Source: Billgrantia antri
GTDB taxonomy: Bacteria; Pseudomonadota; Gammaproteobacteria; Pseudomonadales; Halomonadaceae
DNA length: 64,000 bases
Reading direction: 5' to 3'
NCBI RefSeq assembly: GCF_019430905.1
Contig: NZ_JAHYCA010000008.1
Coordinates: forward strand, 62,001-126,000
Under the pieces are notes generated by a model. It ran no database searches. It saw only the letters and a list, made by a program, of their open reading frames with translations, and was not told where the DNA came from. This document shows, one piece after another, positions 1 to 64,000 of the stretch. Every line of letters starts with the position of its first letter. The stretch's first letter is position 1. The translations under genes and the position numbers were made by a program.

Positions 1-1834
1 GCGCACCGCGCTGACTCGCCTGCCAGCGCTCGGCCTGCTGCCGCAGGACGTCGTCGATGAACTCGAGCCCGATTACGTCTTCCTGCGTGATCTCGAGCAT
101 GCGCTGCAGGCGCTGGAGGATCGCCAGACCCAGAGCCTGCCCGACGACGAGCTGGATCGCGAACGAATTTCCCTGGCTCTGGAGTTGGAGGACTGGCCGG
201 CCGTCGTGGCACGGCTCGATGAAGTGCGCGGCCGAGTGCGCCAGCACTTCGATGCAGTGATCGCCGACCCCGAGGAGGAGCTCGACGAAACGAGCGAGGC
301 GCCAGGCGAGGGCATCCTGTCGCTCGACGACTGGCGCTCACTATGGTGCGGCGAACTGGAAGCTCAGGAGGGACAGGAGTGGCTGGCCGAGGCGGGCTTC
401 GCCGAGCCCGAGGCGGCTCAGCGACGCCTTTCGACCCTGCGCCAGTCGCGCCAGGTGCAGTCCATGCAGCGCATCGGCTACGACCGTCTCGAAGCCCTGA
501 TGCCGCTGCTGCTGGATGCCGTGGCCGCCAGCGACGCCCCCGATACCGCACTCGAACGGGTACTGCCGCTGATCGAGTCGGTGCTGCGGCGCACCGCCTA
601 CCTGGCGCTTCTGCGCGAAAACCCCGAGGCGCTGAGCCACCTCATGGGACTGTGCGGCGCCAGCCCATGGATCGCCGAGCAGTTGGCTCGCTATCCGATC
701 CTGCTCGATGAGCTGCTGACCCCGGATACGCTCTATACCCCTGCCGACAAGGCGCGCCTGGCCGACGAGCTGCGCCAGGCCCTGGGACGCATTCCCGAGG
801 ACGACGAGGAGGCTCAACTCGAGGCGCTGAGGGTGTTCAAGCACGCCCACGTGCTGCGCGTCGCCGCCTCCGACATCGCCGGCACCCGCCACCTGATGAA
901 GGTGAGCGACTATCTCACCTACATCGCCGAGGTGCTGCTGGAAACGGTGGTGGGCATGGCCTGGCGCCACCTGACGCGCAAGCACGGCTATCCGTTGCGC
1001 CGCGACGGCTCGCGTGCCGGAGCCGACCCCGAGTTTCTCATCGTCGGCTACGGCAAGCTGGGCGGCATCGAGCTGGGCTACGGCTCCGACCTCGATCTGG
1101 TGTTCATCCACGATGCCGACTCCCAGGGCGAAACCGACGGCGCGCGCCCCATCGACACGCCGGTCTTCTTCACCCGCCTGGGCCAGCGCATCATCCACTT
1201 GCTCACCGCAGTGACCCCGGCTGGCACGCTCTACGAGGTGGACATGCGCCTGCGTCCCTCGGGCAACGCCGGGCTGCTGGCCACCACCCTCGAGGCCTTC
1301 GGCGAATACCAGCGCCGCGAGGCCTGGACCTGGGAGCACCAGGCGCTGGTGCGTGCGCGCGTGGTGGCCGGCCATCCGCGCCTGGCCGAAGGCTTCGATG
1401 CGGTGCGCCGCGAAATTCTCGGGCGCCAGCGCGACTGCCAGGCGCTGCGCGAGGAAGTGGTGAAGATGCGCCGGAAGATGCGCGACCACCTGGGTGGCAA
1501 GAGCGGAGAGGGAGAGTTCGACCTCAAGCATGACCCCGGCGGCATGATCGACATCGAGTTCCTGTGCCAGTTCGCGGTGCTCTCCATGGGCCACGACACG
1601 CCCGAGTTGCTGCAGTGGAGCGACAACATGCGCATCCTCGAGACACTGGAGAGCAGCGCTCGGCTGCCTGCCGAGGAGTGCCAACGCCTGCGCGAGGCCT
1701 ACCTGGCCCTGCGCAGCGCCGCTCACCGCGCCTCGCTGACCCGCCAGCCCGCCCGTGGACGCGAGGCTGAGTTTCACCAGCATCGCCAGGCGGTGATCGA
1801 TGCCTGGCAGCGGCTGCTGGAGCCTGCGGCATGA
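1..1834 (+). CDS. glnE: Glutamate-ammonia-ligase adenylyltransferase, 3' part (5' end outside window)
   Basis: This enzyme adenylylates and deadenylylates glutamine synthetase in the cytoplasm in response to PII and glutamine. The reading frame is open from base 2, so the gene enters from outside the window; an internal ATG at 185 is not the real start. About 610 residues are present, against roughly 950-980 for full-length GlnE. The nucleotidyltransferase signature of the second catalytic domain, GKLGG-IEL followed by SDLDLVF, lies near bases 1048-1107. The C-terminal part carries the conserved [12 protein letters not shown] segment near 1527-1560 and a helical tail ending in LLEPAA. The gene is intact to its stop, 40 bases before aroQ. 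Identification is secure; only the N-terminal domain cannot be inspected. Confidence 0.95.
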
Positions 1835-1874
1835 CGTTCACCCATGCGATTCCTTTGCCACGAGAGAGATAACG

Positions 1875-2318
1875 ATGAACAAGGTGCTGATCCTGCACGG
1901 CCCCAACCTCAACCTGTTGGGCACCCGACAGCCGGAGATCTACGGTCGCGAGACGCTGGACGACATCAACAATGCGCTATACGAGAAGGCCGCCATCAAC
2001 GGCTGGGACATCAAGGCGCTGCAGAGCAATCACGAGGGCGTGCTGATCGATGCCATCCACGCCGCCCGCGAAGACGGCACCGTGGCGATCATTATCAACC
2101 CCGCCGCCTTTACCCATACCTCGGTGGCGATCCTCGACGCGCTCAACGCCTTCGAGGGCAAGGTGATCGAGGTGCACCTCTCCAACGTGCACAAGCGCGA
2201 GAGCTTCCGCCACCACTCCTACGTCTCGCTGCGCGCCGACGGCGTCATCGCCGGGCTCGGCAGCCAGGGCTACCTTGCCGCGCTGGACGCCGTGATTCGC
2301 GCCGCCGAGCGCACCTGA
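1875..2318 (+). CDS. aroQ: Type II 3-dehydroquinate dehydratase
   Basis: It converts 3-dehydroquinate to 3-dehydroshikimate in the shikimate pathway. The 147-residue product has the usual size of the dodecameric type II enzyme. Visible family motifs are [10 protein letters not shown] near the N terminus, with the mobile-loop Tyr in EIYGRETL, the [13 protein letters not shown] segment, [17 protein letters not shown] with the catalytic His, and a final GLGSQGY. I chose the ATG at 1875 over an upstream in-frame ATG at 1800 because the protein begins [11 protein letters not shown] as expected and is preceded by GAGAGAGAT. The upstream ATG lies inside glnE. It follows glnE by 40 bases and may be co-transcribed. 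Confidence 0.95.
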
Positions 2319-2371
2319 GCCGGCCCCGCTGACGTGCCCTTCCCACGCCAGCGGGCCTTGGCATGACCCCA

Positions 2372-2878
2372 TTAGAGTAACGAGTCGATCAGCTCGCGAT
2401 TGACGAGTAGCGTCTCGTGGGTGACGAGCAGGTGGTTGTTGAACTCGTCGAGCTGCCCGTCGCCCTGAGGGCGGTTCTGCTCCAGGTACTCGATCGCGGC
2501 CACATGCAGTTCCATCTGGTAGGAAAGAAAGGTCTCGTCGAACGCTTCACCTTCCAATTCGCCTAATGCTTCGAAGGCGTCCCGGTCATGCAGGGCGTGC
2601 TCGTCATGCGGGGTGTCGCCGTCCTCGCTGGCCTCGGCCAGCCACTCGTCGAGAATGGCGTGGTCGCGCCGCAGGGTGTTGGCCAATTGGACGACTTCGT
2701 CACCTTCGGCACGCTCCTCGGCGAGCTCCGCCAGGTCGGCCTGGTGCTGGTGCAGGGCGCGCAGGCTGGCCTGGATCGCTTCGCGATCATCGCTCTCCTG
2801 CGCCAGTGCCATTCCTGCCAGCAAGCAGACCAGTACCACCCCCAGGATGATCGATTCCTTCGAGAGAAAGATTTTCAT
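2372..2878 (-). CDS. Secreted DUF4142-like helical protein
   Basis: The 168-residue product starts MKIFLS and has a clear signal peptide (hydrophobic residues 9-25, cleavage expected after ALA near residue 26), so it is probably periplasmic. The mature part is acidic and helical. RRDHAILDEWL and FDETFLSYQMELHVAAIEYLE resemble the two helices of DUF4142 proteins, which have unknown or stress-linked roles. The start at 2878 is supported by GGGAG 8 bases upstream and by the signal peptide; an in-frame extension to 3094 would put the signal peptide inside the protein. It is divergent from the nap operon. Membership in DUF4142 is my reading of the pattern and was not checked against a profile. Confidence 0.75.
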   Translation of the reverse strand: MKIFLSKESIILGVVLVCLLAGMALAQESDDREAIQASLRALHQHQADLAELAEERAEGDEVVQLANTLRRDHAILDEWLAEASEDGDTPHDEHALHDRDAFEALGELEGEAFDETFLSYQMELHVAAIEYLEQNRPQGDGQLDEFNNHLLVTHETLLVNRELIDSLL

Positions 2879-2987
2879 TCCGTTGCTCCCGCTTGTTGCC
2901 TGAATGATGAGCGAGTTCGAATCCGGTTTGCGCAATATCTCTTTGCTTCCTACGGTAGTACAAGACGTCTCGCTCTGGTGCCGATTC

Positions 2988-3191
2988 ATGCAAAGAACCG
3001 TCGACAATTCCAGCCGCAAGCGCAAGCCACAGACGCCCGAAGAGCGGCAGGAGAAGAAGCGGGAGCTGCTGGTGTTCCTGTTCCTCGCCGGCATCCTGTT
3101 TCCGATTCTTGCCGTCCTCGTAGTCTCGGGCTACGGCTTCGCCGTTTGGATCTTCCAGATCTTTGCCGGACCTCCCGGTCCGCCCAGCTAG
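2988..3191 (+). CDS. napE: Periplasmic nitrate reductase membrane subunit NapE
   Basis: NapE is a small inner-membrane protein of unsettled function encoded with periplasmic nitrate reductases. The 67-residue product has a charged N-terminal half, then the family hallmark KKRELLVFLFLAG, a single hydrophobic span near residues 30-55, and the terminal IFAGPPGPP. The start at ATG 2988 gives a typical length, but no strong ribosome site precedes it; an in-frame ATG at 2904 is possible. It is the first gene of napEFDABC, transcribed divergently from the secreted protein gene at 2878. Confidence 0.85.
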   Translation: MQRTVDNSSRKRKPQTPEERQEKKRELLVFLFLAGILFPILAVLVVSGYGFAVWIFQIFAGPPGPPS

Positions 3192-3273
3192 CGGGCCGAG
3201 AGATAGATAAGGAAAACGGAATAAGAAAAATCACGAAACAGAATTGAAATAACAAAGACCGTGGAGAACCGAA

Positions 3274-3810
3274 ATGGGCGTGGAACCCTCGCGGCGGGCG
3301 CTGCTCAAGGGGCGCCTCGAATACCCCTCTGTGCTGCGGCCACCCTGGGCCCGTGACGAGCCAAAATTTCTGGGAAATTGCAGCCAGTGTGGCGACTGTT
3401 TCCAGGCCTGCGAAACCGAGATTATCGTGCGCGATGCGGCCGGTTTTCCGCAGGTTGACTTCCGGCTGGGCGAGTGCACTTTCTGTCGTGCCTGCGTCGA
3501 AGCCTGCGAGGAAGACGCCTTTCGCGACCCCGAGCGCGACCACCCTTGGCGACACGTTGCGGCCATCGGGCCGGCATGCCTGGGGCCGCAGGGAGTCTAC
3601 TGCCGCAGCTGTGGCGAGAGCTGCAAAGCCGGCGCGATCCACTTCTCTTTCAATGCCCAGCGCGTGCCGGAACCCACGGTCGACAGCGAGGCGTGCAACG
3701 GCTGCGGCGCCTGCGTATCGGTATGCCCCACCCAGGCGGTAGCGATCGACCCGCCGAGCACGAGTCATTCCCCCCGCCTACAGACCGCCCGCTTTGAGGA
3801 GGAGACATGA
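3274..3810 (+). CDS. napF: Ferredoxin-type protein NapF
   Basis: NapF is a cytoplasmic iron-sulfur protein that interacts with NapA, probably in cofactor loading before export. The 178-residue protein shows three CxxCxxC-type clusters: CSQCGDCFQAC, CTFCRACVEAC and CNGCGACVSVC, plus further cysteines in YCRSCGESC. The N terminus MGVEPSRRALLKG is typical. A GGAG sequence sits 8 bases before the ATG. Its stop overlaps the napD start by four bases, indicating translational coupling. Confidence 0.93.
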   Translation: MGVEPSRRALLKGRLEYPSVLRPPWARDEPKFLGNCSQCGDCFQACETEIIVRDAAGFPQVDFRLGECTFCRACVEACEEDAFRDPERDHPWRHVAAIGPACLGPQGVYCRSCGESCKAGAIHFSFNAQRVPEPTVDSEACNGCGACVSVCPTQAVAIDPPSTSHSPRLQTARFEEET

Positions 3811-4103
3811 ACGCTCAGGTGCATATCTCGAGCCTGATCGTGCAGCTTCAGCCGGAGCGCATCGAGGAGGTCAGCCAGCACTGTCAGGCCCATCCGGGCG
3901 TCGAGGTCCACGCCAAGGACCCGTGCGGCAAGATGGTGCTGGTTCTGGAGACGGCGGGACAGCGTGAGATCGTGACATTCATTGAAGGGTTGCAGCAGGC
4001 GCCCGGCGTGCTGTCGGTGAGCCTGGTCTATCACCATGCGGAGAGCGCCGACGAACTGGACAGGGAGATGGAGGAGATGAGCTATGACGCTGACGCGACG
4101 TGA
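3807..4103 (+). CDS. napD: NapD chaperone for periplasmic nitrate reductase
   Basis: NapD binds the twin-arginine signal peptide of NapA and holds it back until the cofactor is inserted. The 98-residue ferredoxin-fold protein has the usual VHISSLIVQ start, [19 protein letters not shown] core and [11 protein letters not shown] end. It overlaps napF by four bases and its last 20 bases overlap napA, so all three are translationally coupled in a tight operon. Confidence 0.92.
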
Positions 4104-6579
4104 CTTCATCAAGGCCACGGCGGCGACCACGGCCACCGCGGCGGCAGGGATCAGCACAACCGGCCAGGCACAGAACGTGGTTACCGACGCCAGCCAGTCG
4201 CAGTTGAAGTGGTCCAAGGCGCCGTGCCGCTTCTGCGGCGTGGGCTGCGGGGTCAACGTGGCGACGCGCGACAACCAGGTGGTGGCCACCCACGCCGATA
4301 TCAACGCCCCGGTCAATCGCGGCGTCAACTGCATCAAGGGCTACTTCCTGTCCAAGATCATGTATGGCGAGGACCGCCTGACCCAGCCGCTGCTGCGCAA
4401 GCGCAACGGCGTCTACGACAAGGAGGGCGAGTTCACCCCGGTGAGCTGGGACGAGGCCTTCGACGTCATGGCCGACAAGTACAAGGCCGTGCTGCGCGAG
4501 AAGGGCCCCCAGGGCATCGGCATGTTCGGCTCCGGCCAGTGGACGGTGTGGGAGGGCTATGCCGCCAACAAGCTGATGAAGGCGGGCTTCCGCTCCAACC
4601 ATATCGATCCCAATGCGCGCCACTGCATGGCCTCGGCAGTGGCCGGATTCATCCGCACCTTCGGCATGGATGAACCGATGGGCTGCTACGACGACATCGA
4701 GGCGGCGGATGCCTTCGTGCTGTGGGGCTCCAACATGGCCGAGATGCACCCCATCCTGTGGACGCGTGTGACCGACCGCCGACTCTCGGCGCCACACGTC
4801 AAGGTAGCGGTGCTCTCGACCTTCGAGCATCGCTCATTCGAACTGGCCGACATGCCGATGGTGTTCACGCCCCAGGCCGACCTGGCGATCCTCAACTACA
4901 TCCAGCGCTACATCATCGAAAACGACCGGGTTAACTGGGACTTCGTCAACAAGCACGTACGCTTCAAGGAGGGTAACACCCTGATCGGCTACGGCCTGCG
5001 ACCCGAGCACCGGCTGGAGCTAATGGCGGACAACGCTGCCGACCCGGGCGGTGCCAAGGACATCGACTTCGAGCGCTACCGGGAATTCCTTCAGCAGTAC
5101 GATGCCGACACTGTCACCGAAATCTCGGGTGTGCCCAAGCGGCGGCTCGACGAACTCGCCGAACTCTACGCCGATCCCGACACCCGGGTGATGTCATTCT
5201 GGACCATGGGGTTCAACCAGCACACCCGCGGGGTCTGGGCAAACAACATGATCTACAACATCCACCTGCTGACCGGAAAGATCTCGACGCCGGGCAACAG
5301 CCCCTTCTCACTGACCGGGCAGCCCTCGGCCTGCGGCACCGCACGCGAGGTAGGCACCTTCGCCCACCGCCTGCCGGCGGATATGGTGGTGAACAACCCA
5401 GGGCACCGGGCATTCGCCGAAAAGATCTGGAAGGTACCCGAGGGCACCATCCAGGCACAGCCCGGCGCGCATGCGGTGCTGCAGAACCGCATGCTCAATG
5501 ACGGCGAGATCAATGCCTATTGGGTGCAGTGCAACAACAATGTCCAGGCGGCGGCCAACATGGTCGAGGAGACCTACCCCGGCTACCGCAACCCGGACAA
5601 CTTCATCGTCGTCTCGGATGCCTACCCCACCGTGACCGCAGAACTGGCCGACCTGATTCTGCCTACTGCCATGTGGGTCGAGAAGGAGGGCGCCTACGGC
5701 AACGCCGAGCGGCGTACCCAGTTCTGGCACCAACTGGTCGAAGCACCAGGCGAGGCGCGTTCCGACCTATGGCAGCTGATGGAATTCTCCAAGCGCTTCA
5801 CCACCGACGAGGTGTGGCCCCAGGAGATGCTCGACGCCAACCCTGAGTACAAGGGACGTAGCCTGTTCGACGTGCTGTGGCGCAATGGTCAGGTCGACGC
5901 GTATGCCTTGGAAGAACTCGACGATGAGTACGCCAACCAAGAGGCGGAGCACTTCGGCTTCTACGTCCAGAAAGGGCTGTTCGAGGAGTACGCCAAGTTC
6001 GGCCGCGGCAAGGCCCACGACCTGGCGCCCTTCGATGTCTACCACACGACCACTGGGTTGCGCTGGCCGGTGGTCGACGGCAAAGAGACCCGCTGGCGCT
6101 ATAACGGCGAGTATGACCCTTATGTCGAGGAGGGTCGTGACATTCAGTTCTACGGCCATCCCGACGGCAAGGCGGTGATCTTTGCCGTACCCTACGAGCC
6201 GCCCGCCGAGTCGCCCAACGAGGAGTATCCCATGTGGCTGGTCACCGGCCGGGTGCTCGAGCACTGGCACTCCGGCTCGATGACCCGGCGCGTGCCCGAG
6301 CTGCATCGCGCCTTCCCCCAGGCGGTGGTCTACCTGCATCCCGAGGACGCGCGTCAGCTTGGCGTGCGCCGCGGCAGCGAGGTGCGCATCGTCAGCGCCC
6401 GCGGCGAGATGAACTCCCGTGTCGAGACCCGCGGGCGCAATCGCATGCCCAGGGGGCTGGTGTTCGTGCCCTGGTTCGACGCCAGCCAACTGATCAACAA
6501 GGTCACGCTGGATGCCACCGACCCCATTTCCAAGCAGACGGACTTCAAGAAGTGCGCCTGCCGGATCGAGCCGGTCTAG
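4084..6579 (+). CDS. napA: Periplasmic nitrate reductase catalytic subunit NapA
   Basis: NapA reduces nitrate to nitrite in the periplasm with a bis-MGD molybdenum centre and one [4Fe-4S] cluster. The 831-residue length matches the family. A twin-arginine signal TRRDFIKA starts at residue 4. The cluster ligands are [12 protein letters not shown] followed by the Cys of GVNCIKGY, and the molybdenum Cys lies in NARHCMASA. The C-terminal dinucleotide-binding domain includes [15 protein letters not shown]. It begins inside the end of napD and is followed after 13 bases by napB. No interruption was seen, so nitrate respiration or redox balancing should be functional. Confidence 0.97.
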
Positions 6580-6592
6580 GGAGGGAAGCACG

Positions 6593-7057
6593 ATGCGTAC
6601 TATTACTACCGCTATCGCCATCGCTGTGCTGGCGATCAGCCTGGGAGTGCTCGCCCAGGAGGGCGAACTCGATGCCCTGCGCGGCCACGTGCCGCTGCTC
6701 GAGGAGCGCACTCCCGAACCGCTCTACGACGTGGTGAACGACGACCAGCGGCGAGTCCGCGCCTACCCGATGCAGCCGCCGACCATTCCGCACAAGATCG
6801 ACAACTATCAGGTCGACCTCAACGCCAACCGCTGCATGAGCTGCCACAGCCGGCAGCGGGTCGGCGATACCCAGGCGCCGATGATCAGCGTGACCCACTA
6901 CATGGACCGCGACGGCAACTTCCTCGCCGAACTCTCGCCGCGCCGCTACTTCTGCAATCAGTGCCACGTGCCGCAGACGGAGGCGCCACTGACGGTCGAG
7001 AACCGCTTCGTCGACATTGCCGAAATCCTCCGCCAACCACGCGAGACGGAAGAGTGA
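6593..7057 (+). CDS. napB: Diheme cytochrome c subunit NapB
   Basis: NapB carries electrons from NapC to NapA in the periplasm. The 154-residue product has a cleavable signal (residues 1-22, ending near VLAQ) and exactly two heme-binding motifs, CMSCH and CNQCH, with the usual [10 protein letters not shown] segment before them. The ATG at 6593 follows GGGAGGGAAG at good spacing and gives the signal peptide; an in-frame ATG at 6512 lies within napA. It is followed after 10 bases by napC. Confidence 0.95.
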
Positions 7058-7067
7058 GGTCCGCTGC

Positions 7068-7670
7068 ATGATCCAACGTATCAAGAACCTGCTCTCGGTC
7101 TTCTGGCGTATCTTCAACTCGCCCAGCGGCTACTTCAGCCTGGGGTTCCTTACCGTGGGGGGCTTCATCGGCGGGGTGCTGTTCTGGGGCGGCTTCAACA
7201 CCGCCATGGAGGCGACCAATACTGAGCGGTTCTGTATCAGCTGCCACGAGATGCGCGCCAACGTCTACGAGGAGATCCAGCCCACCATACACTTCACCAA
7301 CCGTTCGGGGGTGCGGGCGGTTTGCTCGGACTGTCACGTGCCGCACGACTGGACCGACAAGATCGCGCGCAAGATGCAGGCCTCGAAGGAGGTATGGGGC
7401 AAGATCTTCGGCACCATCAACACCCGCGAGAAGTTCCTCGACCATCGCCTGGAGATGGCCTCCCGCGAGTGGCGCCGCTTCGAAGCCAACGACTCGTTGG
7501 AGTGCCGCAACTGCCACGACGAGGACGCCATGGACTTCACCCGACAGAGTTCCAGGGCCGCTGATGCGCACCGGCGGGGGTTGATCAACGGCGACGCCAC
7601 CTGCATCACCTGCCACAAGGGCATCGCCCACGAGCTGCCCGACATGGCCGGCGTCGAGGGTTGGGAGTGA
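7068..7670 (+). CDS. napC: Membrane tetraheme cytochrome c NapC
   Basis: NapC is the NapC/NirT-family quinol dehydrogenase that feeds NapB. The 200-residue protein has one N-terminal membrane anchor (about residues 20-42, [19 protein letters not shown]) and four heme motifs in order: CISCH, CSDCH, CRNCH and CITCH. The ATG at 7068 gives the expected N terminus MIQRIKNLL. It is the last gene of the nap operon; no napG or napH is present, as in other napEFDABC systems. Downstream the gene content switches to aromatic catabolism. Confidence 0.95.
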
Positions 7671-7734
7671 GCAATGCATCGGCACTAGTAGACCTGCGGC
7701 CGACGCATCGACACGCGGCGATCGCGACTTGGAT

Positions 7735-8691
7735 TCAGTGGCTTGGTAGCAGGCCGGCTTGACTCATCCCCCAGATGGCCACGCTCAGTGTCACGAAAGC
7801 GGCCAGCGTGGCCACCATCAAGGCGGCGGCACTGACGCCTGCCATGCCATAGCGATGACCGAGCAACGGATACACGCTGATCATCGGGGCACAGGCAAAC
7901 AGCAGGGCACCGGCCATCATGGCGGGATCGGCCTGCGGCATCACCAGAAACAGCCCCAGCACTGCCAGTGGATGGAAGATCAGCTTACCAGCGACGATCT
8001 GACCAACATCTGCCAGCATGCCGCGCACCCGCAGGCCGAAAAGGGTACCGCCGATCACGAACAGTGCTGCCGGGCCGGCGGCATTGGCCAGCATGTCGAT
8101 CATTTGAACCAGCGGGCCGGGCAAGGATGTTCCCGTCACGGCCAGTAGCAGCCCTGTCGCCAGGCCGGCCAGGATCGGATTGCGGATCAAGCGCAGGAGG
8201 GTTTTACGCGCCACGCTGCCGATCCCTCTACCGCTCTGGCGCCCGGCCTCGGCCAGGATCAGTGCCGCCGGTATGATCAACAGATTCTCGATCAGAAAAT
8301 TGAGCGCCATGATGACCGCCGCCGGAGAGACGCCAAGCACCATGGCGGCAACGGGATAGCCGATGAAGCCGCTGTTGGAAGCGGACATGCCCAAAGCGTG
8401 CAAGGCGCCTTCACTGAGCGGTTTGCCCTGCAGGCCCACGGTGAGCATTAAGGCAAAAGCGAACACCGCCACCGAGCCCAGGCCATAGGCCAGCAGGTAG
8501 GGAGTATTCAGCACCTGGTCGAGAGGGTTTTGCGTCAGTGCCCGGATAACCAAAGCGGGCAGGGCGAAGTAGAGCACGAAAGTAGCCACGCCTTGCAACT
8601 GCTCCCGGTTCACCAACCGGGCACCCATGGCCAGGTAGCCGGTGCCGATCAGCAGGAAGATCGGCGTGGTGATAGCGAGTATCTCGAGCAT
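7735..8691 (-). CDS. AEC (auxin efflux carrier) family transporter
   Basis: The 318-residue protein is an inner-membrane carrier of the AEC/bile-acid:Na symporter-like group: about ten hydrophobic segments, the N-terminal pattern ITTPIFLLIGTGYLAM, FVLYFALPALVIRAL, and the conserved NSGFIGYPVAAMVLG. Family members move organic anions such as malate or malonate; the substrate here is unknown. It lies 75 bases downstream of pcaR on the same strand, so it may be read from the pcaR promoter, which would link it to aromatic acid or dicarboxylate transport (inference). A GGAG site precedes the ATG at 8691. Confidence 0.85.
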   Translation of the reverse strand: MLEILAITTPIFLLIGTGYLAMGARLVNREQLQGVATFVLYFALPALVIRALTQNPLDQVLNTPYLLAYGLGSVAVFAFALMLTVGLQGKPLSEGALHALGMSASNSGFIGYPVAAMVLGVSPAAVIMALNFLIENLLIIPAALILAEAGRQSGRGIGSVARKTLLRLIRNPILAGLATGLLLAVTGTSLPGPLVQMIDMLANAAGPAALFVIGGTLFGLRVRGMLADVGQIVAGKLIFHPLAVLGLFLVMPQADPAMMAGALLFACAPMISVYPLLGHRYGMAGVSAAALMVATLAAFVTLSVAIWGMSQAGLLPSH

Positions 8692-8766
8692 TCGGGCTCC
8701 GTGCCAGGGCAGCTACGGCTGGCCGGGGGGCGATCCCGGTCGGCCGTGTTCATGATGGTGGGCGGG

Positions 8767-9552
8767 TCAACTGATGGTGGTACGGATATCACGCGCCTTC
8801 TGCTGCAACAGCGGCAGGTACTCCTTCATCAAGGTATCGAGATCCACCCGGGCGGCGTTGGTGCTGATGTTGATGGCGCCCAGCAGCTTGCCGTTGGCGT
8901 CGAAGGCCGGCACGGCGAGCGAGCGCAGCCCTGAATCCAGCTCCTGATCGGCAATGGCGTAGCCTTGCTGGCGCACCTTGAGGATGCACTTCTTCAGTGC
9001 TGACTTGTCGGTCACGGTCTTGTCGGTGTAGCGCGTAAGCGTAACCCGCTCCAGGAAGGCGTCGAGCTCGGCATCGGGAAGCTGGGCCAGCAGAGCACGC
9101 CCCATCGAGGTGTGGGCGGCGGGCAGCCGGGTACCCACGGAGAGGGTGATCGCCATCAGCCGGTGGCGGGCCGAGGAGCGCGCCACGTAGGTGACCTCGT
9201 CGCCGTCGAGCACGCCCAGCGAGGAGGATTCGCCGCTCTCGGCGGTGATGTCCTCCAGCACCTGCTGGATCACGCTACGATAGTTGTTGGCGGAGAGAAA
9301 CGCATAGCCAAGCTGCAGCACCCGCGGGGCCAGTTCGAAGTTGCGGCCCTGCTTGCGCACGTAGCCAAGGGCATGCAGCGTGAGCAGGAAGCGCCGGGCG
9401 CGGGCGCGGTTCATGCCGGTACGGCTGGCGACCTCGCTAAGCGTCATGCGCGGGTGAGCATCGTCAAAGGCCAGGATCACCTCCAGGCCGCTGGCCAGGG
9501 CGGTAACGAAGTCCCGGTCGTCCGGGCTGAGAACCTCTTCCTCGGGTGTCAT
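8767..9552 (-). CDS. pcaR: IclR-family regulator of the pca genes, PcaR/PcaU-like
   Basis: This 261-residue IclR-family protein has an N-terminal winged helix (about residues 15-75, with LSEVASRTGMNRARARRFL) and a C-terminal effector domain (RLPAAHTSMGRALLA, DQELDSGLRSLAVP). IclR proteins of this subgroup (PcaR, PcaU, PobR, CatR) respond to beta-ketoadipate, protocatechuate or related acids. It is divergent from pcaB, and a palindrome TTCG-N5-CGAA lies between them. I chose the ATG at 9552, preceded by GGGAAAG; a TTG 48 bases upstream is less likely. The operator resembles the Pseudomonas PcaR site, which supports PcaR over other IclR proteins. Confidence 0.85.
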   Translation of the reverse strand: MTPEEEVLSPDDRDFVTALASGLEVILAFDDAHPRMTLSEVASRTGMNRARARRFLLTLHALGYVRKQGRNFELAPRVLQLGYAFLSANNYRSVIQQVLEDITAESGESSSLGVLDGDEVTYVARSSARHRLMAITLSVGTRLPAAHTSMGRALLAQLPDAELDAFLERVTLTRYTDKTVTDKSALKKCILKVRQQGYAIADQELDSGLRSLAVPAFDANGKLLGAINISTNAARVDLDTLMKEYLPLLQQKARDIRTTIS

Positions 9553-9612
9553 TTCTTTCCCGTCTTGTCCTTTGTGAGTTGCTCCATCGGAGCCCTTCAA
9601 TCTAGCATAATG

Positions 9613-9625
9613 TTCGAATTGCGAA
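9613..9625. promoter_or_regulatory. PcaR-type operator, pcaR/pcaB intergenic
   Basis: TTCG-AATTG-CGAA, extended to 7-base arms (ATGTTCG / CGAACAT). It lies between the divergent pcaR and pcaB genes. The half-site and spacing fit the reported Pseudomonas PcaR site GTTCGATAATCGCAC. A weak further half (TACG) begins 19 bases to the right at 9632. Confidence 0.7.
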
Positions 9626-9711
9626 CATATGTACGACTATGGGTTAAGCTAAGACCTGAGCCTAGGTCTTGAGACTGAGCATGAGCCAGCCCTTTCTACG
9701 GAGAGCATGAT

Positions 9712-11049
9712 ATGCCCGACGCCCTGCTTCAGCACCCCTTCATGAGCCAAACGGCATTGGCCGAGTGTCATGCCGATTCCATGGTGCAGGCCATGCTGGC
9801 TTTCGAGCTGGCGCTGGCCGAAGTGCAGGAGGCGCGTGGCGCCGTGCCCCAGGGAGCGAGTGCGGAGATGCGCCGTTGCCTGGAAAGTCACACTTTCGAC
9901 TCGGCGGCCATTGCTGCGGGTATTGCCAGCGGCGGCAATGCGGCCATCCCCTTCGTCAAACAGGCGCGCGCGGCGTTGCCCGACGCGCTCAAGCGCTACT
10001 GGCACATGGGCGCCACCAGCCAGGACGTGATCGATTCGGCGCTGATGCTGCTGCTCAAGCCGCGGCTCGCCGCGCTGGATGCGCTGCTGCTGCGCTGCCG
10101 CACGGCAGCGATCACGCTCATGCAGGCCCATGAGCAGACGGTGATGGTGGGGCGCACGCTGATGCAGCAGGCACTGCCGATGACGTTCGGCGTCAAGGTG
10201 GCGCACTGGGCCATTGGCCTGGAGCAGGCGCGTCGCCGCTTGGCTACCGTTGAGCTGCCGGTGCAGTTCGGTGGCGCCGTGGGCGTGCATTCTGGTTTAG
10301 ACGAGCTGGGTCTCGACTTTATGGACGCCTTGGCTGCGCGCCTCGGCCTGAGTGCCCCGGTGCTCCCTTGGCACACCGACCGCCAGCCGATCCATGCGTT
10401 GGGTACGGCATTGGACGCTGCGGCGGGGGCGGCCGAGAAGCTGGCCCTCGATATCGCACTGCTGACCCAGACCGAGGTGGGCGAGGTGGCGGAGCCTTCC
10501 GCTCCGGGCATGGGCGAGTCCTCCTCCATGCCGCACAAGCGTAACCCGGTGCGCTGCGCCATGATCCGTGGCGCGGCGCGGCAGGTGCATGGTCATGCCA
10601 CGGTGCTGCTCAATGCCACCGCCCAGCCGCTGGAGCGGGGCCTTGGCGAATGGCACGCCGAATGGTCGCCGTTGGTCGACAGTGCGCTGCTGCTGGAGGG
10701 GGCACTGGAACAGGCTGCCGTGCTGCTCGAAGGGCTCGAGGTGAATCCCGAGGCGATGCGCCGCAACCTGGCCGCCACTGGCGGCGGCATCATGGCCGAG
10801 CCGGTGTCACGCCTGCTGGCGCCGGTGCTGGGCCAGGATGCCGCCAAGCGAATCAGCGCCGAGGCCGCCGAAACGGCGCGCCTGCAGGGCATTCCCTACA
10901 CCGAGGCGCTCGAGGCGCATGACGAAGTGAAAGCCGAAGTAAACGGCAAGCTCGATGTCGAGGCGCTGCGCCAGGCGACGGACCCCGCCCTATACCTTGG
11001 TAGCAGCCTGGCACAGGTGCGGCGAGCCATGGCCTGGCTGGATGAATAA
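9712..11049 (+). CDS. pcaB: 3-carboxy-cis,cis-muconate cycloisomerase
   Basis: PcaB converts 3-carboxy-cis,cis-muconate, the product of PcaHG, to 4-carboxymuconolactone in the cytoplasm. The 445-residue protein belongs to the fumarase/aspartase superfamily: GATSQDVIDSA (near residue 102) and the signature GMGESSSMPHKRNPV (near residue 265). A GGAG site lies 9 bases before the ATG. Its 3' end (ALYLGSSL and QVRRA) is duplicated as a remnant at 12117-12176 beyond the next gene. A strong hairpin terminator at 11081 follows, so pcaB is probably transcribed alone under PcaR. Confidence 0.95.
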   Translation: MPDALLQHPFMSQTALAECHADSMVQAMLAFELALAEVQEARGAVPQGASAEMRRCLESHTFDSAAIAAGIASGGNAAIPFVKQARAALPDALKRYWHMGATSQDVIDSALMLLLKPRLAALDALLLRCRTAAITLMQAHEQTVMVGRTLMQQALPMTFGVKVAHWAIGLEQARRRLATVELPVQFGGAVGVHSGLDELGLDFMDALAARLGLSAPVLPWHTDRQPIHALGTALDAAAGAAEKLALDIALLTQTEVGEVAEPSAPGMGESSSMPHKRNPVRCAMIRGAARQVHGHATVLLNATAQPLERGLGEWHAEWSPLVDSALLLEGALEQAAVLLEGLEVNPEAMRRNLAATGGGIMAEPVSRLLAPVLGQDAAKRISAEAAETARLQGIPYTEALEAHDEVKAEVNGKLDVEALRQATDPALYLGSSLAQVRRAMAWLDE

Positions 11050-11080
11050 CGCTTTGAAGTGATTTTCTTTTCGTATTCCT

Positions 11081-11113
11081 GCAAAGGGGAGGCCTGGCCT
11101 CCCCTTTGCTTTT
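11081..11113 (+). terminator. Rho-independent terminator after pcaB
   Basis: Stem GCAAAGGGGAGGCC (11081-11094) pairs with GGCCTCCCCTTTGC (11096-11109), followed by TTTT. It closes pcaB. A related hairpin follows the BKACE gene at 12225. Confidence 0.8.
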
Positions 11114-11160
11114 ATGCGCGCTTGCTGATTTGACGGCGGAGGTTCATGGGGGCTAGATTG

Positions 11161-11192
11161 TTCGTATCGCAAATCTATGTTCGTTATGCGAA
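11161..11192. promoter_or_regulatory. Tandem PcaR-type operators upstream of the BKACE gene
   Basis: Two boxes 19 bases apart: TTCG-TATCG-CAAA at 11161-11173 (one mismatch) and TTCG-TTATG-CGAA at 11180-11192 (perfect arms). They lie 72-103 bases before the ATG at 11264. The same two-box arrangement and spacing occur before pcaI. Confidence 0.7.
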
Positions 11193-11263
11193 ATAAAACG
11201 AAGTGCTTTCCGGGCCTCTTCGAATCAGTGCCTGGCTGCGCTCCGGTACCTCAAGAGGCCGTC

Positions 11264-12094
11264 ATGTCCAATCCCTGCATTATCTGTGTTGCCATCACCG
11301 GCAGCTTGCCGCGCAAGGAGAACTACCCTGCAGTGCCGATTACCCTCGAGGAGCAGATCGAGAGTACCCAGGCGGCGTTTGAAGCCGGGGCCACCATCGC
11401 TCACTGTCATGTGCGCAACGACGACCAGAGCCCGACATCGGACCCCGAAAAGTTCGCCCGGTTGATGGAAGGGCTCAGAAAGCACTGTCCGGGGATGATC
11501 GTTCAGCTTTCTACCGGCGGGCGCTCCGGTGCCGGCCAGGAGCGGGGCGGCATGCTGCCGCTCAGGCCGGATATGGCCAGTCTCTCGGTGGGCTCCAACA
11601 ACTTTCCCAACCGCGTCTACGAGAACCCGCCGCAGTTGGTAGAGTGGCTTGCCGACGAAATGCTGAAGTACGCCATCAAGCCGGAAATCGAAGCCTTCGA
11701 TCTTTCCCACCTCCACCAGGCGGTAAATCTTTCGAAACAGGGCAAGCTCAAGGCGCCGCTCTACGTTCAGTTCGTGATGGGGGTCAAGAACGCCATGCCG
11801 GCGGACAAGCCTACCTTCGACTTCTACATCGAGACCCTGAAGCGCCTGGCCCCGGATGCCCAGTGGTGCGGTGCCGGCATAGGCCCCAACCAGCTTTTAT
11901 TGAATGAATGGTCTATCGCCGCGGGTGGCCACACCCGCACCGGCCTTGAGGACAACGTGCGACTCGACCGCGACACCTTGGCACCTTCCAATGCTGCCCT
12001 GGTCGAGCGTGCCGTGGCACTGTGCGAGAAGTACGAGCGACCGGTGGCCACCTGGCAGCAGGCGCGCGAGATCCTCGGCCTGGCTTCTATCTGA
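11264..12094 (+). CDS. BKACE (DUF849) beta-keto acid cleavage enzyme
   Basis: BKACE enzymes condense a beta-keto acid with acetyl-CoA and cleave it to acetoacetate plus a new acyl-CoA, using a catalytic zinc. The 276-residue protein has family features: AHCHVRNDD with metal-binding His residues, QLSTGG, SLSVGSNNF, and EIEAFDLSHL with an acidic residue. Beta-ketoadipate would give acetoacetate and succinyl-CoA, a bypass of pcaIJ/pcaF; this substrate is inferred from position, since the gene sits between pcaB and pcaI and carries two PcaR boxes. The start at ATG 11264 follows AAGAGG; an in-frame ATG at 11177 overlaps the operator and is unlikely. Flanking sequence is duplicated (see 12117-12333). 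Confidence 0.88.
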   Translation: MSNPCIICVAITGSLPRKENYPAVPITLEEQIESTQAAFEAGATIAHCHVRNDDQSPTSDPEKFARLMEGLRKHCPGMIVQLSTGGRSGAGQERGGMLPLRPDMASLSVGSNNFPNRVYENPPQLVEWLADEMLKYAIKPEIEAFDLSHLHQAVNLSKQGKLKAPLYVQFVMGVKNAMPADKPTFDFYIETLKRLAPDAQWCGAGIGPNQLLLNEWSIAAGGHTRTGLEDNVRLDRDTLAPSNAALVERAVALCEKYERPVATWQQAREILGLASI

Positions 12095-12116
12095 GACTGC
12101 CGGAGGCAACAGATGC

Positions 12117-12176
12117 GCGGGCCCCGCCTTATACCTTGGTAGCAGCCTGGAGCAGGTGCGTCGTGCTGCCGCCTGA
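12117..12176 (+). pseudogene. Remnant of the pcaB 3' end
   Basis: This short stretch encodes PALYLGSSLEQVRRAAA and a stop, nearly identical to the end of pcaB (DPALYLGSSLAQVRRAMA). Bases around 12122-12160 align with 10983-11021 almost base for base. It is followed, as pcaB is, by a GGGGAGGCC hairpin and a two-box PcaR operator. It marks one edge of the segment carrying the BKACE gene and encodes nothing functional. Confidence 0.8.
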
Positions 12177-12224
12177 CTACAGAGTGATTAATTAGCTGAA
12201 AAGCATCGATTTCCATGTTCCGAA

Positions 12225-12256
12225 CGAGGGGAGGCCTAGCCTCCCCTCGCCTGTTT
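12225..12256 (+). terminator. Terminator-like hairpin after the BKACE gene
   Basis: Stem CGAGGGGAGGC (12225-12235) pairs with GCCTCCCCTCG (12239-12249) around CTA, followed by a short T-rich tail. It is a diverged copy of the hairpin at 11081. Confidence 0.65.
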
Positions 12257-12301
12257 CGTCAGCGGCGCATTTGACGATCGAACGAACTTGGCGTTAACTT
12301 G

Positions 12302-12333
12302 TTCGCATCACAAAACAAAGTTCGCTATTCGAA
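12302..12333. promoter_or_regulatory. Tandem PcaR-type operators upstream of pcaI
   Basis: TTCG-CATCA-CAAA at 12302-12314 and TTCG-CTATT-CGAA at 12321-12333, again 19 bases apart. The second box ends 29 bases before the pcaI ATG, close to where a core promoter would lie. Confidence 0.7.
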
Positions 12334-12362
12334 CTCTAACGAGAGCGCCCAGGAGAGATACC

Positions 12363-13193
12363 ATGGCCGAATTCCTGAGCCTCCGTGACGCGGTGGCACG
12401 CTATGTCGAAGACGGCGCCACCGTGGCCATGGAGGGCTTTACCCACCTGATTCCCTTTGCCGCCGGTCACGAGGTAATCCGCCAGAAGAAGCGTGACCTG
12501 ACCCTGATCCGCATGACGCCGGACCTGGTCTACGACCAGATGATCGGTGCCGGCTGCGCCCGCAAGGTGATCTTCTCCTGGGGCGGCAACCCCGGCGTGG
12601 GCTCGCTGCACCGCCTGCGCGATGCGGTGGAGAAGGGCTGGCCGCACAAGGTCGAAATCCTCGAGCACAGCCACGCCGCCATGGCCTGCGCCTTCGAGGC
12701 CGGCGCCGCCGGCCTGCCGCTGGCCGTACTGCGCGGCTACGTGGGTAGCGAGCTGCCCAGCGTCAACGACCAGATCAAGTTCATCGAGTGCCCCTTCACC
12801 GGTGAGCGCCTGGCCGCGGTGCCGGCGGTGCGTCCCGACGTTTCCATCGTCCACGCGCAGAAAGCCGACCGCGCCGGCAACGTGCTGGTCGAAGGTATCG
12901 TCGGCGTGCAGAAGGAGGCGGTGCTGGCGGCCAAGCAGAGCATCGTCACCGTCGAGGAGATCGTCGACGATCTGCGTGCCGAGGTCGACTATCACCCCAA
13001 CGCCTGCATCATCCCGGGCTGGGCCATCAGTGCCATCGCCGTGGCCGAGAAGGGCTCGCTGCCCTCCTATGCCCACAGCTACTACCCGCGCAACAACGCT
13101 TTCTACAAGGAGTGGGATGGTATCGCCCGCGACCGCGACACCTTCACCCGGTGGATCGAAGAGAACGTCATGAAAGCAGGGGGGAACGCCTGA
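12363..13193 (+). CDS. pcaI: 3-oxoadipate CoA-transferase, alpha subunit
   Basis: With PcaJ it transfers CoA from succinyl-CoA to beta-ketoadipate. The 276-residue subunit starts MAEFLSLRDAVARYVEDGATVAMEGFTH, typical of family I CoA-transferase A chains. The length is closer to the longer CatI/GctA-like group than to the 230-residue PcaI of some pseudomonads. GGAGAG precedes the ATG at 12363; the in-frame ATG at 12288 lies upstream of the operators. Stop and pcaJ start share one base (TGATG). Context leaves little doubt about the substrate. Confidence 0.9.
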   Translation: MAEFLSLRDAVARYVEDGATVAMEGFTHLIPFAAGHEVIRQKKRDLTLIRMTPDLVYDQMIGAGCARKVIFSWGGNPGVGSLHRLRDAVEKGWPHKVEILEHSHAAMACAFEAGAAGLPLAVLRGYVGSELPSVNDQIKFIECPFTGERLAAVPAVRPDVSIVHAQKADRAGNVLVEGIVGVQKEAVLAAKQSIVTVEEIVDDLRAEVDYHPNACIIPGWAISAIAVAEKGSLPSYAHSYYPRNNAFYKEWDGIARDRDTFTRWIEENVMKAGGNA

Positions 13194-13981
13194 TGAGTAC
13201 CGTCGATAAGGACCTGGACTACACCTCGTCAGAGATGATGACCGTCACCGCGGCCCGTGCCCTGCAGAATGGCATGACCTGCTTCGTCGGCATCGGCCTG
13301 CCCAGTGAGGCGGCCAACCTGGCTCGCCTGACACATGCACCGGACGTGGTGCTGATCTACGAATCCGGCACCCTGCAGACCAAGCCCGACGTGCTGCCGC
13401 TCTCCATCGGCGACGGCGAGCTGGCCGAAACGGCGCTCACCACCGTCTCGGTGCCGGAGATGTTCCGCTACTGGCTGCAGGGCGGCAAGATCGACGTGGG
13501 CTTCCTCGGCACCGCCCAGATCGACCGCTACTGCAACCTCAATACCACCCTGATCGGCGACTACCGCGAGCCCAAGGTGCGCCTGCCTGGCGGCGGCGGT
13601 GCGCCGGAGATTGCGACGAATGCCGGCGAGGTGTTTATCACCCTCAAGCACTCCAAGCGCGCCTTCGTCGACCGGGTCGATTTCGTCACCACCCTGGGCT
13701 TCGGCCGCGACGGCAAGGGCCGCGACGGCGTGCCCAACATCGGCAAGGGGCCGACCCGGGTCATCACCGACCTGTGCGTGATGAAGCCCGACCCCGAGAC
13801 CAAGGAGCTGGTGGTGGTGTCGCTGCACCCCGGCGTGAGCCGCGAGGACGTGATCGAGGCCACCGGCTGGGAGATCCGTTTCGCCGAGACGCTGGAGAGC
13901 ACCCCGGAGCCCTCGGCCCGCGAGCTCGAGGTCCTGCGCGAACTCAAGGACCGTACCGCCCGTGCCCATGCCGGTGCGTAA
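13193..13981 (+). CDS. pcaJ: 3-oxoadipate CoA-transferase, beta subunit
   Basis: This is the partner of PcaI, carrying the catalytic glutamate, which I place in LIYESGTLQTKP (near residue 60) by analogy with family I B chains. The 262-residue protein continues with LPGGGGAPEIA and VTTLGFGRDG. The ATG at 13193 overlaps the pcaI stop by one base and follows GGGGGAAC. A 152-base gap precedes pcaF, in which I see no PcaR box or strong terminator, so pcaIJF are likely one transcript. Confidence 0.9.
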   Translation: MSTVDKDLDYTSSEMMTVTAARALQNGMTCFVGIGLPSEAANLARLTHAPDVVLIYESGTLQTKPDVLPLSIGDGELAETALTTVSVPEMFRYWLQGGKIDVGFLGTAQIDRYCNLNTTLIGDYREPKVRLPGGGGAPEIATNAGEVFITLKHSKRAFVDRVDFVTTLGFGRDGKGRDGVPNIGKGPTRVITDLCVMKPDPETKELVVVSLHPGVSREDVIEATGWEIRFAETLESTPEPSARELEVLRELKDRTARAHAGA

Positions 13982-14133
13982 TTCGCGCCAGAACGGCCTG
14001 CGCTTGGCCATACGGCGTTGAGAGACAGCTCAAAATGCTCATTTACCCATTCGTAAACTCCGCTTTTTCGCTGTCTCTCGCCTTGTCTGGCCATCGCTCG
14101 ACGCGTTCTGGCATCGAATTAAGGAGATAATGT

Positions 14134-15336
<1,203 letters not shown>

Positions 15337-15409
15337 TAGAAATAGAGTGGAACCAGGCCGGTGGTGACGAGCTGCCGGCCTTTCCCGTTGCACTGCTGGG
15401 AGAAGAATC

Positions 15410-16609
15410 ATGGCATTTCTGACCGTCGACGGCCGCAGCGTCGCCTATCGCCTGCTAGGCCCCGAGGCGCTGCCGCTGGTGGTGCTGGCGCATCCGCTGG
15501 GCATGAGCCAGGCGGTGTGGGACGACCTGCTGCCGGCGCTGTTGCCGCGCTACCGCGTGTTGACCTGGGACCTGCCCGGCCACGGTGCCAGCCAGGCCTG
15601 GCCGGCTGAGGGCGGCGGGATCACCCCCGCGGCCCTGGCCGCTGAGGCGCTGGCGCTGGTCGAGAATGCCGGTGCCTCGCGCTTCCACTTCGTCGGCACT
15701 TCCATCGGCGGCGTGGTCGGCCAGCAGCTGATCCGAGAGCATGCCGAACGTCTCTATTCCGTCACCCTGACCAACACCGGGGCGGTGATCGGCAACCAGG
15801 AGCTGTGGACCACCCGTGCCGGCCGCATTCGCCAGGAAGGCCTGGCGGCAATGGCCGAGGAGATCGTGCCGCGCTGGTTTGCACCGGCCTGCTTCGAGGC
15901 CGAGCCGGCGCTCAAGGCCGGCTGGTGTACCCAGATGGGCCGCGGCGACGACGAGTCCTATGCCCGCCTGTGCGAGATGCTCGGCCGGACCGACTTCCGC
16001 GGCAAGCTCAAAGAGCCGCTCGCCGAGCACCCGGGCATCGGCGTGCACCTGCTTGGCGGCAGCGACGACATGGCCACGCCGCCGGAGACCCTGCAGGCCC
16101 TGGCCGCCGAGTGTGGCGGCGTACCGCTGGAGATCCTCGAAGGCATTGCCCACGTGCCCTCGGTGGAAGCGCCCGCCGCCATGGCCAAACGCCTGCTGCT
16201 GTGGATGACCAGCGAGCGTGATGACGTCGGCGAGCATGGCGTGAGCTATGCTGCCGGCCTCGAGACCCGCAAACAGGTGCTCGGCGAGGAACACGTGGCG
16301 CGTTCCACCCAGAACGCCAACAGCCTCGATGCTCCCTTCCAGCAGATGATCACCCGGCTGGCCTGGGGCGAGCTGTGGAGCAACGACGACCTCACCCGCC
16401 GCGAGCGCAGCCTGATCACCACCGGCATCCTCGCCGCCCTAGGCCGCGAAGAGCTGGTACTGCACCTCAAGACCGCCAAGCGCATCGGCCTCAGCGAAGC
16501 GGAGCTGCGCCAGGTGCTGATGCACGTGGCCATCTACGCCGGGGTACCGGCGGCGAACCATGCGTTTGCTTTGGCCAAGAAAGAAGGTTGGGGTGGAGAG
16601 CTGAGTTAA
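15410..16609 (+). CDS. pcaDC: Fused beta-ketoadipate enol-lactone hydrolase / 4-carboxymuconolactone decarboxylase
   Basis: One 399-residue protein joins two consecutive pathway enzymes. Residues 1-260 are an alpha/beta hydrolase (PcaD): HPLGMSQAVWDDL, the nucleophile elbow GTSIGG with Ser near residue 101, an Asp in LLGGSDDMATP, and a terminal His in IAHVPSVEAP. Residues 270-399 are PcaC: YAAGLETRKQVLGEEHV, DLTRRERSLITTGIL, HLKTAKRIGLSEAEL and VAIYAGVPAANHAF. Natural PcaD-PcaC fusions are known in other bacteria. Order in the protein is hydrolase first although decarboxylation happens first. No frame interruption was seen. Confidence 0.93.
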   Translation: MAFLTVDGRSVAYRLLGPEALPLVVLAHPLGMSQAVWDDLLPALLPRYRVLTWDLPGHGASQAWPAEGGGITPAALAAEALALVENAGASRFHFVGTSIGGVVGQQLIREHAERLYSVTLTNTGAVIGNQELWTTRAGRIRQEGLAAMAEEIVPRWFAPACFEAEPALKAGWCTQMGRGDDESYARLCEMLGRTDFRGKLKEPLAEHPGIGVHLLGGSDDMATPPETLQALAAECGGVPLEILEGIAHVPSVEAPAAMAKRLLLWMTSERDDVGEHGVSYAAGLETRKQVLGEEHVARSTQNANSLDAPFQQMITRLAWGELWSNDDLTRRERSLITTGILAALGREELVLHLKTAKRIGLSEAELRQVLMHVAIYAGVPAANHAFALAKKEGWGGELS

Positions 16610-16733
16610 CTCTCCCGAGAAGCCCTAGACTTTCGTTAGAGTGCTAACAAGACGTGCCGCATGGCATGATCCGAACCGGCCTTTGGCCGTTTTCGGCTTT
16701 ATGGGCGGGCATTCGCGACCAGGAGAGCAGGGC

Positions 16734-17927
16734 ATGACTCAGGACGCCACCACACCGCCGCCGAGCGAGCTGCGCCAGGCCCTGCTGGCCTACGGCCTGC
16801 TGTGGTGCCTGGGGCTCTATCTGCGCCTCACGGTGCTGGTGGTGCCGCCGCTGATTCCCCAGCTCAAGGCGGTGCTGGGCTTTACCAGCAGCGAGGTGGC
16901 GATCGCCACCAGCCTGCCGCTGGTCACACTGGCCTTCGGCGCCCTGCTGGCCGGCTGGCTGCTGGCGCGGGTCGGTACGCTACCCAGCATGCTGCTGGGG
17001 CTCGCCGTCATGGCGCTGGGCAGTGCGCTGCGCAGCCTGCCCGAGGGCTTTACCGCCTTCATGCTGGCCACCGTGCTGATGGGGGTGGGCATCGCCTTCA
17101 TGCAGACGGCGATGCCGGTACTCGCCAAGCTGTGGGCGCCCGGTCGCATCGGCCGCGCCTCGGCGGTTTACACCAACGGCCTGCTGGTGGGCGAGCTGCT
17201 GGCGGCGGGTGCTACCGGCCCGCTGGCCGCGGCCTGGCTTGGCGCCCATTGGCAGTGGGCCTTCGCCCTGTGGGTGACGCCCGTACCGCTGCTGATGCTG
17301 GCGCTGGTCGTCGGCTGTCGGCAGCTTCCGGCCATGGCCAATGGCTCCCGCAGTGCGAGCCTGACCCTGCCCAACGTGCGCGACGGGCGTACGTGGCGCC
17401 TGGTGGCCCTTCTTGGCGCGGCGGCAGCGCTCTATTTCACCGGCAACGTCTTCCTGCCGCCGCTGCTCGAGGCGAGTGCGCGCCTCGACCTGCTGGCGCC
17501 CAGCCTCACCGCCCTCAACGGCGCCCAGATGCTCTCCTCGGCGCTGCTGATCTTCTACGCCGACCGGCTGATGGGGCGGCCCCGGCCGCTGATCGGCATC
17601 ACCGCCCTGGCGCTGCTGGCCCTGCCGCTGATGCTGTGGCTGCCGGGCGGCCACGTGGTGTGGGCGGCGGGCGTGTTCGGCTTCTTCACCAGCGCGCTGT
17701 TCATCTTCGTGCTGGCGCTGCCGGCCTGGCTGGTTCGCCTCGAGGCGCTGCCGCGGCTGATGGCCGGCATGCTGTTCTTCGGGTACCTTCTGGTATTCGG
17801 CATCACCGTGGTTGGCGGCTGGCTCAACGATCTCTCGGGAACCGTGGCGTTGGCCTTCCTGCCGACCCTGTTGATCAGCCTGGTCGCCATGGCCGTTACC
17901 CCGCGGCTGCTCGCTTCACGCCAGTAG
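16734..17927 (+). CDS. MFS transporter, CynX/NimT-like
   Basis: This 397-residue inner-membrane protein has about 12 hydrophobic segments and the gene sits between pcaDC and pcaQ. The N-terminal half has YLRLTVLVVPPLIPQLK and TSLPLVTLAFGALLAGWLLARVG, in the style of the CynX/NimT group. It lacks the DGxD motif expected near the N terminus of aromatic acid:H+ symporters such as PcaK, so protocatechuate uptake is only a guess. The ATG at 16734 follows GGAGAGCAGG; an in-frame ATG at 16641 has no such site. It is followed after 9 bases by pcaQ, suggesting one transcript. Confidence 0.8.
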   Translation: MTQDATTPPPSELRQALLAYGLLWCLGLYLRLTVLVVPPLIPQLKAVLGFTSSEVAIATSLPLVTLAFGALLAGWLLARVGTLPSMLLGLAVMALGSALRSLPEGFTAFMLATVLMGVGIAFMQTAMPVLAKLWAPGRIGRASAVYTNGLLVGELLAAGATGPLAAAWLGAHWQWAFALWVTPVPLLMLALVVGCRQLPAMANGSRSASLTLPNVRDGRTWRLVALLGAAAALYFTGNVFLPPLLEASARLDLLAPSLTALNGAQMLSSALLIFYADRLMGRPRPLIGITALALLALPLMLWLPGGHVVWAAGVFGFFTSALFIFVLALPAWLVRLEALPRLMAGMLFFGYLLVFGITVVGGWLNDLSGTVALAFLPTLLISLVAMAVTPRLLASRQ

Positions 17928-17936
17928 GAAAACCCC

Positions 17937-18872
17937 ATGCTCAACGCCCGTATCAAGCTGCGCCATCTGCAGGCCTTCCTCGAGGTGGCCCGCCAGCGCA
18001 GCTTCGCCCGGGCCGCCGAGCGGTTGGCGATCACCCAGCCGGGCATCTCCAAGACCATTCGCGAGCTGGAGGAGAGCCTTGGTGCTTCGCTGTTCGAACG
18101 CACGCCCCAGGGCGTGGCGCTGTCTCAGGCGGGCCTGACCCTGCTGCGCCATGCCGGGCCGGCCATGCGCGCGCTGGAAGAGGGCGTGGCGGCGGTGGGC
18201 GACGTGCACCTGGGCGCCCACGACCTGCGCGTGGGCGCGCTCTCCACGGTGGAGAGCCAACTGCTGCCCGAGGCCATCCGCCGCTGGCACGCCGCGCCCA
18301 GCGGGCAGAACGCGGTGGGCGTCAACGTGGTAACCGGCGCCAGCGCCTTCCTGCTTTCGCGGCTGCGCCGCGGCGAGCTGGATCTGGTGGTGGGACGCAT
18401 GACCGAAGCCCGCGAGATCCGCGACCTGGCCTTCGAGCACCTCTACTATGAGCCGCTGCTGCTGTGCGTGCGCCGCGGCCACCCGCTGGCCGGCATCGCG
18501 CCGCTGGAAGCCGCCCGGCTGGGCGACTTCCCTTGGGTGCTGCCGCCTCTGCAGACCACCCTGCGCCAGCAGGTCGACAGCTTCTGCGTGCGCCACTCGC
18601 TGACGCTGATGAGCCAGCGGCTGGAGACGCTCTCGCTGCCCATCAGCCGCCACTACACCCTGGAGAGCGACGCCATCTGGGTCGTGCCCGAAGAGGCCGT
18701 GGCCGAAGACCTGGCGGCGGGGCGGCTGTGTCGCCTCGGCATCGAGCTGGAACCCCGCGGCGGCTCCGTCGGGCTGTGCTACAACGCCAGCATGCAGCCC
18801 ACCCTGGCGTTGGAAGCCTTCTGCGAAGTACTGCGCGAAGTGAGTGCCGAGCGCTGCGCCGGGAGCAGCTGA
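17937..18872 (+). CDS. pcaQ: LysR-family activator of pcaHG, PcaQ
   Basis: This 311-residue LysR protein has an N-terminal helix-turn-helix (residues 8-66: LRHLQAFLEVARQRSFARA, ITQPGISKTIRELEE) and a substrate domain with FLLSRLRRGELDLVVGRM. PcaQ proteins activate protocatechuate genes with 3-carboxymuconate or carboxymuconolactone as signal. Identification rests on its position before pcaHG and on a perfect ATAACC-N4-GGTTAT palindrome downstream of the gene at 18899, matching the PcaQ site reported in Sinorhizobium (ATAACC-N4-GGTTAA). It is unusual in that it is transcribed in the same direction as its target. Confidence 0.87.
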   Translation: MLNARIKLRHLQAFLEVARQRSFARAAERLAITQPGISKTIRELEESLGASLFERTPQGVALSQAGLTLLRHAGPAMRALEEGVAAVGDVHLGAHDLRVGALSTVESQLLPEAIRRWHAAPSGQNAVGVNVVTGASAFLLSRLRRGELDLVVGRMTEAREIRDLAFEHLYYEPLLLCVRRGHPLAGIAPLEAARLGDFPWVLPPLQTTLRQQVDSFCVRHSLTLMSQRLETLSLPISRHYTLESDAIWVVPEEAVAEDLAAGRLCRLGIELEPRGGSVGLCYNASMQPTLALEAFCEVLREVSAERCAGSS

Positions 18873-18898
18873 AAGCAGCCGTGATAGCGCAATGCAGC

Positions 18899-18914
18899 AT
18901 AACCCTGCGGTTAT
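18899..18914. promoter_or_regulatory. PcaQ operator upstream of pcaHG
   Basis: Perfect 16-base palindrome ATAACC-CTGC-GGTTAT, 89 bases before the pcaH ATG and 27 bases after the pcaQ stop. It matches the described PcaQ consensus apart from the last base. Confidence 0.8.
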
Positions 18915-19003
18915 GAGGGGTGCCCGAGTCGTCAATTGGCGGGCCTTTGGCGAGAGGTCACACTGGGCGGGACAAGACCACTCTCCCCAAGAGACGACAC
19001 GCC

Positions 19004-19744
19004 ATGCAAGATCACAACAAGCGCTTCGTGGAGCGCGACCGTAACTGGCATCCCCCGGCCTACGCCCCCGGCTACAAGACCAGCGTGCCCCGCTCGCCGC
19101 AGCAGGCCCTGGCCAGCATGCAGCAAGCCACCGCTTCCGAACTCACCGGCCCGGACTTCCGCCACCTGCGCATGGGCCCCCACGACAACGACCTGCTGCT
19201 CAACTTCCGTGAAGACCCCGCGCTGGCGGGCGCGGCCGGCCTGCCGGTCGGCGAGCGCATCATCATGTTCGGTCGCGTGATCGACCAGTTCGGCAAGCCG
19301 GTGCCACACACCCTGGTCGAGATGTGGCAGGCCAACGCCGGCGGGCGCTACCGCCACAAGAACGACCGCTACCTCGCCCCGCTCGACCCCGGGTTCGGCG
19401 GCGTGGGCCGTACCCTGACCGACGAGCAGGGCTGGTACCGCTTCCGCACCATCAAGCCCGGCCCGTATCCCTGGCCCAACGACCCCAACAGCTGGCGCCC
19501 CTCGCACATTCACGTCTCGGTGATGGGCCCCTCGATCTCCACCCGCCTGATCACCCAGATGTACTTCGAGGGTGATCCGCTGATTCCGCTGTGCCCCATC
19601 GTCCACACCATCAAGGACCCGGCCGCGGTCGAGACCATGATCGGACGCCTCGACATGGCACATAGCCGGCCTATGGACTGCCTGGCCTATCGCTTCGACC
19701 TGGTGGTACGCGGCGAACTGCAGACATTCTTCGAAAATCAGTGA
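19004..19744 (+). CDS. pcaH: Protocatechuate 3,4-dioxygenase beta subunit
   Basis: PcaH carries the Fe(III) site of the intradiol dioxygenase that opens protocatechuate to 3-carboxymuconate. The 246-residue protein shows [19 protein letters not shown], the Tyr-containing [15 protein letters not shown] and the His ligands of RPSHIHVSV, in the order known for the Tyr-Tyr-His-His site. The ATG at 19004 is chosen for the usual [20 protein letters not shown] start; an in-frame ATG at 18920 overlaps the promoter region. PcaG follows after 13 bases. Confidence 0.96.
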
Positions 19745-19757
19745 GGAGGGAACAGAG

Positions 19758-20390
19758 ATGAAACAGCCAAACAGCGTTCCCACCAGCGAACTGATGCTGC
19801 GCGAGACCGCCTCCCAGACCGCCGGGCCCTACGTGCACATCGGCCTGGCCCTGGCCGCCGCGGGCAACCCGACCCGCGACGAAGAGATCTGGAACGAGAT
19901 GGCCAAGCCCGGCGCCGAGGGCGAGCTGATCGAAGTCGTCGGTACCGTGATCGACGGCAACGGCGACCTGGTGCGCGACGCCTTCCTCGAAGCCTGGCAG
20001 GCCGACGCCAACGGCGTCTACCAGCCCGAGTTCGACCTCAAGAAGCCGTTCAACAGCTTCGGGCGCACCGCCACCACCTTCGACCACGGCAGCGAATGGT
20101 CGCTGAAGACCGTCAAGCCAGGCCCGGTGGCTCACCCCAACGGCCAGCTCATGGCGCCGCACATCAACCTGGCGATCTTCGCCCGCGGCATCAACATCCA
20201 GCTTCAGACCCGTCTCTACTTCGAGGACGAAGCCGAGGCCAACGCCGCCTGCCCGGTGCTCTCGCGCATCGAATCGCCGACCCGCCGCCAGACCCTCATC
20301 GCCAAGCGCGAAGAGGCCGACGGCAAGGTACGCTACCGCCTCGACATCAGGCTGCAGGGCGAAGGCGAGACGGTGTTCTTCGATTTCTGA
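19758..20390 (+). CDS. pcaG: Protocatechuate 3,4-dioxygenase alpha subunit
   Basis: This is the structural partner of PcaH in the dioxygenase. The 210-residue protein opens with LMLRETASQTAGPYVHIGLA and has the intradiol-fold segments EAWQADANGVYQ and HINLAIFARGINIQLQTRLYF, without the full iron ligand set, as normal for alpha chains. A strong GAGGAGGGAA precedes the ATG. A hairpin terminator at 20436 ends the pcaHG transcript. Confidence 0.95.
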   Translation: MKQPNSVPTSELMLRETASQTAGPYVHIGLALAAAGNPTRDEEIWNEMAKPGAEGELIEVVGTVIDGNGDLVRDAFLEAWQADANGVYQPEFDLKKPFNSFGRTATTFDHGSEWSLKTVKPGPVAHPNGQLMAPHINLAIFARGINIQLQTRLYFEDEAEANAACPVLSRIESPTRRQTLIAKREEADGKVRYRLDIRLQGEGETVFFDF

Positions 20391-20410
20391 TTCGCCATCA
20401 CCGCAGCGAA

Positions 20411-20444
20411 TCTGCCCGACGAGGGCCGCAAGACCCCGAGAGCC
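20411..20444 (+). repeat. 34-base direct repeat, left copy
   Basis: The sequence beginning TCTGCCCGACGAGGGCCGC recurs at 23049 with one mismatch in 34 bases. The two copies bracket the HxlR/SDR/quinone reductase module and the GST fragment. Confidence 0.8.
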
Positions 20445-20469
20445 GGCGCACGTGCCGGCTCTCGGTTTT
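20436..20469 (+). terminator. Terminator after pcaHG
   Basis: Stem CCGAGAGCCGGC (20436-20447) pairs with GCCGGCTCTCGG (20454-20465), then TTTT. The 34 bases 20411-20444 recur with one mismatch at 23049-23082. Confidence 0.85.
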
Positions 20470-20576
20470 ACCCGAGCCGATGAAGATGATGCATCAACCG
20501 TCCGAGATCCTGCAGAGCCGGCCATCGGAATTGAGCATCACCTCGACGGTCGCGGGATGTTCGAGCAGGCTGGCGA

Positions 20577-20924
20577 TCACGGTACCGAGCGCCGTGACAT
20601 AAGTTCCTCAACCTCGGTCATATGTTCCGTTCCCCAGGCGCATAGCGGCTTCAAGGCTTCGGCGAGGGTCTGGCCGAGCGCAGTGAGGGAATACTCGACT
20701 TTCGGCGGAATTTCCTTGTAGTCGAGCCGGTCGACGATCCCATCAGCCTCCAATTCCTTGAGTTGCTGAATGAGCATCTTGTCACTGACATTGCCGATGG
20801 CGCGCCTCAGGTCGCCATAACGCCGCGCTTGGTGGGCGAGGTGGAACAGGATCAAAGGTTTCCACTTGCCCCCGATGACAGCCAGCGCAGCGTCCAGCCC
20901 GCAGATAAAACCATATGTTGTCAT
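20577..20924 (-). CDS. HxlR-family transcriptional regulator
   Basis: This 115-residue winged-helix protein has the typical HxlR pattern: [47 protein letters not shown] and [12 protein letters not shown]. HxlR proteins often sense electrophiles or quinones through a Cys; one Cys lies at residue 8 and one near 99. It is divergent from an SDR and a quinone oxidoreductase, the usual target set. Base composition is less GC-rich than the pca genes, consistent with transfer as a unit. Confidence 0.88.
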
Positions 20925-21030
20925 TTCGCATGCTCCAGATAGTACTTACCAAAGGGTGCATACTTTAATTAAGGAAAGCAAGCCTCTACTCTCTATCTCG
21001 AAGCGGTTATCATTTTTCCAGGAGATCGAG

Positions 21031-21777
21031 ATGGGCAGGCTTGAAGGTAAAATCGCCGTCATAACCGGCGGCAACAGCGGCATCGGTCTGGCGACAGCCA
21101 AACGGTTCGTGGCAGAAGGTGCCGAGGTTTTCATTACCGGCCGTCGTCAGGAGGAGCTGGACAGGGCGGTGGAGACGATCGGCTCCGGAGTGACCGCGGT
21201 GCAGGGCGACGTTTCGCGACTGGACGATCTCGATCGGTTGTTCGCGACGGTGCGTGCGAAGAGCGGACGAATAGACATTCTTTTCGCCAATGCCGGGCTT
21301 GGAAAGCTAGCTCCGCTAGGCACCATCGACGAGGCGTCGTTCGATTTGACCTTCGACGTCAACGTCAAGGGAATGCTGTTCACGGTGCAAAAGGCTCTAC
21401 CGCTTATGCAGGCCGGTGGATCCATCATCCTCACCGGTTCAACCACCGGCTCGACGGGAACGCCTGCGTTCAGTGTCTACAGCGCGACCAAGGCTGCAAT
21501 TCGCAATTTTGCCCGCAGCTGGGCGCTGGACCTGAAAGGGACAGGCATCCGCGTAAACGTACTCTCTCCCGGCGCCACCGAGACACCCGGCCTCAAGGGC
21601 TTGGCAACTGCCGGCGAGGAAGATGCGTTGCTGGAGGGCTTTGCCTCGCAGATACCTCTCGGTCGTATCGGGCACCCCGAGGAGACGGCGGCGGTGGCGC
21701 TCTTTCTTGCCTCGGACGAAAGCAGCTTCATGACCGGTAGCGAGGTCTTCGCTGACGGTGGGGCCGCACAAATCTGA
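21031..21777 (+). CDS. SDR-family oxidoreductase
   Basis: This 248-residue classical short-chain dehydrogenase has the cofactor motif TGGNSGIG (residues 12-19), NAGLG, a catalytic Ser in ILTGSTTGS and YSATKAA with Tyr and Lys. The substrate is unknown. The ATG at 21031 follows CAGGAGAT; a longer in-frame start at 20866 would run through the promoter of the divergent HxlR gene and is rejected. It forms a module with the HxlR regulator and the quinone oxidoreductase 57 bases downstream. Confidence 0.88.
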
Positions 21778-21833
21778 TGGCCGCTCAAAACCAGATCCTG
21801 AGCTTTATTGCTTGGGCGATGGAAGGATAGAAC

Positions 21834-22793
21834 ATGAAGGCTGCATATTATGATGTTCCAGGCGGACCAGAGGTCCTGAGCTACGCAGACGTCGAGGCTC
21901 CGGTTTGTCCCGAGGATGGAGTACTCCTCCGGGTGGAGGCAATCTCGATCGAGGGGGGCGATCTCATCAATCGGGCGACGGCGGCGCCTCAGGCAGCAGG
22001 CCACGTTCCTGGCTATGCGGCCTCGGGCGAGATCGTCGAGGTTGGCGCGAAGGTTCGCGGCCGCTTCATCGGGCAAAAGGTGACGTCATTCGACATGGGC
22101 GGGTCCCATGCCGAATTGCGCGCCGTGAAGGCCACGCGAACATGGATCGTGCCGGACGGGTTGCAGATGGCGGCTGCGGCCGCCCTGCCCATTTCGTTTG
22201 GAACCGCCCATCACAGCCTGTTTGCGCGCGGCAACCTGGTCGACGGCGAGACCCTGCTCGTGCAGGGCGGAGCGGGCGGCGTCGGGGTCGCGGCGATCCA
22301 ACTGGCACATCGCGCCGGTTCGAAGGTATTGGCAACCGTCTCGGGCGCGGATCGCGCTGAGCAACTGCGGACTTATGGGCTGGACGCCGCGATTGACCAC
22401 CGCTCAGAGGATGTGACCGCGGCCGTCATGCGGTTAACCGCCGGCCGCGGCGTGGATCTGGTCGTCGATCCCGTCGGGTCCACGCTCGCGGGATCGCTTG
22501 CCGCACTCCGGCCCGAGGGTCGTCTGGTCTTTGTCGGCAACGCAGGGCGCGCGTCGCTGGACCTGGACCTCTGGCCTGCCTTGCAGGCCAACCAGACGCT
22601 TCTGGGTGTGTTCATGGGCAGCCAGCTCGAAAAACCCGAAGTCCACAGAACGGTCGACGACATGTTGCGCCTGGCCGCCACCGGTGAGCTGGAGGTTCCC
22701 ATCGATCGACGGTTTTCGCTTTGCGAGGTCGCGGCGGCACATGCCTATGCCGAGGAAAATTCCATTCTGGGCCGGGTCGTCCTTGTCCCTTGA
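21834..22793 (+). CDS. Zinc-independent quinone oxidoreductase / MDR-family protein
   Basis: This 319-residue medium-chain reductase has the N-terminal GroES-like fold, GYAASGEIVEVG, and the nucleotide motif VQGGAGGVGVAAIQLA. It lacks the catalytic Cys/His zinc set, so an NADPH:quinone reductase role is expected. It is controlled, in all likelihood, by the HxlR gene. The stop abuts a degenerate GST sequence starting at 22797, which places a recombination junction within a few bases of the gene end. Confidence 0.88.
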   Translation: MKAAYYDVPGGPEVLSYADVEAPVCPEDGVLLRVEAISIEGGDLINRATAAPQAAGHVPGYAASGEIVEVGAKVRGRFIGQKVTSFDMGGSHAELRAVKATRTWIVPDGLQMAAAAALPISFGTAHHSLFARGNLVDGETLLVQGGAGGVGVAAIQLAHRAGSKVLATVSGADRAEQLRTYGLDAAIDHRSEDVTAAVMRLTAGRGVDLVVDPVGSTLAGSLAALRPEGRLVFVGNAGRASLDLDLWPALQANQTLLGVFMGSQLEKPEVHRTVDDMLRLAATGELEVPIDRRFSLCEVAAAHAYAEENSILGRVVLVP

Positions 22794-22796
22794 CTC

Positions 22797-22960
22797 GCTC
22801 GCCACACCTTCCTCTACCCGAGGTGATGCGCCTACCCCAGGACGTCGACCTGGCCAGGCAGGCGTGCAGGGAAATGCTGATGGTGCTTGAACGCCACATG
22901 CAGGAGCGCGAGTACGTCGTCGGTGATCGACTCAGCGTCGCCGACTTCAGCCGCGACATG
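22797..22960 (+). pseudogene. Glutathione S-transferase C-terminal fragment
   Basis: This stretch encodes RLPQDVDLARQACREMLMVL, then RHMQEREYVVGDRLSVADF, closely matching the middle to C-terminal part of the intact GST at 23585-24211. Relative to that gene there is a one-base loss near 22827, no N-terminal half, and divergence after the VADF motif. It is a dead paralogue that adjoins the end of the quinone oxidoreductase gene. Confidence 0.85.
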
Positions 22961-23048
22961 CTGGTGGTCATCACAGAGCAGGCACTTTCCACCTGGCCGT
23001 GTAGCGGCTCCCAGACGGCCGACTAGCTTCTTGAACCGCTGTAGCAAA

Positions 23049-23082
23049 TCTGCCCGACGAGGGCCGCAAGACACCGAGAGCC
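23049..23082 (+). repeat. 34-base direct repeat, right copy
   Basis: Partner of 20411-20444. Both copies run into the left arm of a terminator hairpin. Confidence 0.8.
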
Positions 23083-23109
23083 AGCCTATGCGCTGGCTCT
23101 CGTTTTTTT
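23075..23109 (+). terminator. Terminator after the GST fragment
   Basis: Stem CGAGAGCCAGC (23075-23085) pairs with GCTGGCTCTCG (23092-23102), followed by seven T. It is related to the hairpins at 20436, 23420 and 24254. Confidence 0.85.
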
Positions 23110-23218
23110 GGCTATCGGAATGACGCAGGGCATGCGACTAAAGGTGAATAAATTCGACTAAAGTCTATGATTCGGGTATGCTGTTAGCATCCTCATGAAG
23201 TAACCGAGATACCCAGCC

Positions 23219-23374
23219 ATGACCACCCAGACGCTCCCTTTCCGTGCGACCGCTACCCAGTCCAGCGCTCCCTTGGGCAAGCGTATCCGCTCTGCCGCCT
23301 ATCGCCTGCTCGAGCGGATGACCGAAAGCGCCTACGAACAGTACAAGCCTATCTTGCGTAACTACTACCTCTAA
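23219..23374 (+). CDS. Small basic protein, 51 residues, unknown
   Basis: This small gene runs from ATG 23219 to TAA 23374. The product is basic and largely helical, with GKRIRSAAYRLLERMTES in the middle and a Tyr-rich end (RNYYL). It has its own strong terminator 46 bases downstream, and two CGACTAAAG motifs 55-85 bases upstream, which is what a real independently expressed small gene would show. I know no function. No strong ribosome site is visible before the ATG. Confidence 0.6.
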   Translation: MTTQTLPFRATATQSSAPLGKRIRSAAYRLLERMTESAYEQYKPILRNYYL

Positions 23375-23419
23375 GGGCCGAGGCTGTGCCTGGCCCGGTC
23401 GGCCCGGCAACCTGACACG

Positions 23420-23456
23420 ACGAGAAGAGCCAGTGCACTGCGCTGGCTCTTCTCGT
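23420..23456 (+). terminator. Terminator after the 51-residue gene
   Basis: Perfect 14-base arms ACGAGAAGAGCCAG (23420-23433) and CTGGCTCTTCTCGT (23443-23456). It also reads as a hairpin on the other strand. Confidence 0.85.
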
Positions 23457-23584
23457 TATGGGTGAGGCAATCCCTCCGGCTGCGGCAGCGATGCCTCCAC
23501 TCTCGTTGTCGATTCCATCTGCGCTCGTTCGACAGGCTCATGAGTTAGTAATAGCGAGTGCCTGCCAATCGAAGGAGCCGGAAC

Positions 23585-24211
23585 ATGATGAAACTCTACG
23601 GAACGCCGCCGACCCGCGCCTTGCGCGCCGTCTGGTTACTCAACGAGCTGGGCCTGGAGTACGAGCTGATCCCTGTGGATCTCCTGCAAGGAGAGCACCA
23701 CCAGCCAGACTTCCTCGCACTTAACCCCGCCGCTAAGGTTCCGGTGCTGGTCGACGGTGACCAGGTCATCACCGAATCGTCCGCCATCCAGCTCTACCTG
23801 GCCGAGAAATATCCACAGGCGGGTTTCATTCCAGAGGCTGTGGAGGAGAGAGCCCAGCTGTATCGCTGGATATTCTTCCTGGTGACCGAGATCGAGCAGC
23901 CGCTGTGGCGCATCGCTCGTCATACCTTCATCTACCCCGACGAGAAGCGCCTGCCACAAGACGTCGACCAGGCCAGGCAGGAGTGCGTGGCGATGGTGAC
24001 GGTACTCGAGCGGCACATGGAACGGCGCGAATACGTGGTCGGCGACCGGCTCAGCGTCGCCGACTTCAACGCCGCCTACACCCTGGACTGGGCCAATGAA
24101 GAGAACATGCTCGGCGATGCACCCAGGCTGAGGGAGTTCCTGAAGACAATGTATGCTCGCCCCACGGCGCCGCCTACCATTGCTGAGGCGTTTGCGGCGA
24201 TGGAAAGTTAG
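23585..24211 (+). CDS. Glutathione S-transferase family protein
   Basis: This 208-residue cytosolic GST has a thioredoxin-fold N-terminal domain (MMKLYGTPPTRALRAVWLL, residues 1-80, with the glutathione-binding NPAAKVPVLVDG and ESSAIQLYLAEKYP) and an all-helical C-terminal domain with RLSVADFNAAYTLDW. The ATG at 23585 follows GGAGCC; an in-frame ATG at 23558 adds nine residues. The substrate is unknown; GSTs in aromatic clusters may handle electrophiles or ether bonds. A paralogous fragment lies upstream at 22797. Confidence 0.88.
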   Translation: MMKLYGTPPTRALRAVWLLNELGLEYELIPVDLLQGEHHQPDFLALNPAAKVPVLVDGDQVITESSAIQLYLAEKYPQAGFIPEAVEERAQLYRWIFFLVTEIEQPLWRIARHTFIYPDEKRLPQDVDQARQECVAMVTVLERHMERREYVVGDRLSVADFNAAYTLDWANEENMLGDAPRLREFLKTMYARPTAPPTIAEAFAAMES

Positions 24212-24253
24212 GTCACAACTGAGAGATCGAGCCCGTGGAGCAAACTTTACCAC

Positions 24254-24290
24254 CGAGAGCCAGCGCTTTGCGCTGGCTCTCGTCTATTTA
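24254..24290 (+). terminator. Terminator after the GST gene
   Basis: Perfect 13-base arms CGAGAGCCAGCGC (24254-24266) and GCGCTGGCTCTCG (24270-24282) around TTT. The remaining 24290-24526 is AT-richer and holds no gene I can support. Confidence 0.8.
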
Positions 24291-24526
24291 GCATTGCGTT
24301 GGCGTAGGTCTCTGGTGCAGGCCTGCGCGAGCATCTATGCTGATGACGTGTATTCTTTTATAAGAGGCATTGTGGCGGCGCTTTGGGCTGGATACCTAGT
24401 CCAATCTTTCATGGCGATCCGGTCATGCGGGTCCCTACAGCTAGCGACCAGTAAATGTAGCTGTCATGGCCATCTGGGTGTGAAAGCACTGTCTGATCGC
24501 TGTTAGATTACGAGCGGGGGTTAGAT

Positions 24527-24787
24527 ATGAATGATGTACGCCAATGGGTTTTCGTGGCCGATATGAATTATAGTGATTCAGTTACCATTAGTGATGTATG
24601 GTTGTGGGTTAAATGGCTGTATTTTTACCCTGGCGATGCTATTATTTATTATATTGTAAATTTCTTTACGGGAATTGCTAATTTCTTTGAAATTTCAAAT
24701 GGTGATTACGGCGGTGTGTTGTCAGGGGTAATATCATTCTTTGCTTGGGTTATTGTGCTGGAGAGTTTTGGAAGGGTGTTCAAGTAG
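24527..24787 (+). CDS. AT-rich small membrane protein, unknown
   Basis: This 86-residue product is rich in aromatic and hydrophobic residues with two likely membrane spans (about 30-50 and 62-82). GGGGG precedes the ATG at 24527. Codon use is strongly AT-biased (many ATT, TAT, GTT) and quite unlike the surrounding genes, pointing to recent transfer, perhaps from a phage or plasmid. No family is recognised and no partner gene is adjacent. Confidence 0.5.
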   Translation: MNDVRQWVFVADMNYSDSVTISDVWLWVKWLYFYPGDAIIYYIVNFFTGIANFFEISNGDYGGVLSGVISFFAWVIVLESFGRVFK

Positions 24788-25189
24788 AATGACGCATCTA
24801 GAAGTGGGATTTTCTCTTTTTCCAATAAATACCGCTCATCTTCATTGAGCTTTTTCTCCGAAGTACTAAGATATTCGTGAATTTGTCATCTTACCCTAAA
24901 GGTCGGCATCGGGTTGATTTCTGACGTAGATTGTCCATGTATGTTGGTGCTTTTTTGCTACGTTTTCAAAGTCCCAGCGGAGGCGATTATTGCCTTCCAT
25001 AACCCCGACCCGTAGATGCTTCAAATCGAGCGACGCAATGCCCGGTTGCGCGCCACATTGTTTGCCAAGCTGTTTGGCGGGGCCAGGCGTGGGTTTCGCA
25101 AGGCCATATCGTGCCTTCGGCTCCGTCACCGCCAACATCGAGGCTAAAGGGTCCCCCGCGACATTGAGAAGTGTCCGCGCCCCTGGGCG
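24788..25189. other. Gene-poor stretch, no supported gene
   Basis: The left part is AT-rich. On the minus strand an open frame at 24896-25138 encodes 80 residues ending VRNQPDADL, but it has no ribosome site and no recognisable family, so I do not call it a gene. Confidence 0.4.
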
Positions 25190-25200
25190 GAGCAGCGGTA

Positions 25201-25326
25201 CCGGCAGATCGTGCGATGGAGCACGGCCGAAAAGGGCATTTTCCGTCGCTGGAGGTGCCGGAGACTTTCGTCAAGGACATGCAGGAAGGCATTACGGGCG
25301 TGTTGGCTGCTATTCGGGGCCGCTAA
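25201..25326 (+). pseudogene. C-terminal remnant of an unidentified regulator-like protein
   Basis: The frame ending at TAA 25324-25326 encodes GHFPSLEVPETFVKDMQEG followed by a short tail, with no start or N-terminal domain. The style resembles the C terminus of TetR/AcrR-type regulators, but the family is not certain. Bases 25256-25290 recur, diverged, at 29858-29893 on the same strand. It is a broken gene end facing the end of the LysR gene at 25351. Confidence 0.5.
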
Positions 25327-25350
25327 TCGGTGATGGCCGTTTGCGGGTGA

Positions 25351-26271
25351 TCAGCGGTCAGTCTCAGCAAACCCGGCCTTCACGCTTTGCTCGAGACGAG
25401 GCACCGCGAAATCGATGAAGGCGCGCAGCTTCTGTGGGAGCAGCGGCCGGCGCTCGTAAACCAGGTGGATCGGCCAGGGCGTTGGCTCCCACGCCTGCAA
25501 TACCGTTTCCAGGCGCCCAGCCTGGATCCTCGGTGCCGCCTGATAAGAGAGAACGCGGGTAAGGCCGAGGTCCGCCTCGGCAGCATCCAGTGCCGCTTCG
25601 GCCGTGTTCACGGTCAGGCGTGCCTGCACAGGAATCCGCAGCGACTCCCCTTCCGCTTCGAAGCGCCAGGCCTGGATGGCCAGCAACTGATCGAAGGTAA
25701 TGCAGGAGGCCCCCACGAGATCGCTTGGCGCAGCGGGCCTGCCATGCTCGTCGAGATAGGCGGGACTCGCACAAACGACTTGGCGTACTTCGCCGACTTT
25801 CCGAGCGATGAGACCGCTATCCGGTAGTGGGCCGATACGCACGGCCATATCGATGTGCTCCTCACCGATGCTCATCGGGCGGTCGGTGAGTTGCAACTGA
25901 ATGTTCACCTCCGGATGGCACTGCAGGAAAGCCGTGACCACCGGCAGGACATACAGACGTCCAAAGACGATCGGCGCCGTCAGGGTCAGCGTACCCCGAG
26001 GGGCCGAAAACTCACCGGAAGCGCCACGTTCGGCTTCGGCCACCTCTTCCAGGATCCGCCGGCACGCCGCCACGTAGGCCGTTCCCGCTTCGGTCAACGT
26101 CAGCCCCCGAGGAGAGCGCTGAACCAGCTCGGCGTTCAAGTCGGCTTCCAGCTCGGAGATTCTGCGGCTAACTGTAGCGATGGGCATTCTCAGGGCACGG
26201 GCGCCGGACGTGATGCTGCCTTCGTCGACCACTCTGACCAGCATGGCCATCGTCTGGAGTCTGTCGGGCAT
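25351..26271 (-). CDS. LysR-family transcriptional regulator
   Basis: This 306-residue LysR protein starts MPDRLQTMAMLVRVVDEGSI with the helix-turn-helix in residues 5-60, followed by the PBP-like domain of the CrgA/DsdC-style group (RGTLTLTAPIVFGRLYVLP, DMAVRIGPLPDSGLIARKVG). I prefer the ATG at 26271 to an in-frame TTG at 26286. The perfect palindrome at 26281-26299 sits just upstream of its start. It is divergent from the GST and flavoprotein genes, which are its likely targets. Confidence 0.88.
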   Translation of the reverse strand: MPDRLQTMAMLVRVVDEGSITSGARALRMPIATVSRRISELEADLNAELVQRSPRGLTLTEAGTAYVAACRRILEEVAEAERGASGEFSAPRGTLTLTAPIVFGRLYVLPVVTAFLQCHPEVNIQLQLTDRPMSIGEEHIDMAVRIGPLPDSGLIARKVGEVRQVVCASPAYLDEHGRPAAPSDLVGASCITFDQLLAIQAWRFEAEGESLRIPVQARLTVNTAEAALDAAEADLGLTRVLSYQAAPRIQAGRLETVLQAWEPTPWPIHLVYERRPLLPQKLRAFIDFAVPRLEQSVKAGFAETDR

Positions 26272-26280
26272 GGGCCACTC

Positions 26281-26299
26281 AACCAAGGTTACCTTGGTT
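26281..26299. promoter_or_regulatory. Perfect inverted repeat at the LysR/GST divergent promoter
   Basis: AACCAAGGT-T-ACCTTGGTT, 9-base arms. It lies 10 bases upstream of the LysR ATG and 126 bases before the GST ATG. It is a likely binding site for the LysR product, giving autoregulation (inference). Confidence 0.6.
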
Positions 26300-26424
26300 C
26301 CAAATAATGGAAGTTAGTGTTTCAACTTTGCCATCTACTGCGGTTTTTTGGAAAGCAATATCCTCGTGAACAGCTCATCACATTGAGCTCAAAAGCCTCA
26401 TGTCTCGTTCACAGGAGTCACAGC

Positions 26425-27072
26425 ATGAACCCGAACTTCCCCGCCCAAGCCGCCCCGATCAAGCTGTACCGCCACCCCAAGTCGGGTCATAGCCATCGTG
26501 TCGAACTCATGATGGCACTGCTCGACCTGCCCTATGAGACCGTCGATATCGATCTCGTGAACGGCGCGCACAAGGCGCCCGAGTTTCTCGCTATCAGTCC
26601 CTTCGGGCAGGTCCCCGTCATCGATGACAACGGCGTGATGCTGTCGGATTCCAACGCCATTCTGGTCTACCTGGTGAAGTCCTATCCCACCGGCCACGAC
26701 TGGCTGCCTGAAAGCCCTGCGGGCGCCGCGGAAGTGCAGCGCTGGCTGTCGGTGGCTGCCGGCGAGATCGCGCGTGGCCCTTGCGCGGCAAGGCTGGTGA
26801 CGGTCTTCGGCGCAGCGCTGGATCATGAAGGCGCCCAGGCGGCGGCGCATCGCTTGCTTGCCCAAATGGAACCGATCCTGGAACGCCGGGATTTCTTGGC
26901 CGGACCGGCCATCACCATCGCCGATGTGGCCGGCTACAGCTACATCGCCCATGCGCCCGAAGGCGGCGTCAGCCTCGAGGCTTACCCATCGATCCGGGCT
27001 TGGCTGGCCAGGATCGAAGCGCAGCAAGGCTTTGTCGGCATGGTCCGTACGCCGCTTCCCGAAACCGCCTGA
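26425..27072 (+). CDS. Glutathione S-transferase family protein
   Basis: This 215-residue GST has [19 protein letters not shown] at the N terminus, [26 protein letters not shown] for glutathione binding and [19 protein letters not shown] in the C-terminal domain. It belongs to a different subgroup from the GST at 23585. CAGGAG precedes the ATG at 26425. The flavo-iron-sulfur gene starts 17 bases downstream, so the two are probably co-transcribed from the LysR-controlled promoter. Confidence 0.9.
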
Positions 27073-27088
27073 GCGAGAGGGGCATCGC

Positions 27089-29101
27089 ATGGCGCAGCAC
27101 GATCACACCTTTCACGCCGGCGAGCGAGCGGTACAGCGGCGTGCCGAAGTCTCCAGCGATTGGCTCGAGAGTGCGGCAGGCTTCGTGCGCCCTGCGATGC
27201 CACAGCAGCACCGAGAGTTCTTCGAGAACCTGCCGATGCTGTTTCTCGGGCTGCTCGACCCGGCGGGTCGCCCCTGGTGCGTTTCCGCCTTCGGGCCGCC
27301 TGGCTTCGTGGCCTCTCCCTCCGCGGATGCCCTGGTATTGCAACGCGCGCCGGTACTCGTCGACGAACTGGGTCTGATGTTGACGCCTGGGTCGAGCGTT
27401 GGCCTTGTCGGTGTCGACCTATCCAACCGGCGACGCAATCGGATGAATGGCCGGGTACGGCATGCATCAGGTGATGCGATCACCCTCGCGGTCGACCAGA
27501 GCTTCGGGAACTGCCCGCAGTACATCCAGACCCGCTCCCAGACCGCTGCCATGGCCGAGCCCTCGGCCGCCACCGGGCGGAGCAGCAGCCTGGCCGACCC
27601 GACGGTCCGCCGCATCATCGAATCCGCCGACACTTTCTTCATCGCCTCCCGGGCCGCCGGTCCGCTCGAGGGGGGCAGCGCCGGGGTCGACGCGTCGCAC
27701 CGCGGCGGGCGGCCGGGGTTTCTCGGCATCAACGACGACGGCTCGCTCTCCTTTCCCGACTTTTCCGGCAACCGCATGTTCAACACGCTTGGCAACATCG
27801 AGGGCGATGGCCGCGTCGGCCTGTTCCTGCCGGACTTCGAAACCGGCGAGGCGGTCGTGCTGACCGGCCGTGCCAGCATCGACTGGAGCGCGGAGCGCGC
27901 GGGTGCTTTCGCGGGGGCCGAGCGCATCGTCGATGTGCAGCCGGAAGAGATCTGGCATGCCACCGCTACCTTGCCGATGACCGCAGCGCTTGCCGAGCCG
28001 TGGCCTGCACTCGAGGCCACCGGCAGCTGGGATGAGGTGCGCTTGGCCGCGCTCAAGCGCGATGGTTATCGGCACTTCCGGATCGTATCGAAACGCAGGG
28101 AAAGCGACGCCATCACCTCTTTCTATCTGACCCCTGCAGACGGCGGCCCGATCGAGCCGCATGAGGCAGGGCAGTTCCTGCCGATCCGGCTTCACGACGA
28201 TGACGGCCCGATTCTGCGCAGCTACACGATTTCCCAGGCACCGAATGGACACGACTACCGCCTCTCAATCAAGCGAGAAGCGCATGGCCGGGCTTCCCGC
28301 TGGCTGCATGATCGGCTCGAGAGTGGAGACTTGATCGAGGTCGCCTCGCCGGCGGGCGACTTCGTGCTGGATCGAGGTACCCAGCCCATCGTCATGCTCT
28401 CCGGCGGCGTCGGCATTACGCCCATGGTGGCGATGCTCGACGGGCTCGTGAGTGCGCAGCACAGCGGGGCGCCTCGGCGCGAGGTGTATTTCATCCATGC
28501 CACCCGGAACAGCGCCAGCCGGGCATTTCGCGGCGAGCTCGAGGCGCTCGCCCGCCAGTACGACTGGCTGCATCTCTTCACCGCCTATTCGGCGCCGGGC
28601 GCGGAAGACAGCCTGGGCCACACGCACGATATCGAGGCGAGGCTGAGCATGGAGGTGCTCGCGGGGCTGCTCCCTTTCGGCGGCTACCAATTCTATTTAT
28701 GCGGCCCCGAGAGCTTCATGCGCGCGCTGTATAGCGGCTTGCGCGACATGGGCATCGACCGCTCGCATATCCATTATGAGTTCTTTGGCGCGGGCGAACT
28801 CGACGATACCGAAGAGAAAGCGGCGACCGCGGAACTGCCGACGCGCGCAACGGTGACTTTCGCCCATTCGAAGGTCCAGACCGAATGGACCGCTCAGAGC
28901 GGCACGCTGCTGGAAACCGCCGAGGCGTCCGGACTGAAGCCTTCCCACAGCTGCCGCTCGGGCAAGTGCGGTACCTGCGCCACACGCCTGATCGCGGGAA
29001 ACGTTCACTACCCGCGCAAGCCGCTGATCAGCCCGGCCGAAGGCCATGTGCTGACCTGCTGTGCAGTCCCGATGGACGTACATATCGAAATCGGCCTGTG
29101 A
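27089..29101 (+). CDS. Three-domain fusion: pyridoxamine-phosphate-oxidase-like / FAD-NAD(P) reductase / 2Fe-2S ferredoxin
   Basis: This 670-residue protein combines an N-terminal FMN-binding split-barrel domain (about 1-330; GFLGINDDGSLSFPDFSGNRMFN, LTGRASIDW), a ferredoxin-NADP reductase-type domain (about 335-580; GQFLPIRLHDDDGPILRSYTIS, MLSGGVGITPMVAMLDG, YLCGPESFM) and a plant-type [2Fe-2S] domain (about 590-670; HSCRSGKCGTCATRL, TCC). It should pass electrons from NAD(P)H via FAD and the iron-sulfur centre to an FMN site or a substrate. Similar fusions occur in proteobacteria next to GST genes; the substrate is not known. The ATG at 27089 follows GAGAGGGG; the longer frame from 26825 overlaps the GST gene. 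Confidence 0.87.
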   Translation: MAQHDHTFHAGERAVQRRAEVSSDWLESAAGFVRPAMPQQHREFFENLPMLFLGLLDPAGRPWCVSAFGPPGFVASPSADALVLQRAPVLVDELGLMLTPGSSVGLVGVDLSNRRRNRMNGRVRHASGDAITLAVDQSFGNCPQYIQTRSQTAAMAEPSAATGRSSSLADPTVRRIIESADTFFIASRAAGPLEGGSAGVDASHRGGRPGFLGINDDGSLSFPDFSGNRMFNTLGNIEGDGRVGLFLPDFETGEAVVLTGRASIDWSAERAGAFAGAERIVDVQPEEIWHATATLPMTAALAEPWPALEATGSWDEVRLAALKRDGYRHFRIVSKRRESDAITSFYLTPADGGPIEPHEAGQFLPIRLHDDDGPILRSYTISQAPNGHDYRLSIKREAHGRASRWLHDRLESGDLIEVASPAGDFVLDRGTQPIVMLSGGVGITPMVAMLDGLVSAQHSGAPRREVYFIHATRNSASRAFRGELEALARQYDWLHLFTAYSAPGAEDSLGHTHDIEARLSMEVLAGLLPFGGYQFYLCGPESFMRALYSGLRDMGIDRSHIHYEFFGAGELDDTEEKAATAELPTRATVTFAHSKVQTEWTAQSGTLLETAEASGLKPSHSCRSGKCGTCATRLIAGNVHYPRKPLISPAEGHVLTCCAVPMDVHIEIGL

Positions 29102-29398
29102 GATAACGCGCACGGTAGGGGCGCGATACCACGACCATGGTCGGGACATGCCGTGATGGGCCCTCGTGCTTCGTCCAGGGTTCGGAGGGCTCTGTCAGGC
29201 GGCGGTATCGTCAGGTCTAGGGGATGTCTCGACAGACCTATGACCTCCTGCTATCCATCCAGTGTGTTCTTGCTACAGTAGCGGTTGCACCCAGGCTTCC
29301 CAACCCGGATCCGAGAAGCCTGAGCCGCATCTCCCACGGCTGCCGCTCGGGCCTCGACGCCTGCGGGCGGCATTACGCAAAAATGGAAATCGGATAAG
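29102..29398. other. Intergenic stretch, no gene seen
   Basis: No open frame of note, hairpin or known site was recognised in these 297 bases. Confidence 0.4.
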
Positions 29399-29401
29399 AT
29401 G

Positions 29402-29599
29402 ATGAAAAAAGGACTTCTTTTTATCATGCTTTGCATACTGGCTGGCTGTACAAGCCGGGGGGCTTATGAGGGCATTCAGGCGAGCAACCGTTATGAATGT
29501 TCCAAGCTTCCTCACTCTCAGTATGACGAATGTATGAAGGATGCCAGCAAGACGTACAGTGAGTATAAACAGGAGCGAGAGGAGGCAATGAACGAGTAA
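29402..29599 (+). CDS. Small lipoprotein, unknown
   Basis: This 65-residue product (66 from the ATG at 29399) has a short lipoprotein signal ending in the lipobox LAGC (Cys near residue 17), so it should be lipid-anchored in the envelope. The mature part is hydrophilic, with two further Cys (YECSKLP, YDECMKDA) that could form a disulfide, and an acidic Lys/Glu-rich end. GC content is lower than the neighbours. No clear ribosome site is seen. Confidence 0.6.
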   Translation: MKKGLLFIMLCILAGCTSRGAYEGIQASNRYECSKLPHSQYDECMKDASKTYSEYKQEREEAMNE

Positions 29600-29608
29600 C
29601 GCTTGCCC

Positions 29609-29680
29609 TCACCTCTCGCTTTCTCCTATCACCGCAATGATGCTCTCGCAGAACCAGCGAGGCTGATGGGACAAACTCAT
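29609..29680 (-). pseudogene. LysR 3'-end remnant
   Basis: On the minus strand this encodes PRWFCESIIAVIGESER and a stop, nearly the same as the end of the intact LysR at 30656 (QRWFCESIIEAIGEREG). A 22-base run (29638-29659 area) is identical in both. Upstream the similarity stops, so only the gene end survives. Confidence 0.75.
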
Positions 29681-30133
29681 GAGTCGCCTAAACAGGGATG
29701 TTAAAGCACTCGAAGCCCGTGCAACCGACGCCGACCTCGATGATCTGGGCGCGACTGGCCGCGGCGCGGCTACCGGAGGCCGAGATGGTCCAGCGCGCCG
29801 CGTCCGGCCATCGCCGCCGGGATCAGGGCATGCCTCTCGCCGATCTTGTCGATATCGGAGACTTTCGTCAAAGACCTGCAAGAGGGGCTCGCTCGAAACA
29901 ATTTTTTCTCATTATGCGACCGGGATTTGCAGGGCCTCTAGCTTCTTCTTACGCTTAATAAAGATCTGATCTGGTATAAGTCTGTGCTCTTGCGGCCCGG
30001 TGGATGTCGATGATGTCTGTACCATCCGATAGAGCGCTTAGCCAAGCCAGGCAATGGATGCCAAAATCCATGCTTCGCTCCGGTTTTCCATCAGCGATGG
30101 GCGGCATTGGGCAGGCTAAATCAAGGTGGTGTT
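29681..30133. other. Degenerate stretch between remnants
   Basis: It contains at 29858-29893 a diverged copy of the remnant sequence at 25256 (ETFVKDLQEGL in frame), then AT-richer sequence leading to the 30134 gene. No intact gene is supported. Confidence 0.4.
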
Positions 30134-30553
30134 ATGAGTGTTACGGATACAAAGCCGCTTGAGCAGTTCATCTCAGCACTTGAGCGCTCGCTGAATGCTC
30201 ACGATGCAGTGGAATACAACCGTTATTTTACCCACGATGTTTCGTGGGGAAATCCAAACGGTGGCATCGTAAGGGGCTTGGACGCTCTACATCCCGTTCA
30301 TAAGGGTTTTCTCGAAGGACCCCTTCGTAACTCTAAGTTCAAATATATTATAGAACGTATGGAGCTTGTTACTCCGGATGCTGCATACGCTTATGTGCGG
30401 CTCACGCGAACTTCTCCAGATGGTACTGAAGTGGAATCTGACGAACGCTGCCTATACGTATTTGTTCGCAAGCAAGACAGCTGGTGGTTGTGTGCTGGGC
30501 ATAATACGCGCGTGCAGCCTGGCCAGAATGTCGAGAGTAATACGCCCCACTAG
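30134..30553 (+). CDS. NTF2-like / SnoaL-type (DUF4440) protein
   Basis: This 139-residue protein fits the cone-fold NTF2-like superfamily: FISALERSLNAHDAVEYNRYF, HDVSWGNPNGGIVRG, YVRLTRTSPDGTEVESDERCLYVFVRKQDSWWLCAGHNT. Family members range from isomerases to proteins of unknown function; none can be assigned here. The ATG at 30134 follows AAGGTGGTG; the in-frame start at 30107 adds nine residues. GC content is lower than its surroundings, suggesting acquisition. Confidence 0.75.
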   Translation: MSVTDTKPLEQFISALERSLNAHDAVEYNRYFTHDVSWGNPNGGIVRGLDALHPVHKGFLEGPLRNSKFKYIIERMELVTPDAAYAYVRLTRTSPDGTEVESDERCLYVFVRKQDSWWLCAGHNTRVQPGQNVESNTPH

Positions 30554-30655
30554 GTGCTTCAGCCCGACGAACCTTTGTCGTGCGGCTGAGTTTTGGTGCT
30601 AGCATTCAAAGAGCGTAAGGCGCATGTCGAATCTTGGAGGCTTAGTGGCCTGGCC

Positions 30656-31555
30656 TCACCCCTCCCGCTCCCCAATTGCCTCGATGATGCTCTCGCAGAA
30701 CCAGCGCTGTGAGGGGGAGCGGCTGGCCTGGGCCTGCCAGTGCAGCGCGACCTCGAACTCGGGCACGTGAAAGGGCAGTTCATGAATGACCAGCGGGGAA
30801 CCTTCGGTGAAGCTGGCGGCGACCTGCAGCGGCATGATGGCGATCAGGTCGCTGTCGTGGAGCACCCGTGGCAGTACCGAGAAGTGCGGAATTTCCAAGC
30901 TTACCTTGCGCTGAATGCCCTGCTGACGCATCACCTCCTCGGCCATGCCATGCCCCGAGGAGGAGGTGACGGCGACGTGGCGCGCGGCGATGAAGCTTTC
31001 GCGGGTCAGGGGGCCTTCGCCGAAGCGCTCCTGATTGAGCAGGCATACGTAGCGGTCCTGCAACAGCACATGGCGTGAAATGGCCGTACTCGTCAGAGGG
31101 CGGCTGCAGATCAGCGCGTTGACCCGGCCGGCGACCAGCCACTCCTCGGCGTGCTCGATCTCCAGCGGTACCACTTCCAGCTCGGCCTGCGGCGCCTGCT
31201 CGTGCAGGTGCCGCATGAGCTTCGGTAGCAGCGCCATCTCGCCCAGGTCGGTCAGCGCCAGCCGGAAGCGGCGGGTACAAGTGGCGGGATCGAACTCGCG
31301 GCTGCTCTCGATGGTGTCCTGGAGCTGTTGCAGGGCATCACGCAGCGAGGGGTAGAGCTGGCGCGCGGCAATGGTGGGCTCCATGCCCTGGCGGGTGCGC
31401 ACGAACAGGCGGTCTTCGAAAAGGTCACGCAGCCGGGCCAGCGCATAGCTGACGGAAGGCTGGGTGACGTATAACCGCTCGGCCGTGAGAGTGACGCTAC
31501 CGGTTTCGTACAGCAGCACGAAGGTACGCATGAGGTTGAGGTCAATGTGGTTCAT
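30656..31555 (-). CDS. LysR-family regulator divergent from benzoylformate decarboxylase
   Basis: This 299-residue LysR protein of the NahR/NodD-like group has MNHIDLNLMRTFVLLYETGSV at the N terminus, TQPSVSYALARLRDLFEDRLFVRTRQGM, and RRFRLALTDLGEMALLPKLM in the effector domain. It is divergent from the decarboxylase gene at 31658 with 102 bases between, which makes that gene its probable target. A paralogous 3' end lies at 29609. Confidence 0.9.
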   Translation of the reverse strand: MNHIDLNLMRTFVLLYETGSVTLTAERLYVTQPSVSYALARLRDLFEDRLFVRTRQGMEPTIAARQLYPSLRDALQQLQDTIESSREFDPATCTRRFRLALTDLGEMALLPKLMRHLHEQAPQAELEVVPLEIEHAEEWLVAGRVNALICSRPLTSTAISRHVLLQDRYVCLLNQERFGEGPLTRESFIAARHVAVTSSSGHGMAEEVMRQQGIQRKVSLEIPHFSVLPRVLHDSDLIAIMPLQVAASFTEGSPLVIHELPFHVPEFEVALHWQAQASRSPSQRWFCESIIEAIGEREG

Positions 31556-31627
31556 AAAATAGATGCGCTTTATTTTTCATAGAAAAACTATCAATTTGCT
31601 TGATTGTAGCAGCGACGGCTAGCGTGA

Positions 31628-33238
<1,611 letters not shown>

Positions 33239-33282
33239 TCCGACATAACGCCATCACTACAACGACAAGAGAGGTCACCGTC

Positions 33283-34311
33283 ATGAAACACGCCATCTCA
33301 CGCCTGCTGCTCGCCACTTCCGCACTGGGGCTGTGCGCCTCGGTCGGCGCGGAAACCACTCTGCGCATGGCGCACCTATGGCCGGAGGGTTCGGCGGTCA
33401 ACCAGGAGATATACCGGGCCTGGGCCGAACGGGTGGAGCAGGAATCCAGCGGCGAGCTCAAGGTCGAGATATATCCCTCGCAGACCTTGAGCAAGGCCAA
33501 CCAGGCCTATGACGCGACGGTCAATGGCATCGCCGATATCGCCGTCACGCTGCAGGGCTATACCGCCGGGCGTTTCCCGCTCACCGAGATCGTGCAACTG
33601 CCGGGGATCGTCAACAGTGCCTCCCAGGGCGCGTGTATCCTGCAGACGCTCTACGATGACGGGGACATCGCCGGGGAGTACGACGATACCCGCGTGCTGT
33701 TCCTGTTCACCACCGGACCGGCCTACCTGCATACCCGCGATACCGAGATCCGCACGCCGGCCGATCTCGAGGGGTTGCGCATCCGCCGCCCCAGCGAGGT
33801 GGCCGGCGAGATGCTCGCCAGCATGGGCGCCCAGCCGCTGGGCATGCCGGCGCCGGATATCTTCACCTCGCTGCAGCGCGGGGTGATGGATGGCCTGAGC
33901 TTTCCCTGGGAGGCGATGAAGGTGTTTCGCATCAACGAGCTGACGAACTACCACCTGCAGGTGCCGTACTACGCCGGCGCCATCGTGGCGACGATGAGCC
34001 AGGCGAGTTTTGAGCGGCTCTCACCCGAGATGCAGGCGGTGATCGACGAGAACAGCGGCATGGCCTGGGCCCAGCAGGCGGGGCGGGTCTTCGACGCGCT
34101 CGACGAGGCCGGGCGCGAGGAAGCCGTGGCCCAGGGCGACACCATCCACGTCGTCGAAGACCCGCTCAACGACCCTGAGTGGTCAGGACCGCTCGAGGAG
34201 GGCACAGAGAGTTACCTCAAGCGGCTCGAGGAGCGGGGCCTCGACAATGCACGCGAGATCTACCAGCGCGCCCTCGAGCTGCGCGACGAGTGCCCCGTGG
34301 AGCCCCGCTGA
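33283..34311 (+). CDS. TRAP transporter solute-binding protein (orphan, DctP family)
   Basis: This 342-residue periplasmic binding protein has a signal peptide (residues 1-23, ending ASVGA) and the DctP pattern TTLRMAHLWPEGSAVNQ, QGYTAGRFPLTEIVQLPGI, LEGLRIRRP and GMPAPDIFTSLQRGVMDGLSF. No membrane subunits adjoin it. It is clearly paralogous to the binding proteins at 55857 and 60082, so it may dock to the DctQM pair at 61114-62920 (inference). Position 44 bases after mdlC suggests benzoylformate, mandelate or a similar acid as ligand. The ATG at 33283 gives the signal peptide. Confidence 0.9.
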   Translation: MKHAISRLLLATSALGLCASVGAETTLRMAHLWPEGSAVNQEIYRAWAERVEQESSGELKVEIYPSQTLSKANQAYDATVNGIADIAVTLQGYTAGRFPLTEIVQLPGIVNSASQGACILQTLYDDGDIAGEYDDTRVLFLFTTGPAYLHTRDTEIRTPADLEGLRIRRPSEVAGEMLASMGAQPLGMPAPDIFTSLQRGVMDGLSFPWEAMKVFRINELTNYHLQVPYYAGAIVATMSQASFERLSPEMQAVIDENSGMAWAQQAGRVFDALDEAGREEAVAQGDTIHVVEDPLNDPEWSGPLEEGTESYLKRLEERGLDNAREIYQRALELRDECPVEPR

Positions 34312-34476
34312 GGCGCAACCGCCATCCTGAGTGGCAGCGCTAGCCTGGTACACGACTAAAGTTCTGGCGGGATCCGGGGAAAGTCCAATTAATCCCACTG
34401 ATTTTGCCTTATGCAGCGGTTGGCTTCGGCGAAAATGAATGCAGCCGATGCCAAAAATAATGCAATGGAGAGACCC

Positions 34477-35928
34477 ATGACGACCCTCGAACTGCTGATC
34501 GGCGGCCAGGTCAAGGCTGCGTCCCTGGGGCGCACCTTCGAACGCGCCAACCCCTTCACGGGCCAGGTTACCACTACGGCGGCAGCAGCCTCGGTGGAGG
34601 ATGCCAAGGCAGCAGCGGACGCGGCGGGCAGGGCCTTCGCCACCTGGTCGCAGAGCGGGCCCGGCGAGCGCCGCGCCAAGCTGCTCAAGGCGGCGGAGTT
34701 GATGGAGGCGCGCCAGGCCGAGTTCATCGAGCGCATGGTCGACGAGACCGGCGCCACGCCGGCCTGGGCGGGCTTCAACGTGATGGTGGCCGCCGGCATG
34801 CTGCGCGAGGCGGCTTCACTGACCACACAGATCCAGGGCGACGTGATTCCCTCCAACGTACCCGACAACCTGGCCATGGGCGTGCGTGTGCCCTGCGGCG
34901 TGGTGGTCGGCATCGCACCGTGGAACGCGCCGATCATCCTCGGCACCCGGGCCGTGGCCACACCGCTGGCGTGCGGTAACACGGTGGTTCTCAAGGCCTC
35001 GGAGCAGTGTCCGGCGACCCACCACCTGATCGGCGAGGTACTGGTCGAAGCCGGGCTCGGCGAGGGGATCGTCAACGTCATCACCAACGCCCCGGCCGAT
35101 GCGCCCGGGGTGGTGGAGACGCTGATCGCTCATCCCGAAGTGGCCCGGATCAACTTCACTGGCTCCACCGGGGTGGGGCGCATCATCGCCGAGAAGGCGG
35201 CCCGCCACCTCAAGCCGGTACTGCTGGAGCTGGGCGGCAAGGCGCCGTTCCTGGTGCTGGACGATGCCGATCTGGACGCCGCCGTAGACGCAGCGATCTT
35301 CGGTGCCTTCTTCAACCAGGGGCAGATCTGCATGTCCACCGAGCGGCTGATCGTCGATGCCTCGGTGGCCGACGCCTTCGTCGACAGGTTGGCCACCCGT
35401 GCTGCGGCGCTCAAGGCCGGCGACCCGCGGGGCGAGGGCAATGCGCTGGGTACCCTGATTGGCGTCGAAGCGGGCGAGAAGCTCAATGCGCTGCTCGACG
35501 ATGCCGAGAGCCACGGGGCGCGGCTGGCCGCGGGCGGCCGGGCCGATGGCGTGATCATGCCGGCTACGGTGGTGGATGGCGTGACGTCGCAGATGCGGCT
35601 CTACGGCGAGGAGTCATTCGGTCCGGTGGTGGCGGTGATCCGCGTCGAGGGCGAGGAGGAGGCGATTCGCACCGCCAACGACAGCGAGTACGGTCTCTCG
35701 GCTGCGGTGTTCAGTCGCGACACGGCGCGAGCGATGAAGGTGGCCGGGCGCATCCGTTCGGGCATCTGCCATATCAATGCGCCGACGGTGCACGACGAGC
35801 CGCAGATGCCCTTCGGTGGCACCAAGGCCAGCGGCTATGGGCGCTTCGGTGGCAAGGTGGGCATCGAAGCGTTTACCGAACTGCGCTGGATCACGGTGCA
35901 GTTGGGGCCGCGACACTATCCCATATAG
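34477..35928 (+). CDS. Aromatic aldehyde dehydrogenase (vanillin/benzaldehyde type)
   Basis: This 483-residue NAD(P)-dependent aldehyde dehydrogenase has the Glu in LELGGKAPFLVL and the catalytic Cys in NQGQICMSTERLIV. Length and motifs fit the vanillin/salicylaldehyde/benzaldehyde dehydrogenase group. It could oxidise benzaldehyde from the upstream decarboxylase or vanillin from ferulate, and context supports both. The ATG at 34477 follows ATGGAGAGA; an in-frame ATG at 34411 adds 22 residues without family similarity. A CGACTAAAGTT motif lies at 34353. Confidence 0.88.
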   Translation: MTTLELLIGGQVKAASLGRTFERANPFTGQVTTTAAAASVEDAKAAADAAGRAFATWSQSGPGERRAKLLKAAELMEARQAEFIERMVDETGATPAWAGFNVMVAAGMLREAASLTTQIQGDVIPSNVPDNLAMGVRVPCGVVVGIAPWNAPIILGTRAVATPLACGNTVVLKASEQCPATHHLIGEVLVEAGLGEGIVNVITNAPADAPGVVETLIAHPEVARINFTGSTGVGRIIAEKAARHLKPVLLELGGKAPFLVLDDADLDAAVDAAIFGAFFNQGQICMSTERLIVDASVADAFVDRLATRAAALKAGDPRGEGNALGTLIGVEAGEKLNALLDDAESHGARLAAGGRADGVIMPATVVDGVTSQMRLYGEESFGPVVAVIRVEGEEEAIRTANDSEYGLSAAVFSRDTARAMKVAGRIRSGICHINAPTVHDEPQMPFGGTKASGYGRFGGKVGIEAFTELRWITVQLGPRHYPI

Positions 35929-36007
35929 CCGCGCCCACTGAGTTTATCCACAGCATGTGGGGCGGGCGAGGTTGTTGACGGATCCGGGGCGGCGTCCCGG
36001 GCCCGGT

Positions 36008-36466
36008 TCAGCTACCCTTCCGGCGCTCGATGATACGGTCGAGAAGGTCGAGCAGCCATTCGCGCTCGCCTTCTTTCATGAAGCTGTCGAAGTTGTCTTC
36101 GCCTGCGGCGACCTTGCGGTTGAGCCGCTCGGTGAACTCCTTGCCCTTATCGGTCAGATAGAGCGCATAGGAGCGACGGTCGTTCTTCGACTTGCGCCGC
36201 TCCACCACCTCCATGCTCTCCAGCTTGTCGATGGCCGCCACCATGGCGGAGCGGTCCACGTCCAGAGCGGTCGAAACCGCCGACTGGGTCAGCCCCGGGT
36301 TGTGATAGATGATAGCGAGGATGCTGAACAGACCGGGCGTGATGCCCTCCTGGGCGCAAGCCTCGAAGAACACGTCGAAGTAGACGAGCTGTGCCCGGCG
36401 CAGCTTGTAGCCGAGACGGGATTGCAGCATGGAGTAGTCGATACCGTTCTGGTCGTCGTTGCTCAT
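36008..36466 (-). CDS. MarR-family regulator, probable repressor of fcs
   Basis: This 152-residue winged-helix protein has PGLTQSAVSTALDVDRSAMVAAIDKLE as the DNA-binding core and KNDRRSYALYLTDKGKEF as the wing. MarR proteins beside hydroxycinnamate genes (FerR, CouR) are repressors released by the CoA thioester. It is divergent from fcs at 36795 with 328 bases between, which suits such a role. The effector is inferred. Confidence 0.85.
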   Translation of the reverse strand: MSNDDQNGIDYSMLQSRLGYKLRRAQLVYFDVFFEACAQEGITPGLFSILAIIYHNPGLTQSAVSTALDVDRSAMVAAIDKLESMEVVERRKSKNDRRSYALYLTDKGKEFTERLNRKVAAGEDNFDSFMKEGEREWLLDLLDRIIERRKGS

Positions 36467-36794
36467 AGATTGGTCGGCTCTGGCATTGGGTGAGCTACGA
36501 GGGTGGCAAGCAGCGAATAGCGATCGGATAGCGACTGAATGGCCTGTGGAGGCATCAACTTTAGTCGCAGTCGGGCATGGCGCCCGCTGTCGAATTGTGT
36601 CCGTATCCTTTTGATATTCGTTGGTTTTGTCGCCTTCCTCCGGATGTCTCGGGGCATAATGTTATATTGGTTAAATGTTTGACTATGCAACAGTTTAAAA
36701 AAATACTGGACCCATGTTACCAAGGCTCCCCCGCCGAGGGTAGCGAGATGCCCCTTTCGACTAAGACAACGATCACAATCAGCAGGAGCGTCCC
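36467..36794. promoter_or_regulatory. marR/fcs divergent promoter region
   Basis: Contains AACTTTAGTCG (36557-36567, the reverse of CGACTAAAGTT), an AT-rich core near 36655-36705, and TGTT-N9-AACA at 36676-36692. No gene is seen. Confidence 0.5.
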
Positions 36795-38630
36795 ATGTCC
36801 CCTTCCTTTCGCAATGTCCGTCTGGGCACCGCCACGGCCAGGCTGACCCTGCGTGGCGACGGCACTCAACTGCTCAGCATCGAGGAGCCCCTCGGCGACT
36901 ATCCCGATACGCTGCTCGAATGCCTGGAGCGCTGGGCCGAAGAGGCGCCGGACCGTACCTTCGTGGCGCGGCGCGACAGTGCAGGCGAGTGGCAGCGCCT
37001 GAGCTATGCCGAGACCCTGGCGCGGGTGCGCCGGCTGGCGCAGGGGCTGCTGAACCACGGTCTGAGCGTCGAGCGGCCCCTGGCCATCCTCAGCGGCAAC
37101 TCCATCGAACACCTGTTGCTGTCCTTGGCGGCGATGTACGTGGGCATTCCCTTCGCTCCCATCTCGCCGGCCTATTCCCTGGTCAGCCGCGACTACGGCA
37201 AGCTGCGCCATATCGTCGAGCTGCTGACGCCGGGCCTACTGATGGTCGACAAGGCCAAGGACTTCGCCCCCGCTCTGGCGGCGGTGCAGCCGGCCGACTG
37301 CGACTGTGTGGCGGTGGAGGCCGAAGGCTTCCCCATGGGCACCTTCAACGAATTGCTGGATACCCCCGTGACTGCGGCGGTGGATGAAGCCCGAGGGGCC
37401 GTTACCCCCGATACCATCGTCAAGTTCCTGTTCACCTCCGGCTCCACCGGCATGCCCAAGGGCGTCATCAATACCCACCGCATGCTCTGCTCCAACCAGG
37501 AGATGCTGGCCTCGCTGATGCCGTTCCTGCGCGACGAGCCTCCGGTGCTGGTGGACTGGCTGCCCTGGAACCACACCTTCGGCGGCAACCACAACATCGG
37601 CATCGTGCTCTACAACGGTGGCAGCCTGTACATCGACGACGGCCGTCCGGTGCCGGGCGAGTTCGAGAAGACCATTGCCAACCTGCGCGAGATCGCCCCG
37701 ACGGTCTACTTCAACGTGCCCAAGGGCTTCGAGATCCTGGTGGACTACCTCAAGCGCGAGGATTCCCTGCGCGAGACCTTCTTCTCCCGGCTCAACCTTA
37801 TGTTCTTTGCCGCGGCGGGGCTTTCCCAGCACATCTGGGACGAACTCGACCGCCTGGCCGTCCAGACCCTGGGCTGCAAGGTCGGCATGCTGACCGGCCT
37901 GGGCGCCACCGAGACCGCCCCCTCGGCGATGTTCGCCTCGCTGGAGGAGTCCCGCTCCGGCGTGGTGGGCCTGCCGGCGCGCGGGGTGACGATCAAGCTG
38001 GTGCCCAACGGCGGCAAGCTGGAGTGCCGGGTAAAAGGGCCCAGCGTGATGCCGGGCTACTGGCGCCAGCCCGAGGTCACCGCCAGGAGCTTCGACGAGG
38101 AGGGCTTCTACTGCCTGGGCGATGCGGTCAAGTTCATCGACCCGGACGACCCCCAGCGCGGCATGCGCTTCGACGGGCGCATCTCCGAAGACTTCAAGCT
38201 CGATACCGGCACCTGGGTCAGTGTCGGCCCGCTGCGGGCACGCATCATCGAAGCCGGCGCCCCCTATGTGAAGGATGTGGTGATCGCCGGGCTCGACCGG
38301 CCCTATGTCTCGGTCATGGTGTTCCCGGACCTGGAGAAGTGCCGCGAGCTGGCGGGGCTGGGCAGCGAGGCCGATGCCGCCGCGGTGCTGGCAAGTGCAG
38401 CCGTGCGCGAGCGCTTCCTGCAGATGCTGCGCGACCTGGACGCCCACAGTACGGGCAGTTCCACCCGGGTGCGGCGTCTGGTGCTGCTCGACGAGCCGCC
38501 GCGCCTGGATGCCCACGAGATCACCGACAAGGGTTCGATCAACCAGCGCGCCGTGCTGGACAACCGGGCCGCCATCGTCGAGGCGCTTTATCGCGAGCCA
38601 CCGCCGCAGGGCGTGTTACGGTTCGATTGA
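36795..38630 (+). CDS. fcs: Feruloyl-CoA synthase family aryl-CoA ligase
   Basis: It activates ferulate or related acids with ATP and CoA. The 611-residue ANL-superfamily protein has the AMP motif FLFTSGSTGMPKGVINTH (near residue 215), the Fcs-type LVDWLPWNHTFGGNHNIG, GLGATETAPSA and a C-terminal domain with GRISEDFKLDTGTWVSVG. The length and the WLPWNHTFGGNHN segment are characteristic of feruloyl-CoA synthases rather than long-chain ligases. CAGGAGC precedes the ATG. No hydroxycinnamoyl-CoA lyase of classic type adjoins it. A LuxR-type regulator follows after 17 bases. Confidence 0.88.
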   Translation: MSPSFRNVRLGTATARLTLRGDGTQLLSIEEPLGDYPDTLLECLERWAEEAPDRTFVARRDSAGEWQRLSYAETLARVRRLAQGLLNHGLSVERPLAILSGNSIEHLLLSLAAMYVGIPFAPISPAYSLVSRDYGKLRHIVELLTPGLLMVDKAKDFAPALAAVQPADCDCVAVEAEGFPMGTFNELLDTPVTAAVDEARGAVTPDTIVKFLFTSGSTGMPKGVINTHRMLCSNQEMLASLMPFLRDEPPVLVDWLPWNHTFGGNHNIGIVLYNGGSLYIDDGRPVPGEFEKTIANLREIAPTVYFNVPKGFEILVDYLKREDSLRETFFSRLNLMFFAAAGLSQHIWDELDRLAVQTLGCKVGMLTGLGATETAPSAMFASLEESRSGVVGLPARGVTIKLVPNGGKLECRVKGPSVMPGYWRQPEVTARSFDEEGFYCLGDAVKFIDPDDPQRGMRFDGRISEDFKLDTGTWVSVGPLRARIIEAGAPYVKDVVIAGLDRPYVSVMVFPDLEKCRELAGLGSEADAAAVLASAAVRERFLQMLRDLDAHSTGSSTRVRRLVLLDEPPRLDAHEITDKGSINQRAVLDNRAAIVEALYREPPPQGVLRFD

Positions 38631-38647
38631 ATCTGCAGAGTAGCGAC

Positions 38648-39682
38648 ATGAGCGATACCCATATGGACAATAACAACAGCAGTGCATGTGGTTCCGCGGT
38701 CGATGTGAGGGTGCTGCAGCGCTTCAGCCACGAAGTGCTTGGCCTGGCCGAGATACCCAGATGCCCGGCATCGAGAAGCTGGCTGCACGAAGCCGTTCAA
38801 GGCTTCGCTAATGTCGTGAGTTTCGATACGGCGTGGTGGGGGCAGGTGTATGTGTCTGCGCAGGACGCGCCAGCAAAGAACCTGATGCATGGCAGCCTGG
38901 GTCTGAGCCCTTCGTTCGCCGAGGAGTGGAACGACATCTCCACCCTCGACCGATTCGCGAACGCTTCGATCTCTCGATTGGGCCTGGCCGTCAGGGAGTG
39001 TCAGGGCGACTGCCCGGAGGAGGCGAACACGGCGGTGGGAGCGTTCTGCGAACGGCATGACATCTACCATAGCATGGCCGTGACGCTGGATTTCCCTCCC
39101 AGCGGGATGCTGTTCTTCGTATCGATCAACCGAGGCAAGTCTCGATTCGGCTTTGACGATGTCGATGCTCTGCTGATGGAGGAGTTCGTCCGGCACCTGG
39201 CTCGCTGTTGGAAAGCCTATTTGATGGCGGTTCGTTCCGATGGCATGTCGAACGAGTGGGACGGCTATGCGCTCTCGAGCAGGAAGGGGGAACTGCTCTA
39301 CATCGGCAGGGAAGTGGGAGCGGCGCTCGACGAGGAGTATTCCGACTGGCAGGGCTCTCGCCTGCCAGGCAATCTATCCGACATGCTGGAGCGTGCGCCT
39401 TGTACCTTGTCCCCGGGGAGCCGGAGGGGGATCGTGATGCAGCCGTGCGGGGAGCTGGTCTCCCTGACGATGTGCTCCCGCCGACGCTCCCCCTCGCTCT
39501 CTCCGCGGGAGCTCAGTGCCGCGAGGCTCTACTCCCAGGGCAGCTCCTACAAGGAGGTGGCCCGTACGCTGGGCGTCACTCCCGCCACGGCCAGGACCTA
39601 CCTCCGCAATGCCTACGTTCGACTGGGGGTCAGCAACAAGGTGGAGCTGATCTCGGCGCTTCGTTATCCCGGCGGCGAGTGA
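38648..39682 (+). CDS. LuxR-type HTH transcriptional regulator
   Basis: This 344-residue protein has a C-terminal LuxR/FixJ-type helix-turn-helix (about residues 280-340: LSPRELSAARLYSQGSSYKEV, VTPATARTYLRNAYVRLGVSNK) and an N-terminal region of about 260 residues without a receiver Asp motif or a clear autoinducer domain. It is probably a ligand-sensing activator of the fcs genes with which it is co-transcribed. The ATG at 38648 follows fcs by 17 bases; the much longer frame from 38024 overlaps fcs and is a shadow. Confidence 0.8.
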   Translation: MSDTHMDNNNSSACGSAVDVRVLQRFSHEVLGLAEIPRCPASRSWLHEAVQGFANVVSFDTAWWGQVYVSAQDAPAKNLMHGSLGLSPSFAEEWNDISTLDRFANASISRLGLAVRECQGDCPEEANTAVGAFCERHDIYHSMAVTLDFPPSGMLFFVSINRGKSRFGFDDVDALLMEEFVRHLARCWKAYLMAVRSDGMSNEWDGYALSSRKGELLYIGREVGAALDEEYSDWQGSRLPGNLSDMLERAPCTLSPGSRRGIVMQPCGELVSLTMCSRRRSPSLSPRELSAARLYSQGSSYKEVARTLGVTPATARTYLRNAYVRLGVSNKVELISALRYPGGE

Positions 39683-39724
39683 ACGAGGGGGCCACCCGGC
39701 AGGGTGGCCGTGTTGCGTTCGGGT

Positions 39725-40803
39725 TCAAGGCGTCAGCTGTGAAATCTTCTCGAAGAAGGCCAGGGTGTCGTCTTCCCAGCCCTGGGCATCGGGCGTGTGG
39801 CTCAGCTTGACGATCACCGTCTGGCTCTGCGGGTCGATGTAGACGAACTGGTTGTAGATGCCGATGGCCGAGTAGGCTTCCCGGTCAGGGAAGGTCCACC
39901 ACTGGTACTGGTAGCCGATGGAAGCGTCTTCCGAGATGCGCTCGTAGCCGGGGTCGGAAACGGTGGAGGCTTCCACCCAGTCCTCGGACAGCACCTGGAT
40001 GCCGTTGGCCTCACCCTGGTTGAGCATCATGAGACCGAAGCGTCCGAGGTCGCGCAGCGTGGCGTTGAAGCCGGCGCCGTAGAACTCGTTCCCGACGGAC
40101 TCGGGGCCATCCATGATCCAGTAGGCGTCGAACTCCATGCCAGCGGGCTGCCAGAACTTCTCCGTCATGTAGTTGGCCACCGTCGTATTGACGGCACTTG
40201 CCAGCACGCAGCCGAGTACGCTGGTATCGAGGGTGGAGTAGTTGAACCTTTCGCCGGGCTCGTACTGGCGCTCGGAGGAGGAGGCCGCATAGTCACACCA
40301 GCGGTAGCGGTAAGCGACCAGGGCGTTGTCATGTACCTCGGTAAGCTGGGTGCTGCCCCGAATTCGTAGACTTCTTCCCAGGCTACCCCGGAGCGCATGC
40401 GCAATACCTCGAGAATGCTGACATCCTCATAGCCGCTGCCGGCCATGGCCGGCACATAGTCGACCACCTTGTCGTCGAGGCTGGCGATGCTGCCATCCTC
40501 GACGGCAAAGCCGATCAGGGTAGCGAGGATCGACTTGGAAACCGAGAAGACGGCGTGCGGGGTCGCCTCGTCGAGGCCGTTGCGATAGCGCTCGTAGGCG
40601 ATCTTTCCATCCTTGAGAACGAGCAGGGCATTGGTTCTCGTCCCTTCCAGAAACGCCTCGAGGGAAACCTCCTCACCTTCCAGCGTGAAGGTCCCGTCGA
40701 ATTCCATCGGGGCCTCATCCAGATGCCATGGGGTGGGCGAGGCCTCTACCACTCGCGTGGCAAACATCTTGTCCAGCGACTGGAACGCCTTCCAGCCGAG
40801 CCA
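39725..40803 (-). pseudogene. Serine hydrolase (class C beta-lactamase-like), frameshifted and 5'-truncated
   Basis: The sequence is a penicillin-binding/beta-lactamase-fold hydrolase with the SxxK active site in FSVSKSILATL. The N-terminal part (frame ending near 40360) and the C-terminal part (frame from near 40355 to 39725, with NYSTLDTSVLGC and GFNATLRDLGRFGLMM) are in different frames; one base appears lost in the CCCC region at 40356-40359. Upstream, FQSLDKMFATRV is in frame but preceded by a stop, so the usual membrane/signal segment is gone. I call it a pseudogene; a sequencing error could explain the frameshift but not the missing 5' end. Confidence 0.8.
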
Positions 40804-40922
40804 CTACTCAACCGGCATACCTCGCACCAGTCGGCTAGTGACGTCTCCTATACCAAAGTCGGGTATCGGGAGGGGTTGCTGGCTGGACTATAATTGGCCA
40901 GCAGATAGATGACATGCACTAT

Positions 40923-40939
40923 TGTTTTGCACACAAACA
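40923..40939. promoter_or_regulatory. Candidate operator TGTT-N9-AACA before the TRAP operon
   Basis: TGTT-N9-AACA, inside a longer repeat TTGTTT / AAACAA (40922-40940), 24 bases before the dctP ATG. The same 4-9-4 pattern occurs before fcs (36676) and before the enoyl-CoA hydratase gene (51898). Confidence 0.4.
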
Positions 40940-40962
40940 AATATAAGCCGCTGAGGTATCCC

Positions 40963-42096
40963 ATGACACGTCGTACGCTGCTCAAGTCCCTTGCCGTCGC
41001 CGCTACTGCCGGTAGCCTGGTACTGACCGTCCAGGCTCAGGCCTGCGATCTGCGCATGGCTCCCGGGGTGCCGCCAGCGCATCCCGCCTACGATCCGATG
41101 TTCACCGAATTCGCCGAGCGCCTGGCCGAGAAAACCGATGGCGACTTGGCGGGCAACCTGCTGGGTACCGAGGTAGCCAACATCGGCAATATGCGTAATG
41201 CCATCAAGAGTGGCCTGGTGGAGGTGGGGCTCTTCCTGCCGGCCTACTTTCCGGCCGACCTGCCCGAGATCAACCTGGTCGGCGACCTGGCTTTCCTGGG
41301 CACCAACCCCCATGCCATGGGAGCGGCGGTGACCGAATACATCGTCACCTGTGCCGAATGTCAGCAGGAGCTCAAGCAATTGGGCCTCGTTTATACCAGC
41401 TCTCATGCCTCGGATCTCTACCGCATACTGAGTACCGAGCCGGTACGCTCTCTCGACGACCTGCAGGGGCTGCGCATGCGGGTGGGTGGCCCCCAGTATT
41501 CCCGCTGGGCCGAGTCGGTGGGCGTGTCGCCGGCCTCGATACCGGTAGGGGAGACGTACGAATCGCTCTCCCAGGGGGTGATCGAAGGCACTATCGCTTC
41601 CGTTGCCGATATCATCTCCTTTCGCCTGGATGACGTGCTGAATTACGTCACCGATGTCGAGCTGGGCACTTTCCATAGCACCATCTCCCATGCGGTCGGC
41701 CAGCAGGCGTGGGACTCTCTCTCTGCCGATCAGCGTGAGGCACTGGTCCATGCCTCGGTCGAGGCGTCTGCCGCCATCACCCAACGCTGGGGCTACGAGA
41801 TGGCTGACGAGGCCCGCGAGGTGGCAGGCGAAAACGGTATCGAGATTCTGGAACCCGAGCCCGAGCTGGTGGAGGCCGTCGAGGCTTTCCTCGAGGAAGA
41901 CCTGATCTATGCCGCGGAGCAGGCGGAGAGCCGCCATGGCGTAGAAGATGCCGCCGCCAAGATCGAGCGTTTCCAGTCGCTGGTGGAGAAGTGGACCGGC
42001 ATCATCGAGGAGGTCGGCGCGGATCCCGAGGCGGTTGCCGAGGCCATGAATCGCGAGATCTGGAACGGGGTGGATTTCTCCACGTACGGAACCTGA
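40963..42096 (+). CDS. TRAP transporter solute-binding protein (DctP)
   Basis: This 377-residue periplasmic binding protein has a twin-arginine-like signal (MTRRTLLKSLAVAATAG). The mature part starts CDLRMAPGVPPAHPAYDPMF and has LQGLRMRVGGPQ. It belongs to a different DctP branch from the three orphan-type proteins at 33283, 55857 and 60082. The ATG at 40963 is chosen for the signal; the in-frame start at 40909 lies in the operator region. It begins an operon with dctQ, dctM, a CoA-transferase, a thiolase and a porin, so its ligand is probably a carboxylate that becomes a CoA ester. Confidence 0.9.
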   Translation: MTRRTLLKSLAVAATAGSLVLTVQAQACDLRMAPGVPPAHPAYDPMFTEFAERLAEKTDGDLAGNLLGTEVANIGNMRNAIKSGLVEVGLFLPAYFPADLPEINLVGDLAFLGTNPHAMGAAVTEYIVTCAECQQELKQLGLVYTSSHASDLYRILSTEPVRSLDDLQGLRMRVGGPQYSRWAESVGVSPASIPVGETYESLSQGVIEGTIASVADIISFRLDDVLNYVTDVELGTFHSTISHAVGQQAWDSLSADQREALVHASVEASAAITQRWGYEMADEAREVAGENGIEILEPEPELVEAVEAFLEEDLIYAAEQAESRHGVEDAAAKIERFQSLVEKWTGIIEEVGADPEAVAEAMNREIWNGVDFSTYGT

Positions 42097-42154
42097 TGCC
42101 GCACCCAAGGCCGGGACCACCGGCCTTGGGCCCCCTTGATGCCGGAGCCACGCC

Positions 42155-42673
42155 ATGGACGCTCTCTATCGTGTCACCAACCGGGCCGCCGTCGGCCTGG
42201 CACTGCTGGGTACGCTCGGTATCCTGCTGATGGTGATCCACATCACCCTGGATGTGCTGCTGCGTACCACGTTGTCCGTGTCGATCCCCGCTACCGTCGA
42301 GCTGGTGACCCGTTACTACCTGATCACCTTGGCGCTGCTGCCGCTGGGTTGGGTGGAGTGGCGCAGGGAGATGATTGCCGTGGAGGCGCTGGAAGGGCTG
42401 ATGAAGCCTTGGCTGCTGCGCCTTTCCGATGTGCTGGTATCGCTGCTCTCGGCTGCGGTCTATGCGGTCCTGGCCGTGGCGACCTGGGGCAAGGCGATGG
42501 AGCAATACGCCATCGGCTCCTACGTGATGTCGCTGAACTTCCCCATGCCGGTCTGGCCGACCTACTTCGCCTTGCCCGTTGCCTTCGCCCTGGCGGCGGT
42601 GGTCTGCATGGTGCGCTTGCCGTTCCTGGCCAGAGGTGCGGTTCACCCCTCCAGCACGCCCGATGAAAGGTGA
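42155..42673 (+). CDS. TRAP transporter small membrane subunit (DctQ)
   Basis: This 172-residue inner-membrane protein has four hydrophobic segments and the DctQ-like VELVTRYYLITLALLPLGWVEWRREMIAVEAL. GGAGCC precedes the ATG at 42155. It partners the DctM that follows; the dctM start lies six bases beyond this stop. Confidence 0.9.
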   Translation: MDALYRVTNRAAVGLALLGTLGILLMVIHITLDVLLRTTLSVSIPATVELVTRYYLITLALLPLGWVEWRREMIAVEALEGLMKPWLLRLSDVLVSLLSAAVYAVLAVATWGKAMEQYAIGSYVMSLNFPMPVWPTYFALPVAFALAAVVCMVRLPFLARGAVHPSSTPDER

Positions 42674-42678
42674 TCTCC

Positions 42679-43977
42679 ATGTCCGTTGATGTCGGCTTCT
42701 ACGGCCTCGCCATCCTCATGCTGCTGCTGGCACTGCGGGTGCCGGTGGCGCTCGCCCTGGTGGTCGTTTCGCTGGGCGGCATGACGGTGATGTTCGGCTG
42801 GAACACCGCCATCGGCATGCTCTCTTCGACGCCGTACGAATTCATCGCCAAGTGGACGCTCAGTGCGGTGCCGATGTTTCTGCTGATGGGCTTCGTCTGT
42901 TATCACACCGGTCTCACCAACGGGTTGTTCAGTGCCGCCAAGGTGGTGTTTCGCTGGCTGCCCGGAGGCGTGGCGATCTCGAGTATCGTCGCCAGCTCCG
43001 GTTTCGCCGCGGTGAGCGGTTCCAGCGTGGCCTGCTCGGCTGCCATGGGACGCATCGCCATTCCCGAGATGGTGAGTGGCGGCTACAAGCCGAGCTTCGC
43101 CTGCGGCACTATTGCCGCCGGCGGCACCATCGGTGCACTGATCCCACCCAGCATTCTGATGATCGTCTATGGCGTGTTCGCTCAGGTCTCCATCACCCAA
43201 GTGTTTCTGGGTGGCATTACTGTCGGCCTGCTGACGGCGCTGAGCTACAGCCTGGTGATCCTGCTGGTCAGCTGGAGGCGTCCCGACATCGTGCCGCGGG
43301 AGGCCGTCGGAGCCCGCGATATCACCGCTCGACAGGCGCTGCTCGATATCTGGCCGGTGCTGGTGCTGGGCGTGCTGGTGTTCGGCGGCCTCTTCTCGGG
43401 GTTCTTTACCGCCACCGAGGCGGGTGCCGTGGGGGCCGCCGGGGCGATCCTCATCGGCCTGCTGCTGCGGCGCCTGAACGGCCGGGCAATGAAGGCCGCG
43501 CTGCTCGAGACGCTTTCCACCACCTCGTCGCTGCTGGTCATCGGCGTCGGTGCCAGCATGTTCACGCTGTTCCTGAGTCTGAGCGGGCTGGCCGGCTACA
43601 TCACCGGGGCGGTGACCGGCTGGGAGCTTTCCTACCTCGAACTGATGCTGGTGGTGGTACTGATCTATCTCTTCCTCGGGCTGTTCATGGAGCCCTTCGG
43701 CGCCATGCTGGTGACCCTGCCCGTACTGCTGCCGGTCTTCGAGCTGTATGACGTGAGCCTGATCTGGTTCGGGGTGTTACTGGTGAAGCTGCTGGAGATC
43801 GGCATGATCACCCCACCGGTGGGCATGAACATCTTCGTGATCAAGGGCGTGGCGGGGCAGTACGCCTCGCTGATGGACATCTTCCGCGGCGTGTCGACCT
43901 TCCTGGTGGCCGATATCGTCGTGGTGGCGCTGGTGGTCTTCTATCCCCAGATCGTACTGGTGCTGACCGGCGGCTGA
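42679..43977 (+). CDS. TRAP transporter large membrane subunit (DctM)
   Basis: This 432-residue permease of the ion transporter superfamily has about 12 membrane segments and the DctM patterns VPMFLLMGFVCYHTGLTNGLF, FAAVSGSSVACSAAMGRIAIPEM, LIPPSILMIVYGVF and ITPPVGMNIFVIKGVAG. I chose the ATG at 42679 because AAAGGTGA lies at the right distance; a GTG at 42670 is also in frame. A 116-base gap with a strong palindrome follows before the CoA-transferase. Confidence 0.93.
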   Translation: MSVDVGFYGLAILMLLLALRVPVALALVVVSLGGMTVMFGWNTAIGMLSSTPYEFIAKWTLSAVPMFLLMGFVCYHTGLTNGLFSAAKVVFRWLPGGVAISSIVASSGFAAVSGSSVACSAAMGRIAIPEMVSGGYKPSFACGTIAAGGTIGALIPPSILMIVYGVFAQVSITQVFLGGITVGLLTALSYSLVILLVSWRRPDIVPREAVGARDITARQALLDIWPVLVLGVLVFGGLFSGFFTATEAGAVGAAGAILIGLLLRRLNGRAMKAALLETLSTTSSLLVIGVGASMFTLFLSLSGLAGYITGAVTGWELSYLELMLVVVLIYLFLGLFMEPFGAMLVTLPVLLPVFELYDVSLIWFGVLLVKLLEIGMITPPVGMNIFVIKGVAGQYASLMDIFRGVSTFLVADIVVVALVVFYPQIVLVLTGG

Positions 43978-44032
43978 TCCACGCCAAGGTTGGCTGCACT
44001 GACAATCGTCGTCCTGCTTCGATCAATATAAT

Positions 44033-44047
44033 TTGTTTATTAAACAA
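44033..44047. promoter_or_regulatory. AT-rich perfect palindrome before the CoA-transferase
   Basis: TTGTTTA-T-TAAACAA, 46 bases upstream of the GTG start at 44094. It may be an operator giving the CoA-transferase/thiolase genes their own control. Confidence 0.45.
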
Positions 44048-44093
44048 TATATTTAAACCTCAATCGTAAGCTTCGCCCAAGGAGGCCGAGAGA

Positions 44094-45653
44094 GTGAACA
44101 AGGTCATCGACAGCACCACCGCCGCGGGCTTGATACAGGATGACGCCACCGTCATCTGGTCCACTGCCGGCCTGTGCGGCTTCGCCGAAGCCGTAGCCAC
44201 CGCGCTGGAGCGGCGGTTCCTTGAGACGGGTGCGCCCCGAAATCTCACCGTGGCGCACAGCTGCGGATGTGGCGATGGCAAACAACGCGGCATGAACCAC
44301 CTGGGACATGCCGGCCTGGTCAAGCGGCTGATCAGCGGGCACACCGGCCAGGCCCCCCGCATGGGCGAGCTGATCCGCGAGAACCGCCTCGAGGGCTACC
44401 TGCTGCCGCAAGGCGTGCTGGCCCACCTGTGGCGTCACATCGCCGGCAAGAAGCCCGGCGTGCTCAGCAAGGTGGGGTTTGGCACCTTCGTCGACCCACG
44501 CCTCGAAGGCGGCAAGGCCAACACGGCCGCAGTCGAGGAACTGGTCAAGCTGTTCGAACTCGAGGGTGAGGAGTGGCTGCTCTATCGCACCTTTCCGGTG
44601 GACGTGGCGGTGATCCGCGCAACCACCGCCGACGAGCGCGGCAACCTGAGCCTGGAGCGCGAAGCGCTGTTCCTCGAGCAGCTCTCCATGGCCCAGGCAG
44701 CCCGCAACAACGGCGGCATTGTCATCGCCCAGGTGGAGTACCTGGCCCAGCAGGGCAGCCTGCATCCCCAGCGGGTCAAGGTGCCGGGCGATCTGGTCGA
44801 CTACGTGGTGGTGGCCGAGCCCGAGCACCACATGCAGACCATCACCACCGGTTACAACCCTGCGCTTTCCGGCGATCTCAAGGTGCCGCTGGGCGGTATC
44901 AAGCCGATGGCGCTGGACCCGCGCAAGGTGATCGCCCGGCGCGCCGCCATGGAGCTGGTGCCGGGCGGGGTGGTCAACCTCGGTATCGGCATGCCCGAAG
45001 GGGTTTCCAGCGTGGCGGCGGAGGAGGGCGTCAGCGACCTGATGACCCTGACCACCGAACTCGGCACCTACGGCGGCGTGCCCGCCAGTGGCGGCGACTT
45101 CGCCACCTCCTACAACGCCGAGGCGATCATCGACCACGGTTACCAGTTCGACTTCTACGACGGCGGCGGGCTGGACGTCTGCTTCCTCGGCCTGGCCCAG
45201 ACCGACCACGAGGGCAACCTCAACGTCAGCAAGTTCGGCGACAAGGTGGTGGGGCCAGGCGGCTTCATCAACATCAGCCAGAACGCCCGCAAGGTGGTGT
45301 TCTGTGGAACTTTCACCAACGGCGGCGAGCTGGCGGTGGAGGACGGCCGGCTGCGGATCCGCCAGGAGGGCCACCGCCGTAAATTCGTCCAGCGCGTCGA
45401 CCAGATCACCTTCAGCGGCCGCTATGCCCAGCAGACCGGCAAGCCGGTGCTGTTCGTCACCGAGCGCTGCGTCTTCGAGCTGATCGACGGCGAAATCACC
45501 CTCACCGAAATTGCCCCGGGCCTCGACGTCGAGCGCGACATCCTCGCGGCCATGGACTTCGTGCCGCGCATCGCCAGCGAGCTGCGCGAAATGCCGGCCG
45601 AACTCTTCCAGCCCCAGTGGGGCGGCCTGCGCGCGCATCTGACCCGCGACTGA
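44094..45653 (+). CDS. Single-chain acyl-CoA:carboxylate CoA-transferase (YdiF/propionate CoA-transferase type)
   Basis: This 519-residue fused A-B family I CoA-transferase has the N-terminal VIWSTAGLCGFAEAVATALE, the C-terminal VVNLGIGMPEGVSSVAAEEG and a likely catalytic Glu in LTTELGTYGGVP (near residue 325). It would activate an imported acid with CoA from acetyl- or succinyl-CoA. The start is GTG 44094 with a strong AAGGAGG site. The thiolase starts 20 bases downstream. The acceptor acid is unknown; neighbours suggest a substrate of beta-oxidation. Confidence 0.88.
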   Translation: MNKVIDSTTAAGLIQDDATVIWSTAGLCGFAEAVATALERRFLETGAPRNLTVAHSCGCGDGKQRGMNHLGHAGLVKRLISGHTGQAPRMGELIRENRLEGYLLPQGVLAHLWRHIAGKKPGVLSKVGFGTFVDPRLEGGKANTAAVEELVKLFELEGEEWLLYRTFPVDVAVIRATTADERGNLSLEREALFLEQLSMAQAARNNGGIVIAQVEYLAQQGSLHPQRVKVPGDLVDYVVVAEPEHHMQTITTGYNPALSGDLKVPLGGIKPMALDPRKVIARRAAMELVPGGVVNLGIGMPEGVSSVAAEEGVSDLMTLTTELGTYGGVPASGGDFATSYNAEAIIDHGYQFDFYDGGGLDVCFLGLAQTDHEGNLNVSKFGDKVVGPGGFINISQNARKVVFCGTFTNGGELAVEDGRLRIRQEGHRRKFVQRVDQITFSGRYAQQTGKPVLFVTERCVFELIDGEITLTEIAPGLDVERDILAAMDFVPRIASELREMPAELFQPQWGGLRAHLTRD

Positions 45654-45673
45654 ACAGTATTTGGAGATCGGAC

Positions 45674-46864
45674 ATGTTCAAGAACGCCTACATCCCTTAC
45701 GGCGGCTACTACACCACGCCTTTCTGCAAGTGGATGGGCAGCCTGGCCAACGTCAACGCCATCGAGCTGGGCGCGGCCACCAGCAAGCGCTGGTTCGCCA
45801 GCCGCGAAATCGACCCCGCCATCATCGACTACCTCTACCTGGGCGTGTCGGTGGGCCAGAAGTCGATCTTCTACGGCGCGCCCTGGGCCGCGGCCATGAT
45901 GGGCGCCGGCCAGGCGCCGGGCCAGAACATCACCCAGGCCTGCGCCACCGCCACCACGGCGGTGTTCAATGCCGCCCTGGCGGTGGACTCCGGCAGCTTC
46001 GATACCACCTATTGCCTGCTGGCCGACCGGCCCTCCAACGGTCCGCACACCATCTGGCCGAATCCCAACGGGCCAGGCGGCGAGGTGATCGCCGAGAACT
46101 GGAACATGGACAACATCGCCGCCGACCCGGCCACCAGCAAGGACATGCTGACCACCGCCGAGAACGTGGCGCGGGAGCACGGCTTCAGCCGCGAGCAGGC
46201 GGATGAGCTGACCCTGCGGCGCTATGAGCAGTATGCCGAGGCGCTGGCCGACGAGCGCGCCTTTCAGAAGCGCTACATGTTTCCGGTGGAGGTGGCTGTC
46301 TCGCGCAAGGAGACCAAGCTCGTCGAGGCCGACGAGGGCGTGACCGCGACCAGTGCCGAGGGCCTCGCCAGGCTGCGGGCGGTGCAGCCGGACGGCATTC
46401 ATACCTATGGGGCCCAGACCCACCCGGCCGATGCCAATGCCGGCATTGTCGTCACCACTCGTGAGCGCGCCGTTGAGCTCAGCCGCGACCCACAGATGGC
46501 CGTGCAGGTGGTGGCCTACGGCCATGCCCGCACCAAGCCGGCCCACATGCCGATGGCACCGGCCGATTCGGTCAAGCGCGCGCTCGCCCGCGCCGATCTC
46601 CGGCTCGACCAAATCAAGACGATCAAGAATCACACGCCGTTCATCGCCAACGACCTGCACCTGGCCAAGGCGCTGGGGCTCGATGCCCACACCTTCAACA
46701 ACTACGGCACCTCGCTGGTCTACGGCCATCCCCAGGCGCCGACGCTGGCTCGCCTGCTGATCGAAGCCATCGAGGAGACCGCGCTCAAAGGCGGCGGCTA
46801 CGCCCTGGTCACCGGCTGCGCGGCAGGCGACTCCGCGGCCGCGCTGATCGTCAAGGTGGGCTGA
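45674..46864 (+). CDS. Divergent thiolase-family protein
   Basis: This 396-residue protein has the nucleophile Cys in ITQACATATTAVFNAAL (near residue 94), the GHP motif as YGHPQAPTLARLLIE and a C-terminal Cys in VTGCAAGDSAAALIV. The canonical NEAF element is replaced by KNHTPFIANDL, so it is not a standard acetyl-CoA acetyltransferase and may take an unusual 3-ketoacyl-CoA. TTGGAGATC precedes the ATG at 45674. It probably removes acetyl-CoA after the CoA-transferase step. Confidence 0.82.
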   Translation: MFKNAYIPYGGYYTTPFCKWMGSLANVNAIELGAATSKRWFASREIDPAIIDYLYLGVSVGQKSIFYGAPWAAAMMGAGQAPGQNITQACATATTAVFNAALAVDSGSFDTTYCLLADRPSNGPHTIWPNPNGPGGEVIAENWNMDNIAADPATSKDMLTTAENVAREHGFSREQADELTLRRYEQYAEALADERAFQKRYMFPVEVAVSRKETKLVEADEGVTATSAEGLARLRAVQPDGIHTYGAQTHPADANAGIVVTTRERAVELSRDPQMAVQVVAYGHARTKPAHMPMAPADSVKRALARADLRLDQIKTIKNHTPFIANDLHLAKALGLDAHTFNNYGTSLVYGHPQAPTLARLLIEAIEETALKGGGYALVTGCAAGDSAAALIVKVG

Positions 46865-46984
46865 TTTTCTCCGGTTCTACGACCGGGAAAGCCCGCCAAG
46901 GGAGACGGCGGGTGTGAATGCAAGAGAGCAAGGGAGATGGGTTTCACGTTGTAGACGTCAACTAGAACAACACGGAGATGAATA

Positions 46985-48052
46985 ATGAAATTGAATAAAA
47001 AAAGACTGGCCATGGCGGTCGCGCTTTGCGCTTTTTCGGCACAGGCGAATGCCCTGGATCTGGGTGAGGTCGGTGGCGCGAATCTGAGTATCGGTGGCTA
47101 CGTCAAGGCGGAGGGAATCTTTACCGACCCCGATGGGGGCGACAGAAACTTCGATGCCAGTGCACGTCAGTCGCGCATCAATTTCAAGGTCGACAAGGAC
47201 ATTCAAGGCCATAGCGTGACGGGCTTCATAGAGGGTGATTTCTGGGATAATGCCACGGATGCATCGGATACCAGTTACGCCATGCGTTTGCGCCACGCCT
47301 TCATCCAGGTCGACGACTTTACCCTCGGGCAGACCTGGTCGGGGCAGTTCTTTGCCAATGCACCATTTGACGTCGAGGTTCTCGATTTCTATGGCACGGG
47401 GGTCGGAAGCGTTTCCGGTAGCGGCGCGGTCGTACGACCCGACGTGGTGCTGCACTACACACCGGGTGGTTTCCGCTTCAGTCTCCAGGATCCGGTCTAC
47501 CAGGATGCCGATTTCCCGGACATGGTCGCCTCCTACACTTACCGCACCGAGTCGGGACACGCTTTCAATGCCGCGGTTACCGGGCGGGAGGTCGAGACCG
47601 GCATCGACGATTCGGAATTCGGCGCCGCGTTTTCCATCGCTGCCAAGTTCAACTTCGGTGATACCGCTCTTGCGCTGGGCGGCTACACGGGGAAAGGCAA
47701 CAACGTCTACTCCGGCTGGGGGTATAACGGGGCAACGAACCCCAGCACAATCGCTGCACGCGGGGAGGTCGATGCGTCTGGCGATCTGGTGAGTACGACA
47801 GGGTTGAGTGCAGGTCTGAGCCATCGCTTCAGTGACCGACTCCGGGGCAATATTCGCTATGCCCAGGTGGAAGCGGACGAGGTGGCGCCGACCGTTGCCG
47901 ACGACACCCTCCAGATGGTTAACGTCAATCTGATCTATACCGACTTGCCCAACCTGGACTTCGGCATCGAGTGGCGCGACCGCAATGCGACGACCATGCC
48001 GCTGCGTCCGGCTGGGCAACAGGTGGAGTTGATGGCGATGTACAAGTTCTGA
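46985..48052 (+). CDS. Outer-membrane porin (DcaP-like)
   Basis: This 355-residue protein has a signal peptide ending SAQANA (residues 1-23), alternating beta-strand pattern and a terminal Phe (MAMYKF) as required for barrel assembly. The N-terminal LSIGGYVKAEGIF and the ARQSRINFKVDKD segment recall DcaP-type porins, which admit dicarboxylates and aromatic acids. It ends the operon of the TRAP transporter, CoA-transferase and thiolase, giving a route from outer membrane to CoA ester. A strong terminator follows at 48088. Confidence 0.85.
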   Translation: MKLNKKRLAMAVALCAFSAQANALDLGEVGGANLSIGGYVKAEGIFTDPDGGDRNFDASARQSRINFKVDKDIQGHSVTGFIEGDFWDNATDASDTSYAMRLRHAFIQVDDFTLGQTWSGQFFANAPFDVEVLDFYGTGVGSVSGSGAVVRPDVVLHYTPGGFRFSLQDPVYQDADFPDMVASYTYRTESGHAFNAAVTGREVETGIDDSEFGAAFSIAAKFNFGDTALALGGYTGKGNNVYSGWGYNGATNPSTIAARGEVDASGDLVSTTGLSAGLSHRFSDRLRGNIRYAQVEADEVAPTVADDTLQMVNVNLIYTDLPNLDFGIEWRDRNATTMPLRPAGQQVELMAMYKF

Positions 48053-48087
48053 GGAAATACCTGGCCCTTGTTTCGATCGCTATCGTT

Positions 48088-48126
48088 GGGGCGAATCATT
48101 GATGTTCAATGATTCGCCCCTTTTTG
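48088..48126. terminator. Terminator between convergent porin and acyl-CoA dehydrogenase genes
   Basis: Arms GGGGCGAATCATTGA (48088-48102) and TCAATGATTCGCCCC (48106-48120), then six T. It serves the porin gene. Confidence 0.85.
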
Positions 48127-48267
48127 CTGGCAGCCGGAGGGCAACAATCCGGGCAGCCTGTCGGTCATCAGGCAAGCCGGTAGGGTAGGTCGTGTTTATC
48201 TGAACGTTGCCTGGGAGCGAGAGCAGCAGCGGTGGCGGCCCGGTCTGTGTGTCTCGTTCGCGCAGGC

Positions 48268-50052
48268 TTAGAATCCCTGCTCGGAAAAATGGCTCAGCAC
48301 CGCGCCGGCATGGCGCAGGGTATGGCCGTGGGCATGAGCGTGAGGGGCCTGGGTGGCCAGGTAGAAGCGGGCCAGTTCTATCAGGCTCTGCAAGTACTCG
48401 GCGTCACCCTCTCTTTGCTCATGCCGGGCCTCGGCGGCCAGCGCCAGGCGCGCCATCTGCCAGGCACCGCAGGCGGTGCCCAGCAGATGCAGTAGCGGCA
48501 CGGCGCCGGCGAAGAGCACAGCGGTGTCGGCCTGGTGGGCGAGCAGCCAGTCGACACTTTCGTCGAGCAGGGTGGCCTGGTCGTCGAGTGCCCCCGCCAG
48601 GTCGCCGAGTCGCTCATGGGCACGGAGCCGGACGGCGGTCTCGCGAATATCACCGATCAGTTCGCGCAGGGTGGCGCCGTCTTCGCGCAGGATCTTGCGC
48701 CCCAGCAGGTCGTTGGCCTGGATGCCGGTGGTGCCCTCGTAGATAGTGATGACGCGGGCATCGCGGAACAGCTGGGCGACGCCGGTCTCCTCGACGAAGC
48801 CCATGCCGCCGAACACCTGGATGGCCTCGTCGCAGAGATCGTTTCCCACCTCGGTGCACCAGCCCTTGGCCACCGGCATCAGCAGATCGACGTAGCGCCG
48901 GTGCTTGTCGGCGACCTCGTCGTCGGGGTGGTGGCGGGCGATATCGAACCAGCCGGCGGCGCTGTAGAGCAGGCCGCGCATGGCCATCAGCCGGGCGCGC
49001 ATCGAGACCAGCATGCGCTTGACGTCGGGGTGGACGAGGATCGGCCTGCCGCTCTCACCGCTGACGATGTCGCGACCCTGGACGCGTTCGCGGGCGTAGG
49101 CGAGTGCGGCCTGATAGGCGCGCTCGCCGAGGGCCACGCCCTGCACCCCAACGCTGAAGCGGGCATCGTTCATCATCACGAACATGGTGGCCAAGCCCTG
49201 GTGCGGTTCGCCCACCAGATAGCCCAGCGCGCCCCCATCGTCGCCGTAGCTGAGGGTGCAGGTGGGGCTGCCGTGGATGCCCATCTTGTGCTCAATGGCG
49301 ATGCAGCGGATGTCGTTGCGCTGCCCCGGCTCGCCCCGCTCGTCGAGCAGGTACTTGGGCACCAGGAATAGCGACAGCCCCTTCACCCCCGGCGGGGCGT
49401 CGGGCAGCCGGGCGAGTACCAGATGCACGATGTTGGGGGTGAGCTCGTGCTCGCCGTAGGAGATAAAGATCTTTTGCCCATACAAGCGAAACGCGCCGTC
49501 TTCCGTAGGCTCGGCGCGCATGCGCGTGGCGGCCAGGTCGGAGCCGGCCTGGGGCTCGGTGAGGTTCATGGTGGCCGCCCACTCGCCGCTGACGATCTTG
49601 TCCAGCCAGGTGGCCTTCTGTTTCTCGCTGGCGGCGATGGTCAGCGCTTCGGTCTGGCCGACGTTGAGCTGGGGCAGCATGGCGAAGGCCATGTTGGCCG
49701 AGAACCACATCTCCCACACCGGGGTGGAGACCAGCTTGGGCAGTCCCTGGCCGCCGTGCTCGGGGGGCAGGGAGAGGCCGATCCAGCCGGCCTCGCGGAA
49801 CTGGTCGTAGGCCGCCTTCCAGCCCTCGGGAGCGACCACTCGCTCGCCTTCCAGGCGACAGCCCTGCTGATCGCCGACCGGGTTGAGCGGAGCGAGCACA
49901 CCGGCGGCAAACTTGCCGGCCTCCTCCAGCACGGCGTTGACCAGATCCGGCGAGGCATCCTCGCATTCGGGCAGCTCGCCGATCCCCTCGAGACCGGCCA
50001 ACTCCTCGAGGATGAACTGCATATCACGCAGCGGCGCTTGGTAGTCGAGCAT
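48268..50052 (-). CDS. Long-chain-form acyl-CoA dehydrogenase (DmdC-like)
   Basis: This 594-residue FAD acyl-CoA dehydrogenase is of the enlarged class that includes DmdC. It starts MLDYQAPLRDMQFILEEL, has the FAD-binding MNLTEPQAGSDLAATRMRA, RFSVGVQGVALGERAYQ, and VFGGMGFVEETGVAQLFRDARVITIYEGTTGIQANDLLGRK with the catalytic base region, and a helical C-terminal extension. It would make the 2,3-enoyl-CoA in a beta-oxidation cycle. It lies 227 bases after the SDR gene in the same direction. Confidence 0.9.
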   Translation of the reverse strand: MLDYQAPLRDMQFILEELAGLEGIGELPECEDASPDLVNAVLEEAGKFAAGVLAPLNPVGDQQGCRLEGERVVAPEGWKAAYDQFREAGWIGLSLPPEHGGQGLPKLVSTPVWEMWFSANMAFAMLPQLNVGQTEALTIAASEKQKATWLDKIVSGEWAATMNLTEPQAGSDLAATRMRAEPTEDGAFRLYGQKIFISYGEHELTPNIVHLVLARLPDAPPGVKGLSLFLVPKYLLDERGEPGQRNDIRCIAIEHKMGIHGSPTCTLSYGDDGGALGYLVGEPHQGLATMFVMMNDARFSVGVQGVALGERAYQAALAYARERVQGRDIVSGESGRPILVHPDVKRMLVSMRARLMAMRGLLYSAAGWFDIARHHPDDEVADKHRRYVDLLMPVAKGWCTEVGNDLCDEAIQVFGGMGFVEETGVAQLFRDARVITIYEGTTGIQANDLLGRKILREDGATLRELIGDIRETAVRLRAHERLGDLAGALDDQATLLDESVDWLLAHQADTAVLFAGAVPLLHLLGTACGAWQMARLALAAEARHEQREGDAEYLQSLIELARFYLATQAPHAHAHGHTLRHAGAVLSHFSEQGF

Positions 50053-50279
50053 GATGAATTTTCACCCCTGGCGTAGTGGCTGGATCGTGAGTGGAAAAGG
50101 CGCCGTTCCCGAAGCTTGGTGTTCCACAGGTCCGGCGGGATGAGCGCCGGGGACAAGCCGAAGCGAGGGTCTTTTGCCAGGGATGGCAAAAGTAGCGCCC
50201 AGGGATGGGTTCACAGCGCCCTCGCGCAGGCTTGTTGCCGGTAAAGCTCATCTCCTTATGTGAGCCGTGAAAGAACGGA
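50053..50279. other. Intergenic gap with possible dispersed repeat
   Basis: The part near 50180-50235 (containing GCGCCCAGGGATGGG, then TTCACAGCGCCC) looks like a short sequence I associate with intergenic regions of Halomonas genomes. Copy number must be checked. Confidence 0.35.
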
Positions 50280-51065
50280 CTAGCGGGGGGCCATACGTAT
50301 TGAACCATCCAACCGAATCGTCTCGCCGTTGAGCATGGAGTTGTCGACGATATGGCAGGCCAGACGCGCAAACTCATCGGGCTCGCCCAGGCGGCTGGGA
50401 AAGGGAATGAAAGCCGCCAGCGATTGCTGCGCTTCCTCCGGCAGGGCTTCCATCAGCGGGGTTCGGAACAGCCCCGGGGCGATGGTCATCACGCGAATGC
50501 CATGGCGCGCCAGCTCACGGGCGATGGGCAGGGTCATGGCGACGATACCGCCCTTGGAGGCCGCATAGGCGGGCTGGCCAATCTGGCCGTCGAAGGCGGC
50601 TACGGAAGCGGTATTGATGATCACCCCGCGCTCGCCGTCGGCCTGAGGATCGCCCTTGGCCATGGCCGCGGCGGCCAGGCGCAGCATGTTGAAGCTGCCC
50701 AGCAGGTTGATGTTGATGATGCGCGAGAAAGCCTCCAGCGCCAGCGGTTCGCCGTGACGGTCGACCACCTTGGCGGGATCGCCGACCCCGGCGCAGTTGA
50801 TCAGCCCTTGCAGGCCGCCGAAGGCGTCCACGGCCAGTGCGACCGCGGCTTCGGCATCAGCCTCACGGGTGACGTCGGTACGCTGGAACAGCGCGCGATC
50901 GGTGGCGCTCCTGGCGTTCAGCTCGCCTGCCAGCGCCTCGCCGCGCTCGGCATTGAGATCGACAATCACGACGTTGGCGCCGGCATCGTGCAAGGCACGC
51001 GCGGTGGCTTCTCCCAGCCCCGAGGCGCCGCCGGAAACGATGAACGTGTTGTCCTGAAATTTCAT
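50280..51065 (-). CDS. SDR-family 3-hydroxyacyl-CoA dehydrogenase
   Basis: This 261-residue short-chain dehydrogenase is of the type II 3-hydroxyacyl-CoA dehydrogenase (HSD17B10-like) group: [54 protein letters not shown] with the Tyr-Lys pair, and [17 protein letters not shown]. It would oxidise the 3-hydroxyacyl-CoA made by the hydratase. GAGGAGG precedes the ATG. It starts 10 bases after the hydratase gene. Confidence 0.88.
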
Positions 51066-51075
51066 GATGTCCTCC

Positions 51076-51846
51076 TCAGGTACGTGGGCCCTGGCCTTTC
51101 TTCTTGAAAAAATCCCCGATACGTTCGGCGACCTCGGGGCTGGTCTGGGTCAGCGCGGCGGTCAGCGACTCGACGAACAGGCCGTCGTCGCTGGCCATGT
51201 TGTCGATACGCGAGATGGCGGTGACCATGGCCCAGTTGGCCATGGGGGCGTTCTCGGCGATGCGGGCGGCCAACTGGCGCGCCTTGTCGAGGCTCTCGCC
51301 CTCGCCGACCACATAGTGGGAGAGGCCGAGTCGCTGGCCCTCGTCCGCCGCCATGACCCGGCCGGTGAGCATCATTTCGCACATGCGGCCGGGACCGATG
51401 ATGTTGGCCACCCGCACCGAGGCGCCGCCACCGACGAAGATGCCGTGGCGCCCCTCGGGCAGTTGATAGACGGTACTGGTCTCGGCGACTCGCACATGAG
51501 TGGCGGTGGCAAGCTCCAGGCCGCCGCCGATGACGGCACCCTGCATGGCGCTGACCACCGGAATGCCGCCGTTCTGCAACCGATCGAAGATGCGATGCCA
51601 ACTGCGGGAGTGCTTTACCACGCCAAAGGGCTCACGGTGCTGGTGTTCGGCCAGGTCGAGCCCGGCGCAGAAGTGCTTGCCCTCGGCAGCTAGAACGATG
51701 ACCCGAGCATTTTCGGGGGTGGCGGTCAGTGCCTCTTCCAAAGCGCTGAGCAGGCGATCGCTGACGGCGTTACGTTTCTCCGGTCGTGCCAGCGTGATGG
51801 TGTAGATGCTGTCATCCAGAGACTTCTTGACGAGAGTTTCGGTCAT
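51076..51846 (-). CDS. Enoyl-CoA hydratase / crotonase family protein
   Basis: This 256-residue crotonase has [31 protein letters not shown] and [20 protein letters not shown]. Both glutamates used by true hydratases are present (GGGLE and LPE), whereas hydroxycinnamoyl-CoA hydratase-lyases keep only one, so a hydratase role in beta-oxidation is more likely than direct vanillin formation. It is the first gene of the hydratase-SDR-acyl-CoA dehydrogenase operon, with an inverted repeat upstream at 51894. Confidence 0.87.
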
Positions 51847-51893
51847 GGGGGCCTCGGCAGTGGTTCGTCAGGCTGAGCGCTTGTTGTCCATAG

Positions 51894-51918
51894 ATACTGT
51901 TGTGATTATAAACAGTAT
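51894..51918. promoter_or_regulatory. Inverted repeat upstream of the beta-oxidation operon
   Basis: ATACTGTT-N9-AACAGTAT, perfect 8-base arms, 48 bases upstream of the hydratase ATG. Its core TGTT-N9-AACA (51898-51914) also occurs before fcs and before the TRAP operon. Confidence 0.6.
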
Positions 51919-52000
51919 AAAGACTACAGCACCATCCCCGACGGGTCATTCTTGCTCTGTTACGTCTTTGGTCTAGTGCGGACTTCGGCGTGGGGCGTAA

Positions 52001-52026
52001 CGAAAACGGCGGCCCGAGGGCCGCCG
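52001..52026 (-). terminator. Terminator of the NahR-like LysR gene
   Basis: Read on the minus strand, GGCGGCCC and GGGCCGCC arms (52008-52025) are followed by TTTT (AAAA at 52003-52006 on the plus strand). It lies 23 bases after the LysR stop. Confidence 0.7.
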
Positions 52027-52048
52027 CCGTAATGCTATAGGGCCACCG

Positions 52049-52954
52049 TCACTCGGCGAACATCTCGAAGACCATACCGCGCAGCCAGCGGTTGCCGGCA
52101 TCCTGATGGAAGCGCCGGTGCCAGAAGAGGTTGATCGGAATCTCGGGGAAAGGCACGGGGTGCTCGCGCATCGCCAGCCGGAACCGCTCCCGGGTCACCT
52201 CGGCCAGCTTGTCGGTGACCGTCACCACCAGGTCGGTGCTGCTGACGATATAGGGCACGGCGGCGAAGTGGGGCAGCTCGAGCCTGACCGGCCGGGTGAT
52301 GCGGGACCGGGCCAACTGCTCCTCCACGATGCCATGGCCGGTGCCCCGGGCCACCACCACGGCATGCTGGGCGGCGGCGAAGGCGTCCAGGTCGAACTCT
52401 CCCGCTGCCAGAGGATGGTCGGCTCTCATCAGGCAGACATAGCGCTGCACGAAGAGCCCCTGCTGGTAGAAGCCGGCGCCGAGCTGCGGAATCAGGCCGA
52501 TGGCCAGGTCGATCCGTCCGTCCTCCATCTCGCGCTTCAGGTCCTCGTTCTGGCTGCGTACCGTGTTCAGGGCGATGCCCGGCGCCTCCCGGGCCAGGCG
52601 CTGGAGCAGGCGAGGCAGGAAAACGATCTCGCCGATGTCGGTCATGGCAATGTTGAAGGTGCGCTCGCTCACCGCCGGGTTGAAGTCGTCCGGCCGGTTG
52701 AGGGTCTCCTGCAGCCGGGCCAGGGCCTCGGCGATGGGCGGATGCAGGCGGGAGGCCAATGGTGTCGGCATCAGGCCCTTGGAGGTACGCTCGAAGAGCT
52801 CGTCGCCGAGCAGGGTGCGCAGCCGTTTCAGGGCGTGACTGACCGCGGGCTGGGTGAGCCCGAGGCGTAGCGCCACGCGCTGGGTGTTCTGCTCCTGGTA
52901 GAGGAGGTCGAAGACCACCAGCAGGTTCACGTCGATCTCCGACAGCTTGATCAT
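52049..52954 (-). CDS. LysR-family regulator, NahR/DntR-like
   Basis: This 301-residue LysR protein starts MIKLSEIDVNLLVVFDLLYQ, with the helix-turn-helix VALRLGLTQPAVSHALKRLR and the effector domain RTFNIAMTDIGEIVFLPRLLQ, typical of the NahR/DntR group that senses salicylate and related acids. It is divergent from a salicylate hydroxylase gene. I chose the ATG at 52954; a TTG at 53005 gives 17 more residues. The spacer to 53161 holds no gene. Confidence 0.88.
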   Translation of the reverse strand: MIKLSEIDVNLLVVFDLLYQEQNTQRVALRLGLTQPAVSHALKRLRTLLGDELFERTSKGLMPTPLASRLHPPIAEALARLQETLNRPDDFNPAVSERTFNIAMTDIGEIVFLPRLLQRLAREAPGIALNTVRSQNEDLKREMEDGRIDLAIGLIPQLGAGFYQQGLFVQRYVCLMRADHPLAAGEFDLDAFAAAQHAVVVARGTGHGIVEEQLARSRITRPVRLELPHFAAVPYIVSSTDLVVTVTDKLAEVTRERFRLAMREHPVPFPEIPINLFWHRRFHQDAGNRWLRGMVFEMFAE

Positions 52955-53160
52955 GGCGTTCTCGTCGTCAGCGGGTGTCTTCCGGCCGTTCGTGGCATTG
53001 GACAAAGGTCGAGGCTCGAAGGGTCGAAATCATCCAGATTATTGTTTTACCGGCTTATTAGTCGTGCTTATGCAGCGAATGCAGGGTGCTGTGTGGTCCC
53101 CAGCGAGGGGTGTGCCTAGCGTAAGGACACATCCTCCGGCCACTTCACGGGAGCACGACC

Positions 53161-54465
53161 ATGGTATCCAACCTCCAACCAAAACGCCTTTCCATCGGCA
53201 TCGTCGGCGGCGGCATCGGCGGTGTGGCCTTCGCCGTGGCCCTGTCGCGGGATGCCGGCCTCGACGTCCAGCTCTTCGAGGCCGCACCGCAGTTCTCCGA
53301 GATCGGTGCCGGCGTCTCCTTCGGACCCAACGCTGTGCGGGCCATCTCCCTGCTCGGCCTGGAGAGTGCATATCGCCGCATCGCCGACTCCTCCCCGGCT
53401 CCCTTCGAGGATGTCTGGTTCGAATGGCGGCGCGGCCGCGACGACGCCTACCTGACCGCCTCCCTGGCGCCGGGCTGCGGGCAGTCCTCGGTGCACCGCG
53501 CCGACTTTCTGGACGCCATCGTCGCCAATCTGCCCGAGGGCATCGCCCGCTTCGGCAAGCGCTGTGCCGAGGTCAGGCAAGATGACGACGGCGTCGAGGT
53601 GGACTTCGAGGATGGCAGCCGCCATCGCTGCGACATCCTTATCGGCTTCGATGGCATCAAGTCGACGGTGCGTGACCATGTGCTACCCCCCGAGCAGTAC
53701 GGTGACCTCGGCCCCTTCTGGAGCGGCACCTATGCGTATCGCGGCATGATCCCCACCGGACAACTGGAGGCGGCCATGGAGGCCAGGGGAGCCGACCGGC
53801 GGTTGGCGCTGGTGCCGCAAATGTACCTGGGCCCCGACCGTCACATCCTGACCTTCCCGGTCAAGCAGTCCGAGCTGATCAACGTGGTGGCCTTCATCAC
53901 CGATCGCTCCACCCCCAACCCCCGGCTGCCCGAGGGCGAGGAGTGGGTCAAGGCCGTGGCCCAGCAGGAGTTGCTGGAGGTCTTTGCCGACTGGAGCGCC
54001 GCTTCCCGGGCCATCCTGGACTGCATTCCCGAGCCGACCCGCTGGGCCCTGCATGAGCTGCCGGAGCTGCCCTTCTATCACCGCGGTCGGGTGCTGATCG
54101 TGGGGGATGCGGCCCATGCCATGGTGCCCCACCAGGGCGCGGGAGCCGGCCAGGCGTTGGAGGACGCCTACGTGCTGGCCAGCCTGCTGTCCGATACCTC
54201 CTGTACCCGGCAAAACGCCCAGCAAGTACTGACGGCCTTCGAGGCGGTCCGCCACGCGCGCGCCTGCAGGGTGCAGCGTACCTCTCATGAAGCAGGGGAC
54301 CTCTACGAGTACAGCGCGCCGGGAATTGGCGCTGACGAGGCACGGCTCGCCGCCGATCTGGAGGCACGTTTCGACTGGCTCTGGAACCATGACCTACGGA
54401 ATGACGTGGCTGCGGCCAGAGTGCGCTTGGGGTGGGAGTCGGCGGACTCTTTCGCAACGGCCTGA
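53161..54465 (+). CDS. nahG: FAD-dependent salicylate 1-monooxygenase
   Basis: It hydroxylates and decarboxylates salicylate to catechol with NADH and FAD. The 434 residues equal the length of classic NahG. Motifs are IGIVGGGIGGVAFAVAL (FAD dinucleotide fold), the DG-type DILIGFDGIKSTVRDHVL, and the FAD-ribityl motif VGDAAHAMVPHQGAGAGQALEDAY. GGGAGCAC precedes the ATG. The NahR-type divergent regulator supports the call. No catechol dioxygenase is in the window, so catechol must be handled elsewhere. Confidence 0.87.
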   Translation: MVSNLQPKRLSIGIVGGGIGGVAFAVALSRDAGLDVQLFEAAPQFSEIGAGVSFGPNAVRAISLLGLESAYRRIADSSPAPFEDVWFEWRRGRDDAYLTASLAPGCGQSSVHRADFLDAIVANLPEGIARFGKRCAEVRQDDDGVEVDFEDGSRHRCDILIGFDGIKSTVRDHVLPPEQYGDLGPFWSGTYAYRGMIPTGQLEAAMEARGADRRLALVPQMYLGPDRHILTFPVKQSELINVVAFITDRSTPNPRLPEGEEWVKAVAQQELLEVFADWSAASRAILDCIPEPTRWALHELPELPFYHRGRVLIVGDAAHAMVPHQGAGAGQALEDAYVLASLLSDTSCTRQNAQQVLTAFEAVRHARACRVQRTSHEAGDLYEYSAPGIGADEARLAADLEARFDWLWNHDLRNDVAAARVRLGWESADSFATA

Positions 54466-54532
54466 CCCCGCGCTGACATGGGAGGTTAATCCCAAACCCT
54501 GAAGACAACGATAACAACCCCTGGAGCACACC

Positions 54533-55792
54533 ATGACACATATCGAGAAGGGGGTGGGTTTTCGGACCGCACCTCGAGACTTCTTGCGTGATCTCAATAT
54601 CGACAATCTCAGCGCCGGACTCGTTGCCGGGATATTCGGCCTCAGTGCCGGCATTATTCATATCAGCGCTGGCACTGCTGCCGGTCTTGATGCCCACTTT
54701 CTCTTGATTTGGGTCGTCAGCTACCTGCTGATCAACGGCCTGTTCGGTCTGTTCGTGCCGGCCTACTACCGATTGCCGTTGCCCATGGCCAACTCCATTC
54801 CCGGCGCGCTGCTGTTCGCGGCGGTGATTCCATTGGTCGGGCTGGAAGCGGCCCTGGGGGCGACCCTGCTCGCCGGTGCCCTCTCCCTGGTGGCCGGATT
54901 GGCCGGGGTGATGGGCATCGTGATGAAGCTGATCCCCATGCCGATCGTGATGGGCATGGTCGCCGGTATCCTGCTCAAGTTCGGGCTCAATATGGTGGCG
55001 CCGCTGGAGAGTGCCATGTTGCCGGCGGCTATCATGATCCTGGCCTTCTTCATCTCGGCGCGGCTGCTTCGTAGGGTACCGCCGCTGATCGTGGCCATGC
55101 TGGCCGGTATCGCTTACATGGCCTATTCCGGCGTCGACTTCTCCGGGGTGGCGTTCTCGGTGACCTTCCCCGAGTTCATCGTACCCGAGTTCACCCTGCA
55201 GGCCTTCCTGGCCTACGGGCTGCCGCTGGCGCTGATCCTGGTGGGTATGGAGACGCCGGCCGGGGTGGGCCTGGTCAAGGGCATGGGCTACAAGGCGGTG
55301 CCGGCCAACGCCATCACCGCCGTGGGTGGCATCGGTACCATGATCTCGGCCTTCTTCAACCTGCACAGCACCTGTATTGCAGCCCCGGCAACGGGTATCT
55401 GCGCCTCTCCCGAGGCCGGCGATCACGATAAGCGCTGGGTGGCGGCGGTGATCACCGGGGCAGTCTTCATGCTGGGCGCCCCCTTCTACGGTTTCATGGT
55501 CAGCCTGATCCAGGCCATGCCGGGCTACTTCATCGCCATTATTGCCGGCCTGGCCCTGGTCCGGGTCATCACCTCGGCGATGCAGGTAACGTTCTCGGGC
55601 AAGCACGAGATGGGGGGAATATTCGCCTTCCTGATCGCCACTTCCGGTCTGCAGATCCTGGGCATCGGCGCATCCTTCTGGGCGCTGGTGCTGGGGGTGT
55701 TCGTCTCGCTGCTCTTCGAGACGCGGGATTTCGAGTTCGGCACTGCCCGGTTGGTGACCGGCAAGGCGTCATTGAGCAAGAAGGCCGGCTGA
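54533..55792 (+). CDS. BenE-family aromatic acid/H+ symporter
   Basis: This 419-residue inner-membrane protein has about 12 membrane segments and the BenE patterns GLVAGIFGLSAGIIHISAG, FNLHSTCIAAPATGICASPEAG and KRWVAAVITGAVFMLGAPF. BenE proteins import benzoate. Placed 67 bases after salicylate hydroxylase on the same strand, its ligand here may be salicylate (inference). CTGGAGCAC precedes the ATG. Confidence 0.88.
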   Translation: MTHIEKGVGFRTAPRDFLRDLNIDNLSAGLVAGIFGLSAGIIHISAGTAAGLDAHFLLIWVVSYLLINGLFGLFVPAYYRLPLPMANSIPGALLFAAVIPLVGLEAALGATLLAGALSLVAGLAGVMGIVMKLIPMPIVMGMVAGILLKFGLNMVAPLESAMLPAAIMILAFFISARLLRRVPPLIVAMLAGIAYMAYSGVDFSGVAFSVTFPEFIVPEFTLQAFLAYGLPLALILVGMETPAGVGLVKGMGYKAVPANAITAVGGIGTMISAFFNLHSTCIAAPATGICASPEAGDHDKRWVAAVITGAVFMLGAPFYGFMVSLIQAMPGYFIAIIAGLALVRVITSAMQVTFSGKHEMGGIFAFLIATSGLQILGIGASFWALVLGVFVSLLFETRDFEFGTARLVTGKASLSKKAG

Positions 55793-55810
55793 AGCTTCGC
55801 CAAGAACACC

Positions 55811-55834
55811 AACGGCGGCCCGAGGGCCGCCGTT
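55811..55834. terminator. Bidirectional terminator between convergent genes
   Basis: Arms AACGGCGGCCC (55811-55821) and GGGCCGCCGTT (55824-55834). It lies 18 bases after the benE-like stop and 22 bases beyond the TRAP binding-protein stop. It resembles the hairpin at 52008. Confidence 0.7.
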
Positions 55835-55856
55835 GGGGGGAGGTTGGCGAGCGCTG

Positions 55857-56879
55857 TCAGGCAGCACACTCCTCCCGCAAGGCCATGGCGGCCTCGTAGA
55901 TCTCGTTGGCCTCGCCGCCGGCTTCCTCCAGATAACGGTCGATGGTCTCCTGCAGCACGGGGCCCCAGTCGGGGTGGTCGAGGGCATCCTCGATGACCAG
56001 GAATTCGTGGCCGTCTTCCTCGGCGTCCTCGCGTCCCTGGCGGATCAGCTCGTCGTAGACGGCAGCGGCGCGCAGCGACCACTCCATGCCGCTGTGATCG
56101 TCGATGACCTGCTGGAGATCTTCGGGCAGGCGGTCATAGGTGCGCTGACTCATGGTGGCGAACAGCGATAGGTCGTAGAGGGGGACCTCGGTGTGGTAGC
56201 TGGCCAGCTCGTTGAGGCGGAAGGTCTTCATGCCTTCCCAGTTGAAGCTCAGGCCATCCACCACGCCGCGCTGCATGGCGGTGAAGACATCCGGGGCCGG
56301 CATGCCCACGGCCTGGGCGCCGAGGCGGGTGAACATGTCGCCGACCACCGGCGTGGGGCGGCGCAGGCGTAGACCCTCCAGATCAGCGGGGGTCTCGATC
56401 AGGCGTTCCCGGGTGTGCAGATAGCCGGGCCCGGTGGTGAACAGGAACAGCGGCCGGGTATCGGCGTATTCCTCTTCGAAGTGCCCCTGTTCTTGGAGCG
56501 ACTGCAGAATACACGAGCCTTGGCGGCTGCTGGCCGAGACGCCGGGAAGCTCAGCCACCTGGGTCAAGGGGAAACGTCCGGCATTGTAGCCTTGGGCCGA
56601 GGCCCCGATATCGGCGACACCGGTGACGACGCTTTCGTAGGTCTTGTCGGACTTTGCCAGGGTCTGGCTGGGATAGACTTCCACGTTCAGACGGCCATCC
56701 GAGGCCGCCTCGACGCTCTCCGCCCAGGCCTGGAACAGCTCGCGGTCGATCAGTGAGCCGCCGGGCCAGACGTGGGCGATGCGCAGGGTAGTGGCCTCGG
56801 CCAGGGCCGGTGTGGCCAGAAGAGCGGCGGCCAGTGCACTGGATAGGGCGATTCGGTTCACGGTCTTGCTGGGTGTCAT
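55857..56879 (-). CDS. TRAP transporter solute-binding protein in the van operon (orphan)
   Basis: This 340-residue DctP-family protein has a signal peptide ending TPALA and the pattern TTLRIAHVWPGGSLIDRE, QGYNAGRFPLTQVAELPGV, LEGLRLRRPTP and GMPAPDVFTAMQRGVVDGLSF. It is paralogous to those at 33283 and 60082. It follows vanB by 44 bases on the same strand and has no membrane partners beside it, so vanillate is its likely ligand and the DctQM at 61114-62920 its likely permease (inference). GAGGAA precedes the ATG at 56879. Confidence 0.9.
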   Translation of the reverse strand: MTPSKTVNRIALSSALAAALLATPALAEATTLRIAHVWPGGSLIDRELFQAWAESVEAASDGRLNVEVYPSQTLAKSDKTYESVVTGVADIGASAQGYNAGRFPLTQVAELPGVSASSRQGSCILQSLQEQGHFEEEYADTRPLFLFTTGPGYLHTRERLIETPADLEGLRLRRPTPVVGDMFTRLGAQAVGMPAPDVFTAMQRGVVDGLSFNWEGMKTFRLNELASYHTEVPLYDLSLFATMSQRTYDRLPEDLQQVIDDHSGMEWSLRAAAVYDELIRQGREDAEEDGHEFLVIEDALDHPDWGPVLQETIDRYLEEAGGEANEIYEAAMALREECAA

Positions 56880-56923
56880 GGGGGAGTTCCTCTTGTCGTT
56901 ATGGAGTAGTGAGGGGGGGCTGG

Positions 56924-57892
56924 TCAGAGGTCCAGCACCAAGACCTTGCTTTTGGCTCGTGAGCAACAGGGGGTGAACTGGTCGTTGGCGGCGTGCTCGT
57001 CGTCGTCCAGGTAGAGGTCGCGGTGGTCGGGCTCGCCCTCGAGCACCCGGGTCAGGCAAGTACCGCAGACCCCCTGTTCGCAGGAGACCATGATCTCGAT
57101 GCCGTTCTCGGCGAGCACCTGGTGCACCGTCTTGTCGACGGGCACGGTGAAGCTGGCGCCGCTGCTGGCGATCTTGACCTCGAAGCTGCCGTCGTCGCTG
57201 GTGTCGGCCACGGCGCCGGCGAAGTACTCGGTGTGCAGCTGATGGCTAGCCCAGCCATGGGCCTTGCAGGTCGCCAGCACGAAGTCGATAAAGCCCTTCG
57301 GGCCGCAGATATAGATCTGGGTCCTGGGGTCGGGGGTGCCGACCAGGGGCTCCAGGTCGAGCTTCTGTTCGGGCTCGCCGTCATCGAAGTGAAAATGCAC
57401 GCGCTCGGCGAAGGTTCCCTGGCGAATGCGCTCGAGAAACGCCGTGCGCTCGGCGGAGCGCGTGCAGTAGTGCATCTCGAAGTCGGCGTCGGTGTGCGCC
57501 AGGCGTTCGGCCATGCACAGGATCGGCGTCACGCCGATGCCGCCTGCGAACAGCAGGGTGCGCTTGGCGTGCTCCAGCGGGAAGTGGTTCTTGGGTGCGC
57601 TGATCTGGATCAAGTCGCCCACCTGAATCTCCTCGTGCATCGCCACCGAGCCTCCGCGTGAGGTCGGGTCGCGCAGTACGCCGATCAGGTAGCGGTCACG
57701 CTCTTCGGGATGGTTGCACAGCGAGTACTGCCTGATGAGCCCCGGCTTGATCTGCACATCGACATGCGCCCCGGCGCTGAAAGCCGGCAGCGGCCGGCCG
57801 TGGGGGTCGGCAAGCTCGAAGGTGGCGATATCCCGGGCTTCGTCGTGACGCGCCTTGACCTCGACTATCAGCGAAAGGGGCGTGCCGCTCAT
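56924..57892 (-). CDS. vanB: Vanillate O-demethylase reductase subunit
   Basis: VanB passes electrons from NADH to the VanA oxygenase. The 322-residue class IA reductase has the flavin-binding IRQYSLCNHPEERDRY, the NAD segment LLFAGGIGVTPILCMAERL, YICGPKGFIDFVL, and a C-terminal [2Fe-2S] domain with MVSCEQGVCGTCLTRVLEG and TPCC. Its start overlaps the vanA stop by four bases. It is transcribed with vanA and the downstream TRAP binding protein. Confidence 0.94.
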   Translation of the reverse strand: MSGTPLSLIVEVKARHDEARDIATFELADPHGRPLPAFSAGAHVDVQIKPGLIRQYSLCNHPEERDRYLIGVLRDPTSRGGSVAMHEEIQVGDLIQISAPKNHFPLEHAKRTLLFAGGIGVTPILCMAERLAHTDADFEMHYCTRSAERTAFLERIRQGTFAERVHFHFDDGEPEQKLDLEPLVGTPDPRTQIYICGPKGFIDFVLATCKAHGWASHQLHTEYFAGAVADTSDDGSFEVKIASSGASFTVPVDKTVHQVLAENGIEIMVSCEQGVCGTCLTRVLEGEPDHRDLYLDDDEHAANDQFTPCCSRAKSKVLVLDL

Positions 57893-58971
57893 GCCGTGGC
57901 CCCCGCTTTATCGTCTTCCTGCTCCTCGACGAGGATGCGGTCGATGATGCGCCTCGCCTGAACGCCGCCGCCGTCGATGTTGAGCTTGAGCAGCTGGCGG
58001 TCGGGATAGCGCAGCAGGTTGCGCTGCTGGGCCTCGAGCATCTCCAGGTCCTCGGCGAAGATCTTGCCCTGGCCTTCGCGGATCTTGGCGGTGAGTTCGG
58101 CGTCCTCGGGCTTGAAGTTGCGCGCCATGCCCCAGAAGTACCAGATCGAGGTGTCGGTCTCGGGAGTGATGAAATCGACCACGATGCTCGATGCCTTGAC
58201 CTCCGCCGGGGCGTCATAGCCGCCGTTGCCGGCATGGGCCACGCCCACGTCTATGTGCACGTGGCTCGGCGGGGTGAAGCGGCAGATCTGCCAGCGATCC
58301 ACCGGCACGTCGTCGGCCAGGCCACAGCCGCGCAGGGCTGCCTGCCAGAAGGGAGGGGCCGGGATATTTTCCATGTGTCGGCTGGTGATGACTTCCTCGC
58401 CATTGACGGAAGTCTCGGGGGCGGCCTCCTCGATCTCCGGCTGGCCGATGCTGGAGGCGTGCACATAAGTCTCATGAGTCAGGTCCATGAGATTATCGAT
58501 CATCAGGCGATATTCGCAGTGGACGTGGTAGAGCCCGCCGCCATAGGCCCAGTCGGGGCTATTGGCCCAGTGCAGCTCGGGGATCAGGTTCGGGTCGGCC
58601 TTGTCCGGATCGCCCGGCCAGAGCCACACGAAGCCGTGGCGCTCCTCCACCGGGTAGGCGCGGATGCTCGGAAAGCCACGCACTCGCTGACCCGGCATGC
58701 TGGCGCACTTCCCGTTACAGCCCATTTCCAGGCCGTGGTAGCCACAGACCAGCTTGCCGTCGCGTACGAAGCCCAGCGACAGCGGGGCTCCGCGGTGGGG
58801 GCAGAAGTCTTCCACTGCGGCCACGCGGCCTTCGTCGCCACGAAAGAAGACGATCGGCTCGTTGCAGATGGTGCGCCCCAGCGGTTTCTCCTCGATCTCG
58901 TCCGGGGTGCAGGCGACGTACCAGGCATTCTTGGGATAGGGGGCGTGGGAATGGGGGGCTTGATGCGTCAC
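57889..58971 (-). CDS. vanA: Vanillate O-demethylase oxygenase subunit
   Basis: This Rieske non-heme iron oxygenase demethylates vanillate to protocatechuate and formaldehyde. The 360-residue protein has the Rieske motif CPHRGAPLSLG and CGYHGLEM, and the mononuclear iron ligands in NLMDLTHETYVHAS. It starts with GTG at 58971 after AAGGAGAGAG. The promoter region contains two TTGGATCCAA operators shared with vanR. Protocatechuate formed here feeds pcaHG. Confidence 0.95.
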   Translation of the reverse strand: MTHQAPHSHAPYPKNAWYVACTPDEIEEKPLGRTICNEPIVFFRGDEGRVAAVEDFCPHRGAPLSLGFVRDGKLVCGYHGLEMGCNGKCASMPGQRVRGFPSIRAYPVEERHGFVWLWPGDPDKADPNLIPELHWANSPDWAYGGGLYHVHCEYRLMIDNLMDLTHETYVHASSIGQPEIEEAAPETSVNGEEVITSRHMENIPAPPFWQAALRGCGLADDVPVDRWQICRFTPPSHVHIDVGVAHAGNGGYDAPAEVKASSIVVDFITPETDTSIWYFWGMARNFKPEDAELTAKIREGQGKIFAEDLEMLEAQQRNLLRYPDRQLLKLNIDGGGVQARRIIDRILVEEQEDDKAGATA

Positions 58972-59060
58972 GGCTCTCTCCTTTGGGGTATTGGCTCATG
59001 TCGTGGCATGGAGCGGCGCTACCCTCTATGTCAGGAATGTCTACGGTCAGGAACGTTATG

Positions 59061-59072
59061 TTTGGATCCAAA
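59061..59072. promoter_or_regulatory. VanR operator 1
   Basis: Perfect palindrome TTTGGATCCAAA between vanA and vanR. The core TTGGATCCAA equals that of the Caulobacter VanR site ATTGGATCCAAT. Confidence 0.8.
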
Positions 59073-59113
59073 GTAGAGCTTCATGCCGTATAATAGGTCA
59101 ACTTATGCTTTAG

Positions 59114-59123
59114 TTGGATCCAA
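59114..59123. promoter_or_regulatory. VanR operator 2
   Basis: TTGGATCCAA, centred 52 bases from operator 1. A TATAAT hexamer at 59089-59094, between the two operators, is a candidate -10 element for vanR. Confidence 0.8.
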
Positions 59124-59165
59124 GTCCGAATCAACAAGAATGTGCAAGAGCATCAAGGAGATCGG

Positions 59166-59843
59166 GTGAGTAACAGCGACAAGAGCGTGGTGAGTCGGTT
59201 GCGCAAGCTGATCGGCGAGGGGGCCTACCAGCCGGGCGAGCGCCTCGGCGAGGTGGCGGTTTCCGAACAGTTGGGGGTCTCACGGACGCCGGTGCGCCTG
59301 GCCTTTCGTACCCTTGAGCAGGAGGGGTTGCTGCAGCGGGCAGGCAAGCGGGGCTTCATGGTGCGGGAGTTCACCGAAGCAGACGTGCTTTGTGCGGTGG
59401 AGGTTCGCGGGGTGCTGGAGGGGTTGGCGGCCCGGCGTCTGGCCGAGCAGGGGCTTTCACCGGCGCTGGATGCCAAACTGGAAGTTTGGATCCAAAAGGG
59501 GCGGGAGCTGCTGGCCAAGGGCTACCTCGAAGAGCGCGACGTCGACGTGTGGAGCGAGCTCAATCGGCATTTCCACGAGACCATCGTCGGCTCCTCCGGC
59601 AGCCCGGTGATCGGCGATGCCATCGCGCGCAACAATCATCTGCCCTTCGCCGCGGCGGACTCCATCGTCATCGACAGCGAGGCGCTGGATCGCGAATACC
59701 GCAAGCTGCAGCTGGCCCAGGTGCAGCATGAACTGGTGGTGCAGGCGCTGCGCCACGGCGAGGGCGCCCGGGCCGAGATGCTGATGCGCGAGCATGCTTT
59801 CATTGGCCTGCGCTATGGGGAGTTGTTCGGCCTGGGTGGGTAA
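59166..59843 (+). CDS. vanR: GntR-family repressor of vanAB
   Basis: This 225-residue FadR/VanR-type GntR protein has an N-terminal winged helix (about residues 5-70: VSRLRKLIGEGAYQPGERLGE, LGVSRTPVRLAFRTLEQEGLL) and an FCD effector domain with ELNRHFHETIVGSSG and QVQHELVVQALRHGEGARAE. It is divergent from vanA. The start at GTG 59166 is supported by AAGGAGAT at ideal distance; a GTG at 59142 lacks one. A third operator lies inside the gene at 59485. Confidence 0.9.
   Translation: MSNSDKSVVSRLRKLIGEGAYQPGERLGEVAVSEQLGVSRTPVRLAFRTLEQEGLLQRAGKRGFMVREFTEADVLCAVEVRGVLEGLAARRLAEQGLSPALDAKLEVWIQKGRELLAKGYLEERDVDVWSELNRHFHETIVGSSGSPVIGDAIARNNHLPFAAADSIVIDSEALDREYRKLQLAQVQHELVVQALRHGEGARAEMLMREHAFIGLRYGELFGLGG
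59485..59496. promoter_or_regulatory. VanR operator 3, inside the vanR coding region
   Basis: TTTGGATCCAAA, identical to operator 1, encoding part of EVWIQKG. It lies 320 bases into vanR. Confidence 0.65.
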
Positions 59844-59962
59844 ATCCGCCCAGGTGACCGGGTGCCGTGAGCAGCGAAAAGTCCAAGAAAGCGAGCCGAA
59901 AATCCTGGTAAGCCGTGGGTTTTTGCCAGCAAATGTGCGCGATGGGAAAAAATCCTGACGAC

Positions 59963-59978
59963 ATCGACTAAAGTCGAT
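59963..59978. promoter_or_regulatory. ATCGACT-AA-AGTCGAT palindrome
   Basis: Perfect 7-base arms containing CGACTAAAGTC. It lies 104 bases before the TRAP binding-protein ATG. The same 11-mer occurs at 23155-23165 and near copies occur at other intergenic sites. Confidence 0.55.
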
Positions 59979-60028
59979 TAACGAGGTCGTCGGTAGTGAG
60001 GTAGTTTAGCCGATAATACGAACGTAAA

Positions 60029-60041
60029 TTCGTATAGCGAA
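60029..60041. promoter_or_regulatory. PcaR-type operator upstream of the TRAP transporter
   Basis: TTCG-TATAG-CGAA, with a degenerate box (CCGA-TAATA-CGAA) starting 19 bases upstream at 60010. It lies 40 bases before the binding-protein ATG and about 48 kb from the pca operators. Confidence 0.65.
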
Positions 60042-60081
60042 CAATCGATATGTTCATTACAACGATCTCCTGGAGGCACCC

Positions 60082-61110
60082 ATGAACCGTGTCCTGTCCC
60101 GCTGCCTGCTGGCAGCCTCCATCGCTGCCATCACCACCGCTTCCGCCCAGGCCGCGACTACCCTGCGCATGGCCCACTTCTGGCCGGGTGCCTCGGGCAT
60201 CAACCAGGACATCTTCGAGGCTTGGGCCGACACCATCGAGGAGGAGTCCGGCGGCGAGCTGCGCGTGGAGATGTTCCCCTCCGGTACCCTGGCCAAGCCC
60301 GACGCCATCTACGAGGCGGTAGGCAACGGCATCGCCGATATCGGCGCCACGGCACAGGGCTACACTGCCGGCCGTTTCCCGCTGTCGCAGATCGTCGAAC
60401 TGCCCGGCGTGGCGGGCACCGCTACCCAGGGCGCCTGCGTGCTCCAGACCCTCTACGACGACGGCCATCTCGACGAGGAGTATGGCGACACGCGGCCGCT
60501 GTTCATGTTCACTACCGGGCCGGGCGGAATCCACACCATCGATACCGACGTTCAAGTGCCGTCCGACCTCGAGGGACTGCGCATTCGCCGCCCCACTGCC
60601 GTGGCCGGCGAGATGCTCGAGGCCATGGGCGCCAACCCGGTGGGTATGCCGGCGCCGGAGATCTACACCGCCATGCAGCGTGGCGTCGTCGATGGCCTGA
60701 GCTTCCCGTGGGAGGGCCTCAAGGGCTTCCGCATCAACGAGCTGGTCAACTATCACACCGAAGTGCCGTTCTACACGCTGATCTTCGTCGCCACCATGAG
60801 CCAGAACAGCTACGACCGGCTCAGCCCCGAGCAGCAGGCGGTAATCGATGCCAACTCCGGCATGAAATGGGCCGAGAACGCCGGTGCCGTCTTCGACCGG
60901 CTCGACGTCGAGGGCAAGCAGGAAGCCAGGGACGCCGGCCACACCATCCGCGAGATCGAGAACCCGCTGGAAAACCCGGACTGGCAGGCGCCGCTGGAGC
61001 AGGGGATCGAAAGCTACCTCACCCAGGTCGAGGAGCGTGGTCTTCCGGCGCGTGAGGTCTACGAGGCCGCGCTTGCCGCCAGCGAGTCCTGTGCGGAAGA
61101 TCAGGGGTAA
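60082..61110 (+). CDS. TRAP transporter solute-binding protein (DctP)
   Basis: This 342-residue periplasmic protein has a signal peptide ending TASAQA and the motifs TTLRMAHFWPGASGINQD, QGYTAGRFPLSQIVELPGV, LEGLRIRRPTA and GMPAPEIYTAMQRGVVDGLSF. It is strongly paralogous to 33283 and 55857 and is the only one with adjacent membrane subunits. The PcaR box at 60029 suggests that its ligand is protocatechuate or another acid entering that pathway. CTGGAGGCA precedes the ATG. Confidence 0.92.
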   Translation: MNRVLSRCLLAASIAAITTASAQAATTLRMAHFWPGASGINQDIFEAWADTIEEESGGELRVEMFPSGTLAKPDAIYEAVGNGIADIGATAQGYTAGRFPLSQIVELPGVAGTATQGACVLQTLYDDGHLDEEYGDTRPLFMFTTGPGGIHTIDTDVQVPSDLEGLRIRRPTAVAGEMLEAMGANPVGMPAPEIYTAMQRGVVDGLSFPWEGLKGFRINELVNYHTEVPFYTLIFVATMSQNSYDRLSPEQQAVIDANSGMKWAENAGAVFDRLDVEGKQEARDAGHTIREIENPLENPDWQAPLEQGIESYLTQVEERGLPAREVYEAALAASESCAEDQG

Positions 61111-61113
61111 GCC

Positions 61114-61641
61114 ATGCAGGCGTTCCTCGAACGGGCCAGCCACTGGCTGGCCCTCGTCTGCCGTGTCGTCGCCGGCATCGCCTTGCTGGCGCTGCTGACG
61201 GTGACCATCGCCGATGTCGGCACACGTTATCTCTACCGTCTGACCGAAGGAGCCATTGCCCTGCGCGTAACCGGCAGCGTGGAACTGGTGAGCTACCTGA
61301 TGCTGTGTTCGCTGCTGGCGGCCATGGCGGCCAACGTAGAGAAGAGCCAAGTGGTGGTGGAAGCCTTCTCCCATGGCCTCGCCCCTGCCATCAAGCATCG
61401 CCTGCACGGTTTCTATCTGCTGGGCTTCGCCGCGCTGGGGCTGGTGCTCTTCATCGGCCTGCTCGACTCGGCCGCGGCGGCGACCCGCCACGGTGAGGTC
61501 ACCCAGGACCTGCGTCTGCCCATGGGGCCCATCTACCAGGCGGCCGCGCTGCTCAGCCTGCTGCTGGGCCTGCGCAGCCTGATCCATGCGCTGCTTGGTG
61601 CAGTGTTCGGCAGCGAACAGGAGGTCTCCCATGGGGAGTGA
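61114..61641 (+). CDS. TRAP transporter small membrane subunit (DctQ)
   Basis: This 175-residue inner-membrane protein has four hydrophobic segments and the DctQ-type VTIADVGTRYLYRLTEG and VELVSYLMLCSLLAAMAANVEKSQVVVEAF. It starts 3 bases after the binding-protein stop and overlaps dctM by 11 bases, so the three are translationally coupled. Confidence 0.9.
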   Translation: MQAFLERASHWLALVCRVVAGIALLALLTVTIADVGTRYLYRLTEGAIALRVTGSVELVSYLMLCSLLAAMAANVEKSQVVVEAFSHGLAPAIKHRLHGFYLLGFAALGLVLFIGLLDSAAAATRHGEVTQDLRLPMGPIYQAAALLSLLLGLRSLIHALLGAVFGSEQEVSHGE

Positions 61642-62920
61642 AATGATCGGCGCCATCGGGCTGGGCATGCTGCTGGTGCTGATGGTGCTGCGCGTGCCCG
61701 TGGCACTGACCATGCTGATGGTCGGGGTGGTGGGCTTCGCCCAGGTGATCAGTTGGGATGCAGCCATCGCCCAGGTCAAGACGGTGCCGGTGGAAGTGCT
61801 CTCCAACTACAGCTTCAGCGCCGTGCCCATGTTCATCCTGATGGGGGTGCTGGCGGCGCACTCCGGCATGGCCGGCAAACTGTTTGAATCTGCTCGCAGC
61901 ATCTGCGGCGGGTGGAAAGGGGGGCTGGCGATTTCTGCCATTGGCTCCTGCGGGGTCTTCTCGGCGATCTCCGGTTCGTCGCTGGCCACTGCCAGCACCA
62001 TGACCCGCGTGGCGCTGCCGGAGATGGAGCGCTACGGCTACAACCGCGGCCTGGCTACCGGGGCGCTGGCCGCCGGCGGCACGCTCGGCATCATGATCCC
62101 GCCCTCCATCGCGCTGCTGATCTACGCCATCCTCACCGAGCAATCGGTGGGCGACATGTTCATGGCCGGCCTGGTGCCGGGGCTGATGGGGCTGGTGATG
62201 TATGCGCTCACGGTCAGCGTCGTGATGCGCCTGCGCCCCTCCCTTGCGGTGGCGGGAGAGCCCACGCCGTGGAAGGAGAAGCTGCTGTCGATGGGCGGGC
62301 TGGTGCCCTTCTTCGCCGTGTTCCTGGTGATGATCCTGGGCATCTACTTCGGCGCCTTCACTCCCACCGAGGGGGCTAGTGTCGGGGCGTTCGCCACGCT
62401 GCTCTATGCGCTGTTCAAGGGCATGCGCTGGAGCGGGCTGTGGCATAGCGTTCAGGAGACTCTGGCGCTCTCCGCGGTGGTGTTCTTCATGTTGGTAGGG
62501 GCCGAGACGCTGGGCTACTTCATCTCGGTGTCGCGGATCTCGTTCTCGATCAGCGACTTCCTCTACGGCGCGGACCTGGCCCCGATGGTGGTGGTGTTGT
62601 GCATCCTGCTGCTCTACTTCGTGCTGGGGATGTTCATGGACTCCATCGCCATGCTGGTGATCACGGTGCCTGTGGTGTACCCCATAATCCAGTCGCTGGG
62701 GATCGATCCGGTATGGTTCGGCATCGTGACGGTGCTGACCGTGGAGCTCGGGCTGATCACCCCGCCGGTGGGCATGAACGTCTTCGTGATCAAGGCGATG
62801 GCGCCCCATGTGGGGCTGGGCGAGATCTTCCGCGGCGTGGCACCTTTCATCGTCTCGGACTTCGTGCGCCTGGCGCTGCTGGTGGCCTTCCCGGTACTGA
62901 CCACGCTGTTCCTGCTCTAA
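61631..62920 (+). CDS. TRAP transporter large membrane subunit (DctM)
   Basis: This 429-residue permease has about 12 membrane segments and the DctM patterns VPMFILMGVLAAHSGMAGKLF, CGVFSAISGSSLATASTMTRVALPEM, IMIPPSIALLIYAILTEQ and ITPPVGMNVFVIKAMAPHVG. The ATG at 61631 follows CAGGAGGTC. It is the probable common permease for the three paralogous binding proteins in this window (inference). Confidence 0.93.
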   Translation: MGSEMIGAIGLGMLLVLMVLRVPVALTMLMVGVVGFAQVISWDAAIAQVKTVPVEVLSNYSFSAVPMFILMGVLAAHSGMAGKLFESARSICGGWKGGLAISAIGSCGVFSAISGSSLATASTMTRVALPEMERYGYNRGLATGALAAGGTLGIMIPPSIALLIYAILTEQSVGDMFMAGLVPGLMGLVMYALTVSVVMRLRPSLAVAGEPTPWKEKLLSMGGLVPFFAVFLVMILGIYFGAFTPTEGASVGAFATLLYALFKGMRWSGLWHSVQETLALSAVVFFMLVGAETLGYFISVSRISFSISDFLYGADLAPMVVVLCILLLYFVLGMFMDSIAMLVITVPVVYPIIQSLGIDPVWFGIVTVLTVELGLITPPVGMNVFVIKAMAPHVGLGEIFRGVAPFIVSDFVRLALLVAFPVLTTLFLL

Positions 62921-62980
62921 GTTCGACGCAACGACGCAGTGCCCTGCAAACCGGGCGCTGCGTCATGACGCCGCCCCCGC

Positions 62981-63907
62981 TCAGCTGGCCTGATCGGGGG
63001 CGTCTTGTCTCTGGGCCTCGGCGGCATGCTGCCGCACCCGGAAGTCTCGCGGTGAGAGGCCGGTATTGCGCTTGAAGAAGCGGGTGAAGTAAGCCGGCTC
63101 GGAGAAGCCGAGGCTGTCGGCGATCTGGCTGATGGTCATGTTGGTGTAGGTGAGCTGGCGCTTGGCTTCCAGCAACAGGCGTTCGTGCAGCAATTGCAGC
63201 GCGCTGCGGTCCGCCAGGCGGCGGCACAGCGTGTTGAGGTGGGCGCTGCTCATGCCGAGCTGCTCGGCAAACCGCTCGATGCTGGGCTGCTGACGATACT
63301 GCGCCTCGATCAGCGCCTGGAAACTCGCCAGCCGTTCGTGTCCACGGTCGCGTTGGCGCAGGCCGGAGGGGGCGTGCGATTCGGCTTGCCGGGAGAGTTC
63401 GATTACCAGGGCCTGGACCTGGGACTCCAGCATGCGGTCGCGTCCCGGCGCGGGCTGACGGTATTCCGCATCGATCTGTTCGACCAGGGCGGCTAGGCGT
63501 TGGGCCTTTCGAGGCTGTTCGAGCAGGTGATAGTCGGCGTGCCGCAGCACGCTGGCCTGTTCTTCGAGGCGTTGGCCAAGCTGCTCGGCCAGCGGCTGCG
63601 CCAGGGTCACGATGTGGCCCTGGATATCCTGCGAGAAGCGAAAGCCGTGGATGGTCATCGCCGGGACCACGATCACCAGAGGACCATGAAGGGTGTGCTG
63701 CGTGCCTTCCAGCTCCAGTTCGACTCGGCCATTGGCGATGTGCAGTACGTGCACCAGGTCTGCGTGCCGGTGGGGGCGGATGTGCCAGTCGTGCAGCCGG
63801 CTGCGCTCGGGGATCGACTCGCAGTGCAGCAGGTCGGGTGTCGGCCAGTGACGGGTTTCGCCATAAAGCTTGAAAACGGGAACGGATGTCTCCGTTGGCT
63901 GGAACAT
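62981..63907 (-). CDS. pobR: AraC/XylS-family regulator, PobR-like
   Basis: This 308-residue protein has an N-terminal cupin effector domain with VFKLYGETRHWPTPDLLHCES and RSRLHDWHIRPHRHADLVHVL, a pattern I recognise from the AraC-type PobR of pseudomonads, and a C-terminal double helix-turn-helix (about 210-300: RFAEQLGMSSAHLNTLCRRL, ISQIADSLGFSEPAYFTRFFK). PobR activates pobA, which turns 4-hydroxybenzoate into protocatechuate. The ATG at 63907 follows GGAGGCG; a TTG at 63937 is less likely. The target would lie beyond the window edge on the plus strand. Confidence 0.7.
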   Translation of the reverse strand: MFQPTETSVPVFKLYGETRHWPTPDLLHCESIPERSRLHDWHIRPHRHADLVHVLHIANGRVELELEGTQHTLHGPLVIVVPAMTIHGFRFSQDIQGHIVTLAQPLAEQLGQRLEEQASVLRHADYHLLEQPRKAQRLAALVEQIDAEYRQPAPGRDRMLESQVQALVIELSRQAESHAPSGLRQRDRGHERLASFQALIEAQYRQQPSIERFAEQLGMSSAHLNTLCRRLADRSALQLLHERLLLEAKRQLTYTNMTISQIADSLGFSEPAYFTRFFKRNTGLSPRDFRVRQHAAEAQRQDAPDQAS

Positions 63908-64000
63908 GCTCGCCTCCTGCCTGGCGGGTACGACCAAAGTCGGCCGGAATGGCTTGAAAAGTCCAAGTGATAAAAAGGATATTGCCTTAAAGCGCTTCTC

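Follow-up and report, generated by a model that had tools for sequence, protein, structure and literature searches.

A predicted beta-ketoadipate-cleaving BKACE gene beside pcaIJF in the pca cluster of Billgrantia antri and its distribution in the Halomonadaceae

The window, i.e. the whole stretch of 64,000 nucleotides from Billgrantia antri that was analysed, carries a complete pca cluster in the order PcaR, PcaB, BKACE, PcaI, PcaJ, PcaF, PcaDC fusion, MFS transporter, PcaQ, PcaH and PcaG. The features of this region are the following (window coordinates, strand, assignment and its basis).

8767-9600, minus: PcaR, IclR family, presumably acting on both operators; NCBIfam TIGR02431, 302 bits, cut-off 284.75
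9712-11049, plus: pcaB; best NCBIfam matches PRK09053 (364.3 bits) and TIGR02426 (314.3 bits), both below cut-off
11081-11109, plus: intrinsic-terminator-like hairpin 3' of pcaB; three in the region, shuffle mean 1.6
11130-11159, plus: weak sigma-70-like promoter of BKACE, TTGACG-18-TAGATT; one found, shuffle mean 0.4
11160-11192, plus: PcaR/PcaU-type operator of BKACE, by pattern search
11264-12094, plus: BKACE, predicted 3-oxoadipate:acetyl-CoA acetyltransferase (beta-ketoadipate cleaving); NF053568, PF05853, PDB relatives
12118-12187, plus: remnant of an older pcaB 3' end (insertion scar, end approximate); aligns to the pcaB tail
12225-12249, plus: second copy of the terminator-like hairpin, by hairpin search
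12301-12333, plus: PcaR/PcaU-type operator of pcaIJF, by pattern search
12363-13193, plus: pcaI, CoA-transferase subunit A of the glutaconate CoA-transferase-like type; PF01144, 38.2 bits and below the TIGR02429 cut-off
13193-13981, plus: pcaJ; PF01144, 46.7 bits and below the TIGR02428 cut-off
14134-15336, plus: pcaF; TIGR02430, 680.5 bits, cut-off 597
15410-16609, plus: pcaDC fusion (PcaL); NF051488, 382.4 bits, slightly below the cut-off of 390
17937-18872, plus: PcaQ regulator; TIGR02424, 331.9 bits, cut-off 303.8
18998-20390, plus: pcaH and pcaG (protocatechuate 3,4-dioxygenase); ORFs named by reading and position

PcaB, PcaI, PcaJ and PcaDC score below the curated cut-offs and were named by best match and context. 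The best PDB match of PcaI is 1poi. In a pca operon annotated for Pseudomonas veronii, a 71% homologue is flanked by an IclR regulator gene and pcaF, and the assignment as pcaI was therefore accepted. PcaI and PcaJ of this type (12363-13981) are missed by the curated models, and automatic annotation may call such pca operons incomplete. Next to pcaR, both here (7735-8691, minus strand) and in many Halomonas loci, lies a gene that is weakly auxin-efflux-carrier-like (below the curated cut-off) and possibly part of the pca regulon. The ORFs at 3274-7670, immediately 5' of the pca cluster, read as a periplasmic nitrate reductase (nap-like) cluster, named from their translations.

The BKACE gene is intact, with an ATG at 11264 preceded by AAGAGG, a stop at 12094 and 276 encoded amino acids on the plus strand. 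Another in-frame ATG, at 11177 within the operator, is probably not the true start. The protein scores 313.4 bits with Pfam PF05853 (cut-off 24.8) and is the sole match to this family in the genome at E 0.001. An earlier note on this DNA had placed a DUF849/BKACE gene between pcaB and pcaIJ; gene, family and neighbours are as it described. The BKACE family reportedly goes back to Bastard et al. 2014, and the crystal structures 3fa5, 3chv and 3no5 (DUF849) are near relatives.

Within the family, the protein reaches 495.8 bits with NF053568, the equivalog model for 3-oxoadipate:acetyl-CoA acetyltransferase (cut-off 350), and this score makes beta-ketoadipate its likely substrate. We take the modelled reaction to be EC 2.3.1.318, with a type enzyme from Cupriavidus necator. 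Kce, the enzyme of lysine fermentation, belongs to the same family and its catalytic residues align, but the window protein scores only 254 bits with the curated Kce model (cut-off 382). In an alignment of 81 homologues (the window and 80 loci), the residues H47, H49, S83, R225, E229 and D230, presumably the positions of the zinc ligands and catalytic residues of Kce, are kept in 81 of 81. The position of the substrate-binding Glu of Kce, which we assume to contact the substrate amino group, is Leu in 50 and Val in 31 homologues (L15 in the window). R87 is present in all 81 where Kce has Ala, and may contact the second carboxylate of the substrate. The label "3-keto-5-aminohexanoate cleavage", found on 23 of the 25 plasmid matches listed and common in public records of such BKACE genes, is misleading. 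According to a passage of PMC4922564, beta-ketoadipate is part of group G3 of the published BKACE grouping, and negatively charged substrates form G4. That the enzyme may act on beta-ketoadipate, as the earlier note proposed, is supported by the curated family, the conserved catalytic residues and the comparative genomics described below.

Both BKACE and pcaIJF are preceded by a 33-bp composite site, GTTCGNATN11GTTCGNNATNCGAA. This pattern was built from 11160-11192 and 12301-12333, whose zero mismatches are a matter of construction; its real tests are its absence elsewhere in the genome and its presence 5' of stand-alone BKACE genes in other genomes. With up to three mismatches, no third composite site was found in the 4.39-Mb genome beyond these two (which recur on the other strand), while the backward pattern gave one match genome-wide and window shuffles gave none. 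A part of PMC8222616 assigns to this regulator group the inverted repeat GTNCG-N5-6-CGNAC, to which PcaU adds an external direct half-site. The repeat is exact in the pcaI site and has CGAAA for CGAAC in the BKACE site; the external GTTCG is found in both. The tandem PcaR operators seen in the earlier note are thus better described as one composite site, inverted repeat plus external GTTCG direct half-site as for PcaU, and it is the claim of an operator of its own that stands. The BKACE site lies directly behind the promoter-like element. As a passage of PMC12455658 reports an operator at or downstream of the -10 for PcaR of Pseudomonas stutzeri, this position would suggest, by analogy, that PcaR represses BKACE.

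A perfect core PcaR-like site, GTTCGCTATACGAA, is also found at 60029-60042 (minus strand), approximately 40 nt 5' of an ORF (60082-61110) that reads as a TRAP-type solute-binding protein. Its neighbours, likewise named from reading the ORFs, are a GntR-like gene (59142-59843) and a vanA-looking Rieske oxygenase gene (57889-58971).

In relatives, a site was accepted with at most four mismatches, the best of 30 plain shuffles per region having 4 to 7. By this measure an operator lies 5' of BKACE in 9 of 29 Halomonadaceae loci and in 4 of 9 further loci; among these 13 matches, the one in L121 is on the other strand, and those in L039, L047 and L121 (3-4 mismatches) are just 1-2 better than the best of 30 shuffles. 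Eight operator-bearing loci (L039, L040, L043, L044, L046, L047, L048 and L125) hold a stand-alone BKACE gene: tblastn detected no pcaB, pcaIJF, pcaL or pcaHG on the fetched stretches, some of which are short. The stretch of L044 has a PcaR gene. Judged by the operators of these eight genes, BKACE appears to be a member of a PcaR-type regulon even when it stands alone. Of the loci without operator (20 and 5, respectively), 16 and 5 have BKACE behind a same-strand pca gene. The stand-alone genes of L045, L057 and L058 lack the operator (7-8 mismatches), and L053, also without it, is a short contig.

Some stand-alone genes have neighbours of their own. In L039 (8319-11269), L043, L044 and L047 the gene follows a DASS/Na-sulphate-symporter-like gene, and in L039, L044 and L047 a small Lumazine_bd_2-like protein (PF12893) is encoded 3' of BKACE. 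Such symporter-BKACE loci may serve the uptake of a dicarboxylate, for example beta-ketoadipate. The neighbourhood of BKACE in L045 includes a TauE-type transporter, an SDR gene and a catechol-dioxygenase-like gene.

The 3' side of BKACE preserves a trace of how the gene arrived. Behind its stop codon follow approximately 70 nt of a pcaB 3' end, and then the pcaB terminator and the pca promoter, each for the second time. This scar stretch of 245 nt is identical in 207 of 243 positions to the intact pcaB-pcaI junction of G032, a genome with a 99% identical PcaI and no BKACE over cut-off, versus 164 of 233 positions to the window's own pcaB tail. The Billgrantia loci L032 and L033 show a more decayed trace at the same place, with a 15-nt exact match to their own pcaB tail. 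BKACE and pcaB have dS values of 0.60 and 0.58 in the comparison with L032, versus 0.22 for pcaI, 0.27 for pcaJ, 0.21 for pcaF and 0.28 for pcaL; in the pcaH/pcaG region, L032 is 98% and 100% identical. Similarly, PcaB of the window shares 90-91% identity with its counterparts in G030 and G005 and only 79% and 84% with those in G008 and G032, although the PcaI proteins of the latter two are nearer. Given the scar match to G032 and the high dS of pcaB and BKACE, the simplest reading would be that a pcaB-pcaIJF junction was already in place and took up a pcaB-BKACE block by recombination.

In the BKACE tree, which was midpoint-drawn without placing the root and whose bootstrap is not fully settled, the 30 Halomonadaceae sequences including the window lie on one side of a branch (95/82), beside a Rhodovulum MAG. 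Being unrooted, the tree does not show which of the Rhodobacterales and the Halomonadaceae would be the donor of BKACE and which the recipient. When two distant BKACE paralogues were used as the root, branches reached length 10 and the tree collapsed, and both rows were dropped.

A survey of how widespread the two routes are covered 201 Halomonadaceae genomes, each at least 95% complete and taken from a larger group. BKACE was called over the cut-off, PcaI at E 1e-80 and PcaH at E 1e-60. BKACE is present in 58 genomes, PcaI in 129 (G216 and G267 with partial matches only) and PcaH in 100; BKACE and PcaI occur together in 48, BKACE without PcaI in 10 and PcaI without BKACE in 81. The earlier note called it unusual to have both routes under one regulator. 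As far as co-occurrence is concerned this does not hold, with 48 of 201 genomes having both; what stands is that we found no report, in the open-licence literature, of both behind one operator type.

Nearly all PcaH-bearing genomes (99 of 100) have PcaI, BKACE or both: PcaI alone 59, both 36, BKACE alone 4 and neither 1. The exception, G119, is a genome of 2.7 Mb and 99% completeness, and possibly represents a third solution. Among the 101 genomes without PcaH, 22 have PcaI alone, 12 both, 6 BKACE alone and 61 neither. Where PcaI is missing, BKACE accompanies PcaH, being present in 4 of 5 genomes with and 6 of 67 without PcaH (Fisher p 0.0009, kinship uncorrected); where PcaI is present, no such association is found (36/95 versus 12/34, p 0.84, kinship uncorrected). 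The idea that loss of PcaI is commoner with BKACE among PcaH-bearing genomes was dropped as not significant (4/40 versus 1/60, Fisher p 0.15, kinship uncorrected).

In a named set that overlaps the 201 genomes, 24 of 29 BKACE-bearing Halomonadaceae have PcaI and five, one of them a MAG, do not; in H. gemina and H. fontilapidosi, PcaI of the window type was not found, whereas B. ethanolica has the same layout as the window. PcaI-lacking genomes vary in how their clusters are built. G011 has pcaB-BKACE-pcaL with pcaIJF gone, and G004 and L036 have pcaB-pcaL with BKACE after pcaG; pcaI, pcaJ and pcaF were all not found within the clusters of G004 and G011. L052 and L061 show pcaF-BKACE without pcaIJ. 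In Halomonas lysinitropha (L090), residues 351-399 of PcaF alone are left beside pcaD and BKACE, and the genome has a full PcaF-type thiolase gene at another place. All five PcaI-less genomes of the named set have PcaI/ScoA-family transferases over cut-off, and four of them, that of L090 included, a PcaF-type thiolase over cut-off; these enzymes could in principle handle beta-ketoadipate.

In the MAG locus L131 (G025:C371, approximately 7990-8234, reversed orientation), an intact pcaIJF precedes residues 1-34 of PcaL, which run on into residues 223-273 of BKACE with an overlap; G025 may be the reverse case, with BKACE deleted and pcaIJF kept, the alternative being a misassembly. A BKACE match at G193:C1:3957457-3958218 contains four in-frame stops and is probably a pseudogene; PcaI is present in that genome. 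Apparent in-frame stops of several Vreelandella-type BKACE genes were discarded as such: in the translated L152 the stop is the natural C-terminal one and, judging from translated relatives, this probably applies to the others.

BKACE genes are known from other pca clusters. Passages of PMC8963497 describe Methylobacterium pca clusters that lack pcaIJF and propose a BKACE bypass from beta-ketoadipate to succinyl-CoA; the bypass idea is therefore already published for this genus. In an excerpt of PMC12379598, M. extorquens becomes able to grow on protocatechuate with a plasmid that carries pcaHGBL and kce of M. nodulans together with van genes (kce not isolated). The likeness to the window lies in the BKACE gene inside the cluster. 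Whereas these clusters have no pcaI, pcaJ or pcaF annotated, the window holds all three (12363-15336), shows an insertion scar and has both routes behind operators of one type. For C. necator H16, part of PMC6449761 describes a COG3246 gene of similar tentative role in the CatM/BenM regulon with catBCD. Family and predicted reaction (NF053568) agree, but the window gene belongs to a PcaR-type pca operon beside intact pcaIJF, in contrast to the cat regulon of the H16 gene.

In the Rhodobacterales, the same BKACE family is found among pca genes, adjoining pcaG; unlike the window, none of 7 tested has a PcaR-type operator 5' of BKACE, and many have PcaQ-like neighbours. Paracoccus has pcaD-C-H-G-BKACE and Haematobacter pcaC-H-G-BKACE, each followed by an "adenylosuccinate lyase family" gene in the position of pcaB. 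By tblastn, neither PcaI nor PcaJ matched in any of the 51 non-Halomonadaceae BKACE loci, and two of them (L103 and L106) gave a PcaF-like match. At E 1e-3, PcaI of the window type was not found in 14 of 16 genomes searched (16 of the 51 loci), the matches of the other two being 28% and 33%. Going by scores of TIGR02429, a model that also takes ScoA, classical PcaI would be absent in the alphaproteobacterial BKACE genomes. Haematobacter G100, with a 349-bit TIGR02429 match close to a pcaF match on the same contig, probably owns a classical pcaIJF elsewhere. The locus L073 (contig JAHVJD010000004.1), labelled Nocardioides marinus, is of the roseobacter type and its BKACE groups with Leisingera, which possibly reflects contamination or mislabelling.

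BKACE converts beta-ketoadipate and acetyl-CoA to acetoacetate and succinyl-CoA. Together with succinyl-CoA:3-ketoacid CoA-transferase and thiolase, this yields succinate + acetyl-CoA from beta-ketoadipate + CoA overall, the same as for PcaIJ and PcaF. Since acetoacetate must be activated and thiolysed, the gain of the BKACE route is not energetic; the benefit may rather be one dedicated gene versus three, another CoA donor, or a link to ketone bodies or polyhydroxybutyrate. Candidate transferases are at hand: PcaI/ScoA-family members over the TIGR02429 cut-off, which does not separate PcaI from ScoA, are present in 45 of 46 BKACE genomes searched, the window genome included, which has two such genes besides pcaI.

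Starting from the gene, its family score, the operator, the scar and the distribution, which are direct observations, we propose with a probability of about 0.83 that the window encodes a beta-ketoadipate-cleaving BKACE, repressed by PcaR alongside pcaIJF, which would be a functional equivalent of PcaIJF brought by pcaB-BKACE recombination. The zinc-dependent enzyme would cleave beta-ketoadipate with acetyl-CoA to acetoacetate and succinyl-CoA. PcaR would bind just behind the -10 of the BKACE promoter and repress the gene, simultaneously with the similarly built pcaIJF promoter, until a pathway intermediate accumulates. Acetoacetate would be activated by a housekeeping CoA-transferase and split by thiolase, such that BKACE and the ketone-body enzymes would do the work of PcaIJF with no energetic improvement. 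The block presumably recombined into the pcaB-pcaIJF junction, leaving the old pcaB stub and two promoter copies. More tentatively, and at clearly less than even odds, this may be part of a two-way exchange in the Halomonadaceae under PcaR-type operators. Operator-bearing BKACE blocks would recombine in, both routes would run on different CoA donors (succinyl-CoA versus acetyl-CoA), and either could then be deleted, with ring cleavage tied to the ketone-body pool where BKACE wins.

Other readings have to be weighed. PcaIJ needs succinyl-CoA as donor and BKACE makes it, and so BKACE might prime or rescue the PcaIJ cycle at shortage. The same operator design on BKACE and pcaI, the retention of PcaI in 48 of 58 BKACE-bearing genomes and the signs of purifying selection on both genes would fit. 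However, BKACE without PcaI (10/201) and PcaI without BKACE (81/201) indicate that neither needs the other, and we regard this role as unlikely. It is distinctly improbable that BKACE mainly serves another aromatic-derived beta-keto acid, e.g. a methyl- or chloro-substituted beta-ketoadipate poorly handled by PcaIJ. The equivalog score speaks against it, as does the position of BKACE where pcaIJF is missing (G011) or beside a pcaF stub (L090). Moreover, BKACE occurs both in protocatechuate clusters and in pcaD-like clusters without pcaHG, whose shared product is beta-ketoadipate. Points in its favour are the promiscuity of BKACE enzymes noted in part of PMC4922564, the catechol/chlorocatechol-dioxygenase-like gene near the stand-alone BKACE of L045 (one copy examined) and the 48 genomes with both routes, which could mean different substrates.

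A recent passenger without real flux, kept in the operon by chance, would be in line with the clear scar and with a pcaB-BKACE block more divergent than its neighbours; a dN/dS of 0.045-0.057 between species, intact catalytic residues and an own promoter-like element with operator make this very unlikely. Least tenable is the energetic bypass of the earlier note, in which succinyl-CoA is recovered unspent and CoA-transferase and thiolase are replaced altogether: the BKACE step alone does conserve a thioester and yield succinyl-CoA without transferase, but activating acetoacetate costs one succinyl-CoA (or ATP) before thiolysis, the net equation is unchanged, the window genome holds two candidate transferases besides pcaI, and the saving is real only if acetoacetate is excreted or reduced to 3-hydroxybutyrate without activation.

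In the preferred reading, a PcaR-repressed equivalent of PcaIJF, the enzyme is known and its regulatory and evolutionary setting is new. Searches of the open-licence literature did not turn up an account of the insertion scar, of two routes sharing one operator type, of PcaR-type operators at stand-alone BKACE genes, or of the Halomonadaceae evolutionary series of scar, both routes, BKACE without PcaI, pcaF stub and stand-alone gene. The family includes BKACE-less relatives, scar-bearing genomes with both routes, and genomes whose BKACE locus keeps no more than a stub of the old route, and offers a naturally replicated experiment on the exchange of a central pathway step. It also points to genomes whose main beta-ketoadipate enzyme is probably BKACE. 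For lignin-to-chemicals work, BKACE would be a one-gene alternative to three dedicated genes.
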